From Dermanyssus gallinae (Eukaryota > Arthropoda > Arachnida > Mesostigmata > Dermanyssidae), in the NCBI GenBank assembly GCA_003439945.1, contig QVRM01001517.1:1-64000 (forward strand): 64,000 nucleotides of DNA, given 5' to 3'. The notes under the pieces are model-generated. The model worked only from the letters and a program-made list of their open reading frames with translations, was not told the DNA's origin and did no database searches. Shown in pieces: positions 1 to 64,000 of the stretch. The stretch's first letter is position 1, and each line of letters begins with the position of its first letter. A program made the translations under genes and the position numbers.

Positions 1-986
1 ATGAGGTTTCCGCAATACCGACACTGCATTGGTAATGCTGACGGCATAAAAGGGTCCCCTATGGCGTATGTGCCACTCAAAAGAGGCTAACGCCGTTGGC
101 CATACCACGTTGAATACGCCGGTCTTCGTCTGTTAGGCACTGTTACGAACGCTGTACTGTCAGTTCCACGAAAGAACTACTCCTGCAGAACCTGAGAAGG
201 AAAAATATTGGGAAATCCCTTGACATGTCAAGCCCTTGAAGGGAGGCTCCTTGAGGAACCATGAGCGAGTCTCGGTCGTCTATGGTAAGCCTATGGTAAG
301 TCTAATAAGTCTAAGTAATGTGAGAAGCGAAAATAACCGCCGCAAGAGAATCGAGCTCTACGAGTCTCGAGCAGTCTCAAGTTCAAGTTGCACTTTAATG
401 GCCAGTGAGAGTAGCACCTTCTCGTCATCATCATCATCACTATCATCAGTTGTTTTTGACTGTATTTCTAAGGCACTATGTACTTCTTCCGGGACGGTAA
501 GCGCTGTTCGACCGCCCGGTGGATAGATCACCCCTCAGCGCCGCCCGTCACCTGGCGGCCTTTAACACGTCTCCGCTTACCTCTTCCGTCCGTCCGAAGT
601 AACAAACAGGGATGATGATGGGTTGAGAAGGGGTCAACAGAGAAAATAAACAATCGAAATCGTCGTCGTCATTCAACAACAACATGTATATCTATCTGCC
701 TATCTATGTTTATGGCAGTCACCTAAGTCTCCGAGCGAAACAGGGGCCTTCGAAACGTGCAACTGAGCAAACGTGAAGCGGCTTGCAGTGTGTGCGCCCC
801 CCCCCCCCCCCCGCTGAAGTCGCTGAAGTTGCTGAAGTTGTTACATTGTGTTTCTCGAAGCTCTCTGCAGCTTGGTCGGGGCCAGGCGGCAGAGTTTCAG
901 TGTGAAGTGTCATCGACATGGTCCATCTATTTAATATAGATGTATGTATGTTTGTATAGATAGGTAGATAGATCAATATACGTGCA

Positions 987-1037
<51 letters not shown>

Positions 1038-1260
1038 ATTACTTTGTTGTGGGTTGGTCAACGTGATCACCACCCACCGATCACCAATTGTGTGCAGATT
1101 TTCTTCAGGAAAAGCAAAGCAAGGAAATAAGAGAGAGAGAGAGACACGTGTGCGCATGTTAATGTGAGCTACGGAGCTAGTTAATTGCGAATTGACGTCG
1201 ACGAAATTCCGCCGACAAGTCAGGCACAGTCTGCTGCAGAAAATCACGTTTGTCCGTGGT
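1..1260. other. Upstream noncoding sequence, no gene recognised
   Basis: I see no supported gene here. It holds a poly-C run (about 797-813), a (TA)n array (989-1027), a GA run (about 1131-1144) and scattered serine-codon microsatellites. An open stretch at 236-526 has no recognisable content. Confidence 0.5.
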
Positions 1261-1261
1261 G

Positions 1262-2090
1262 ACAACGACAGCAGCAACAACAACAACAACAAATACAACA
1301 ACAACCACAACAATAAAATTACCTCCAAAAGCGAACAATTCATATCTAGCTCAAGCGGGAAAATTCTGGCTGGGTGTGCTGTGCCATTTTTGTAAGCTCG
1401 GGGGGTTTTCCGTCTGAGTGTAAACAAAACTTGAACAAACATCTAGCCACAACAATAAAGAATTCACATGAAGCAAACAAATTAAACAGTGGCGACGACA
1501 GCAACAACAACAACCACAACCACAACAACAATAACAACAACCACAACAGCAACGATAAATACAACAACAATAAAAAAACAACAACAATGACAACGACGTG
1601 ATAACTAGCTAAAAGATACGATAGGTTTGCTGATAGAAACGCCTTCTATCAGCGTTTCTGCTAATTCATCTCTAATCTAATCTAATATCTCATAATCTGC
1701 ATGTAGCAGCTATTATTGTTGTTGTGGTTGTGCTTGCTGATGTCGTTGTCGTTATCGTTGTTGTGCTTGTCGTTGTTGTTGTTGTTGTGTTTGTCGTTGT
1801 TGTTGTTGTTGTTGTGAAAGTGGATGAATCGTGTTTACACTGTTGGTTGTTGTTGTCGCCTTGTTGTTGTTGTTGTTGTGGTTTTTTGTGATATTGTCGG
1901 CGGCCGAGGTGCGCTCCAAAATCGCACCATCTCAGCGGCCTCAGAACAACAGCTGATTCATGCTGAGTCGACAGTTCATGCTTTTTCATTCCATTGGCGG
2001 CCGGACTGCGCTGACACGTTTTGTTGCTTCTTCTAGCCGCCAGTAGAATCGCCAACAAAGCAGAACATCTCGTATTCTTGTCACTACGAT
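1262..2090. repeat. AAC-rich tract followed by GTT-rich tract
   Basis: Interrupted (AAC)n runs occupy about 1268-1315 and 1500-1590. Complementary (GTT)n runs follow at about 1707-1890. Open frames across them are poly-Asn, poly-Thr or poly-Val artefacts. The two halves could pair as a long imperfect stem. Confidence 0.75.
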
Positions 2091-2102
2091 TAGTATTATT
2101 TC

Positions 2103-2257
2103 TCATTATGATTAGTATAACGTAATTCTCTCCTATGATTGTAGTATAACGTTATTCTCTCCTATGATTAGTATGACGTGATTCTCTCCTATGATTAGTA
2201 GAACGTGATTCTCTCCTATGATTGTAGTATAACGTTATTCTCTCCTATGATTGTAGC
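2103..2257. repeat. Minisatellite, about five ~30-35-bp units
   Basis: The core TTCTCTCCTATGATT occurs five times, separated by AGTATAACGT-like or AGTATGACGTG-like spacers. Confidence 0.85.
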
Positions 2258-2585
2258 TGCTTGTGCGCGTGAGTGAATGATCAATGATATCATCAATCGC
2301 CCATAGCAGCGTGATGGATCAACAAATCATCATCAATTGCCCATATCGTCGTGGGTGGGTGGGTGGGTTAGTGGGTGGATGACTGAGTGAGAGTCCACCC
2401 TGATTTTTTGTGATCGGTCTGCGGGTGATCTGTGGTAGTGCAGCGTGCCTAAACGGGCATCTATCTATCTATCTCTCTCTCGGTGTTTGTGTGAATGCCA
2501 ACAGTCAAATAGCGACAGAAAAACCCAGACCAAAAGCACACAGTACAGCGCTGCAGGTCCTGCACGATGTATAATAGTAATAATA

Positions 2586-3400
2586 GCGAGGTTGTTGCTA
2601 TTGTTGTTGTTGCTGCCGCTGCTACTGTAGCCATTATCGTTACCAACTTCATCACTTCCACGGACGTGGGATGTGGAAACGTACTCGAGAGCATCGAAAG
2701 AACATTGTGACGCTTCTGGACGTGAATTTTGTTGTTGTTGTTGTTGCTGTTGTTGTTGTTGTTGCTGTTGTTGTTGTCGTTGTCGTCGTTGTCGTTGTTG
2801 TTAATAGCAACTGTGTTCTTGTTATTATTGTGGTGTTCGCGGTTGTCGTTGTCTGCGTTGCTGTTGTGGTCTACATTGTTATTCTGGTAGGTGTTATTGT
2901 TGTTGTTGTTGTGTTCTGTATTGTTGTTGATGCTGATGTGATTGATATTGTTGTGTTCCTGTTGTTATTGTAACAGTGATTGGTGGTGGTGGAGGTGGTG
3001 GTGGAGGTGGTGGATGTATAGTTGGCGGCAGGAATAAAAACTCTGATCAGTGTTACCAGTGTTGCTACGTCCCGGTGCTTGCTTTGTAGAAGTTTACGTT
3101 TGTGTGCCACACAGTTCGGAGAGTGGGAACCGGAACGAAATTCGACATATTTAGCAACACGACGGTAGGAGTGAAGCAATCTGTTGTATCCGCTGTTGTT
3201 GTTGCTGTTGTTGTTGTCATAGTTGTTGTAGTCGCCGCCGTTGTCTTTTTCATTATCATCATCATCATCATTATCCTCCTTTATTGTATCATGATTGCCA
3301 TGTCGCCCGTTGTTGTCGCTGGTGTGGGGGTTCAGCAGACCATTTTTCTGCAGCAGCAACAACAACAACAGCAGCAATAACAACAACTGCAACTGTACAT
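2586..3400. repeat. GTT-rich low-complexity region with GGTGGT and ATC tracts
   Basis: Long imperfect (GTT)n runs lie at about 2586-2620, 2731-2810 and 2885-2970. GGTGGAGGT repeats are near 2985-3012, ATC repeats near 3255-3275 and CAGCAACAA near 3350-3376. No conserved protein is encoded. Confidence 0.75.
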
Positions 3401-3791
3401 TTCGTTTCATGGTGGGATGATTAATCGCCAAATGGCAGCAGAAGCGATTAAACATTCGTCGTAACATTATGTACGTCAATCGTTCGTGTGATGAGAGTGT
3501 CGAACTACGAGAAACGCCCAAGACATCATCAATGAGAGAGTAATAGTGGCACAACAAAGTGAGGGGAAGATCAATCAATCAATCAATCAAGATCAATCGA
3601 GGAAGTACCCGGTGGTCGGGCAAAAACAACAACAACAACAACAACAACAAAAGTAATAACAGCGGTGTTGGTGACGCCGACGCGGACGACGATTGTGGTG
3701 ACAACAACGGTGAGCAACATCCGACAATAAACGAGCCAATCCAGAACAATCCAGATCCAGCAAACAAAACGGTCAGCGAGACAGATCGGAA

Positions 3792-4005
3792 ATGTTTGCC
3801 GGCCAGGGCCGGCTTTCCGGGGTTGTGTGCCCTCTGAATGCCGTCGGCCAGTGCAATCGGCCCTACTGTCATTTCAAGCATTCATCTTCATCGTCGGCAG
3901 GAGCTGACAATGGCCTCAGAAGCAGAACCAGCCCATCTGCTGCTGCGCGTAACTCTTCGTCGACAGAATTGCTCATTTCAACAGCGGCCGCCGGTGGCGT
4001 CTCCG
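3792..4005 (+). CDS. REXO1: REXO1 coding exon 1
   Basis: The exon begins [10 protein letters not shown] and carries the CX7CX4CX3H zinc motif (ending YCHFKH) found at the N terminus of REXO1 proteins. The donor is CTCCG|GTAAGC and the exon ends in phase 1. A GAC/GTT-repeat-rich segment lies upstream, so the transcription start cannot be placed. Confidence 0.8.
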
Positions 4006-7000
4006 GTAAGCTCGACCGGATCACTCATTTCACTCCTCCTCACTCGAGTTAGAATCTCTCGTTTGATTAATTTCCTTTCACTTTCTCTATCTACCTATGC
4101 TATCTATCTATCTCGATCGTTTTCTCTGTAGAGAGAGACAGACAACACACCGATAGTCTTTTGCTAGGCACTACTTGCCTGCGAACAATCAAACAACGTC
4201 ACAGTTTTGGCTGGTTGTATTCGATTTGTTGTTGTAATTGAATGCTGTAATTGTTGATGTGTTGATGTTGTCGTTGTGTCAATGTTGCCATTGTTGTTGC
4301 TGTTGATATTGTAGTTGTCAATGTTTCTATTGTTGTTGCAGTTGATGTTGTTGTTGTTGTTATCAATGTTGCCATTTGTTGTTGCTGTTGATATTGTTGT
4401 TGTCAATGTTTCTATTGTTGTTGCAGTTGATGTCATTGTTGCCGTCACTGCTATTGTTGTTGTTGTTTTGTTGTTGTAAATGGCATTGCTTTTGTTGTTG
4501 TTGTTGTTGTTGTTGTGACAGCAGTACGTAATCGTTAGCTGAACTGACTAACATGTCATCGTTGGTACTATAGAGGCGCCAATGATGACGAGGCAGTGCT
4601 GTCCTCCCCTTGTTTAATACGGCAAATGATAGTAATTGGCTTAAATACTTTCCTAGCACATTTCTCTCACACGTGGATATAGCTTACATGAATCTTACTG
4701 GATTAGAGACAAATTTAGCCGTGCCACAGCTCATAGGCTTGAGGCTTAGATATTAGGGCGCTGTTATTATCATTATTATTGAATGAATATTTTTTATGTT
4801 AGCAGTCAAATTAAAAAAAAGATCATTGCTAATATTACTGGCCATATTCATAATCCTTCGAGTGCTACTACCATCACTCATGTCACATGTCAGTCTATCA
4901 GTCATATGTGTATATAAACAGTTCATCCACTATGTTGAATGATTGGTCTCCCGAAAATACTTTTAGAAAATAATTGATCAATTATTTTGTATTTTTTAAT
5001 CTGTTTTAACTCAGACAACTGAAGTAGCTTTTGACATTCGCGCCACGCCCTGCTGAATGAATGTCCTATAATATAATGAGTCAAAATGTGTGTACGACCT
5101 TTACTTAAGATTTTAATTTTTTGAACCGAAATGCAGATTCTAGGTCGGGCAAGTAATGAAAATTATATAAAACAGTCACACTACATTTTGCTAAAAATTA
5201 TGTCACGGTAGATCCCATTGCGAGCGGCTGGGGGTGGCATTGTTACGCATCACTTCACATACTACGCATTACGGTGCTCTTTTGCTGATATGCCACTTGT
5301 AGATAATCCTATATTCCATAGAATTGATGATTGGGACCAAGCAGTCTCAGCAGTAGCGGCAGCTGTTTACAATATTTTTCCGTTTACTCAAATGTCTACA
5401 GAATCTACGTGCAAACTAATTGCAATCTTCTACTTTAATTTTCCTTGGGACTCTTGACGTTATCATACATTTAGTCACTAAATATCACAGCGTACCATAG
5501 TAGAGGCGGTAGGAAATATTTTGAGTCTCTGGGTTTGTAATTGAAACAAAACTTTCGTTGTAACCCTCAAACAAAATTATTGCTTTTTTGACATGATTCT
5601 TGGCCGATCTAATTATTTACGTGGAATAGTCATAAATAAAAGTATTATTATTATTATTATTATTATTTGCGCTTTTGGTTTCGTTAATAAAAGTTTTCAA
5701 TCTGTCTACGCTTCTCTGTTCACATATGGAAATGACAATTTTTTTGGAGAGTCATATAAGTTCTAATAGGAACAAGTTCTGCCTTAGTATACGGAGCTTA
5801 ATTGTAGCTAAAATCTGCTCCAAAATGTTATTGAATATTTCTTGACGCCTTTATTTTTTAACCAAAGGTATATTGACATCATCCGCAATAAAGTGCTGAG
5901 AGTTAGTACTTGTACAGTTGGCAACAGCATACAGTCAATAATTTGAAAACGTATTCTGTAGCCGTATTGGGATATCACATTTTGCGGAAGCCCATAAAGT
6001 CCTGTTTTAAGTGAGGCCTTACGATTCGCAGTCTTAGGGTAGCTACTTTTGATCGCGAAAATTAGTGTAGGTGGAATAACACACGTGTGCATGGTAGGTT
6101 CCGAAGCACGCCAAATTCTTACTTTATGCTACTCACTATAGATACATCAGTACACCAAGTGACACGAAAGTTGCTTTCCCGCTCTTCTGTAATAATAATA
6201 TTGCACATCCTGTCATGCGCGTTGAGTGCAGGCCGACGAGCGCGTCACTCCGCTTTAAATGACACCTTTAGCCGCGCACTTAGATCCGCCGGCTTCCCGT
6301 GCGTTCTCGAGCCCCCGGGTCTTTCGAGGGATGATGTTAAAAAGACCTGACTGGTCTGACTTTGACGCCCTTTGAGCGTAGCCAGCATGCTTGTTTGGGA
6401 CGCAACTGTAACCGACTCATTAGCCGCTTCGATGTTCGGTGCAGGTGCGGACCGAGCAGGTCATGGCTCCAGGTTAGCTGAGGCTAGTAAATGCAGAAAA
6501 TACTCAAGCGTCGATTATCCGCACGAATGTTGTCCGTTGGCGTTCGAGACTATGGAAGCTGCAGGCCCCCTTACGCTCAAGCTGATTCAGCGGGTCGGTA
6601 AAACAATATACATATTGCACATTGAATACGTCTTGTCAAGTCCTTCGCAGAGTCCCTATGCTTGTTGGAGGCCATTGTTTTTATAGCGACAAAGAGGACA
6701 CATTAGCATCGTATTGACAGTTCGTTTTGCTTGCGTCGCTTCGTCGCCGTGGTCTGCCATCCAGCCTAAATCTCAACTTAGCTGCGATGTAGGTCGTATA
6801 AAAGCGCCAGTTCCACACACGCCATGACCTAGGACATTAGGGCCTGGGCCAAACCGTCACAACTCAGACACCTAGACAGTTTCCTAGGTGAGGGCAAAAA
6901 GGTCGAGTTACCTCATCGGATGATACCTGTTCAACCAAGATTATATATTTGTTTATTTCGCAATAACATTGCATTTCAAGATGTTACATAATTACAATAC

Positions 7001-10000
7001 AGTTCATTATATACAATTTGAACACTTTAGCGACCGTCCCACCGGGCGAAAAAGTGCAAAGACCGCCGATGGGTCTGGCAGCTCGCTACGTGGTATTTAG
7101 CGCATTTCTGCGAGCAGAACCGGCAACGACATTGATCGCTAACTTGGTGAAATTCTTTGGTCGAACATACCAAGTGATGATAGCCGTGCACAATGTACCT
7201 TGTGTACACGTGCCGGCTAGTGCATGCCATTCCTTCCCAAAGCTCCCTGGCGAGGTACACATCTAACTGCGCGACCTCTGCCGAGGCCTCGGTCACTTTT
7301 CCCTGCCACTCCAACAAGAATTGCCGAAGTGGTCCTGTAATAGGTGACCTAAGACTGACTCTGATTGTTTCCACTGCCGGCCCGCAAACCGCCAGCAGGT
7401 ACACGAAACGGCTTCTTGCCGTCCGCGGCAAGCAAACAACCCGCTTCATATATATTGTGAAACATCTCTCTAGCTGCGCAAAATTTGCCGCTGAGAGATG
7501 GTCCCACACCCTGCCAAGGCTGTAGCTCAACATTGGCACAATCTTAAGCTCAAAATGACGCACGGCCGCACTCAGAAACAGTCGTCGAGGGTCTCTCACC
7601 TCTGTGTGAATAGAGGCAATAGCCGCCCGACATCTGTCGCCGATGTGCTGGGTAAAGGTCGTTCCCGTATAGTGTAGTCTCAGACCCAAATACGGGAAGG
7701 AGTTGACAAATTTCAGCGGTTGGGCACAACAGGGTATTATGTCTGCGGCAGCCAATCGACCCCCACGGCGAAACTTCATGGCTTTCGTCTTCCGCGAATT
7801 TATTTGAAGACCCTTACCGTGAAGGTAACTTTCGACGTCGCCGACAATTCGACGAATGGCACCGCGGTCCCGGTGGGCCACTACGATGTCATCCGCATAC
7901 ATGACGACGGCGTTTCTAAACTCCTCCCGTACATGGCGGGCTAGGTCTGCGATGAGCAAGGAGAATGCCAGGCAACTGAGAGGGTCCCCTTGAGGGGTCC
8001 CTACGTTTTGACTCAGCTGCAAGGTGTCCTCGCCCCTTACGTTTACTTCAAGGCGGTCTTTAGCAAAAGAAGCTGGAGAGCACTCGTAGAAAAGAACCAC
8101 CCACCCCAGCATGTCGAAATGAATCGACTAGTAGGTGACGGGAGCTTTGTCGAAGGCCTTGACACAATCAATAAAGACGGCGTACAAGTGACCCCCAGGC
8201 ACAGCCACCACCCGTTCAACTTCCGACTGAAGTACGTGGATTGCGTCCTGGTACCTCGACCCTTCCTGAATCCGAATTGCTCCGGAGGTAAGGCCTTCTC
8301 CACAGTTGGAAGCACCCTCGAGATAATCAACTTAGCGAAGATTTTCTTGAGAGTGCGCTCCGACGCGATACCCCGGTAGAGATTTGGATCGTCTACATTG
8401 TCACCGTTTTTGCCCTTGAATAGCAGAGTAAGCCTGGCCTCGTGCCAAACCTGGGGTATGTGTCCCCCGCTGAGTATCTGATTAAACAGCTTACAAAGCT
8501 CTCCTGCTAAAACATCGGACGACTCAGCCCAATGTTCGTAATAGATCCCATCAGGACCACTACTCTTTTTCCTGGGTAGCCCGCGCAAGATCTGCACAAC
8601 TTCTTCCACCGTAAGCGGCGAATTCATGTGGTGCTGCTCCAGAGTGAGCGAGTTTAACCAAGATTGGCTAGAACGAGATGACTCAGGGGTACATGTGTTG
8701 CGAGTAAGCTCGAGCCATATACCATGTGAATATCATATAATACTGCCGGAGCAGGGTCAAGCAGGGTAATACGTTGAACATTTGAATTTAAAATGCGCAC
8801 TCTTCTAATTGGACAACCTGGGCAATAAGTGCGTCACGCGAAAACGTGTAACCACAATAGCTGGCCGTGTGAATAGAGTATTAAAAAGTCTTTCTGTTTG
8901 TTCGGTGCGCGTTTATAGAATGTGATTGGTCCTACTATCTACGTAGCACCACAAAACGGTCAAACGGTTGGTCCACTTCGTCGCAGCAGAGTCGAACGAG
9001 CCGTCATTGCGTTTATTTCACATTCTGTGTCTCGAGAAAAGCAGACCTCATAGTGCAATAGCTGTACATTGGATAACCATAAACATTCGAGGGAAGAATA
9101 TTACTAATTTGTATTGTAGTGCTCATAATGGGAACTCTTATTTTTCTCATCAATATTGGTAGGATTATCGTTCTGCTGATCTTAATTAGTATTGTTTTTA
9201 ATTATTGCGGGATATTGACAATAAATGTTTTAGTACTGGTAAATTCTAAATATATACTACTTCCGTCTTTTCATATATGCCAAACATCAACATTACGAGT
9301 CATTTTTAGCATGACGGGTCTTTTGAGAGGTGAAGTCTTGTCATCTTTGAGAAATAAATCCTATGTCAACTCATTCAATAAGTGGCAAGCACGATCTTTA
9401 TTTTGAAGCTTAAATGATAGCCACTACCATTGATAGCTTCTTATAGGGACTCCTCCCACTGTAGAAGGATAGTTTCATCGATGTGTTTAGGAATATTGAC
9501 TTTAACGTGCGTAAGAAGTTAAGCCATTGAGACGACAACATGGTACCCAGGTAAAAAAGGATACCTAATTTCTTCTAGGGCCGACACGAATGAAGCTAGT
9601 TTATCATTCTATGAATAGATGTGGGCTTCCTAACACATTTCGAAGATGATTGCTGGGCAAGTTACGAGGAAAATCGAAAATAATGTTAATGCCAAATTGT
9701 CATTGTTGACTTAGTTAAGCCCTGCATTTTAGAAGGTGTAACATTGATTATTGCGTTGGCCTCAGTGATCCGTTCATCGTTAACTGGTATAGCCACTATC
9801 TCGATATGGTGATAGCACCAGTAAACACTTACTAGAAATTAGCATCTAACTTACCGGGTAAAACAGGCTACGCTGTAGAGCGCCTGTTTGCGACCCATTT
9901 AGCAATAGTAACCATTTGTAAAATAGCTGCTGAACTTTAATACACGGTCTATTTAATCATCATGGTACAGAATCGTATATTCTACAGGGCTCGTTGTAGC

Positions 10001-13000
10001 ATAATAGGTTGAGCGTTTTGTGCGTGAAAGGGCTCTCTCTCTCTCTCTCTCTGTCTCAGCTTGTAGCCATGGCGAAGGCTTCATGCTTGAAGGCAGTTGT
10101 ACTGGGGCATCACATATTATCGAGACTTAAACCTGCGAGTATGGGTTTACTCGAGAGTCGATTATCTCTGATGAAAGGCTCGTCGATCTGCGGGCGGGCA
10201 GCTGACGACGCAAAATCATGACGCAAAAAGGTTTTTTTTGGGGATTTTCTAAGTGTTATTGTCGTTGCTGTGGTTGCGGCTGTTGTTTTCTTTTTGTACT
10301 GTTCGTTGCTGTAGTCTTTGTTGTACAATTCCAATATTCCAATTTCGTTTTTTGTTGCAGACTTTTTCTCCCATTCCTCCACGGCGATTCGACGGGTAGG
10401 TGGCAAAATATTGCCAAAGGTCAAACGTAGACACTTGTTGCACACAATTTATGTAAACTTCTTGTTTAGCTATTAATTACAGCCGATTACATACAAGTAG
10501 TTTTATTAGATAGAGGTTGCCGGTTTTCCAGTTACTGCTGGATCGTGACTATTGCAAATAAACGCAAATGTATCTTTGTCGACAACATTTAAAATTCCTT
10601 GACAACGTAAAAATTGAGGTTATAATATCTTACGTTCGCGTGACAATAACAACGATTGCAGAAATAGTAGTCTGTAATGCATTTAGTAGATATCTAGCGC
10701 TTTTATTAGCGAATGCTAGGGCGTAATCAGCGCACTCTTTTAGACTAGTTGTTTTGGGCGTTATCTACCCACGTGTGCTGGGTCACTGAGAGTGTGCCCT
10801 CTAGAATACGAACGCGAACATATTAGAGTAGCATGGACTGCATCTTTATCTGCACCGTATTAGTGCATAGCATGCGCGAGTAACAATAAGGCGAAAAGAT
10901 ACCTTCAGTGAAAGTGTCCCGTGGGCTGGATAATCGTAAACGGAGAGCGATATCGTGAAAATTAGCTTCCTTGTTTCACATTTTGGTTTCACACGGTTGC
11001 TGTATATGTATTGCACATTTGTTTCGGTTAACGATGACGTTGGGGGCCAATGTAAAGCGATTTACATTGGCATGTGCACTAGGTTCGATGTCCAAAAAGT
11101 GATGTACTTTATCGGCACTATGGTCGAAAAACTGTCCCACTGTGATGTGATCCCAATAAATGATCTTAATAACAACAAGCCTCGTTAAATGACAAATATA
11201 ATAAATAACAAAGCATTTTGTTAGATTAAAACAACAACAACAACAACAACGGGTGCTGTAATTTCATTGTGCCTAACGACGTCGTTAGGAATAGAGGATG
11301 CAACAGAAACGCAAGTCCTGTCAGTTGTCGAAAAGTGTCGAAATGCAAATATTAACGGTGTTTGTGTTTTTCACTTAACACATTGCAGATGGCGAAAATG
11401 TACTTGCTGGGACGGAGTCCAGCCGAAGTCCGTCCCCAACTTCGGGCTTTCAGCCGCCAAAAAGGCCCAGTCTTGCACCTCCACGAAGCCATATACCAGC
11501 TATTCGCATGCCACAAGTAAGACATTATGAACTGTATAGGTATAAGAATACTTTTGTTACAGTTATTATTAGCGTGAGGAGGTCGAGGAAAATCCATGGG
11601 ACAACAAAGGGTACAGGATGGCGCGTAACCAAATGCGTCACGTGCAGCCAGCTGCCATTTTCAGTAGAAATAGCCCGATCGACTATAACTGCGCTCTTTC
11701 CGCAAGGAGCCGGTACGGCCGCAGTCGGTGATCTTTGAGGAGAATACAGATCTTGCCTTGGATCCAACTTCAACAACAAGAGATCAGAATCGTGGCGAAA
11801 ACCATTGGGATGCGGTCTCCCCATAAGCAGTGCGCAGATTCTTACCGAAGTGCCCAAACTTATTCAAACGTATGATGGATCCTGAGCGTTGGAAAATGGC
11901 GCGAATGAATAAGCAGCACCCCGAATCCTCCAAAGAAGGCACCCTGTCCTGAGTTCGGTGATTCGCAAAGGTTAAAAGTGGATTGCTCGTGAGGTCATCA
12001 TGCCAAGAAGCCCCTGGGATTATGTTAGTTTTAGGTAGCTATAGTTAGAGAGAAATCAACAGTGCTCCTTATTTAGACTAACCGATAAAACACGGCAGCC
12101 GTTAGATGAAGAATGGTTGCACACATTTGCACATATGATGCAGATGTAATATAGAACTTCCGTCGATGCACTATCTACTAAGCACACCAGCCCCCTGGCT
12201 AGACCATAACGGCATGATGAAGGAAATTAGTTTCACGCTTAGAACATCCAACTCCCCTGGGCCTCGCCTAACTTGTACGGTAGCGTCTCATTCCGTCCGT
12301 TCCTCATCGAACTTCATTCACTTCGCACATCAACTCCAAATGTCTGCGTGCGCTGCGAAATACATCACAGTAGCGACCACGATGATGATGATGATGATGA
12401 TAATGGTGACGATGATGATGATGATGATAATGGTGACGATGATGGTGAAAATGATGGCTACGATTATGGTGATCATTCTAGATCAAAATTGAAACGTTAA
12501 CATCGACCCTTCCTCACTGGGGCCGATATACGAAACTAGCAAGCTAGCTAATTGCCGTGGGCGTGTGGCGTCTCATTTGCAGTACAAGCCAACGCCATTG
12601 GCAGTACTCCAACGGCGGCAGCAACATACGCCGGCTGCGGTGGCGGCTGCAGTAGCGGTAGCCGATGCGGCGATCGCAGCCGAGAGCACACGCAATCTGA
12701 TGCCGTTAGAGCCTGGCGGAACGACGTCGACGTTGCCCGAGATCGAACGCGGCAATTCCTCAGACGTTCCAGCAGTTGGATCAGCAGCAGCAGCCGCGGC
12801 AGCGACGGCGGCAGCAGCATCGATGCCGGTCGATGAAGATCAGGATGACCCCGACGATGTTACGGCAAGAGATAACAGCTTCGGCCCGGAAGACATCGAC
12901 GACGAGGAGGAAGCCATCCTGAGAGAGATCTTCCACAAGGGTATGTATCTCGCAAATGGCGCGAGGCTGATCGATTTTGTCCCAGCTGGTGGTGATCGAT

Positions 13001-15938
13001 TTTTCTTGGAATTCCGTCTGCTATTAACCGGTGAAAGGGTATCAATCAGTCAGTATCGATATCGGGGGTGCGGACCTTCCACACGACTGGAAGGTTATTG
13101 GTCTCTCTTGTTGTACGACTATATTCGTTCGCTTAAATACTCAATTTATTCGCCTTGATTCACTGCGGGCGAGAATGTAGTTAACTCTAGAAATAATTTA
13201 CTTAACACAACGGCTGGTTGAGGCTACTGCTACTACCATTTTGTTGCACCAATAGGACTGGGAGGTAGTGGATGCCGTTTACTCTGCCCATGTTCTGTTT
13301 TTTTTTTAAATCTGTTCTGCAGGAATAAAAGAAGAAGAGTCACTGCCAAGCAAGGAATCAGCGGAAGCTCGAGTGAGCGCCGGAACGGACGCAAAACATC
13401 TTACAACGAACGCTGCTGGTGACCAAGACACGCAGATCAAGACTGAGCAATGGAAGGTCTCTGGCTTGGAATCAGACAACGATTTTAAGAAGGTGGGTTA
13501 TTAGCGTACAATCAATCATATTAGTTTAGGAGGTAGCTAAGCGCTTTAATTCAAATTTATATATATATATATATATATATACATATACGCCCTAACACTA
13601 ATTGCGTTACCAGAGTTGTCGTTGTTGAAGTAGGAGAATCGTCGCCTTTTTGTTATTCGATACAGTAGGCGGCTGTGCACGCAAGGAAATCTGAAAACTG
13701 CTCACGTATACATTGCCTGTTGACGTCCTGACGCTAGTCTATCATTGCCCCAGCCGACTTGATTGTCAACAGCGGATATTGTTTTTTTTTTCATGCAGAA
13801 AACACTTGACGACCAAACGAACAAATCAATCGCGAGGCCCCGCGATAAGGACCGGGAACGTGAAAAGGACCGAGAGCACACCAAAGACCGAAGTCGAGCA
13901 TCCAGTCATAAGAAGTCAACATCGTCAACATCGAGCTCGACTACCACGACCTCATCCAGGCCGCAGTCAAAGAGCGAACGCAGTTCATCGAACAGTTCGT
14001 CTCGAAAGCATCACAGCAGTGAGCGCAGCGTCGAGAAGGCAAGCAGCAATGGACACCACAAGGACCGCAAGGAAGACCACCACAAGGATCGCAATCATCG
14101 ACACAAAGAGAAACACTCGACGAGTAAGCATCGCGAGGGAAAACATGGCCATCACAAGGACAGCAAAACTGACGGCGACAAAAAGTGTAAACACGATAGC
14201 GCCAGCAGCAGCAGCAGTAGCAGCAAGAAAAAGTCACTGTCACCCGCAGTGTCGTCATCCAAAGAAAAGTCATCATCTTCACCATCGTCTAGCTTACCGA
14301 CACAACAGAAGTCGAAGAGCGAAACGTTGAAAACGGTCGACGCAAACTCGTCGGCAAGCAAACGCAACGGCGACGATCGCAATCGGAACGGCAATCATAG
14401 TGAGAATAGGTGCGTTGGCCTGTACAGAGGATCATACGGAGGCGGGTACAATTCGACGCCATTTGCCTTACATACTCTGTTCTGCCTGTCTACTATTTCG
14501 TTATGTGGTTCATTTTTCACTTGTTCTCTACGAATCATAGTCCACACTAATTTGCGTGTGCCTTACTTGACTCAGAATCTGCAAACGTAAAATGAAAATT
14601 AGCCATTTTTATATATCCACCCGATCCTTAAAGTTTTCGATTGAACGTTTCGACGCTGAGCGAGTTGCTTCAACACGGTTATCGTAGGAGTGCCCTGGGA
14701 ATAGCTGCTGTATTTTAGCCGCTCATACCATGAACCTATTTTGAGTATGACGTTTTTAGCGGTTGTCAATATTGCTACCTGACATAGGCCTATCGTAGCT
14801 GGGTGTAAAACTGAAGGTGATTTTGTTGGCTTTACTTCCACTTGTAGTAGTATGTCGAGCAGCTGGCCGAGTGGGCGGTAAAAGGCGATTGGTTTTACTC
14901 ACACGCTTATTAGTTGCTGCGTCTCGCCTAAAGTGCAATTGTTGACATTTCGTGTGCTACCAGAAGCTTTGTCGACCTACCTAACACAGTCTTCTTCTTC
15001 TTCTTCTGTCCACGATTTGCTCGCACCCCCCCCCCCCCTCGTTGATGCATGCGGGGGTGGTATCAGCAGCACCGGTAGTAGCAGTTCATCGCGCCGCGAG
15101 AACAAACACAAGTCAAAGACGTCGAGCTCCGCCGTGGACATCCAAAATGGCAGTGATCATCAGAGCAGTACAGAGAGTAGTAAATCCGATGACAGTGGTC
15201 GCGGCGAGGATTCGTCACGAAAGCCGAGCAGTTCGGCAGGTCGCCGAACGGAGTCGACGAAACGTGCGTTGTGTTCCACCACCTATTCGCTATGGGGCAT
15301 AAACTAACGAAGGGTGGGGACGGTCGAGCGCGATGCGGAATTCTTATTGTTGTACTCACGATACGTCACGTTCTTAACGATTCCCTCCTTATTTCCGTTT
15401 CTTGTGTCTTCCCCTCCCCCCCTCCCCCTCCCATCTCACACTGCCTTTCCCAGTGTATAACCATGAGCGTGAGGCACACCCCGTTTAGCATGGGAAAAGA
15501 GTGCACTATTATATGTAGCGCATATGTAGGCGCCAACGACCAACTAGGTGCTGCATTCATACGCGCACGTATTTCGCGCGTGCGTAGTTCCACTACACAT
15601 TTCTCAGAAGTCTAACGTGTGTTTAGTGCTTCTTGGACTTGAGAACGTCGAAGTGCCACTAAGAAAACAAACGCTCAGTGAGCAGAATAACTCATATTCG
15701 AATTGCTCCCTATCGCTGATTAGGTTATTGTATAATAATACCGTTATCGTGCGCTGTTTAGAAGTCCTTGAGAAAATACTGTTTGTGATTTCATATTATG
15801 TAAAGTGCTTTTTCAAGCCGCCGATATGTCGAGTGCAGCTCTTTGCCTCGATGTTTGATTCAACTATTTTTATTTACTGAGTCCTTAATCAATGCAAAAT
15901 GCAGTTCCGTTAGATTACGTTTGAACCTAAATTTTAAA

Positions 15939-15979
<41 letters not shown>

Positions 15980-18900
15980 TTTTAATGTTCTTTAAATTTT
16001 CTCTCGGAGGATAGCCTTTGCATAGCACAGAAACTAAACTAAAATGTTTGTGTTTGCTTCGTACTTTTGGTTTTCGAGATGCAGAAGAACGCAAGAGGCC
16101 GGAGTCGCCCGAGGTGATAGACGTCGACGAAGTTTACATTGATGGTAAGCACAACTATGGGATCAATCTTAAACTTACTCGGAAGTGGGGAGACGACATA
16201 TTTCGACATGCACATCTCCCACTGAGTAGCTACTAGTGAAAGTTAATCGTTGTGTCGTCAGTTGTGACAAAGTGTGACAAACATGACGGGAATTCCAATG
16301 CTCATTGGCTTTTCTGTCATGTGGGCCTAGTAGTAGAACTAGGCCATTAAGGGAGCGTGAAAGCAGCTGTCAACCATTTTATGGCGTTTTCTTGGCTGTT
16401 GTCACAAAACTCCGTGATATCAGCGTTGTCAAGTTTTGCGGTAGCGGAGTATCCCATTGGACATAAGAATGAAGGACTTAAGTACCAAGTGGAGTTTAAA
16501 GCGCATTGGAAATGATAGATCCGAGCGTTGAGAACTGCTTATGTGTACGTGTGCGTATCTTTGCCAATTCCCTTTGCGAATCCAACTCTTTGACAGGATA
16601 AGTGCAACTGCACAATACGATGCTTACTAGAATAATAGTCATTTTTTTCTGTGGACGTATGTCTGTACGTTCTGCTATTGTACGTAGACAAAGTGGTGCA
16701 AAAGCTGGAGTAACATTATTGAATTTATGACATGATATAATGCTTAATAATATTATACTTTTGTAAACACGTTCACTTGGGCACGATTATCAGCTAAGTC
16801 ATTATAATAAAATATGTTGGTTAACTACGTAAAGAAATCTGTATTAAAATTTACTACTATTTTGGCCTGATAACATATACGAGCTTACATGCTAATAAAG
16901 GTATATTGCAACTGCAGCGCGGTCGTGTTTTGCGCGCGATCCGTCAATATGTGGTCAACCCGGTTATTAGGCGGCGTTTCTAAAGCAAAGTTGTACCGCG
17001 AAGAGTAGGGGCTTAGGGCTTTCTGGATAAATCCATAGTGCTCACTGTCCTGGAAACATTCAACAGCTAAACCGGAGTTTTCACGCCGCTTGACTGCCCT
17101 TATGACTTGCAGCTATACTGGCGCACATAGCAGCACTCGCAGCGTGGCTTATGTCATGCACAGAGAGTGGAATTCAGACATTTCAGTAAGTGTGGGTGTG
17201 CGTCTCGAGTAGGAACTACGCTTAGAATTACAATTTTGAAGTGTTTCAAAAACCGTACTTGGTTCGGGGGCGTATTATGTAATATCAATCGCCGAATACT
17301 ATTGCTGATTTGGCTGAGCGGTAGCCAAACAAAGGTTCCAGATTCGAATACCAAGTCAATACACTGTTTTTAAGGGGCTAAATACTTATAACGTTTTTAG
17401 GCTATTCAATAGTTGTATTATAATAATCGCGGTTGGAGTGATTGGCTGGAATTAATTCACCTAACTAGAGATGGTAGCTAATTAGTAGTAAGATCATGGC
17501 TCGTTGGGGTGATATTTGCTTCATCTACCGAGCAGAGGCAGAATTTGAACCGGTACCGCTCCAATGTGCTTCGTGCACAAATTTGTTCCATACATCATGC
17601 GCGTAACAAACAGGCGCGGTATCACAACCGTGGAATTGTCTAGTTTGTCGACTCGCCTGCGGACAGAATCGCGAAGCTCAATACTAAGATGATACAACTT
17701 ATTGGATAACTCAAGTGCTTCGCTTAATCTGCTTCAGTTCCAATATTGGCTGCCTCACCAAATGATGCCAATGGAGCCTGCACGTGAACACTTGAAAGCG
17801 TGCCTTGATTACCGGAAACGATGCCAAGCTGTTCCAGAGGAAGCTCCGTTCCCTCCTTCCCAAAAAGCTTGACATCAAAGTTATCAACTCATCAAGCCAA
17901 TGAGCGAAGGACATATTAAAATAGGGCCATGGAGGACTTGGTTACCGAAAAGACTAGCGCAGTCTCCCCTCCAGGTGACTTTGAGGCGTTGCAACTATAT
18001 GGTGCCAAAATGTTATCAGCCGTGCGTGGCTTTACTGAGTGGCTAAAGGCAAATTAGCCTGAATCAGTATTCACGGCGCTTTCAGCATCTGTGATAAAAC
18101 AGTGCGGACGTGTTCATGAAGGTCTTTCTAAGGAAGATTCTAGTACTAGCCTAAAGTTTGCCAATTTTTGGTTATCATGTAGGTGCCCTGACTTGTTTTA
18201 TATTACTGAACATCGCTGAACCCAGGGAGTCCCGTAGGAAAAATGCAGATGGAACAGCGTAAGTAGTAAAAGTCTCTGTGACAATCCCGGAGTATTGTCA
18301 AAAGGCCAACTCAGATCTACAGAGTCTTTCTAAGGCTAAACTGCTGAAGCACATGCCTTTGACAAAGATTCAATCGAATTTTGTCCGATTTAGTCAAAGG
18401 AAGAACAGCCCTGACAGACCAAGTAGGTAACTGCTAGAAGCGTCGCATCTTTTTCATGAAGTTGAAGAAACATTTCAAACAAGGATATTTCAATAAGAGG
18501 ACAACAAGATCCAAGTATACGCCCCCCGGAAACCCAATCTTCAAGAATACTTCATAAAAATGATGCTGGACCTGGAAGATTTCAGAACTGTATACGTCTC
18601 ACAGCGCCACAACTGGCAGACACCGAAGGCAACGAGTCACAGCAAAAGCAACAACGTTTAGTAATATTCTGGTACGAAGGATTTCGAAGTAAGAGGGCAT
18701 CCGGATTCTGTAACCAATTACAAGGATTCGACAGAAACATTTTCCGTCCAACGTTTCGATGTACCCGTGTATTTTTTTTGTGTTACGTTTGCTCTTAACG
18801 AGTCATTCGCGGTCGTCCCGTAGGTGCCGTATTTGTTCTTAGAGGTTCACGGCTTGGGAGCATAAACCTGTTATATGCAGAGAATAATGCCATAGTCTTT

Positions 18901-21900
18901 TTGTCACCCGCACTTCTGTTGATGGCTAAGTACAGCAGTGCAAAGCTGGGAAGCAGTGACCGTACTGACCAATTACTGGAGAAAATTAGCATTGCTATGA
19001 GCTTCGTTGGCAATGGACCGGTAATACTGTGAGCTAAGGATCTCAATTGCCGACTGAAGCAAGACTCCCGAGTGAATGTACTAGCGTTTTGTTAGAGTCA
19101 CTTAATGCATATTATTTGTGGGTGTGTACCCGTAGGAGCACCCCCACATATTATGCCGATGCCAGTTTACGGATTGGTTCTACGGGCAGAACGAGATGCT
19201 CAAAAATGAGCCCCGCCATACCGTATGGCTTCTAAGCTCAGCTTGAAATTACCGCTAGATGTGCGGTGCTTTCAAGCAATCTTCATTCATGCACATAAGG
19301 TACCTGTTGAGCCTTCTACTTCACGCGATCTTAAAGCCCCCCGAGAGATTCTTTGCTCAATATAGGCCTCGCACGTCTACAAAACAGCAAGGCATTAGGG
19401 CCAGACGTTGTGAGGAATGAACACTTTATGCAGGTCTCGTCCTGCCCATATGGCAGTATCTTTTCAACAGATGGCACTGCAAGCCCAGTGGTGCAAATGC
19501 TTTCTCAATGTAGTTCCAAAAGGAAAAGAAGACCCATCGGACTCTTCCGCGGGGCGTCTGATATTAAAAAGGAGATGTGTCTATATAAACTACATATGCA
19601 AGCATAGTCACGAGGCGCCTTACGGATTTCCTGACAGCACTGCTGTTTTTTCCGGATGCGCAGCATAGCTCCAGGAATGCGCGTTCCACTTTTTTTAGCC
19701 TCTGAAGTATTTCTTGGGCAGATTATAATCCCATTAAACCAGAAAAAACCTTCCTATATTCTCGGTTTTTATTGATTTTAAAAGTGCTTTTGGCATCGCA
19801 CCCCGTCATTTTGTCTTGAAGAAGCAGGGGCAGGCTAGAGTTGGATCACGAACGCTCATTCTACTCAGCGCACTTCTGAGGGCTCACCAGATTATTCTCT
19901 ATGACGGCGTGTGCGAACGTGATATGGTTGACCAAACGACTGGATATTCGAAAGGCAACAATCTCAGCACATTGTTATTTCTAGTGTTGCTCAGCGATCT
20001 CAGTCACAAGCTCAACACGAGCGGAACCATTTGTTGGGTTGTGATTTATCTGGTGTATTTCGTCCAAAAAACACGAATGAGCGTACTATTGGGCTTTACT
20101 ATTTCATTAGCCAGCCATTGTTCCCGAAATTGTTTTTGGAATAATAACCACAATGTCAGTGTTCTTTCTTTCTCTTGAACGTTCAAACGTGAAAGAGTGA
20201 CACCCAACAGTCATGATCCTGCTCTACGCAGATAACTTGGTAATATTCAGTAGAATTCGTACTGATTCGTATTATTCGTGCACTTCGCACACTTGGCGAA
20301 TATTTCTGGCAGAATGGTCTCATAGCTAATGTGTTAATAATAAAGGCTGTAAAGTTCTGGGGCAACCAGCCCTCGCAGATAGAAGCTAGTGACATCCGTA
20401 GTTGCCTACGGTATCCAAGCGAAACATGCTCGCGAGGTCAGTCTTTATTATCAATGAACTCATAGGGTCCGCGCACTCCGCGCACAATTTTATTTATCGC
20501 CAGTTATGACTAACCAGGTCTGGAAGGAATCTCCCTGTTCATGACGGCATCTTGCCACTCGCTACAGTATTCACGAATTACATAATCTATAATTTCGGTC
20601 AGCTGTCTTTTTCATGAACCCAGAGAGGACTGCAAATGCCGTCGTTGTGGCGGTCCATGTCCCCTGTATCACCTCACCGACTGTACTGAATCCGTGTTGC
20701 TCTCTTAGCTCCAGCGAGAACACTCATGAACCGTTTTTACTATGCGTGTCATGTATGTTATTCTCAGACTTACATTCTAAACAGGGTGCACTATATATAT
20801 ATATATATATATATATATGTGCCGGCTAGATTGTCATATATCTGTTTATGTCTGTAATTCATGTCCAGATGTGGAGCTGAGTGACGAGGATCCCGAGCAG
20901 GAGTGCCTTCGGCTGTTTCAGGAGTGCGAAAATAACATGATGATGGCTAAAAATGATCCTGCGACAGATTTGCCCCCGCCACAGGCGTCGACGAGCGAAC
21001 CATCGAAAGTCTTCGACGTAAGTGCCAAAAGCTCAATCAGTCAAGCGGAATCTTTTGTTGGGTTCTAATTTATTTGGTGTATTTCGCCCTAAAACAACCA
21101 CGGATGAGCTGACTATTGGGGTTCTCTATTTCATTAGCCAGCCGTTGTTCCCGAAATTGTTTTTGGAATACTAACCACAATGTCAGTGACCTTTCTTTTT
21201 GAACGTTCAAACGTTTACATTGAAGAATGCATCTACAACTTACTTAGAAGTACCCCTCTGACCGTTGAAAGCAATCAGGGAGCACTTGAATTGAATTGAA
21301 TATAAGTTAGAAGTACGTATCTGCCCTTTGAAAGCAATCAGGGAGCACTTGAATTGAATTGAATATAAATATACAGAACGCAATTGCACGTTCTATCGCG
21401 GTGCGTTGTTGTAGTAGTTGCTAAGAAGTAGAGCCCCCGATAGGTACTTTTACTTGATGTTGTTCCGTCAGCTGTGTATATAACGAGGCTTTGTATTTGG
21501 ATGTATCTGCTCCTATGTGACAATAACACGTACACATCTACGTATGCAGATGGTTGGCACCACCCGGAAGCGGATTGCGCACGACCCTGGCGATCGGGTG
21601 GTCGCTCCGTCAGCTCCACTTATCAAGAAGCCCTTTCGACCGTCTCCAGCACAACAGCTCGCCATGCGCCATCAGGCGTTACAGAGAGCACGCCAACAGA
21701 GACCAAATCTTCCCGGAGAGGCTCCACCCCTGGCGACCCCTATTGTGCACCCGATTCCCAGTGACCAGCAACGCCGACAACGGATCAGTGGGTGTTCTCA
21801 TTTACTGTTTACCAAAACGGCCAGAATGCGAACGAATAATGATAATCTTTTTTCCAAAATATTTTATATATATATATAAGTAGTTTTTCTAAATTAGAAA

Positions 21901-24900
21901 TTAGAGATGATTCAACTTAAATAGAAAAATTATGGGTATTTGTTGTTAGTTTCTGTAGTTAGCATTTGCTTGAGGATATACTGGAATCAATAGGCCACAT
22001 CGTAGGAAGTTGTTTCAACATATGAAGCAGGATGAAAAGGAGACGTGCTCGAGCACGTGCTACACTAGCGAATCAATACTAGTATGGTCACATAAACGGC
22101 CTATTCATTATCCCGTCACAGTTAGGTTCAGAATACCCTAATGTCTGATGCACACGTCGCGTTGTACTAGCAACAATTGAAAACAAATACCTATGCGTAC
22201 AACGACAGCTCGATTGTTCGAATTTTTGAAACGTTTTTTTTCTATAGAAGGCTGCGCATTGCTGTCCTCGTATCTTATATGCTCATACTATGATTTTGTT
22301 ATTATTTTTGTATTAGGACATTTCTGTCGTATCATTGTTAACCAGCAGATGTGTAACGATAATTCTAGGTACGGTGCCGACCGGTCTTGTACAAGCAGTA
22401 TTGCAACGGAAGAGTATCGCACCTGGTTCCGTGTCGGCAACAGCTCGGCCATGCCCAAATTTGCCTAGCACTAGTGCCAGCACCAGCGCCAGCGCCGGTA
22501 GTAGCCATTCAAGTAAGGCTTTGGACAGACTTCTACCGCTGTCGCCTGGCCCGCCACCTATCAAACGGGTCGCCAACACCGTTCGTCTGCCCCACGCAAC
22601 TAACCATGTTCAACAAAAGGTACGCTCCACCATCTGTAACACAAGCGAATGTAACTGCTGCTCCTACAGCAGCCTGAAAAGAAGGTACGCTAGGTAGGAG
22701 CTGTGTGACGTATCATGATTTGGGAAAGCAGTGGAAATCAGATTAATTTCCGAAAGTCTATTTCGGCGACGGTTACTTAAATAATGTTGTTTTTTGAAAG
22801 AAAAAAACGTTAAAGGTAACGCGGAGGGAGAGGGGTACTTACAAACTAAACATTTTATTGACCACAGCAAACACGGACGTCCACGAGCGTATAACAAAAG
22901 CTAAAACTACATTTTTCGGGCTGACCCTCAGTCAAGGTTTAACGTCCCGCGCACCTATGTGTCTCCTTTGGTTGCGAGGCGCAGACTAATGCACCACGCC
23001 AACAAGCTCGACGTATAACAAGAGCTACTGCAGTGTTTATTATTGGAGTTGTGCATTGGTGCTCGCTGAGGTGTTAGCTCCTGTAGGTTGTCGCCCCGTT
23101 AGAGAATCGGCAATTGGTAAGAGCACAGAATGAGCCGACTCGTGACTGTTTGCAGGCTGACCAAAAGCAGATGCAGTACATGAATTAACCGTTACCAGTT
23201 GCTTTCAACAAGCTGGGGTTCCGAAGAGTGTCTATTTTTTTGAGTTTGTAACATTAACTATTGAGCCAGCAATTGTCGTTGTTGTTGCCGTGGCTGTTGT
23301 TTTTGGAAAAAGGCGGAGATTGGTCGTCGCTTCTACGCTAGCGTTTTGCAAGGTGGTGTCTTGTGGCAAAGCGACTACCTCTGACGAAAGAGTACTAGCT
23401 GTAATTGAACCAATTTGCGATAAAAAGTTAGGCTGCCCTGTAGTTCGAGGCACTGAAACGAGATTTGTATTTGTTGGAAAGTTAGTCTGTGGTAGCTCTG
23501 TAGCGTCCGCTTTTTGCTCGCAAGCAATGCTTAGGGGATGTCTATTTAACATGACTTTGATTCGGTCAGAGATCGGCTCTCGTTGAGCTGGGGGCTCGAA
23601 CTTTCCCTGTAACTCTTCTCGTTGAGCAGGGTTAATTGTCGTGCGGGTAACCTCCGGGAAGGAACACATAGTTGGCCGAGATTTTGTCGGTGTTGCTGTA
23701 TTGGCCTTTCTAGCCAAACTAACCGCTGTAGTCGTTTCAGATTGACGCGTTACACTGGTGGCCCGTTTCCATGCCATAATTCGGCTTTGCGACTCCACTG
23801 GAATTTGCAACTCCTGTTGAACATGCGTCATTCTGGATAAAGCAGATACCGATTCAGTCGGAGGCGTTTGAATGTTACTCGGTGTTTCTAAAGAATATTC
23901 CCTAGGGCAGTTATACTGGATAATGGGGGTTACCACTCGGAGGAATATTGTCGGATGTCGACATTTGACAAGCATTTGCTTTTTTGCAAAAGGCTTCTGC
24001 TTGAAACGGGCCTCGTGCCTGATGTGAAGATGGTTGCTGAGTGAGAGTCAGATCGTGGTAGGGAAACGACACTTGAGGAAGAAGTTGGTTACGGTCCGAC
24101 ACGGGTAGAGGATTAGTGGTGTTTAAGTTGTCAATCGACCCTTGATTGGCAATTAATGAATTGTGAAAAATGCTCTGCTCCGTGGAAAAAGAGCTTCGGC
24201 TAAGGTGTGATGATGATGCTTGGTCTGAAGGGGGATGTTGGGATAAGACCGTAGACGTAGCAGTATTTTCGCCTGAACCGCAATAATTGTCATGATATTG
24301 GCTTGCGTCGGTTAAAGACCTTTGTTTGTCGGAACGGTCTGTTGGATGGTTTAAGCACTCAGTAACTAATCCTGAACGTACACCTTGAGATGTTAGTGCG
24401 TAGCTGGTTGCCGCGTTATGTTGGTCGGCATTAGCCGCTAGGTAGCTCGTCGTGTTTCTAGAGTTTTCGGTTGGTGCAACAGGATATCGGGTTAGGCAAG
24501 TGTGCTGACAACAGGATATTGGAATAGACGGCTGTGCTCTCCCAGTTATCGTCGTTGGCTCGCAAACAGCACGTGTATAACTCATCGGATAGGTTGCGGC
24601 CACACTGTTAGCGAGGTTTACTCGATGTTCACGAGGTTGAGGACCAGCTGGGTCGTTTTGCACGATGGTATTGCATTGATGATAGCGTTTGGTCAGATCT
24701 GCTGCTATTGTGGCTAGTCCCATCTCCTTGGCCTCGATTTGCCGGTTGCTCGTTGGACAGACTTGTTGTTGCTGCTGCGGGTCTTCCCTTCGGTCTTCTT
24801 CTTCTTCTTTTGTTTCTTTATGATCATCATCATCATCATCTTCCAACCGTTCAGTATAGACGATTGCTAATTCTTGTAGAGCGTCGTCAAGTTGTAGCTG

Positions 24901-25589
24901 GATCCTCTCGAATAATTCGATAACGTGTGTCCATTGTTGAAGTTCCTTGCTGCGTGCGGTCGCTTGTTCGGCCCAGGAGTCAATGCGTGACGCGAGCCCT
25001 CGTAACGCTGACTGGTTGGCATCGTATATTTGCTTCGATGCTTCTATTGAGTTCTGAACCTCGCTGAGGTGTAGGCGACAACTCTGCTCTATAGGCTCGC
25101 TCGGTGCGCGGAGATTCGGCATCGATCATCGCCTGGACTCTGCCGAAGCTCTCCTCTATCAACGTTTGCAATTCGCCATCCTTGGCTATTAGCCGCTCTC
25201 TTAGCTCTTTGATCGTGCCGTCCTTGACCAGAAGTTTAGCTTGCAAAAGTTCCATTTGCTGCCGAAGTTCTGCCGACTTGCGCAGCTCTGCTGATAACTG
25301 GCGTTGTAGGTCATTATGGCGTTTCTCGATTAGTTCCTGAATGTAGATATTCATAGAGAGAACACATGCATGCGCATCCGGGTAGTACGGCTAGTCTTTT
25401 TAGCTTTGGTCAATAGCTCTAGACTATAATTTAAGCGAGTAATTTGACTGGGTTGCTTGGTTTATATTACTGTTGATTTGCTGCGTTTTTGACTGTTTGT
25501 GCCTGTCAGTATGAACATAGTGTTTAGTAGGGATGTGAAGTTTAGTCAAGTGTGTTTTTTTTTCTAAACTATCATTATAACATTATTTC

Positions 25590-25633
<44 letters not shown>

Positions 25634-26469
25634 ATAAAATAAATGCTCTATAATATTATTTTAGGGCATTTGTTTTATCTTCATTTTATTTGAATTGAAG
25701 ATAATGTATATTTTTTATAGTGGTAGAGGTATATTTCATCATCTCAGGTTACATTTAACAACGATGTTTTCCGACTATAAGTGTCAGCGTCTCTTTCTTA
25801 GGAGCATCGATATATAAAATATGTCGTACTTTCTACAGATGTGTTGTTAAGCTGATATATATTATCATTTTAATTCAGAATAAGCGATAGAACGTATTTA
25901 TATTTCGTATACAAATCAACAGTAGAAGTAGCATTATTATACACGCACTCTTCGTGCAATTGATGTTTGACGTTTTCACTCTTGTGATTGGTAAACTGCA
26001 AACGTAGATTTATTATTAGTAATTAATTAATATTAATTCCATTAACAATTAATAAAATGTTCGACGCGGAATTGATTGTTTAATTCGGCTGTGCGACTAC
26101 CTGACTACATTTTTGACAGTATACTAGGCAGATATAATAGTTGTGCACGCTGTACCGTCAAGTCATATAGTTTTGATTGCGTACCAACCATGTCATCGAT
26201 TCGCCGCTGAAGTTTTGCGCTACAGCGGAGGCCGTCTTGTACGCGGTGTCTCAGTCGAAGGTTCTCGTTGCATTTTTCTTCTAACTGTTGCTCCAGGAAG
26301 CAGTTATGCTTCATGAGAAACTGGCATTGCTCCTCGGCTCGACGATTTAGATCGCTGAGGTTGTGGCTCTCGGGTTCGGACGCTGCGTCGTTCGCCATTT
26401 TATATAAACCGTCCAGGGTATTAGACGATTTCTAAAACAGCACAGACAGGCAAATTAGAGAACGTGTGG

Positions 26470-26506
<37 letters not shown>

Positions 26507-29500
26507 CGAGAAAGAGAGAGAAAACGTAACCAACACGAAGAAGATCACCGTCCGATCCGATCCTTGTAATTTAAGCCACTAGCGGGCTCATGACTCACCG
26601 GTCGGGTCGAGTGTCGGAAAACAGTTTTGCGCTCACATACAGTGCACACTCACTTTTACAGATAGCTATCGTCGCCAGATTATGCAGCGGTCCTCCATTT
26701 GGCGGTATATATACACTACGCCGGTTGATGCTTGTTCAAGATTATTGGTAGATCTAGTTACTGAATTCACACTTAGTATTTACGCCCACGAAATACTTTC
26801 TATTTTGCATATAGTATAAAGTCTTGATTCTATGGCCAGACATTTTTTTAGAATTAGGCTTACTACCGCGACGCGGCCACACGTAGTGTATACTTTTAAA
26901 ATCTTCAAAAAAACTATGTTTATATACATCGGTGTCACCGATCCACCCTTTGGCTGGAGCACTTAGCTGAGTGGCGCATGATCAAACACGACGAGGATGG
27001 TACTATTTGCTTGCTTGCCTTTTTTTTATATCAGGTATATAAACGCAGTGTCATATTCATTCCGAACGGCAATTTATTGTATGCGATAAGGATATAAATA
27101 TATACGAATACTTCTGCATCGATTGGACACTTACCACCTTTTTAGATGGCTGGAAAGTCGACATCGGGTGGAAGTGGACAGTAGGTAGATGTTATATCGG
27201 AAGGAAAAAGTCAACCGATGCGGTGCATCCGCGCGTCAGTTCGAGTACATTACTTTTACTACTACTACTACTACTCCTACTTCTTGTTGTAGTAGTAGTA
27301 GTTGCGTTGTTTCTGCTTAAGCCTCTCTATCATTCTCGAACCCTTGAGTCACGTCCTAGGGCGTCAAAGTAGAACTGTGGTGGTATTCCAGCGACGTCCT
27401 TTCCGTATTAATCTCCAAAGATGGGCGGTTTGCTCGAGTGTGTGTGCCGTAACATATGCGTGACTCACAAAAACCAGCACAAGACGCCACTACCTAGCAG
27501 GGCATGTAGATTCTTCTCTCTCTCTCTCTCTCCCTTCTCTCTCTTCTTGTGTCCATGCAAAGAGATTCGGGTCCTTCAAGGGCTCAGATATTTCAAAAAT
27601 GGTCTTGCCTGCAATGCTCGGATCATTTTACAAAATGATCTTTTGAGAGATTACTATCCTTTATGCTATTGCAACGACAACGGACATAAAGAGTCCATTT
27701 GTGGATTTCAGTCAGATAAAACTTATTTTCACCATGTACGCCGCTCTTTGTAAGAATATCAGTTATTGTTTATCTATACGTTCGGGGGCTATGTGGACAA
27801 CATGCTCAATTTACCACAACACTTAAAGAAGTTTACATCGTGATATATATATATATATATATACATTTTGGGGCGGTGATAGCTAGCAGCATTTGACAAT
27901 ACGCGTAAAATTTTGCAAATCTCTTTTTATACAGGATGGCGCATCTCACCGCGCTATGCTTAGTACCTTGTTTACTCACGCTTAGACGCTCCTTGTTAGG
28001 TGTTGACCGGTATTAGGCTCTGTGCAGTTGAGAATGTGGTGTCGTTCAATGTCACCGTTTCACAATGCTTGCATATTCATTCGTCAATATATAACATTCA
28101 TCTTTTAGCCATAAACGATGACAAAAGCATGGTATGCTTCTCGCCAGAGTATCGAGCGATTCCTCTGCAATTCGTTCTTCCAACGATCTCACCAAAAAGC
28201 AAGACTGGCCGTATAATTCGCCGCCATAAAGTTCACATTGCATTTATCTCATTTAATTTATCATAAGCGTTTGGTACAGCGCAGTTAAACACATATCTCT
28301 TTTCTACCAAGCCTCCTGTCAATGTAATTTTCTCTGCATCTGTGGTTTACATTCTTGAGAATAATATTGCGCTCTAATTTTTTTCTAATTACAAAAGCTG
28401 ACAATTTAAGCAGTCATGCTCCATGAAGATGTTTTTGTTGTTGAAACAAGTCGTTCACGAAACGCTTATTAGCCATAGACGTTTGAAGTTTATTTTGTTG
28501 CGATGTGGTATGCGCACTGGGCATTGCGTGCTAACCCAAGTACGTTGGTATCGTCGTATACAGCCTTGACGATGAGACTTTCAGTAGGATTGCTTGCCAC
28601 GCTTGTCAGTGAGATAAGCCTTTTGTTTGGCCTAATTTGGCCTATTCTTGTGAATTGGCCAAACCAAGACCAATGAGAGGGAATGCATATGGATATTCCC
28701 AGATTCTTAAGTGCAATTGGTATCAGGCCCGGAGTTTCGCCGGTTTCGACCTTCATTCTATTGAGATGTCGGAAAAGGCGTTGTACGCATGTCGTTTTCA
28801 GGCATTTTTGGCGGTTTCGCTCCACTAGACTCTTGGATCGGGTAGACATTTTCCTGGCCTTATATATTGGGGCTAAAAAACCTTGACTCGAAATTGATTG
28901 AATTGCTTTTTGTTTTGAGGCATTTATTAAACAGGTGCGTGAGATGTGGCGCAAGTATAGTTGGAGCAAATTTTAAATGCGGACTAGCATATTTACCATT
29001 TATTCTTCTCTTAACTTTCTGAGCTACGTCGTCTACTCAGAGATCCGGCCATATGTGTGCGTCTAACTACGATCTCATCACCTCGGCGCACGCTTTAATC
29101 GAATTCTTTGTGAAATCTATTGCAGTACTTTTGGTTGAGGCCAGCTAATTGTGTAGGTTTTACGATTACCTTGGTTCCTTCTATTTGTGCCGCGTACTCG
29201 TCATGCATATCATCGGCACTTTGCGAGAGGGCCTCGTCAGCTAACAAGTCACGCTTTAAACATAGACCTTTGTGGTACAGTTTCGCACGTTGTTTACCCT
29301 ACCAATGTGTGTGTCAGGTGTTTATTTGTGCTAGTTGCTAAGTGCGCGTTCTGAGCTCGATTTGCCACGATAACGCCACGTGCCGTTCCACATTTGCGTC
29401 TCTCTCGGAGAAGCTTCCCGACGTCCCGCCGCGGATCCGCTTCGTTCCTGAATGTTAAGACATTGTGGCGTTGTGCTCGCATCTTGCATATACGACAGGT

Positions 29501-30110
29501 GAACGATTTGTCGGCTGTCTCGCAATTGGTGCTGTTGCTGCTATTGTCGTTGATCAAACTGTCATTGTTGACGTTGCTTCTGTGGATGTCGTTCGACGAT
29601 CTCCTGGACAATGGTCTGCGACGTGGCTACAACGATTGAGATTGTGTTATTAGAACTAAAAAATGACTTTTTTTAAGAGTTGTTTTTAATTCTAGACTTT
29701 GTCTCGTCATTGGGCAACGTGATTGAGGTCGCCGCAAGGCACTAGCTTCACCGTACTGAAGGCTAAGCACGTTGAAATATCTAGGGTTTCCCCATCACTT
29801 CTTGTGGCAGCATAGCCCTTGACTCTCAACGGCATGGTCTATCATCTACTCTCATTGAGCACCGCTGAAAGTAAATTCAATCAACAACAAAATGGATCGC
29901 CGTGATTAGTGCACTAGCCTTCCTGGGCCATGCCGCCGCAAGTCCATTTGAGCAAACTTAGGATATTAATACAAACGTTTTGACGCTGGTGGACCTATCA
30001 GCTTGCAAGTATTTAACCAAATAATGAGTAGCTTGCGCTTCAGCCTAAATGTTTTACTTATATTATCTGGGCAAAACGCTGGGAAGGGATATATGATGGA
30101 ATATATGATT

Positions 30111-30157
<47 letters not shown>

Positions 30158-33100
30158 TTTAGGTTTTAGATTTTTCCGTAAGGCTATTGCCCGTGTATGG
30201 TTTTTTTCATGGCATGGCTAATTTTAATCCACTCCGGCATTTACCTTGTCTAAATTGGAAACCATGCAAACCAATTTAAGAGTGGCCGGTCTGGGTCTCG
30301 AACCCAGTCCTCCCGAATGCAAGGCAGAGGCTTTGCCACTAAGCCATCTTGCTCGGTTCTATATATATATATATATATATACTTTTTGAAAATAAAGTTA
30401 ATTTTGTCCGGTGAAACCCTATTTTTTCATGCCGATAACGTTAGAAGTGTCATTGTGTGGTGTTGCTTGTTGATTGTCATGCAAACTGTGAAGGGCGTGT
30501 CGCGCGTCGCACACACAGTGAAGGAGATACGGCCAAGTGGCGATCCCGTGGCACCTCCGCGACCTCGAATAGCCTACGATCCCCATTCACGAATTCCCAT
30601 CAACGTCCGACAAAAGTGAGTGAGGTGTTTGTTCGGCGAATATCTATATGTGACACAATAATAACAACCATCTGCTAACCAGCGGTTGCGGGAACGCAAC
30701 CACTACCAAGTATGGGCCAACATCATTACTGTCAACAGCATTTGTTACTACTTTTTCTATTGCAACTGTTACAACCTCTCCATACATGTTAGTCTATAGT
30801 ACATATTTATATGTACGTACAGCTACATGCATGCTTTCTGCTCTGCTTTTAGCATGAAGTTCTATCAGAAAAGGCAGGAGTGGTTTGAACTTAGACGCAT
30901 ATTGAATACATACACTGATGAATGACTATTGGCAACTGTGCTTGTAGTGCATATTATAGGCTGTTGAGGCCCATGCCAGGCGGGATAGCGCGGCATGATC
31001 CCCCGCCTGTAACGCGGCTGTTCGGGATCTCGTTAATTAACTTGTTCATTCTCTATTCTTTCCTTTCTCCCTCATCCGTCCGTGTCCTCTGTTGGTTCCT
31101 GCCAAAGCTACCTTGGCATTCTCATTGAGCAGAACAATCTTATCTGCACGACGTATGAGGAGAGCTACGAAAAGTCACTTAACGAGGAGCGGGATTTGTG
31201 TAGCCGGTCGAGTAACCAGCAGGTTTACATCAGCTTGGTTGCGAATTTACTGATACGTCTTAGGAAGGCAAGTAGTGAGTCGGGAAGAACAGCAAATAGC
31301 AGCAGCAGCAACAACAACAACAACAACACCACCAACAACAGTCCCGGTGCACCAGGGACTTTGTTACACGCCGTGATCCTGGATGGTCCCAAGGCGATTA
31401 GGACGTCGTACTCCATTGAAAGGCGTCGCTTTCGAAGCAACGTTTCGGTCGAAAACATCACAGGTATCGAGTTCTTTCACCAATCTACACACACGCGCGC
31501 GCAGAGTTCTAGAGCACTAGCATGGTGGCAACGTAAACTGTTATGCAGCTTGTCATAAATTGTCGCCAACAGCGAATAGTGGTTGAATGTCATTATTATA
31601 GAGAAGGCGTCCAACTATACAGCAGGCGTGACCGTAGCTTGGCTTCCTCCCCACATGCTCTCACTGTGTATATTGGTTCTGAAAATTAGCTCCGTTTATG
31701 TGTGCTTAGAAAAGTAACAATTGTGTATGTACCGTGAAAAGTGACAAGTTATGTGTATATTGACATAGCAATGTCTATGGAACGTATTAAGGAATAGCCA
31801 TGTGTAGCCATATGTGTACATGAATTAATCAAACACGATTTGTTCTACTTATCTGCCTGTTTCAATTTGTTCTTACCAATTTCTTCGTTGTGGCTTATAG
31901 TGTCTAGCAAGTTTATTCTTTTTTTTTTCTATAAAAGTCCTTCGAGTTTTGGTAACAGTAAACATTACTCGTTTGCACATGCGTTGCAATTGATCTGACA
32001 GAGGAACAGCTGTACCACCATCTACGCGACCGGTATCTGATGAAGCCGTCTGAGCTTGACCAAATGGGCTATCCCCGGCCGTGCGAGGGCAAGTCAGTAG
32101 GTCGCGTTGAATTTCGCAGCGAGACAGCGCTGGCGTCGGGTCCGGACCCTCGATTGGGCAATGAACGAACGTGTTCTCGTTGTCGGAAGACCTACCTTGT
32201 GGATCGCGATGGCATGTACATTCGGAAGGAGCATTGTGTCTACCACTGGGGCAAAAATTGGGCGCGAAAAGGTACTGTACTTCTGTACGCATTGATTTAC
32301 ACACGATCAAGTAGTACAGCTAACTTAGCATTGGCTTAACCACATTGAACTCGCTCAGGACATAACTGCGCGATTCGGGTTAAGGATGCACGGAATCTGG
32401 CGGGTTTACGAGCAATTGGCGGTAGTACAATGAGGCTAAATATTACTAATACTGATTTTATTGATTATATTTTTCTTTGCAATAGCTTATAGAAATTGTC
32501 CGATGTGCATGTAAAAGATTAGCCACTGTTAGGGTGGATGATCAAATTGAAGTCTCCGATTAAAAAGTTGATTTGCATTTAAACAGAAATAGCAAATTAG
32601 CGAGTGGCGTTATGGTTGTAGAAAGGCATTTCAATCGATTAAAGTATTTACTGTTTTATAAGAAAAGCATATACTGACTAAGCAGTGGTGCTTTACGGTG
32701 GTTAGATTCGTAAGCAATCGTAGTTTTTATCATGCTTCATCGTCAACGAGTCGATTGATGTCGTAACATCAAGCAATCAAAAGGCGAACGAGGCAAGACA
32801 CGTAAAGTACTATTAAACGCTATTGGAAGGCAGTTAACGTATAGATTAAGCAGTGCGGAACGTAAGCGAACGTTTGACTTCCCACTAGCGAGCTGGCATT
32901 ATTGCTTCAAGGCTATTTATTGCTCAAATCATACGTGCAGAAATCGCCTAATATCATGTGCCTAGCGTTTCGTTCGGCAGAAACTAGGGTATATTTGGTG
33001 AACCTAATTAACCAGCAATAAACGAGTTAGAGAAACTTTTCTTTCTTACCTTGTTTTCACCTCAGTGAAGCGAGGAAATACCCGAGAGTCGCAGTATACG

Positions 33101-36100
33101 TGTTGTGACGCCGAGAGCGGTTCGGATGGGTGCTGTGTGGCCAACGGTCACGTCTTCGAGAACCCACCGCTCAAAGAAGACGATCATTACGTAACAACGC
33201 TGCCAGCAGAGCCATCGGCAGCTGACATCTACAAGAGGGCAAGTTGTCATCCGCTAGCTGATTTGTTTTTCATTTTAGAAATGAAAATAAACTACTTTTT
33301 AGTAAAAAGTGGAAATTGCTACCCAACAGGTGTCACATCAATAACGGGAGATTTTAATTCCATATACGAATAATTCAACTTAATACAGACTTTTATTTAT
33401 AGACTAAACGGAATTATGCACGAAACAACATATCTGGCTAATGCCTCCTTTGCCCGGCACGCCTGCGTTCTTTTAACGGAATTTTCAATTAAGGTTGGAC
33501 ATAATTGTGACTGTTTTACAGAGTCCAATAACCCTTTTCGAGGCTTGGTTGGTCGCAGGTTTGTTGACATCATGTTTGGCTTCAAAAGCCAGGGAAAGAA
33601 GTCCGAAACCAAACTCTGGTTACTTAAACGGGATCTTAAACAAACAGATAATATTTCGTGCATAAGCTTCTTTCATCTCATTTGGATCAAGTGGTACCTC
33701 TTGTTGGAAACACATTTCTTTGAAATCCGTTTCATCTTATTAAAGGATAGAAAACGGGGCTATCATGCTCCATGTGCTTTAGGAATCATTGTTTTCTTCC
33801 GAATGAGTGTTCCCGAACACGCGGCCACATTTTGACGAACAGTCGTGACTTTATCTGTCGAATAATCTGGGCGAATATGTGTTGGTGGTTTGACATCAAT
33901 AATCGACTCAGTCTCCTCGATTTTTTTTATTATTCTCTTCACAGTTGATGCACTTGGCCTATGTTTCAACCAATCATTTGACGCAATTTTCAAGTTGTGC
34001 CAAATGTTTGCCATTTTTGTGTAACGATAGAATGACGATAGCGTTGTTGTACGATCTATTTTCAATAACAGCGAACACTCCACATCGAGCTGTCACTTGA
34101 CTGTTAAAGCACAATAGCACAAATTGCGCCAAATTAAAACAAAATTCCGCTCTCGTTAGTAAACCCTGTTTTGCGTTATGTGAGATATATACTTAAATTA
34201 TTTTTGCAACCGCATTGCTTCTACAATCATTTATGCATGACACGTTAAGTGTATAGCTATGATAACCGCAGTTTTTTAGAAACACCTAGCAAATCGGGTG
34301 CTCGTTACGCTCTATGTGTAATCGGTGTATGGTAAGAGTATTAGAGTACGAAAACGAAAGTACGTCTGTCGCCTTTTTTTCGAAGAGATGAAGGTACTCA
34401 AAGGCATGTCGAGTTGAGTAAGAAAGCTATACGGATTTAAAGAAATAACACTCTCGTTATATTTTCCTCTTTACTGGCAGGTTTACGCCATCGACTGTGA
34501 GATGATATACACCACTCGCGGAACAGAGCTTGCCCGCGTGTCCATGGTTGACATGAAGCTACAAACTGTCTACGAGACCAAAGTCAAACCACAAAATCCT
34601 GTGCTAGATTACAATACGCGGTTCAGTGGCCTCAAAATGGAAGACTTGGAAACGGTCACGACGGAACTGCATGAGGTTTGTGTGTATTTATATTCATTGG
34701 TACAGTGTCGCGTCTGCTACTGGCCAATGATGAATGATCACTGATAAATTGCCATTCTTCCAGTGGCCAATGAAGATTCCAATATCCTCGAAACTATCGA
34801 GGATATTGGAATATTTTTGTCTCAAATAATTTTAAATCAACGGATCAAACGAGAAGCACGATCAAAACTAAATAAATTGGGTGCGATCAAACTAACTATC
34901 CCGTGAGAAATTAAGCAACTTGCGACAAGTCGCTATAGATGCATGCGAACTGGCATTGTCACGCTGGACTAAACCGCAGTTACTATTGGCCTGTTTGGGC
35001 ACTTGGAGATCGGCTGAGAAACACTCTAGACACTGGCGGTACTATTCACTGTTAACAGTTGTCTTGCTCTGCAGAAGCTCGTCGTGCGTTAATCCCCCCC
35101 CCAGACCTCAAACGAACCAGGCCCCAGTGTCTCAAAGTACTCTCGAACATATGCAAATTATGTTGCTTCAAACGACCTAATTGTTCCATCAGAAAAAGGG
35201 TGCTTTTAGTCTTTTTTTACGATATAGTGGGGATTGCCGTAAGCCGTTCATTATGACTAAATATTTCCATGTCCTTCTACAGGTGCAGGCGGCCATACTG
35301 GCTCGCGTCTCCACGGACACTATCTTGATTGGACATAGCCTTGAGTCCGATCTGAAGGCTCTTAAAATTGTGCATTCGACTGTTGTTGATACATCACTTG
35401 TCTTCCCTCACAAATTGGGCTTACCTTACAAACGAGCGCTTAAGAATCTTCTTAAGGATCACTGCCAAAAGATCATACAAGATGGAGGTATGTACATAAT
35501 TAGTTTTAATATATAACTTTTTTTGCTAACACTTTGTAGTGAACAATTGTCTCTGCGTTAACGTGTAGTTACGGGTTCTGATGGAGAATTATCCTCATGG
35601 AAAGATGGAGGTATTGCATACGCGCTATAATGTATTATATTAATACATGTCTGATATATCTGTATTAATATAGTTGTTTCATATATAACAATATAATCTA
35701 CCATAGCGTTGTTCGGTTTGTTCCCATGACAACATAAGATGAAAAATAATTCAATTTAATGCAATGTAAATTGCAGTAAATTTCAATTTACTGCGGTAAC
35801 AAGTCTGTCAGTCAGTTACGGCCAGCTATGTTTCTAAGTATTAGCCTATTATAGCTTGCTTAGTGGGAAATCTTCTGGGGTATCGCTTACGGTAGTTGAA
35901 ACAGTTTGTCAACGTGTGCATTCGAGTAGTTTAGCACGATCGACCTAATCCACCCCAGGGACTCATGAAATGTTTAGTGAATTATATTGTGAAAATCATA
36001 AACCTTGGCTGTCTTCAATCGCATTTTCGAACATGTGTGAATGCGAGCCGTTGTGGGCACGAAAATGCGCCTATCGGTTCGCTATCGTTTTGCGCTGACA

Positions 36101-37425
36101 TAAGGCAGTCGTGTCCTACACACTTAAATCTCAATAGATTAAAAAAATCTTTCAATAGTATCATACGCTTCAGCTTTGTGGCTCGTGGTAAAGTGCAGTT
36201 GTCGTAACTAGAATTGCTTCATGTGCAATAGTGCATATCACTTTATAACTGCCGACTGTTTTCAGCTGGCAAAGTTAATATATAGAAGGTGTGGCTTCAT
36301 CGAGCAATGTGAAGAAGGACTGCATATCAATAACCTATATCAATAGCCTAGCCAGTGGTGGGTACGAGGCTACGTGGGGCTCTTGCCCGAATGGACTGAC
36401 TCGCGTTGAGCTCCTAAAGCGTAGGAAGTCACGGTAAACTCCTTATGAAAGTTCCGAGACAGACTTGAAAGTGGGAACTCACAGGCATACGGTTCGTACA
36501 ATGTGCGATCCCACTTGATGTATTGAGTGCTCCTGTTCAGCAGATATTTTCTAGAACGTCTTCGGTGCATAAAAGCATCTGAAAAATTATTTTATGTATG
36601 TGATTCCCAGGCTACTCAAGTTCGCTAGATTTTGACCCGGCGTTTTAGAGAATCCGGCAATACAATTAGTAGGCCGCCACCTAGGAAAGTTACATGTCCC
36701 GAGTATGGCTTTAACCTAGATGAAAACGATGAAATTCTGAAACGAACGAAGACTGAGGCCGTCGACACTTCTAATATCTAAGGATTGTGTTCTTAAGCTC
36801 GAAAAGCTTATTTTAACATTTATAAGAAATTACCTGCAAGTGCGATATTTATGAAATCTCAAATCAATTGCTAAGTTCAAGATCGCATTGATAGTCTCAT
36901 CTTGTACTAAGGTAATTTGGCTGAACTTAACCAGTTCAGATCTGGCAACATGTGACCAAGTAAACGTCAAGCGTTTTAGTGACCCTAGCGCAACTTAGCA
37001 AAAGACAGCTAGTCCTCTTTGTAGAGAGGATTTTGAAGGTACCCTGTACTCGAATCGAATCCACAAAAGATTTTATGAGTGAGGTCGGAGGTATGGCAGG
37101 CTTTGACTATGTCTATCTTTTGTCAGTGATGATATCTAGAGTACTCCCGCTAAGCAGGCTAGAACAGGTCAACTCATTTCAATAAATACAATTGACTAAA
37201 AAATTATTGATTAAAAAGGCGCCCTATATAAATTATACACTTGAATTGTAAAAATAGTCATTCCTAATTGTTAGGTGCGCGATCCTAGAAGCGTTTTTCT
37301 GTCATGGACACTCTAAAATGCTTATGACTTCTATTTCAGTGGATGGGCACGACAGCGCTGAGGATGCGAAGGCGTGCATGGAGCTGATGCTGTACAAGGT
37401 TAAGCAAGATCTCAGATCAGAATAA
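3792..37425 (+). CDS. REXO1: REXO1 orthologue, RNA exonuclease 1 (17 coding exons)
   Basis: This is a 3'-5' RNA exonuclease of the DEDDh superfamily; the vertebrate protein binds elongin A (established knowledge). Seventeen exons joined at GT/GC-AG sites give 1260 residues with consistent phase throughout, close to the vertebrate length. Residues 13-30 form a CX7CX4CX3H zinc-finger-like motif. Residues 291-560 are Ser/Lys/His/Arg-rich and probably disordered. Residues 833-951 hold the NVRQ...YLGILIEQ block typical of REXO1. A Cys/His zinc-binding region spans about 1000-1070. The exonuclease domain covers 1100-1260: D1104 and E1106 (AIDCEM), D1187 (HSLESD), H1236 and D1241 (GHDSAED). All catalytic residues are present, so I expect an active enzyme. 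The start codon is the first ATG before the zinc motif. A noncoding exon further upstream is possible but not seen. Confidence 0.93.
4205..4530. repeat. Imperfect GTT-rich tandem repeat in REXO1 intron 1
   Basis: A longer period is visible inside the GTT array: blocks like GTTGTCAATGTTTCTATTG recur at about 4313 and 4399. The open frames here are repeat artefacts. Confidence 0.7.
4660..6930. other. REXO1 intron 1, left part, nothing recognised
   Basis: Unique AT-rich intronic sequence with an (ATT)n tract at about 5643-5668. I see no exon, RNA gene or mobile element. Confidence 0.5.
6940..8640 (-). mobile_element. Non-LTR retrotransposon fragment, reverse transcriptase and C-terminal zinc motif
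   Basis: On the minus strand, 8627-8390 encodes the RT entry region ([29 protein letters not shown]). After a frame change the frame from 8112 to 7027 carries [20 protein letters not shown] and the catalytic [12 protein letters not shown]. The C-terminal part ends in a Cys/His motif ([19 protein letters not shown]). No endonuclease is visible, so the copy is 5'-truncated. At least one frameshift, near 8390-8110, makes it inactive. AATAAA on the minus strand at 6952-6957 marks the probable 3' end. It sits in REXO1 intron 1, antisense to the gene. A related C-terminal fragment lies at 46014-46430. The clade is not certain. Confidence 0.85.
8640..11388. other. REXO1 intron 1, right part, nothing recognised
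   Basis: AT-rich intronic sequence with a CT run near 10030-10052 and an (AAC)n tract at about 11229-11250. No coding exon fits REXO1 here before 11389. Confidence 0.45.
11389..11516 (+). CDS. REXO1: REXO1 coding exon 2
   Basis: This short exon has no long open frame of its own, so simple ORF scanning misses it. The acceptor is CACATTGCAG and the donor is CACAA|GTAAGA. Entering in phase 1 it encodes [20 protein letters not shown] followed by a Pro/Arg-rich stretch. It leaves in phase 0, exactly what exon 3 needs. It supplies the phase change that a direct exon 1 to exon 3 join lacks. Confidence 0.72.
12583..12940 (+). CDS. REXO1: REXO1 coding exon 3
   Basis: The acceptor is TCTCATTTGCAG and the donor is CACAAGG|GTATGT (phase 1). 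The exon encodes YKPTPLAVL, a REXO1-type motif, followed by Ala-rich sequence. It ends with an acidic stretch ([18 protein letters not shown]). Confidence 0.85.
13323..13492 (+). CDS. REXO1: REXO1 coding exon 4
   Basis: The acceptor is TCTGTTCTGCAG after a T-rich tract, and the donor is AAGAAG|GTGGGT. The exon is phase 1 in and phase 0 out. It encodes a hydrophilic Lys/Glu-rich segment beginning [12 protein letters not shown], with no recognisable domain. Confidence 0.78.
13799..14409 (+). CDS. REXO1: REXO1 coding exon 5 (Ser/Lys/His-rich)
   Basis: The acceptor follows a T9 tract (TCATGCAG). The 611-nt exon encodes about 203 residues of low-complexity Ser/Lys/Arg/His sequence ([17 protein letters not shown], then [13 protein letters not shown]), probably disordered and possibly nucleic-acid-binding. 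The donor AATAG|GTGCGT (phase 2) joins exon 6 in frame. A stronger-looking GTGAGA ten bases earlier would break the frame. Confidence 0.85.
15067..15263 (+). CDS. REXO1: REXO1 coding exon 6
   Basis: The acceptor is GGTATCAG after a poly-C tract, and the donor is ACGAAAC|GTGCGT. The exon is phase 2 in and phase 1 out. It continues the Ser/Lys-rich region ([18 protein letters not shown]). Confidence 0.78.
16085..16144 (+). CDS. REXO1: REXO1 coding exon 7
   Basis: This 60-nt exon has the acceptor TTCGAGATGCAG and the donor GATG|GTAAGC, with phase 1 at both ends. It encodes [20 protein letters not shown], an acidic segment. Confidence 0.78.
17480..20440 (+). mobile_element. Decayed non-LTR retrotransposon with PHD finger, endonuclease and RT remnants
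   Basis: Broken plus-strand frames show a PHD-like zinc finger at about 17530-17655 ([13 protein letters not shown] then [11 protein letters not shown]). An endonuclease scrap lies near 19000-19080 ([17 protein letters not shown]), followed by the RT entry ([15 protein letters not shown]) near 19385. RT core remnants run from 19760 to 20015 ([31 protein letters not shown]). The catalytic box, [10 protein letters not shown], lies at about 20220-20250. Many stops and frameshifts are present and the second catalytic Asp is Asn. A ~170-bp repeat interrupts the RT at about 20022-20195. It lies in REXO1 intron 7. Confidence 0.7.
20022..20195. repeat. Dispersed ~170-bp repeat, copy 1
   Basis: It is homologous to 21042-21211; shared blocks include CATTAGCCAGCC, CCCGAAATTGTTTTTGGAAT and GAACGTTCAAACGT. 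It interrupts the relict RT between the [11 protein letters not shown] region and the YADN box, so it is an insertion and not part of that element. Confidence 0.8.
20869..21017 (+). CDS. REXO1: REXO1 coding exon 8
   Basis: The acceptor is TTCATGTCCAG and the donor is TTCGAC|GTAAGT. The exon encodes [20 protein letters not shown], a block conserved in REXO1. It lies between two copies of a ~170-bp dispersed repeat; the second copy starts about 28 bp after the donor. Confidence 0.88.
21042..21211. repeat. Dispersed ~170-bp repeat, copy 2
   Basis: Second copy in the same orientation, about 1.02 kb from the first and just after the REXO1 exon 8 donor. No terminal inverted repeats or tRNA boxes are obvious, so its class is unknown. 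Confidence 0.8.
21236..21370. repeat. Tandem duplication, ~63-bp unit, two copies
   Basis: Both units contain AAAGCAATCAGGGAGCACTT followed by GAATTGAATTGAATATAA; they differ at a few positions near the start. Confidence 0.85.
21550..21787 (+). CDS. REXO1: REXO1 coding exon 9
   Basis: The acceptor is CTACGTATGCAG and the donor is CGGATCA|GTGGGT (phase 1 out). The exon encodes TRKRIAHDP and then a Pro/Gln/Arg-rich stretch. The basic RIAH block is typical of REXO1. Confidence 0.85.
22369..22619 (+). CDS. REXO1: REXO1 coding exon 10
   Basis: The acceptor is GATAATTCTAG and the donor is CAAAAG|GTACGC (phase 0 out). It encodes [15 protein letters not shown], a Ser/Ala-rich repeat and a Pro-rich block. 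The 7.9-kb intron that follows holds an antisense gene and SINEs. Confidence 0.82.
22854..22859 (-). terminator. Possible polyadenylation signal of the nested gene
   Basis: AATAAA on the minus strand about 370 bp past the last stop of the nested gene, just beyond a SINE. Confidence 0.3.
22904..23012 (-). mobile_element. tRNA-derived SINE, family A, copy 1 (internally deleted)
   Basis: The right end is the tRNA-like head on the minus strand and the left end is the tail. It is flanked by 15-bp target-site duplications, GTATAACAAAAGCTA (22889-22903) and GTATAACAAGAGCTA (23013-23027), with one mismatch. About 65 bp are missing compared with the copies at 45.7 and 47.5 kb, including the B box. 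Confidence 0.85.
23232..25336 (-). CDS. Nested antisense gene, coding exon 2 (two frame changes)
   Basis: The acceptor TCTCTCTATGAATATCTACATTCAG has a good pyrimidine tract. The first frame gives [20 protein letters not shown] and further coiled coil. The second (to 23911) gives [20 protein letters not shown], the acidic block and the Gln-rich part. The third (to 23232) gives the Ser/Thr/Pro-rich tail. No GT-AG pair of sensible length accounts for either shift. Confidence 0.55.
23232..26398 (-). CDS. Unknown coiled-coil protein gene nested antisense in REXO1 intron 10
   Basis: I do not recognise the family. Exon 1 (26398-26156) and exon 2 (from 25336) join in phase 0 at ACG|GTACAG and CTACATTCAG|GAA. 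Together they encode one continuous coiled-coil region rich in Leu, Glu, Gln and Arg. Exon 2 changes frame twice, each time by +1 in the minus direction: between about 25180 and 25090, and near 23940. After the coiled coil comes an acidic run ([21 protein letters not shown]), a poly-Gln stretch and a long Ser/Thr/Gln/Pro-rich tail ending at 23232. The frame changes may be assembly errors, missed introns, or mutations in a pseudogene. Composition stays protein-like across them. An AATAAA at 22854-22859 could end the transcript. Confidence 0.6.
25592..25630. repeat. (TA)n microsatellite
   Basis: About 19 TA units in REXO1 intron 10. Shorter (TA)n arrays lie at about 13558-13581, 15941-15970, 20790-20818, 26473-26505, 27842-27862, 30127-30150, 30359-30380, 41458-41480 and 43751-43778. 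Confidence 0.9.
26156..26398 (-). CDS. Nested antisense gene, coding exon 1
   Basis: It starts [20 protein letters not shown] and continues with heptad-like helix sequence ([20 protein letters not shown]). The donor TTGACG|GTACAG falls after 81 full codons. Confidence 0.62.
26510..28480. other. REXO1 intron 10, middle part, nothing recognised
   Basis: Intronic sequence between the nested gene and the 28.5-kb open frame. It has an inverted ACT/GTA microsatellite (27257-27302) and a CT run (27514-27543). Confidence 0.4.
28490..28969 (-). other. Open frame of 159 codons, unsupported
   Basis: A basic 159-residue frame inside REXO1 intron 10 with no family resemblance, signal peptide or clear splice sites. 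A mobile-element remnant or chance are both possible. Confidence 0.2.
29660..29942 (-). mobile_element. tRNA-derived SINE, family B, copy in REXO1 intron 10
   Basis: Read on the minus strand it matches the SINE at 47366-47859 along its length. Shared blocks include ATGCTGCCACAAG, AAACCCTAGATAT, AGTCTAGAATTAAAAACAAC and the GGCGGC...GG head. Target-site duplications are not clear. Confidence 0.75.
30220..30357 (-). mobile_element. tRNA-derived SINE, family C
   Basis: On the minus strand the head reads as a tRNA-like unit: an A-box-like TGGCTTAGTGGC, an anticodon-like arm and a B box GGGTTCGAGACCC (30292-30304 on plus). The body continues to about 30220. The right end abuts a (TA)n array. A decayed tRNA gene is the alternative. 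Confidence 0.6.
30494..30615 (+). CDS. REXO1: REXO1 coding exon 11
   Basis: It encodes [12 protein letters not shown] and ends RIPINVRQ(N), the conserved block before the YL motif. The donor is CAAAA|GTGAGT (phase 2). The acceptor AACTGTGAAG has a poor pyrimidine tract, so the left edge is the least certain boundary in the gene. Phase and total length support it. Confidence 0.75.
31108..31463 (+). CDS. REXO1: REXO1 coding exon 12
   Basis: The acceptor is TTCCTGCCAAAG and the donor is ATCACAG|GTATCG (phase 1). It encodes [19 protein letters not shown] and onward, the conserved REXO1 helical region before the zinc module. An Asn run encoded by an AAC microsatellite (31303-31330) sits in a loop and is probably expansion-prone. 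Confidence 0.92.
32002..32271 (+). CDS. REXO1: REXO1 coding exon 13 (zinc module, first half)
   Basis: The acceptor is GATCTGACAG and the donor is GAAAAG|GTACTG. It encodes [20 protein letters not shown], then [10 protein letters not shown] and CVYHWGK. These Cys/His residues form the first half of the zinc-binding module before the nuclease domain. Confidence 0.93.
33066..33238 (+). CDS. REXO1: REXO1 coding exon 14 (GC donor)
   Basis: The acceptor is TTTTCACCTCAG. The exon encodes the second half of the zinc module ([20 protein letters not shown]) and ends DIYKR. No GT donor fits; AAGAGG|GCAAGT gives phase 0 and a classic GC-AG intron sequence. Confidence 0.9.
33763..34083 (-). pseudogene. 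Transposase helix-turn-helix fragment in REXO1 intron 14
   Basis: A 106-residue frame contains [20 protein letters not shown] and DVKPPTH, like the N-terminal helix-turn-helix domain (DUF4817-type) of mariner-like transposases. No DDE catalytic domain follows in frame. Sequence on to 33400 may be the rest of the dead element. Confidence 0.5.
34481..34675 (+). CDS. REXO1: REXO1 coding exon 15 (Exo I motif)
   Basis: The acceptor is TTTACTGGCAG and the donor is CATGAG|GTTTGT. It encodes [14 protein letters not shown], with the catalytic Asp and Glu of motif Exo I, and DYNTRFSG, a REXO-family hallmark. Confidence 0.95.
34776..34812. repeat. Perfect 16-bp inverted repeat in REXO1 intron 15
   Basis: ATTCCAATATCCTCGA and its exact reverse complement are separated by 5 nt (AACTA). 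Confidence 0.97.
35283..35487 (+). CDS. REXO1: REXO1 coding exon 16 (Exo II motif)
   Basis: The acceptor is TCCTTCTACAG and the donor is GATGGAG|GTATGT (phase 1). It encodes [15 protein letters not shown], with the Exo II aspartate, and [20 protein letters not shown]. Confidence 0.95.
35488..37339. other. REXO1 intron 16, nothing recognised
   Basis: AT-rich intron of 1.85 kb. I see no exon, repeat family or RNA gene. Confidence 0.5.
37340..37425 (+). CDS. REXO1: REXO1 coding exon 17 (Exo III motif and stop)
   Basis: The acceptor is ACTTCTATTTCAG. It encodes [20 protein letters not shown], with the HX4D motif of Exo III, and ends QDLRSE followed by TAA. Confidence 0.95.
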
Positions 37426-37476
37426 GGAGACATAAATGTGTATGACGCCAGCCGACAAAATGCTAATAATAATAAT

Positions 37477-37482
37477 AATAAA
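37477..37482 (+). terminator. Probable REXO1 polyadenylation signal
   Basis: AATAAA lies 52 bp after the REXO1 stop codon, at the end of an AAT repeat. It is the first canonical hexamer downstream. Confidence 0.55.
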
Positions 37483-40400
37483 TTCACCGCCCTATGTTAT
37501 TAGGCCATAATAGTTGGCGGACCGGTGGGCGCACTTTCGTACCAAACGCGACACGTACATATACTTACATACACACGGTTACACACATCTTCGATGGGAC
37601 CATATGAAGGCAGCCAATAACGAGCATGCGGACGTTGATATGACAACAGTTAGTGCGAACACTGTCCTGTATGCGAAGGAGTCTTAACCTAACTTGCTGA
37701 AGGTACCTATCTTCGACTTCGCCATTTTGTAGGCGATTGTGCATTGTGACCACGAACTGGACAGTGACGATACTGTCTCGTTTATTAAACGAGATCTGGG
37801 AGACGCTCAGACTCGGCGACACAGATAAGTAGCCTTTTATTGTCACCGAATGGCAATTTGTGGGAGGCATGGTCTCATCATTCACTAGTTCCGCGTCCTG
37901 ACACATTTCGGTCCTTTCATCTGTAAGTGCAGCAAGTTTTGACTATTAACGGATAGGCATGATGGCTTTTGTGCAGAGCGCACGGGTGCACATATAGGAA
38001 AGACTCACGTCTTGCAAATGGCGCATTGTAAAGATTGTCGAGCTTTGTGTTTTTATGTATAACGGCTCGACTCGGTTCATATGTATTATTGCTTTGTTGT
38101 TGTTGTTGTTGTTGACGAAACCAAGTTCTGCTGCCTAAATAGCAGATTGCAAAACGCCTTGCCGACTTCTGGCCATCGTGTCTTATACGTCACAGGTAGT
38201 CGAGGCTAGCGATTAGCTGGTGGAAATAATAAACGGTTGGGCGATTGCGCCTAACTTATTGTCTTTTTTAATGACTTAACTGTTCTATCAACTCAGCCAT
38301 GTTGGTCACAAGCACAGTATACCTCTACTGGCCTTAAGCGCCTTCACATCGTTTGAGCCGCCTTACCATGCGCAGTATGTGAAATTGCGTACAGTGTCAG
38401 GATTAGCAGGAATCGCGCAGAAGTATATTTGCGTTAAAAAGCGTGAAATGTTTGGCCGACCATGTATCTGCAGTCTCTTCTGTTCTTCGGCAATGCCCTA
38501 TTATATGCATATATAGAACAACAACAATAATATTATGTCAACTATGGGGTGAGGTCTGACTACCTAACTTGTCAATGCCCTAAACCAAATGCCTTCAAGC
38601 GAACAAGTTTTCTTCTATGTATTCGGCAATCTTAGAGGTTCACTGGCCATTTATTGGCGCCTGAGGTCTGATCTCAATTTAGATTGAACTCGACGGGCAA
38701 ATTCGTTTGCCGTTTGCCTGCGTAGGAATGCTCGTTTCAACATAAGTTTGACAACCTACTGGCAGCCGGTAGTAGGACATTTGGCGGTGCACTGACTGTG
38801 GGTAGTTTGGCTCGGACATATATTTAATTTAGCGCCTAAGTGGCTCGTGTACAATAACAATGTCACTATACGTCCGCCCAATCTGTAAAACCAAGCTTTC
38901 GAATGCAGCATGTTGGCTGTCCGCCTCTGATTTCTCGGCGTAGGTATACTCGTGTTCGGTTCGCCGAGCATTTCGTTCAGCTAAACAGGGCTTGATACAT
39001 CCCATACTCGCAACATACCGGACAAAACGCCCGCTTTTGGATGAACAAATGACAACAAAATGAACAAAATGACCTTTTCAGTCATAACACACATTTCAAT
39101 ACCAGATTCAAAGTGTTTCGGTAATAGACTTAAAATAACTTTTTTTTCACCTGAAGCAATGCAACCCTGCAGGATTCTGCTGCTTAAAAACACAGTAGGC
39201 GATTAACGTTCTGGCTGACAATTTTCTTAGGAGACGTCGCGCTTGTTTGCTAACACTATTATGGAGTGTTCATCGTCATCTGTGCTGTATGTAGCTAGTG
39301 AGACTCTAAGTTATATAAGAGGCTATAGAAGCCATATAAGAGGCTATAGAAGCCATTCCGACAACGGCAATGATACGAATTACAATGGTACCACTTACGC
39401 TCAACTTTAGTTGAGCGTAACCATCTTAGAGCGCCCTTTCTAAAGGTTCGAAGTGACAAACATCACGTCGCTTTATAATAATTATTTGCTTGTTCGGCTT
39501 CTTTTGCATGGTGTTCCGCTTGTTACCACAGTGACAAGTAGCGTATACTCTGTCTTCATTAGAAGCTGCAGCAAAACGCATCTATTAACTACACAAGCCC
39601 ACACACGTTACTAAGCTCTCACACGCACACTAAAATGGGACGTATACGAAACGCTTATGTGCTGACATGGTGCCTCTGACCTTCCGCAAAGGACGCCTAT
39701 GGAAGGCACAGTGGCTCTAGACGCCCTTCAAGTCGAATCGAATCATTGTGTTCTTGAGGTCCCTTCATCTCCATTGGGGATATTTGGCGATCATGTCTAT
39801 AACGGTTACGGACTTACTTACGTAAGAGAGGAAACTCGAACACTGGCTACAGTTTTGCTGAACCAACAAGTCGGCTACAGATTCTTCGAGTAGGGCACAG
39901 ACCAGAATCAGTGCTGTGGAACGGCTCATCCCAGACCCGCCCAATGACCTCCTGTCTGCACTTAGTAGGGGCGTCCTGAGGAGTAAAAAAATAGCAGAAA
40001 GCCGGTACTTGCCGATGCAAAAACATGTCGGGCTTGTTGATTAATTAGGGCAATTATATCAATATGAGACGTTGTGGATGAGACAATCGATCAGTCGGAG
40101 TGAATGCGATGTAAATATGTGAGGTCGACGAAGAACTCGGCTAGTGGTAGCCGCTGGAGGACAAACAAAGCGAATTGTGCCTATATGTATGCTACGGTAA
40201 TAATGAATATAAGTCGCACACGGTGTTCCATATGCCTTTCAGCATATTTGGTGAATGGAAGCGCAGCTTTGCGACCGCAATAAACTATATAGCTGAATAA
40301 ACGTTTCCGTTACCTTTACGATTTAGTAAACGTGCTTTGTCTATTTTTTAATCCCGACTGATATTGAAATAGGTATGACATCATCGAACTTGTGGAACGA

Positions 40401-40720
40401 ACTCAAATCGTTGATAATAAAACATCACAATGTGTGCAGCATCCATCCTCACTTTTCGTATTTGGGTGCCACTTCCATATATTTGACAAGGTGCAGTACA
40501 ATCCTGAATAAAAATAAGACAACCTATAATGTATGTCTGCTGCAAAAACTTCGTCGTAACTGGGTCTAAATAAACGCACACGTGTTTGGTATCTATTTGT
40601 TACATCAGGTATTTATTATGATTTGAAAACCATGTATCTGTAGCATATACGTAGCACATTCCTGCACATATAGCAGTCTTCATGCGTCATATATTATTGC
40701 GTCATATAGCATATAACGCA
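37483..40720. other. Intergenic sequence, nothing recognised
   Basis: No coding signal. A ~19-bp tandem doublet (about 39319-39357, unit AGAGGCTATAGAAGCCAT) and a 12-bp inverted repeat (TTACGCTCAACT / AGTTGAGCGTAA, about 39395-39420) are the only structures. Confidence 0.5.
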
Positions 40721-40723
40721 ATA

Positions 40724-41218
40724 TACGAGGTCGCATGGAAACGTTCAAGTCTTCATTTATAAAAAAAATGGATTTATTTAATCTTCCAAGAAGTTTTTTA
40801 ATCCATTCTCCAACCAGCTGCAATAAATGTGTACCACCATCTTCACACTAAGAAACATTTTTTAAACGCGTCTGTTGGAATCGAGTTAAAATGCTCCTGC
40901 GATGTTTTGTTATCTCTTTTATAGCCTCGAAACGTTGTTCTTTCAATTAGTTTTTATCCGTGGGAATAGAAAGGAGGCGCACGGAGCCAGGTCCGGCGAG
41001 TAACTTCGCTGCCAGTCTTTTGACGGATTAAGACTCTCCCAGCTGGTCCATAAGATATCCCCGATTCCTCAGGCTATCTCAGTGAAGGTAGTTAGACGAT
41101 TGTTGAGAATGATATAACCATTTTTCAAGGCGTTTTTTATTTATTGACATTGGAGGCCTTTCCAAACGGAGGTAGTCTTCGGTCTGTTCACGTCCGTGGC
41201 AAAATCGACGATACCCTG
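40724..41218 (-). pseudogene. Mariner transposase relic (C-terminal part)
   Basis: On the minus strand, broken frames give YSPDLAPC, FLFPRIKT, QNIAGAF and WLENGLKNFLED, the C-terminal end of a mariner transposase with the third catalytic Asp region. Several stops are present. The left edge (ATACGAGGTCGCATGGAAAC) resembles a mariner terminal repeat. The right side is cut by the LTR element that begins at 41219. Confidence 0.65.
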
Positions 41219-41819
41219 TGTTGCCAACGGAACCGTAGAATGAAGACAGTCGAAAATGCGTGGGTTCACTGACGCTTATCTTATTTATTATATTTCACGA
41301 TACGCAAGAGAGCGATACGGCAAGCGCCGCGTCTCTTCGTATTATTGCCTAGCTAACTTACACTCTACTCAATGTCCCGGCGGTTAGCGCGAAGCTGTTT
41401 CGCCGCCGGAACTCACACAGACCACACACTAACAATGCTGCTGTGCTACTCAACTAAATATATATATATATATATATATAAATCTACCTGCGCCTGCTAG
41501 CCACGATCACTCACCACCCTAGGACAGTATCACTGCCACGTTCACGCCGTTGTCGCTGCCACGCCGTCGGACGTCCCGGTCGCCGCCGGACTAAGGGTTT
41601 GCAGAGCACGCGTTACGCCGAACGCTCGGGATTGCAAGGGGTTGATAAAATGGCGCGCATCCCTTTTTATACGCCCGGCGACCGGCAACGTGACAGTGCG
41701 CGAACAGTGCAGTGGCGGGTTGTGGCTAACAGTGCAGTGGAGGGTTGTGGCCAACATTGCAGTGGCGGGTTGTGGCTAACATGCAGAGACTTTTACCTGC
41801 GGCCTTCCAATATGCAACA
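41219..41819 (-). repeat. LTR, left copy (3' LTR of a minus-strand element)
   Basis: It matches the right LTR from GAGAGCGATACGGC (41308) to CCTTCCAATATGCAACA. It has an extra ~71 bp (41237-41307) after the first 18 bp. The TATA box TATAAAAAGGG is on the minus strand near 41668. Upstream of it in the transcribed sense, at 41697-41785 on the plus strand, lie three units of GTGCAGTGGCGGGTTGTGG type, possible enhancer repeats. Confidence 0.88.
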
Positions 41820-42276
41820 CTCCTCCCCCTTTTTGAGGGCTGCGGTAGCCCCTCAAAAATACCTATGTTACATTAGCTGTGTTTAACATTTATTATGTGG
41901 CACCATGCGAATTCAACTTTGGCTTACAACAATTCGCCAACAGGCGTCCAGCTCTTTTGACGTAGCGGCCCCCACCGAGGTGCACCCGGCAGGCACGCTT
42001 CACTCCGTACTTGGTCGCCGGCGACTTCTCCATACGACTTGCCAAAATGCCCGCAGCACTTTTTCTTCCAACAGTACTACGACGGCGCATGCGGCGAACG
42101 GCTCGACACTGGGGTCTCTCCGCCGCCGCAGAGCCATCGTCAGGACCAGCAGATGCTCGGCGTGCCATCGCCTTCAAAATGCGCTGCTCCGATCGCGGCG
42201 CATGTGACTATCGCGACCCAAATATTCATTTCACCTCCCCGCAACACGTTCATGACCATTTCTGTCTTGAAATGCT

Positions 42277-42738
42277 TCAGCCCGGGATTAACTTCTGCCA
42301 GGCCCTCGTCTTCGGGCGGCTCGATACGAGAGGTGCTCGCGATGTCCTCCCCAAGCACGGCTGCCGGGCCCCACACAGCGGGTGCTGCTTCGCCCACGCG
42401 AGCTCTTCCGTTGTGAGTTGACAACTTGCATCCTGCCGATGGAACCACCTCCCAGCCCGGGCGACGCTGGCGACCATTCGGGTCAGTTTGTGCAAGCTTG
42501 AACACCCCGCTGGGTCTATTCGTGGGGGTTCGCACGTTGCGACAAACACCCAAATCTCTGGTAGCTCGTTGTAGCCCTGCCCCGGCTGAAAGGTGGGGTA
42601 CTGCGTCGACGGCTTCTTCAGTAACTCCACGTCCTTGGCTACGAGATGCACTGCTGACCTTGCTGCCACCGCTTCCTTCCTTTTCGTGGATGAAGACTCG
42701 GATGGCGTCGCTGAATGGATGGAAGAACTCTCGACCAC
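42277..42738 (-). pseudogene. pol remnant of the BEL/Pao-like element
   Basis: The frame includes RIDPAGCSSLHKLTRMVASV and QLTTEELAWAKQHPL, like the linker between RNase H and integrase in BEL/Pao polyproteins. No catalytic motif remains. Confidence 0.55.
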
Positions 42739-42850
42739 CGTTGAACTTCTTAGCTTGGCAACGGGGAGCGCCGCCCCGCCCGTTGCGTTGCTTTCTTGAA
42801 ACCCGACTGACCGATTTATACTCGGGCCTAGCGCTAAACTTGATTCTTGT

Positions 42851-43279
42851 CTACCGGGGCCAACGCGCTCCGACAGCCTCTTTGGATAACGGTGCTCTTG
42901 CCTCTGCCCATCGTGCAGACACGTCCAGGCCGCGCGACGGCATGGCGGCGGCTAGAGTGCTACGTCGCTTGTAGCCCATTAAACTACCCCGGATACGGGA
43001 CAACGTCTCCGTGTAGTCGTTGGATCTATCTACTTCTCGACCTACCTCTTCATCACTGAACTCGCCGGCTACGACGAAGAAACGCTCGTCTAACTGATCT
43101 AACCTGCATTTGTAATCCTCCGCTGTTAACAGCCAGCCAGTAACACGTGTCTCAATCTGCGGCGTAAACTGCGAAGGCTCTTGGCCATCAGGGCAAAACG
43201 ACTTGATGGTGGAGTCCAGCTTGGACACCAGCGCACGCACTGCGCGCCGAAGCGCTATCACATTTTTGACTGTCTTCAT
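42851..43279 (-). CDS. gag fragment of the BEL/Pao-like element
   Basis: The frame starts MKTVKNVIALRRAVRALVSK and has a helical, acidic middle (LDQLDERFFVVAGEF). About 142 codons end without nucleocapsid zinc knuckles. The length is far below a complete gag, and the following pol scrap is in another frame. Confidence 0.6.
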   Translation of the reverse strand: MKTVKNVIALRRAVRALVSKLDSTIKSFCPDGQEPSQFTPQIETRVTGWLLTAEDYKCRLDQLDERFFVVAGEFSDEEVGREVDRSNDYTETLSRIRGSLMGYKRRSTLAAAMPSRGLDVSARWAEARAPLSKEAVGARWPR

Positions 43280-43389
43280 TCTACGGTTCCCGTTGGCAAC
43301 ATATTGACGCCCCACGTGGGGCACGACGTGTAGCAAGAGGCCCGGACGTAGAAGTGACCATAGCGGCAGCCAGGATGGCTGAGACCACG

Positions 43390-43489
43390 GTACCGGTCGC
43401 CGGCCGTATAAAAAGGAATGCGCGCCATTTTCATCAACCCCTTTGCTTATCCCGAGCGTTCGGCGTAACGCGTGCTCTGCAAACCCTTA
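43390..43489 (+). repeat. Inverted LTR fragment (promoter and R region) fused to the tRNA
   Basis: This ~100-bp segment is the reverse complement of LTR sequence at 41578-41690. It includes the TATA box (CCGTATAAAAAGGAATGCGC), here on the plus strand. It ends CCCTTAG and runs straight into the tRNA 5' end. Confidence 0.85.
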
Positions 43490-43562
43490 GCCCGGCTAGC
43501 TCAGTCGGTAGAGCATGAGACTCTTAATCTCAGGGTCGTGGGTTCGTGCCCCACGTTGGGCG
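43490..43562 (+). tRNA. tRNA-Lys (CTT) sequence captured at the LTR primer-binding site
   Basis: All four stems pair perfectly or by G-T. The anticodon loop is CTCTTAA (anticodon CTT), and A and B boxes are present. Position 58 is T where A is near-invariant (TTCGTGC for TTCGAGC). The 3' flank is ACA plus three bases and then the LTR end, so its reverse complement is exactly where a primer-binding site should be. The 5' flank is an LTR fragment. I read it as a reverse-transcribed primer tRNA and not a chromosomal tRNA gene, although it may still be transcribable. Confidence 0.85.
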
Positions 43563-43568
43563 ACAATA

Positions 43569-44147
43569 TGTTGCCAACGGAACCGTGAGAGCGATACGGC
43601 AGCGCCGCCTCTCTACGTCTAATTGCCTAGCTAACTTACACTCTACTCAATGTCCCGGCGGTTAGCGCTAAGCTGTTTCGCCGCCAGAACTCACACACAC
43701 AGTACTCACTCAACAATACCGCTGCGCTACTTCTAACAATCACTCAACTAAATATATATATATGTATATATATATATTTCTACCTGCGCCTGCTAACCAC
43801 GATCACTCACCACCCTAGGGCAGTATCGCTGCCACGCTCACGTGGCTGCCGTTGCCACGCCGTCGGACGTCCCGGTCGCCGCCGGACTAAGGGTTTGCAG
43901 AAGCGTTACGCCGAAACGCTCGGGATAGCAAAGGGGTTGATGAAAATGGCGCGCATCCCTTTTTATACGGCCGGCGACCGGCACCGTGACAGTGGCGCGA
44001 ACGTGCAGTGGAGGGTTGTGGCCAACAGTGCAGTGGCGGGTTGTGGCTAACAGTGCCGTGGCGGGTTGTGGCTAACATGCAGAGATCATCCTCATCATCA
44101 TGGCGCGCAAATGCAAACTTCTACCTGCGGCCTTCCAATATGCAACA
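43569..44147 (-). repeat. LTR, right copy (5' LTR of a minus-strand element)
   Basis: A 579-bp LTR with TGTTG/CAACA ends, an internal (TA)n tract and the same U3 repeats. Its U5 end, at 43569, is separated by three bases (ATA) from the ACA that stands for the tRNA CCA end. Confidence 0.88.
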
Positions 44148-44394
44148 CCCTGTATGCACCGTGTTTCGGGACACTGTTTGATCACCATAGGCAGTGTCTA
44201 ACATTTCCACCACTTTAGAACATATGACTTGGTTTTAATACATAACTTAATGCTTATAATAGGCTTCAATGCTTCTCCGTTAAACGTTGGCTGAGAGTCC
44301 TCCCGAAAAAAAAAAAAAAGAAAACTTATTGTTGATGTCGATTAGATGTCGCAAGTGATCAACTGCATACGGCCGATATTCTTAGCGGCGCAAC

Positions 44395-44600
44395 AGCATC
44401 AGCGGCTTTGCGAAGCTCAACCGTCAGTTTCTCCAGAGCGCGAGCGTTTCGTCGCTGTAGTTAAAGCTGGTATCAACTTCAAGAGGTTCATGCACAAAGC
44501 TGGATACCGCCGCCTGACATCCGCGGCCAGCCCTCAGCGCCGCTGAGATATTCGAGATCTCCAACGCCTTCCAGTTAGTTACCTCCACCACGCGCCATCG
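44395..44600 (-). pseudogene. Dispersed coding family of unknown function, copy 1
   Basis: The minus-strand frame encodes NWKALEISNISAALRAGRGC and ends VDTSFNYSDETLALW. The copy at 53340-53530 is clearly homologous. An Asn/Asp-rich microsatellite (about 44640-44830) lies upstream in both, and a frame change falls between the two parts here. I do not recognise the family. Confidence 0.45.
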
Positions 44601-45666
44601 GTGGCAGTAGATTGTATGGATTCGCCTTGTTGTTGACCTTATCTCCATGGTTGTTGTCGTCGTCGTCGTCATCATTATTATCTTTGTTGCCGTTATTGTT
44701 ATCTTTGTTGCCGTTATTGTTGCTGCTGTTGCCATGACCCTTGTTGTTATTGCTAACGTTTCTGTAATCCTCGCCGTCGCTGTTGCTGTTGTTGCTGTCG
44801 TTGTTGTTGTTACGGTTGTTTCCGCTGTTTCTGTCATCCTGGTCGTGGTTGCCGCTCTCCTTTGAGCATCCATCTGACAGAAGCAACAGGTCCATATCAG
44901 GCAACGCCATTTTGCCGTCGATGCCACCAACGATCACAGAGCTTACTAATCGAGCCTCGATTGTTTTCCGGACCCGGTAGTGCACACTCTCGCTCGCCCT
45001 GAAATCACACAGCAGAAACACGATTGGTAAGTAAGGCGACTAGAAACTTGCCATGAGCCGCTTCCGACCGGCTACGGTAATACAAATGAGGCCAATTTCT
45101 CTCCACCTAGACCAATTCATGTCGAAGACCAATCTGTTTTTGATGCTGCAGCTGCTGCTTTTTCTATAACAGCTACTGCTAGACGTACGACCTGGCGGTG
45201 CAACGGACTTTGTAAGGCCGCTAGCTTTAAAGGAGTCCACACGTAATACTCTCGCGTACACTCTGCCGACTATCTGAACCGAACTTCCCAACGAGATTCG
45301 GTACTCACCTCAGTCAAACTTGAGGTGAAAAAAATGTGTAACGAGTACAAAATCTAGTCAAAACTAATTATTTGTCAATAGGGCGAAGAAAGCTTATCAT
45401 GCGTGTGAACAGGATAATTTTAAGCAACTTTATTTGTTAGTTTTGCATGGAGTGAGACATGTTTGAAGTATGAAATCGTTTTACGAGAAATGTTGGTCCC
45501 GTGAATAAACCTCAAATTTGATATTATTCTCTAGGATAGCTGTTATTGTTGTTACGGTTGTTTCCGCTGTTTCTGTCATCCTGGTCGTGGTTGCCGCTCT
45601 TCTGCGAGCATCCATCTGACAGAAGCAACAGGTCCATATCAGGCAACGCCATTCTGCCGTTGATGC

Positions 45667-45841
45667 TTTACGGGGCTGACTCTCAGCCAAGATTTAACGT
45701 CCATGGGACTGCTTTTCGCATTGCTTCATAGACAAACCGCCATAAATACAAATGTGCAACGATGGGGCTCGAACTCGCGCACCTATGTGTTTCCTCCGGT
45801 CGCGAGGCGCAGACGCATGTCACCACGCCAACGGGCTCGAA
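45667..45841 (-). mobile_element. tRNA-derived SINE, family A, copy 2
   Basis: The tRNA-like head is at the right end on the minus strand, with B box GTTCGAGCCCCA. Target-site duplications CTGCCGTTGATGC (45654-45666) and CTGCCGTCAATGC (45842-45854) differ at two positions. The uninterrupted site is visible at 44917-44930 in the first copy of the tandem unit. Confidence 0.87.
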
Positions 45842-46013
45842 CTGCCGTCAATGCCGCCAACGATCAGATAGCTTGCTAATCGAGCCTCGATTGTTTTGCG
45901 GAAACGGTAGTTCACACTCTCGCTCGTCCTGAAATCACACAGCAGAAACACTATTGGTAAGTAAGGCGACTAGAAACTTGCCATGAGCCGCTTCCGACCG
46001 GTTACTGTAATAC

Positions 46014-46570
46014 AAATTAAATTCGAGCACCTAAATAACCTGAAGGCAGCTCACCTCAAGCGAGTCCTTGGCCTCCATCGCTTAGCCCGCAACCGACTTG
46101 TCTATCTCCTCACCGACACCCCTTTATTCGTCGAGGAGCTAAGGCAACGCTTTGACCTGCCGGCATCTCCCAATTACGTCAATGTCCTCAAAACGTGGGA
46201 GTGCAAGTTTTCTGAAATCGATGTGAATTTCTTCAGCACCGGAGCAATGCGAAACCAGGCATGGAAAGGGCCGAATCGGTCTAACCGCCATATGGTGACC
46301 AGGTTTGCCGTGCACGGTTTTCACCATATGCTGTGCGCGACCCCCGGTTTCCATGATCCTCCGACTCATGCGTGTGCCTTCGTTGCAAACTACCATGCGG
46401 TAGATACCATGCTACCTCCTGTAGTCTAGTCCCATCGCTAGCTAATCTAGATAACCAGGCCCACGTTATAACTTCATAGTTCTACCTATCTATTAGTTTA
46501 TATGTCTAAATGGGTGTATGTAAACATATGCATATATTTTAACTGTACTATTTCTAAACAACACGTGTGA
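46014..46570 (+). mobile_element. Non-LTR retrotransposon 3' fragment (RT C-terminal region)
   Basis: The frame encodes LNNLKAAHLKRVLGLHRLAR, RNRLVYLLTD and FAVHGFHHMLCATPGFH. It aligns with the C-terminal part of the minus-strand element at 6.9-8.6 kb ([26 protein letters not shown]). Sequence on both sides belongs to the tandem unit, so this is an inserted, 5'-truncated copy. Confidence 0.72.
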
Positions 46571-47365
46571 TAAAAAACAGTCCGTTTTTGATGCTGCTTT
46601 TTCTATAAAGCTACTGCTAGACGTACGATCTGGCGGTGCAACGGACTTTGTAAGGCCGGTAGCTTTGAAGGAGTCCACACGTAATACTCCCGCGTCCACT
46701 CTGCCGACTATCTGGACCGACGAGAACTTCCCAACGAGATTCGGTACTCACCTCAGTCAAACTTGAGGTGAAAAAAATGTTGTAACGAGTTCAAAATCTA
46801 GTCAAAACTAGTAACCCGTCAATAGGGCGAACAAAGTTTATCATGCGTGTGAACAGGATAATTTTTAGCGACTTTAATTGTAGTTTTGTATGGAGTGAGA
46901 CATGTTGAAGTATGGAATAGTTTTACGAGAAATGTTGGTCTCGTGAATAAACCTCAAATTTGATATTCTTCTCTAGGATAGGTCTAATCAATGCATAGAT
47001 ACGATTCCAATAAACAGTCATAATTTCTGATAAGTGCACAGCGCTACCCGAACCGCAAAAAATCGCCAAATATGGGCTTTGTTTAAATCACACACCAGGC
47101 CCAGGAGTGCGGCTCAGAAGGCAAGTACAAAACTGCAGTTCCTTTAAGGGACACGGTTTCTAGAGACTTTAGTGAAGCAGAAATAAAGAGACGTTCACAG
47201 TTTAACTAAGACCATTAACGAAAGAGCTACGGAGGGGGGCGACCACTCAGACAATTAAGTAACGCAGTGTAAGTGTAACCCAAGCCTCAAAAACCTTACG
47301 ACTGACCTATTAACCTCTAAATCTAATCTGTTGACCACACAATCATGACCAGGTCACAACAACGT

Positions 47366-47859
47366 TGTGGCGGCGTGGTCTAGGAGACTTGTGCGCTAGT
47401 CATGGTTGCCATCTACCGGGGTGTCGCCGGTTCGATCCCTGTTGTTGATCGAATTTTCTTTGAGCGATGCTCATTGAGAATAGATGATAAACCATACCGC
47501 TGAGAGTCAGTAAAGTTTTCGGGCTGACCCTCAGCCAAGATTTAACGTCCACGGTACTGTTTTTCTCATTGCTTCATAGACGGACCCCCATAAATACAAA
47601 TGTGCAACGGTGGGGCTCGAACCCGCGCACCTATGTGTCTCCTCCGGCTGCGAGGCCGCAGACTTAAGCCACCACGCCACTGGGCTTGACACCGCTGAGA
47701 GTCAGCGGCCATGCTGCCACAAGGACTGTTGGGAAAACCCTAGATATCTTAACATGTCCGGCCCTCGGTGCATTGAAAATATACCTCAGGTTAAGTTCCG
47801 TAGGGGACGGAGGATAGTCTAGAATTAAAAACAACCTCCTTAAAAAATGTTTCAATTCT
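47366..47859 (+). mobile_element. tRNA-derived SINE, family B, split by a family A SINE
   Basis: The plus-strand head has a B box GGTTCGATCCCTG at about 47427. Perfect 15-bp duplications AGGTCACAACAACGT flank it (47351-47365 and 47860-47874). Without the inner insertion it is about 299 bp. Confidence 0.88.
47511..47690 (-). mobile_element. tRNA-derived SINE, family A, copy 3 (nested)
   Basis: A 180-bp copy with perfect 15-bp duplications ACCGCTGAGAGTCAG (47496-47510 and 47691-47705) inside the family B SINE. The minus-strand head carries the B box GGTTCGAGCCCCA. Confidence 0.92.
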
Positions 47860-47879
47860 AGGTCACAACAACGTACGCA

Positions 47880-48297
47880 TCTACTGTGTCGTCGTACCGT
47901 CGATAACCTATTGCGTATTTACGTTTGTGCATAAGTTGCAACTTAGTTGACGTAATTTCTATTTAAATTGCAACTAAGACACTTGGAGAAGGATACATAC
48001 ACGAGCACGGCTCCCAAGGAAAACAAATCCTTAAAACGACTCTTTCGCTATGCTATGATTATCCAGCGCTTAGCAATGCGGTGAATTAACAAAGACCTCA
48101 GAAAGCACTGCTTACCTGCTGAGACCCGCAGACTCGAAAGAAAACTGCACCGATGCAGCAGATGCAGCATAGGCTTATCGTCAGTGGTTTCGGTTCGAGG
48201 CGATGAATCTAGGCGGACAAGGAACGTCTTCTTCTCTTCCTAACATACATCCGCTTTGTTATGTCGCATAATGTGCAAACCAACACACGCACGTATA

Positions 48298-48354
<57 letters not shown>

Positions 48355-49059
48355 GTATATATTCCAACGGTATGGCTGCTACTTGGACACGTGGCGATGC
48401 GTTAATCTAGTTAATCATGTGTATATAGGTCGATCGATGTGCATCTCGAGAAGGCACGTTATCTTTACGTCGTTGCAAATTACGTGCAGTGAATATAAAC
48501 ATACGCAGGCACCAGCACGTAACGCAGGTGCAGACGCACTCCGCTTTTCAGGTATCTATCGGTGAGGTACAGCACCACAGTGCGAAGGCAGCAGCTTATA
48601 TGCAGCATGGATTTAGGATGCCCGAGATAGAAAATACGAGTCTTTTGTTACCTAACCGTGAAGTTAATAATTTTAATCTAGCGTGTTATCAACTCAAAAT
48701 GTATTGAGTGGAGGTTTTGATGTAATATTGTTGTAGTTCCTTTTTAGACTGTTATTTGATCTCAGCCGTGTAGGTAATAATTCCACTTAGTCTATGGTGC
48801 CACCAACACTATGACTCGTCCAAAAACAAATGAGAAATTTTCGTTTGAGACAGCGTTTCTGGTCAGCCATTCATTCTTAAAAGGCGAACTGACAGGTTTC
48901 TCATAAATGCACCTATATAAGATGTTGCGTACATCATCTGTCAATACTTTTACAGTCTTGACATAATATGGCTCCCATATTTTTAAGAGTCAAATAGTTC
49001 GAAAGCATATTTGATGCTTTCAATGTTCTTTGATAGTAGCGGTTGCTAACCGTCTTGAA

Positions 49060-49060
<1 letters not shown>
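47880..49060. other. Intergenic sequence with (TA)n, no gene recognised
   Basis: A (TA)n array occupies about 48293-48353. I see no coding or RNA gene signal. Confidence 0.5.
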
Positions 49061-49116
<56 letters not shown>

Positions 49117-49119
<3 letters not shown>

Positions 49120-50406
49120 GTAGTTCAATAAGTTCTTAGAATGAGCTTTTTAGAATTCGAATTTTGGCACGCTTTCACCGCTAATAGGAACTGCAACTTT
49201 TTGACTGCTAGTACTCAATATATTATGGTGATTGGCCGTTGCGATTTCGTTTGATAGCTTTTCCCGTGCAACGTATCGGCGCGATTTTTAGAAATGGAGA
49301 AAAAAGAGTTTCGAGTGGTTATCAAGCATTTTTATTTCAAAGGTTGGAATGCGACCCAAGTAAAAATTGAGTTAGACAAGACGTACAGTGACTCTGCGCC
49401 ATGTTTTGCCACTGTTTCCAACTGGATTAATGTGTTAAAAAGAGGTCGCAGGAGCACCGAGGATGAACTACGTCCAGGAAGCCAAAAAACGGCAACTGAT
49501 GAGGAAAACGTAGAGAAAGTGCGAAAAATTCTTGGCACAGATAAGCAAATGAACATTAAGAAAATAGCGGAGGCATTAGGGATTAGTTTAGACAGTGTGC
49601 ATTTTATCCTACACGAAAACTTGAAGATGAAAGAGCTTAGAGCAAAATGGCTGCCGCATTTGCTCAACCAAAGCCAAAAAGACGCGCCTGTTTTGGCTTT
49701 ACAGCGAAATTTGGCCAAGATGTCGAACAATCTGTCGGATTTTTGGTGCAGATTCATGACCGTCGATGAAAGCCGGGTTCATCACTACACTCCCGAGACC
49801 CAAGAAGCATCTTGCCAATGGTGTGCACCTGATGAAGGACCTTCGAAGAGGGTGCGGACAACGGCATTGACCGGAAAGGTGATGGCTACAGTTTTTTAAG
49901 ACCAACGTAGAATAATGCTGGTCGACTACCTTGAGAGCTGTAAAACGATCACAGGAGAATATTATGCAAGACTGTTGGACTGCCGTTAGCAAGAACTCAT
50001 CGTGAAACGGCCCGCTTTGCAGAAGAAGGTTGTCCCGTTTCACCAGGGCAATGCTCCTGCACACAAGTCCCGGCAAGCATCGGCAAAACTGGCCCAACTG
50101 AGGTTCGAACTTATTGAACAATCCTCCTATTCTCCAGACCTGGCCCCCTCTGATTATTTCCTCTTCGGACATTTTAAGAATAGTCTCGGTGGAAAGCGTT
50201 TTTCCAGCAATGAAGAGGTTAAGGCTGCTGTCAATGCCTATTTTCAGTCTAACGACGCGGAATTCTACTCAAGAGGTATGAAAGCTCTGAAATCTCGGTG
50301 GGAAAAGTGTATTGAGCTTCTCGGGGAGTATATCAAATAAGAAAAATTTAAAAACATGATTTGGAAAATTCTCGGTTTTCATTCTAAGAACTTATTGAAC
50401 TACCTG
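49117..50406 (+). mobile_element. Mariner transposon, full length, inactivated
   Basis: The 1290-bp element has matching 28-bp terminal inverted repeats beginning CAGGTAGTTCAATAAGTTCT. It sits between TA dinucleotides inside a (TA)n array, as expected for TA-targeting mariner elements. The single transposase frame lies between the repeats. Confidence 0.95.
49294..50340 (+). pseudogene. Mariner transposase pseudogene
   Basis: A reading frame of 349 codons starts MEKKEFRVVIKHFYFKGWNA and ends LLGEYIK. It is broken by two in-frame stops: TAA at 49897-49899, where mariners usually have Trp, and TAG near 49987. The N-terminal helix-turn-helix region is well preserved (CFATVSNWINVLKRGRRS). The first catalytic Asp is present (FMTVDESRVHHYTPE). 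The second is replaced by Gly (PFHQGNAPAHKS), and the third is present (SPDLAPSDYFLF). No frameshift is needed, so it decayed mainly by point mutation. Confidence 0.95.
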
Positions 50407-50775
50407 TATATATAATGATGTCAGCAATTCAGTTTGCTATCTAAAAACTGTTCACCTTGTCACTAAAAAATAGCTCCTGAATTTGTTGCCGATATGCTCG
50501 GGGTAGTGAACTTTTCAGAGTGGCTTCGCTGAGCTAGGTATACAGATGTCTTACATATGCTTAGTGTGTGTGCAAATTCTGAGCTGCTGACTGCTTATCA
50601 TGTACTGTTAACTCAGTATATATGGTTATTTTTATGTGTATGTATGAGTGACATTTGAGATAATGTATCGTGAAAGCATGGACACGTGCAATGGCACATG
50701 TACTGCCGTGATGAACTGAAAGTGACATGCAATTAATTGGTTGTTCAGAGACACATTCTATTGTATTTCTGTTTG

Positions 50776-50778
<3 letters not shown>

Positions 50779-50836
<58 letters not shown>
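50779..50836. repeat. (TA)n microsatellite
   Basis: About 29 TA units. Similar long arrays lie at 48293-48353, 49061-49116 and 54813-54858. Confidence 0.92.
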
Positions 50837-50838
<2 letters not shown>

Positions 50839-50839
50839 T

Positions 50840-51420
50840 CTAGCAAAATATACATTTGTGATGTAAGAACGTGTGCACAGCCCGCTGGGGCATAACTCAA
50901 GGCACTAGGTCCAGGCTTGGGCTGGTCCACCTAGCCAGGGTACCTCTCATCGAAGCGGCATTCCCCCTCTGAATTCCCCCTATATGTATATATATATATA
51001 TATATATATTGTTTACTGATACCAATCTATTCAACGAGTCCGCTATTTGTTTAGATATTAAGACACTGGTTTGTTTATATAACTTCGCTATGTCATTGAA
51101 ATATATTGTAAATCAATAATGAGTGATTTTTAAAGGTTTCACCCTTTGTTACCTATGCGTCGCATAACGCCAGTATGTGGTGGACTTTTATTTCAGCGTT
51201 ACTGGAATATGCGGCTTAAAATAAAACCGAGATGTTCTAAGCTTTTCCTCTATGACCAACTCATTGTACCAGTTGTCTACTGCTACTTTTTGTAAGGTTC
51301 GTTGTTAGAAAGGATTGTAAAACTTCAGTAGCTGCAAGCGATTTAGATTAATACATGAACGTAGAAAAAAATGTAGCTAAGGTAGAATTGTAAAATATTC
51401 AATGAAGTAGCCCTTTCGAA
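50840..51420. other. Intergenic sequence, nothing recognised
   Basis: It contains a short (TA)n array near 50988-51008. No gene signal. Confidence 0.45.
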
Positions 51421-51424
51421 AATT

Positions 51425-52707
51425 GCCTCGCACTCGTCCCTAAGACCTCACCAGGCCCGGGGGACCCATTCTCCTATCGGCCCATCCTACCGTCTTCCTG
51501 GACGCGGCGGCAATGGTAATGGAATGCGTGATGCAGTGCGGACTTAAATAGGCACTCGAGGAGCGGAGTGGTCTTTCTGACACCCAATATTGGTTCCAGC
51601 GGGGCCGCTTCCCCGTACCTTCCACGGAGTAGAGCGCATCCTTCAACAAGATGCAAGGCAAGAGGTGATCGCATTCCGCGAAGGATGCAACTATTTTCTC
51701 CTCATTTTTTTAGACGTTAGAAACGCGTTTACTACAGCAAACTGGGGCAACCTTTTGAGGCGTTTGGAGGATCGTCAGATTCTGCCCTAGCTCATCCGAG
51801 TCGTGTCGGCTTACTTCGACAAGCGCACGCATGGGCAGGGGTGCACTCATCGGCAGGTCACGGCAGGGATCCTGTGGGGCTCCGTTCTCGGCCCGGGCCT
51901 CTAGAACCTTGCCTGCGACGGAGTTCTGTCGCTCCCAGACCTGCCGAAGGATGTCCAAACGATCGTATACGCTGACGGTCTTGCGATGTTGGTCATCACT
52001 AGGGACGGTCTCCACCCTCCACGACTAGACCACCACGAGAGTGAGCCCCTCCCGCCTTATCAGGAGTACATGCATAACATATGGTGGATCACGTTCCAGG
52101 AACATATGCAGAACAACAAAAGGTGTCTGACCTGCGGGAGGCCGAATTTAGATAGAATATCTAAATTCGGCCTCCCGCAGACATTTGGTGACTGCCCCTT
52201 GCCCTCCCGACGTCGTCATAACTCAGCCTACGTAAGGGCTGGGCAAAGAACGACGCAATACCCAAATGAGAGTACCTGGCTAAGTACCTGAAGGCCCAGA
52301 AGAGGGTTGAGTTTCCCGTCCAGGTATCCAAGTATTGCGTTACAATCCCGAGCCGTCAGGGTGTTGGGAAGGTGGTTTTTAATGAGAATTATACGCGGAC
52401 AGGACTGAGTCGTATACCCTCCACCGGTGTTAAGCCCCACAATACCCGCCGTTGATATCAGTCGGGGTGCGCAAAGGCAATTCGCCTTTTAAAAAAGGCC
52501 TCGTTTTTGTGCCATTTCACTTTATACTTTGAAGTGGAGATATTGAGCAACGAGGTTACCAACCTCAACAGAATATTGGATGCAAGCTTCGACCAATCTC
52601 ATGCCAAATTCGTAGAATGCTGCGCCTCAAGAACGCCGATTGATTGAATTTCCAGGGATTTCAACTTTCTCTTTTTCAATAAAGGAGCCTTTCTATTGTA
52701 TTGTATT
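51425..52707 (+). mobile_element. R1-like non-LTR retrotransposon fragment
   Basis: Broken plus-strand frames show RT motifs: LLIFLDVRNAFTTANWGNLL (51698-51757), ILWGSVLGPGL (about 51869-51901) and TIVYADGLAMLV (about 51960-51995). They match the R1/LOA-type pattern. The catalytic YADD has become YADG, and several stops are present. The 3' end is AATAAAGGAGCC followed by TTGTA repeats (about 52679-52707). A perfect 23-bp inverted repeat (52132-52180) lies inside it. Confidence 0.75.
52132..52180. repeat. Perfect inverted repeat, 23-bp arms, 3-nt loop
   Basis: The arms are CTGCGGGAGGCCGAATTTAG plus ATA and its exact reverse complement, separated by GAA. Confidence 0.98.
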
Positions 52708-53329
52708 GGATACTTACCCCCCCCCCCTCAATCGAGCATTTTCCAGAGTTTAACTTTAGCCCCGTAGAAATCCTTCGAGGTCAAGTATTAGTTCAGGTGC
52801 GATTTAAGAATACGCCCGTTGATCTCTTTAACTGGATCAACTACCCCGGTTTTAACACAAAGTCTTTATCGAACACGTAGAAGAGGCACTGGCAATTGCG
52901 CACCAGCACACGAAGAACCTAGTCTCCCCAGCTAAAGGAAACTGAAGACTTATTCTTTGTTTGCCAAAAATTAGCTTCTGTCTAGAGAGAACGTGGGAAA
53001 ATGCAATCACACAAACATCGCCTTGCTTTTCTAAAAGCGACGCCGACTAGACTTCTGCATTGGATTAATTTCTACTTCAAGTCATATGTGCACAGCGCAT
53101 ATTTGTCGGGTTACACCCTCGGCCTCCGATTCAGATTCGCACCAATATAAAACAATGGCACATTATAGAGCCTTACCGTTCCGTCCAAGGCTCCTCCATA
53201 TTGCAAATGTTGAAAACATTTAATAAACGTACTTTTAATTGGAATTACTCGCAAATAGACCGCAATGAACAAGTTCTCGACATCTACTGACTATTATGTT
53301 GTCGGACTGAGTCCAGTGCTTTTGACATC

Positions 53330-53693
53330 AGCCTCGCATCTCAACCGCACCGTTCTGCCAGAGCAACAACACTTCTTCGCTGTAGTTAAAGCTCGTATCT
53401 ACTTTGCCCTCGGGCGGCTCAAATACGAAGTCCGATGTTCCCACTTGACATCCACGACCAGCCCTTAATGCCGCCGCGTCGTTCGAAACATCGAATGCTT
53501 TCCAGTTTCCCTGCGCCCGTATGATCGGTGAGAGAAGACTGTATGCATCACAACTATCACCTGCATCAGCGCCATTATTATTGGCCTCGCCGTTCTCCTT
53601 TTTGTCGTCGTCGTCGTCGCTGTTGTTGTTGTGCTTTTCTTCTAACTCGTGCCTGCGGTCGCTAAGCTCGCTTACCTCCGAGATCCTCTCCAC
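53330..53693 (-). pseudogene. Dispersed coding family of unknown function, copy 2
   Basis: A 121-codon minus-strand frame has an N-terminal part (ISEVSELSDRRHELEEK), an Asn/Asp/Glu-rich run, then GNWKAFDVSN, AALRAGRGCQ and VDTSFNYSEEVLLLWQN. The last ~60 residues match the copy at 44.4 kb, with conservative substitutions and an in-frame two-residue indel. This suggests past selection on a protein. No known domain is recognised. Confidence 0.5.
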
Positions 53694-53709
53694 CTTAATT
53701 GCATGAACT

Positions 53710-54810
53710 GGTTTGTGTCTTCCTTGTCCTGAAATTGCATACCGAAGTGATTGCAGCCGTTAACCACCAACTTCATGTCGAGTCACGAGCCGATTGTTAC
53801 CCATCCTCAGACTTACTCCCTAGGAATTCTAAGAAAATTGGGTCAACTTTCCAATTATCTACGCACCTAAATTATCCATTCGCGAAACAAAGTAACATGT
53901 CTATCTATCAAAGTTGATTCGTGCATTTCCTCCGATTGTCATATAGAAAGACGGTCTAAATAGAAGCGCAACTATTAGAGCAACATAGCTCAGAGCGAAA
54001 GTCTTAGTGTTTACTTAGAAATTTTGCCATTTACCTCTAGTAATTAATTTTATGACATAGTGGAGTCAGTATTCCCACCCAGCCCGTTGTTAAGGCGTTA
54101 TGACGTACAATAATGAACGGTGTTGACAAGTGAATTCAGAGTGTTTTGCTCTATAGGTGTAAAACAGTCACGGGCGCCGTTTAGGGATTGCGTACTTTAT
54201 TGGATGCATTTGGAACAAATTCGTCAGGGTAAGAACCTAGCCAAAACCGTAAGCATAAAAATAAAAGAAGAATCACAAATAACTATATAGTTGTAATACC
54301 TCACTTTTGAAAGAAGACACCATGCGCTTTAAAATGCAGCATTTTTTATTAAACCATGTTTTAATTCGGTTAATGGCATGTAATGCCTTTTACAAGTATT
54401 GTCAGAAGAAAATGCTACCATCCATTGCTGTAAGTTTTGCCCGGTCACGGCTAGCGCAAAAAAACGACGAAAAAGATTGCGTTGTTGTTAGCGGGGGACC
54501 AAACTTATTCGTTCGACACTATGAATTGCCTGAACAAAACGAGAGTATTATGACAGACCTCTAATGCAGGAAACTCCATCAAGTTTAACAAAAATTGACC
54601 CAACCGTGCTCGCATCTCGTGAATAAACGAGGAGCCCAATTCCACTAGGATAACGTGCGGTCTCACGTAATTTCGCCGAACCTGCAAAACACGAAAGGTG
54701 AGTTGGGAATCAAGTCACTTATTTAGATAATTTCTAGAGCATAAAGAAAAAAAGATGCAAACATTATAAGGTTGAGTTCTAGCTGAGTTAACCATATCAT
54801 GTAAGTACTA
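53710..54810. other. Intergenic sequence, no supported gene
   Basis: An 85-codon plus-strand frame (54307-54564) and a 60-codon minus frame (54505-54687) overlap. Neither resembles a known family. Confidence 0.4.
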
Positions 54811-54861
<51 letters not shown>

Positions 54862-54862
54862 T

Positions 54863-55100
54863 AAGTAAGGGCCTCACTGGGTTGCTGGGAGGAAAACACG
54901 AATATTGACTACCACGGCTGTAGTTTTTATTTCGTCCGACTTCTCTGCTACGTTGGTACAGCACCGTATCTCCGGCCTGTCTTACTACACTTCGATCCTT
55001 CCTCGACCGTGTCTCAACAACGTCTCTGCTCACTAACTGTAATGTCGTCAGTTCTACCGGCACCAAATGTATGCTGTTGTTGTAGCACTTTCTCCGCTAA
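54863..55100 (-). repeat. LTR, left copy of the Gypsy-like element
   Basis: It aligns with 57923-58196 but lacks ~30 bp (the TTAGGTCACAGGTCGGCAG block) near its right end. The first two bases are AA where the other copy has TG. Confidence 0.78.
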
Positions 55101-56130
55101 GTGCGCCGCTACCAGTAACTATCGCTAAGCTAACAGAAACAATTAGCTACTCTACAGTCTTACGTTTGGCCATTCTGCTACAGTCGCTGCCCTCAGCGAC
55201 GATAACCTATCATCAAGCGTACACATTAATTTATTCATGCAAGGTTTCAATATATCTCTCTCTCTCTTTGTTGGTAATGTTGCGAACTAACGAAAATGCC
55301 TATAAAAATGATTATTTCCGACACTGGACCTCCGTTTCTCCTAAGATAATTAATAGCTATTAACATAACGTTCCGGCTTCCTGCAAGTTCGCTGCAGGTT
55401 CAATCTCGTGATGGTGGCCTGTTGCGTAAACGCCTCGTCACTCCTGACATCTGTAGCTCTTCCGTCTTCTCTTATTAGCTCACCCGAGCCAGCTTGTAGG
55501 CTCGGAGCTGCTTCATCTGCTCCCGCTAGACAATCGCGGGACTTCTGATCTGCAGCGATCTCGCTGTCTGTGTCGCCTGCACCTGTCGCGTTATCCTCTT
55601 CGTCGACTTCGTTTTTTTCTTTTTGAGTTGCATTTCCAGCAGGGTAACGCGGTCCCGGGGATCCTCCTCTCTTTATGCAACAGCGCAACAATTCGTTCCC
55701 GCATGTATTTGCGCTCGTTCCTGGATGACGATGTCTCTCTCATTGCTCCCCTCGCGTAATACAAGCAGTTCACGCTCGAGTTTCGGCGCGATCGGAAACT
55801 GTTCGCATTTGGTTCGGCACGCCGACGGATCGCTCGAGTGTAACAAACTGCTTTCGAAGTCTTCTTGTCCACTTATTTGCCGCGCTTGCATTCGGCCTTA
55901 TCTCGCTCAAGATGGCCTTTCGGCGAGGCCATTTCGGTCTCGGCCACGACAGCGTTTTGCTGGTCGGACTCGTCGAGCACGGGGAACATCTCGTTCTGAA
56001 GGCGCGACTTGTACTCGTCAGTGGTTCTCTTGAAGCGACTGCGTAGTTCGCCGATCCGTGTCTCATACCTCGACTACTTCAACTCCTCAATGACCTCCTG
56101 GTGTTGAGATCGGGTCTCCTGCGCTTGATC
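55100..56130 (-). other. Interior of the Gypsy-like element, no pol recognised
   Basis: Minus-strand frames here are basic and Ser/Arg-rich with coiled-coil tendency. None shows protease, RT, RNase H or integrase motifs. Confidence 0.4.
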
Positions 56131-56131
56131 T

Positions 56132-57458
56132 TCATAGAAAAGTCGCATTTGGTCGATATCCTTCTCGAGCATGTTTAGCAGTCTGCTGGGCCGTCTGAGC
56201 ACGGTTGCGCTCTCTCTGTGCTTCTTCTTTGGCAGTGGTCACCTCTTTGTTCAGCTGTAGCAATTGCGCCTGCAAATGATCGATCTCACACGGCGACCCT
56301 GTCTCATCTTCCACCACAGCAGCGCATAATCCACTGCCGGTAGCCTGTACACGGACGAAGTTAACACTACGAGGCCGCAACGTCACTTCATGTTGTCGAC
56401 CGCTGTCCACTTGACTCACATTGGCGGTAGTACAACTTCGCCGTCGCATAGTGGCCGCGTTGGTTGCATCGGAAGCAGCGTACCAGAGCATCCCGATCTG
56501 CTCTGCCACCCCCACGACCAGCGATCACAGTCTGGCCACCACTCAGTGGGCCATGTCGCTGTTGTTGTCGTTCTTGCCGTACGCCACCCCCGGCGGTTTC
56601 CACGCGCACCTGTCTCTGCGGTGTCCTGCCTGCCGGCATTGATAACAGACCGGTTCAGGCCTGGTACCTCCACCTGCGGCACCGCCCACTCTAGGCGTGC
56701 CGCCAACAATCATAGTCCGACGCCGGGTCTGCAGTTCCATCGCGGCTTCTATGTCATGAATCAATGCACACACGCTGCTATGCTGACGAGCAGCAATACC
56801 CTGTATCACAACTTCGAACTTCGAAGGGCGCAGTCCGGCCAACACCCTAGCCTTGATTTCACCGGTCGATAATGATACTTTTAACGCCCGTGCTTCAACT
56901 TTGCGTGCGAAGCAACCCAACGACTCCTGTCGTAGTTACGTGCACGAGGCCAGTTGGTCTTCCAGGCGGTTTCTATCCAACTCACGAGTAAACGCGCCTA
57001 GAAACGCCTCCTTCCATGCTTCGTATGACTCGCAGCCATGTCCTTGTGTTGAGTGCCAAGTACGTGCTTCACCGACAAGCTTGTTCATGATCACCCGGCG
57101 GGTTTCACCCCATGACGGTCTCTTTCGCGATCTCAAACAGCCGCTTCCATTATTTCGCTGAGATGCAATCGTTCCCCGGGAACGTCTCCACTTGGCCGCT
57201 GACGTCGCTAGCCATCTCGATCCGCATAGCCACGTTCGGTTCCGTCTTCTTCTTCTTCATCGTCAACTGAGCCACCATAGCCTGCGTAGCATCTGCCATC
57301 GCCTCTATCGAACTCATCATTTCGGCCAGCATCTCCATAGTTACCAGCGTCCCGCCGGCGTTTGTCGCCATTTTTGTACCGGCACCGGTCTCGCCCGATA
57401 ACCCTAACCTCTTGCTGCCGCTGCAGCTCTGCGTGTGCGCTCGCCTCTTCCACGACAC
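56132..57458 (-). pseudogene. gag of the Gypsy-like element, frameshifted
   Basis: Successive minus-strand frames give an N-terminal part (57458-57150), a gag core with ARTWHSTQGHGCESYEAWKE (57136-56936), and a nucleocapsid part (56920-56543). The last carries a perfect CX2CX4HX4C knuckle, CYQCRQAGHRRDRC. A second knuckle, CFRCNQRGHYATAK, in another frame has lost its last Cys. A Gln/Glu-rich coiled coil follows (56360-56150). Stops and at least three frame changes make it non-functional. Confidence 0.72.
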
Positions 57459-57922
57459 GCGACGACTAATCCACGGGCACCCTGTCGATTTTCACTCGCG
57501 TCGACTCAACCTCACGGCAGCAGCGATAACCTTTTTTTTATTTTTCACACTCAACCAGAGTACGATAAGTTTATTTAATGTTTCATATGTTAATAGTCAA
57601 ATAATAGTTGTTACTGCTACGGCATTTCTGGCAGTCCTTCCCCCGGCGATGGAAGCGACCCCACTACCGCCACTGCGTTACCACGTTGAACTTCTATGGA
57701 GATACGCTGCCCCGGCTCGCGCATCCTTCGTCACAGCAGTTACCCTCGATAACCTAAACAGCGACTGCAGCACCACACTTAGTCCTGGTTAGCACTATTC
57801 CACCGCGCGTCGCACGCGCATTTGCACCACCTCGCTGCTCTTCGCCGTGGTCCCGACACCCTTGCTGTGTCTCACGGGGTCAACCGGTTCGTGTTATCCC
57901 CTCGAAAACCCCAATTCTGAAC

Positions 57923-58203
57923 TGTAAGGGCCTTACTGGGCTGCTGGGAGGAAAACACGAATATTGACTAGCACGGCTGTAGTTTTTATTTCGTCCGACT
58001 ACTCTGCTACGTTGGTACAGCGCCGTATCTCCGGCCTGTCTTACTACATACACTCCGATCCTTCCTCGACCGTGTCTCAACAACGTCTCTGCTCACTAAC
58101 TGTAATGTCGTCAGTTCTACCGGCACCAAATTTAGGTCACAGGTCGGCAGCTCATCGACCTGCCGTTGTTGTTGTTGCCGTTAGCATTTTCTCCGCTTTG
58201 CAA
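57923..58203 (-). repeat. LTR, right copy of the Gypsy-like element
   Basis: It starts TGTAAGGGCC and probably ends CTTTGCA. It is adjacent to the 3' end of the next retrotransposon (58215 onward). Confidence 0.75.
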
Positions 58204-58214
58204 TGCTCAAGTTC

Positions 58215-61200
58215 TCGGTAAATAAAAATGGTTACAAAATAAATAAATCACCGAGACAAAAGTCACACTCGACAATATTTCAAAGAATGCTTTGAATAAG
58301 CGCAATTACACAATACATAGTCACAATAAACATCATCACACGGATTTCTATACAGCGTTTGTTACAATGTACAGCAATAGGTGAGATAATTGATACACTC
58401 ATACAGCATATATATAATACACAACGACATCAGGTAAAAACACACTGAAAAATTAAAAACAAATTTAATTTGGGAAGATGATCCCTTATAAAAAGGACTA
58501 ATAACCCCGATTTAGGATATAACTAGATCATCAGCCTGTGAAAGTAAAAGCCATTTCTTTTACTTCGCGAGCAAAGAAGTGCTTCGATGTGAGGCATCTA
58601 ATATTTTTAGGAATCCTAGTCCAAATTTCGGGCCGGCGGCATGCAAGTGAGTGTTGACTAGTCTTCAAGGACACTGAGGGCACTGCGAAAGTTGTTGCAC
58701 GCCTAGCTGATGTCCGATTTGAGGTAGGAATTAGTGGAAACGCAATCTCCGCTGGTACAATACCTCGCGAAATTTGATATGCTAGCATAGAAGCCCGCAG
58801 CGTGTAAATTTGTTCCACCTTGAGTAGGTTATATAGAGTAAATAAACCATGGACCAAATCTCTCCGGCTCCTAGAAAAAATGGCTCTAAGTGCATAATTC
58901 TGAATTATTCCGACTCTCCGGAGAATTCCGTCATATCCACCACCTCAGAGAAGGATACCATAGCAATTACTGGTAAGAACACGGTCTTGTACACCAGAAG
59001 CAAGCCTTCTGTGGGGACCCCAATCAATTTCATTCTGCGCAGCGCCGATATCACAGCATAGCACTTGGGTGCAATATATTCTATGTGGGGATTCCACTTC
59101 AGATTTTCCTGGAGAACGAGCCCCAGGCACCTGGCTGTCTGCGAGAGCTCAATGTTTCGTAGCTCGAGTAGTTGGTTGTTAGGCAATGCCTGATGTCTCG
59201 GTGATGAGCGAAAAACTACAAAATGTGTTTTATCGGCATTGACAACTAAAAGTATTAAAAATGCTAATTGTATTGTCAACATTTAGGAGAGACTGGTGCA
59301 TCAAAATTTCGATTATTAATTCCGCAGAGTAGCGTCGTGTCATCAGCAAAAGGTATAGTAGAACCAAGATTTAGCCCCTGAATTTTTAATAAGATAATTT
59401 TCAGAAGGATAAGGAACATAAAAGGCCCGAGAACCGAACTTTGAGGGGTACCTATATCAACCTGTTTTCCACGAGGATGCTATTTGCCCAGCTCAAACCA
59501 CTTGCCTCCGTCCTGAGAGATATTACCTAAACCAGGCAACAGCCGGCACGGAGCAGCCGAGCTGAGCGAGCATCTGGAACAGTAAGGAATGGTCAAGACA
59601 ATTAAAAGCAAGCCGACACGTCAAGAAAGACCGCAAGACAAAACTTGTTTGTCCCCACCGAATCAGATACCCGCTGCCATAAGTGGGCCAGCGCTAGGTC
59701 AGTCGACCTACCTCTGCGAAAGCCGAACCGGTTGGGTGATAGGAAATTAATCGACTCTAGGTGTCGATTTAGCCTGAACAACACCAACTTCTCAATGACC
59801 TTTGAGATATAGTCAACAACAGATATCGGCCTGAAATTTGCTGCGCGATTTCGTTCACCCTTTTTCTTGAATAAAGGAAATACCGCCGTATCCTTCAACC
59901 GTGCTGGGAAGTTTCCGGACTCAAAGGAGCGATTTATAAAAAAGCCAGAGGCCCTGCAATCGAAAAAGCTGATAGCTTCAACAATTTTGCAGGCACACCC
60001 GTGACACCTCGGCTCCAGTTTGCCTTGAGACTGGAGAGGACACCAAGAACCTCGGAAATAGAGACGGGAGAGAGTGAATATTACATTATTGTTTCTTTTC
60101 CAGACCTCATCAAGTAAGGTTTGCAGATTTCTGTTTTTCTTGAGGTAAGCGACAGTATTACTACATAACGTGGCAAAGTGACGGTTTAGCTCATCTGCAA
60201 TTTCCACTGGATCTTTCAAAGTTTTATCATCGTCAACTATTAACGCGGACGGTAGGCCCACTGCGTCACGTCGCCTGCCACAGAGTCCGTTGATGAATTT
60301 CCAAAGTTTAGCGGAATCGTCACGCAAGAATTCAAAACGATTTCGATAGAATGCTGTCCTCGCAGCGCGGATAGCATTAAGGTAGCGGCGACGGCTGTTT
60401 AAATAGGCGGTCTTTGTGTCTACTGAATTTATCTTACGATGTCTGCGGTACAACTTATTAACCCTGCGACGCAGCCGCCGTAAACCTGGAGAGCAGGAAA
60501 ACTGACACTCCTTACCTGAACTGTCAGAGTCAGGAAGGTCTACAAGGTCAAATTACTTTTCGTATGTAAGAAGCAGGATGGTACTAAAAGCGTCAAATGC
60601 AGAATTTACAGTGACTGCATCATACACCGTTAACCACGAAACATCTTGTAAGCGCCATAGGAACGTGTCAATGTTAGCCTTTGTATGACGTCTACGTGGG
60701 TTTAGAGCCGACTTTGCCAAAGGCTTAGTAGTCGCGGAGTTGTCGGAAAGACTTAGGAAAACCGGGTAAAGATCAGAATAGAGCAAAGTTTCAAGAATCG
60801 TAGGCTGGATGATAGTAAACATCGAGAAATTTGAAACAGCTATGTGGTCTATACATGTACCCGACGCGGGTCTCATTATGCGATCCACTACAAGGGTGAA
60901 GTCTCTAACGGAAAAGAATGATGAATAATCGCTAGGTTGCGGAACCGAAAGTAGATTAATATTTGCATCGCCCATAACAATGACAGGGGTGGAGGTACAA
61001 TTCGGCAACAGCTCGTCTAGTGTATTTAGTAGGGTGTCTTTGCACGATACATGATTGGAATAAAACCCTACAATAGAACATTCAAGGCCTGCCCGTTTTT
61101 TTAATGTACACGTACCACCTGGACATTACCATCATGACTAGAAACTGAGCGAAAAGCTAATATACTGCAGGCGAAACGCACGTAGATGCCGACACCGCCG

Positions 61201-61400
61201 CCTAGTCTTCCCTGCCCTCTGCTTGACGTAACTAGTTCGAAACCACCTATGGAATGAGATGCCTGATCACAATGCTTTAGCCAAGTTTCACTAACTACTG
61301 CCGCATCAAACATGGCCCCTTCTTCATCTAAAAAATGGCTTAATAACTCCAGTTGACCTGATTTTTTTTAGCCCTCCAGTGCCAGCATTTAAGTGGATTA
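58215..61400 (-). mobile_element. CR1/Jockey-group non-LTR retrotransposon
   Basis: Minus-strand frames run in the expected order. The apurinic-type endonuclease occupies 61313-60560 (VSETWLKHCDQASHSIGGFE, VIVMGDANINLL, CIDHIAVSNF). RT follows at 60453-59300 (NFRPISVVDYISKVIEKLVL, FGFRRGRSTDLALAHL, GTPQSSVLGPF and catalytic FADDTTLL near 59334-59356). Next come the thumb region (NADKTHFVVF, CLGLVLQENLKWNPHI) and the C-terminal block (HSLACRRPEIWTRIPKNIR) ending near 58540. Several frameshifts separate the blocks. The N-terminal start of the endonuclease and any ORF1 are missing, so it is 5'-truncated but fairly young. Confidence 0.88.
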
Positions 61401-64000
61401 GCGCCATATATATATATGCCGCCACTTCCGTCCGCGGCGAGAACTAGAATTGCTCGAAGCCCACTCAAAACGTAAATTTGTCAAAATAAAGGTTTTGATA
61501 AAAAATAAAATGTGATTTATCATCATAAAATATGATTTAAGTCTAATCGAAGCTCCGGAACACCAACCGGAAACGCCTCAACTACTCCATGTACTCAACG
61601 CGTGAGAAACGCCTCCAGAGAAACTCGAATTGATTTCAAGCTTGTTTTGAAAACGGCAGTTTGATAGCCTTTAGACAGACTGCTTCAGATCTTCACTACT
61701 TTTTGGTAAGCACACTCTGGCATAGCTCGATTCTTCTTTGGAGACTCTGGCGATATCCCAACAAGCTCAGCGGTTTTGCCACCTTTGCAGAGAGACTCGT
61801 ACAGGAGAACACGTTGAACTTAGTAGTGGCTTTCGCACGACATAGCAAGAAGCGTATGGCCAACATGTACGGTATAGTAAGCAGGTTTTTGTGCCAGACT
61901 CGAGGTCTGGCGCTGATTCAGTAGCCTTTCCGATACTGATGCTCTCGTTGCTGTTGTGTCAATGGAGGAGAACCACCACGATCTGCCTACCCGCTGGCCG
62001 AAATCTACAAGAAGTCGTACCCAACTACAATGCAGTAGCAGCAATTAATTGTGCCTCGACAAGGCGCCTTAATCTAGACAGCTGACTGGTGGAAGGAGAG
62101 AGCCGGTGTAGAAGGAAAAATAGTCACCACGAACGTTCATCCATATGATGAGCGACATATGTATATAAACCCACTAACGCAAACAACGCACCTGTATGAT
62201 CGTGGTACCCGATAATCTGTGTAACATGTAACATGCACGAGGCATGAATCTAGAGGGAAGTCATCTAAAAGTTGACAGCGTGCGTGCGTGCCAGGCTTCG
62301 CTGGCCTGCACGACGACACACAGACGCCACCACACACATATACACCCAGTGTACAGCTGGGGTATGGGTACACATGGTCTACGTGCATATAAGTAGTATC
62401 GCCGTGTTAATGTACATGTAGTATACGTGAAGGGATAACATTCTACGAATGTGAATTATATTCGAAATACTGCTCAACTCATGTACTCAATACCCAACAA
62501 TAAGCCGACCAGAGCAAAAAAAAATGAAGTGGCCATTTTTAAACGGCGTAACATAGTGATTGACTACTTGAGTTATTCGAGCGATATTCGGACCTACGTT
62601 CAACTGATGAGAATAGTGATGGTACTGTTGCTTATGGCGGGAGCAAAAGATGCTGATCTCGGGCCCTCTTTCTCCCGCCCCGACCTCATCCTCATCAATT
62701 GCTGAGGATGAGGTTATGGCGGGGCCGGGAGAAATGGCCCGTGAATGATCGTGAAGAGCAGGACGCACCTCCAGTGAAGTCCCGTAATGATTGCGGCCTT
62801 TTAGCAATCGTAGCTGATAAGCTTAGAAGACCGAACGCGCTCGAGCGTCCATGCTGGTTAACAGCGGTGCATGAAGAACGTTGTTGTTGTGGCTATTGTT
62901 GTAAACGCTGCCGCCGATGACCCTTTGTCCTCAATGTCGACCTACAGGACTAAGTTGACGGTGGCAACGTCGGGCGTGACGCGTTGCCGGCCGACTGGCA
63001 CGAGACCGCGGATAGATGAGTGGTGAATGATGACAACTTTAAAGTAATTAAAAATTCGATCTAACCACATCTCTGTAACTTATTTCTTCTGCTAATAATA
63101 CAACTAACGCACAAACAGAAAAGTCCGAGTAGACTTACTTACTTTTAGATTGAATAGCGCACATTTTAGTCATCAACCGCCGTTTTGAGTTTTGTCTAAC
63201 TGAATATTTCTGTCTACGAACAAAACCCTGTGAACCAAGGGGTAGCAACGTTAAGCAAACTCTAGTTAAAGGCAGAGTGAATAAAACTACTTTAGATCGC
63301 AAGTTCGTGTGAATGATCCTGAGCGAAGTTTATAATAACTCGGGCGAAACCGACATATTACGAGGGTGCAACGAGCGTTTCAACAGCTCAGACTGATGTC
63401 TGATTTATTACTGCTCAGCAGTGCATTTCCCAATCATCGTTCATTGATTAAGTACCGATGTAGCAGCAACCAGGCATGTTTTGCGGTCAAAGTTCATTCA
63501 CAGCGTAGCGTCGGCCCGTGGCTGCCCCGACTGACATTAAGTACCGCCGTGGTCCCCATAAAATTAAGTACCTAGATGGCGAGTAGTTGGACAGTTTCGA
63601 TCATTAAAATTGTCGTATAACACTCACTTTATGTAAGATAGATATATCATTGCAATATTACACTGATATTAGATGTGGGAACAGGTTATACTTGGCAACA
63701 CTATTATTATGGTTGACCGTCTCCTTATCCCGTTCTTGGCGGTTACGGTGATAAGTGTACTTTTAATTTCAGGAGAATTAAGGATAGTGCAGAACCACAA
63801 TCGAGGCATTTTTCTCTTACAAAGGTTACTGTTAAGCTTACGTTTGGTCTTAGAGCTAGGACCTCCGACAGGCCTACATCTCTGCTCTCCCAAAAGTTGT
63901 ACGTTCTTTTACAATTGTTATATATATAACGACTGTTTTTGTTAACTAATTTTGCTAGAGCTTACACATCTTGGTGGTGATGGGGATATCGCAAGTACTA
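61400..64000. other. Right end of window, no gene recognised
   Basis: No coding exon, RNA gene or transposon is recognised. A long imperfect hairpin lies at 62661-62740. Confidence 0.45.
62661..62740. repeat. Imperfect inverted repeat, ~34-bp arms
   Basis: The left arm runs GGGCCC...TTTCTCCCG...ACCTCATCCTCA and the right arm TGAGGATGAGGT...CGGGAGAAATGGCCC. The loop is 8 nt with small indels in the arms. Confidence 0.9.

Follow-up and report, generated by a model that had tools for sequence, protein, structure and literature searches.

A complete tRNA-Lys(CTT) at the primer-binding site of an LTR retrotransposon of Dermanyssus gallinae

The closest described relatives of the locus considered here are over-extended plus-strand strong-stop DNAs of lentiviruses and spumaviruses. 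According to a review, m1A58 of the primer tRNA is the main stop for reverse transcriptase, with Psi55 and m5U54 as minor stops; in vitro, reverse transcription of unmodified tRNA runs to completion, and some retroviruses retain a primer over-extension sequence (PMC13191261). The same review reports that tRNA-Lys3 with A58U hampers HIV-1 and that, when the methyltransferase is lacking, plus-strand synthesis passes A58 (PMC13191261). Misincorporation during read-through of m1A depends on the context (PMC4787781), and misincorporation at modified bases was considered, and rejected, as the cause of changes in the primer-binding sites (PBS) of mouse ERVs (PMC7472051). Here, we describe an LTR element into which a primer tRNA has been copied completely, as found in a genome; a join at the tRNA 5′ end and two shared insertions point to self-priming of plus-strand strong-stop DNA. 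The window, that is, the whole stretch of DNA analysed, is 64 kb long.

The element and its tRNA

The tRNA unit lies in an LTR retrotransposon that has two LTRs with TG..CA ends, a short target duplication, a polypurine tract (PPT) at the 3′ LTR and a PBS at the 5′ LTR (Table 1). The positions of the PPT and of the TATA box place the element on the minus strand. The LTR beside the tRNA, described in the original prediction as the right one, was confirmed as an LTR, but with this orientation it is the 5′ LTR. The two LTRs are 89.7% identical (54 substitutions over 525 aligned sites; K2P 0.111), and this copy of the retrotransposon is therefore old. A segment of 71 nt of U5 (41237-41307) is present in the 3′ LTR and absent from the 5′ LTR; piece E retains part of it. 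In the element sense, the order is 5′ LTR, spacer, complement of the whole tRNA, inverted piece C (43489 to 43384), inverted piece D, inverted piece E (down to 43261) and gag. The inverted LTR piece, the second PBS with its T58 and the inverted leader go beyond what had been predicted. The coding region consists of gag-like frames only, with no Pfam family above cut-off and no match in PDB or protein databases; when the gag-like frame was compared with known proteins, 491 candidates were obtained, none of them at E 0.001 or better.

Table 1. Features of the element and of its rearranged 5′ region (positions in the window).
Feature	Position	Strand	Remark
Target-site duplication, left copy	41214..41218	.	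CCCTG
3′ LTR	41219..41819	-
PPT	41820..41839	-	adjoins 3′ LTR
gag-like internal region	41840..43260	-	restarts near eighth codon of L012 gag start
Inverted U5 end and TAT spacer	43261..43304	+	piece E, together with second PBS
Second, inverted PBS	43305..43326	+	18 nt + ACGA, T58
Piece D, leader with gag start	43327..43383	+	inverted relative to gag; normal order seen in L012
Piece C, inverted U3-R copy of the element's own LTR	43384..43489	+	abuts tRNA 5′ end
Complete tRNA-Lys(CTT)	43490..43562	+	73 nt, T58; ARAGORN, Rfam, comparison with reference tRNA
ACA and spacer	43563..43568	+	ACA (position of CCA) 43563-43565, then ATA 43566-43568 (TAT in element sense)
5′ LTR	43569..44147	-	lacks 71 nt of U5 found in 3′ LTR
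7-nt site in 5′ LTR	43881..43887	-	pairs with final 7 nt of tRNA complement; presumed fold-back site
Target-site duplication, right copy	44148..44152	.	CCCTG

The sole tRNA called by ARAGORN in the 64-kb window is this tRNA-Lys(ctt) (43490-43562, plus strand), to which Rfam RF00005 matches over model positions 1-71 of 71 (61.3 bits, E 7.9e-11). Compared with an insect-type tRNA-Lys(CTT), one of the 73 bases differs, A58 being replaced by T, and over 76 nt the change of C74 to A is the additional difference. The LTR end, TGTTGCC, begins at 43569, directly after ACA and ATA. Read on the minus strand, the tRNA complement comprises the PBS followed by the rest of the tRNA, where the PBS of the element belongs, and terminates at the mature tRNA 5′ end. 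Both ends of the unit are mature tRNA ends and no duplication flanks it. With ARAGORN, Rfam and the letters themselves in agreement, the predicted complete 73-nt tRNA with T58, placed 3 nt plus ACA from the LTR, is upheld, as is the change of A58 to T as its one clear departure from the expected lysine tRNA. Regarding the features of a tRNA gene, no T run that could serve as a pol III terminator occurs within 63 nt downstream. T58 also disrupts the usual A of the B box, which is then not intact. The unit is situated outside both LTRs, unlike the tRNA-like sequences within the LTRs of Helenus-type TRIMs. A SINE was considered as its source and rejected, because PBS and LTR adjoin the tRNA directly.

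Window positions 43400-43650 served as the query against the genome (7160 contigs, 959 Mb); 40 of 837 candidates were scored, which makes the counts lower bounds. Among these 40, contig C5627 is the only one besides the window to match over the tRNA. Its positions 1-9300 align with window positions 34901-44281 at 96.5%, and since the alignment extends through the flanks, C5627 carries an allele or a duplicate of the same insertion. Its tRNA is identical to that of the window at 73/73 bases, T58 included, and 17 nt immediately upstream of the tRNA are missing. Selection on the tRNA was rejected as a reading of this identity: the tRNA sits inside an identical run of 418 nt, in contigs that differ at 68/3177 sites.

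Other loci with pieces of the LTR were fetched (L012-L019 and L029-L056, some being neighbours or alleles of one another). Where the 3′ end of the LTR was recognised, it leads into a PBS in only two of them, L012 (C3976) and L035 (C6506). Both show TAT, a perfect 18-nt site, ACGA and then a mismatch; the PBS of ordinary members is therefore 18+4 nt long in 2/2 cases, reaching tRNA position 55, with T58. Because the site is this short in both fetched members with an LTR-PBS border, the whole primer tRNA is an exception at a true PBS. The comparison of PBS lengths among family copies, envisaged with the original prediction, thus sets an ordinary site of 18+4 nt against a whole tRNA here. Ordinary-site members were to count against the prediction if the tRNA unit proved to be an independent insertion; such members exist, but the unit is not an independent insertion. 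L012 has the normal order of U5, PBS, leader and gag start (ATGGCTGAGAC). The remaining recognised LTR 3′ ends enter unrelated DNA, like solo or 3′ LTRs, with one exception on C131 (see below). Among viral contigs, five of six patterns gave no match and one matched (L001) within other sequence, with no tRNA gene; in the pattern scan of genome contigs beyond the own genome, the single match came from a contig of Yoonia (L002).

Elsewhere in the window, 44800-47660 is a mosaic of duplicated stretches with spacings of about 740, 930, 1440 and 1850 nt, and non-LTR-type reverse-transcriptase (RVT_1) regions occupy 7027-8732 and 59602-61125 on the minus strand. A Mos1-type helix-turn-helix remnant, under the Pfam cut-offs, lies at 49258-49899. 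The EloA-BP1 exon at 31037-31558 is RNA exonuclease 1-like, its only named hit being a protein of the mite Tropilaelaps mercedesae (48% identity over 75%), in keeping with a host among mites or tick relatives.

Position 58 and other tRNA-Lys copies

T58 is present in the whole tRNA, in the second PBS of piece E and in the extended PBS of both L012 and L035. Since L012, L035 and the second PBS carry the same base, T58 is a family trait that is not specific to the capture of the whole tRNA. A non-A base at position 58 is thus not restricted to the over-extended copy and, because ordinary PBSs also have T58, it is no proof that this enzyme molecule crossed m1A58. The original prediction saw in the locus a fossil of read-through to the tRNA 5′ end, with A58 to T as the signature of that particular event. 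Of this, the complete copying of the primer at the PBS, where ordinary members have 18+4 nt, is supported; the signature is not supported. Read-through of m1A58 in the window copy is plausible. T58 could derive from an ancestral misincorporation opposite m1A58, or from a primer with U58. A family site that ends at position 55, with A opposite 58, fits an inherited misincorporation, and a U58 primer fits just as simply.

A plain tRNA-Lys(CTT) gene, with A58 or T58, was not found by the search with the 73-nt tRNA (28 candidates, all scored), which skips very common words, nor by two tRNA-Lys(CTT) patterns, which gave three hits each at identical places. A chromosomal T58 gene in matching flanks, which would have spoken against the original prediction, is thus not in evidence, but neither is an ordinary A58 gene, and these negatives carry little weight. 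The sole full-length match at 100% outside the window is that of C5627. Copies of the whole tRNA-Lys(CTT) with 92-95% identity, an encoded CCA, T58 and long flanks in common are found on C2537, C1770 and C4238 (L063, L064 and L065, near 1501-1576); they may be either another repeat with a whole tRNA or the outcome of a regional duplication. C3770 and C288 (L068 and L069, near 1501-1576) have tRNA-Lys-like copies at 84% with an encoded CCA and C58, and seven further full-length matches are at 79-81%. On C5417 and C1444 (L066 and L067, 1501-1554), the match is exact over tRNA positions 1-54 and diverges at the 54/55 border. An encoded CCA points to a mature tRNA as the source. On a speculative reading (see below), these repeats, with their CCA and a T or C at position 58, would be whole primer-tRNA copies that have multiplied.

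Copying of the complete primer tRNA at the PBS is well supported. As to its course, we consider it probable that plus-strand strong-stop DNA was over-extended through the whole tRNA-Lys, primed on itself after folding back, underwent further switches and was integrated, T58 not being made by this event alone. The same copying event could also have used a tRNA-Lys(CTT) isodecoder with U58, unable to carry m1A58 and hence free of this stop, T58 then being faithfully copied everywhere. We judge such a primer unlikely: no chromosomal T58 tRNA-Lys(CTT) gene devoid of LTR or CCA was found in limited searches, and the sole CCA-less tRNA-Lys locus, on C574, has A58, though with a divergent 3′ end, whereas in favour of U58 every PBS-type copy read (whole tRNA, second PBS, L012, L035) and also C2537, C1770 and C4238 have T58. 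The reported effects of A58U tRNA-Lys3 in HIV-1 and of a lacking methyltransferase likewise favour it (PMC13191261).

Junction at the tRNA 5′ end and the inverted pieces

The final 7 bases of the tRNA complement pair 7/7 (6 Watson-Crick, 1 G-T) with 43881-43887, a site that is unique in the 5′ LTR (1/573 positions) and at which the inverted copy begins. By composition, the chance of a 7-nt pairing at a given breakpoint is 0.0014. Because 53.6% of 500 shuffled LTRs contain a site of such kind somewhere, only the coincidence of place counts. Moreover, piece C and the 5′ LTR have two insertions in common, a C following TTTT and an additional T ahead of GC, neither of which is in the 3′ LTR; C5627 reproduces this pattern. 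The first insertion is seen in 0/36 aligned family segments, some of which are alleles of one insertion. By exact motif, the 27 readable family segments (some alleles) have the first in 0/27, the second in 2/27 and both in 0/27. A three-way comparison looked star-like (private columns 7, 5, 5) and was refined by this family comparison, which groups piece C with the 5′ LTR. A nested independent insertion as the source of the inverted block was also rejected: it has no LTR termini and no duplication, and C shares the insertions with the 5′ LTR.

The sense strand of the 5′ LTR derives from plus-strand strong-stop DNA, and errors made in this DNA are therefore expected in the 5′ LTR and in products primed on it but not in the 3′ LTR, as is observed. 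The insertions and the join are what fold-back self-priming on this DNA would predict; the same common insertions would result if a 5′ LTR that had already mutated were later copied at the DNA level. Under the preferred reading, reverse transcription of the LTR retrotransposon would have erred at the plus-strand strong-stop stage. The U3-R-U5-PBS strand would have been over-extended across the entire primer tRNA-Lys, up to the mature 5′ base, a step whose product is seen in the sequence. The new 3′ end, complementary to the first seven bases of the tRNA, would then have folded onto the 7-nt site in its own LTR and primed the copying of R and U3, as suggested by the join and the two common insertions. 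Further template switches, more loosely argued, may have produced the inverted leader-PBS-U5 piece and the return to gag, and the aberrant product would finally have been integrated with a 5-bp duplication. T58 does not stem from this event alone, since the ordinary PBS of the family also has it beyond the 18-nt site, and perhaps goes back to an earlier misincorporation opposite m1A58.

Fold-back priming is supported. A second fold-back, without tRNA, may be seen on C131 (L013, 1040-2316), where two family LTRs stand tail to tail with their U3 ends outward and GGCAACA-TATATA-TGTTGCC at the centre, between the near-identical 5-nt flanks AGATA and AGGTA; the arms differ at 64/603 sites, and this integrated inverted pair of LTRs looks like a fold-back at the LTR/primer border. 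Counted against the fold-back account are the joins of C to D and of E to gag, which show little homology and no clear order, and the 71 nt of U5 missing from the 5′ LTR but kept by the 3′ LTR and, in part, by E. It should also be noted, against the main account, that apart from T58 the tRNA has 0 changes, although the divergence of the LTRs would predict about 4 (P 0.017; with a true divergence of 0.06, P would be 0.112), and that the ordinary members number only two.

If reverse transcriptase copied the tRNA but host end joining united the pieces from separate cDNA fragments, little homology would be at home at two of the three joins, as would the different origins of the two inverted pieces. 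However, the 7-nt match, placed precisely where the tRNA is joined, points to templated copying from the same strand, as do the insertions confined to C and the 5′ LTR, which would be absent from a fragment that came independently from another copy, so that we hold this assembly to be quite improbable. That a tRNA gene or pseudogene recombined with the PBS, or was inserted there, after integration is very improbable: the genome does have other tRNA-Lys-like stretches (the 28 candidates), two of them identical over 54 nt, but the unit has mature tRNA ends without a surrounding duplication, the sequence upstream is the element's own LTR and not a gene flank, and the only full-length match at 100% belongs to the second contig of the same insertion.

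Relation to known systems

As a type of product, an aberrant strong-stop product is already known. A literature search gave no description of a genomic PBS at which an entire primer tRNA is fixed, which weighs little as subscription papers were mostly beyond reach. The locus suggests that a tRNA modification can leave its record in extended primer-binding sites and that captured primers could be a source of tRNA-Lys repeats. Only tentatively, and with more doubt than belief, this can be generalized: in this lineage, reverse transcriptases might often pass m1A58, inserting A/G opposite; the extended PBS (18 nt plus ACGA, to position 55, a known stop) would be an inherited imprint of tRNA modification; and over-extension would sometimes fix and multiply whole primer tRNAs, a route to tRNA-Lys repeats as once proposed for SINEs.

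Fold-back priming of strong-stop DNA on itself is reportedly known from the TAR-dependent self-priming of HIV-1 minus-strand strong-stop DNA. There, the minus strand is concerned, in vitro, whereas here it is a plus strand that ends in a tRNA copy and is genomic. Ohshima and others are said to have proposed in 1993 that tRNA-Lys SINEs arose from a primer tRNA and retroviral strong-stop DNA. As in that proposal, the plus strand of the window has a whole primer tRNA-Lys joined to antisense U5-R; in contrast, the window copy shows no sign of being, or of having become, a SINE.

The non-autonomous LTR elements Helenus and Ajax (TRIMs) and Cassandra likewise contain tRNA or 5S rRNA sequence; theirs lies within the LTR, is proposed to stem from SINE insertion and is not complementary to the PBS, whereas here it is an extension of the PBS (PMC10886601). 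tRNA/LINE-1 chimeras are also tRNA sequences fixed by retrotransposition, but they are mostly tRNA halves in LINE-1 insertions, in contrast with the present tRNA, which is complete and lies at a PBS, between ends of LTR type (PMC13174262). The over-extended plus-strand strong-stop DNA of lentiviruses and spumaviruses shares the copying of a primer tRNA-Lys beyond position 58, a match that continues past the 18-nt PBS and further stops at Psi55/m5U54 (PMC13191261). The present locus differs from it in that the base opposite position 58 is A and not the complement of A58, and in that the whole tRNA was fixed in the genome and fold-back would then have followed.
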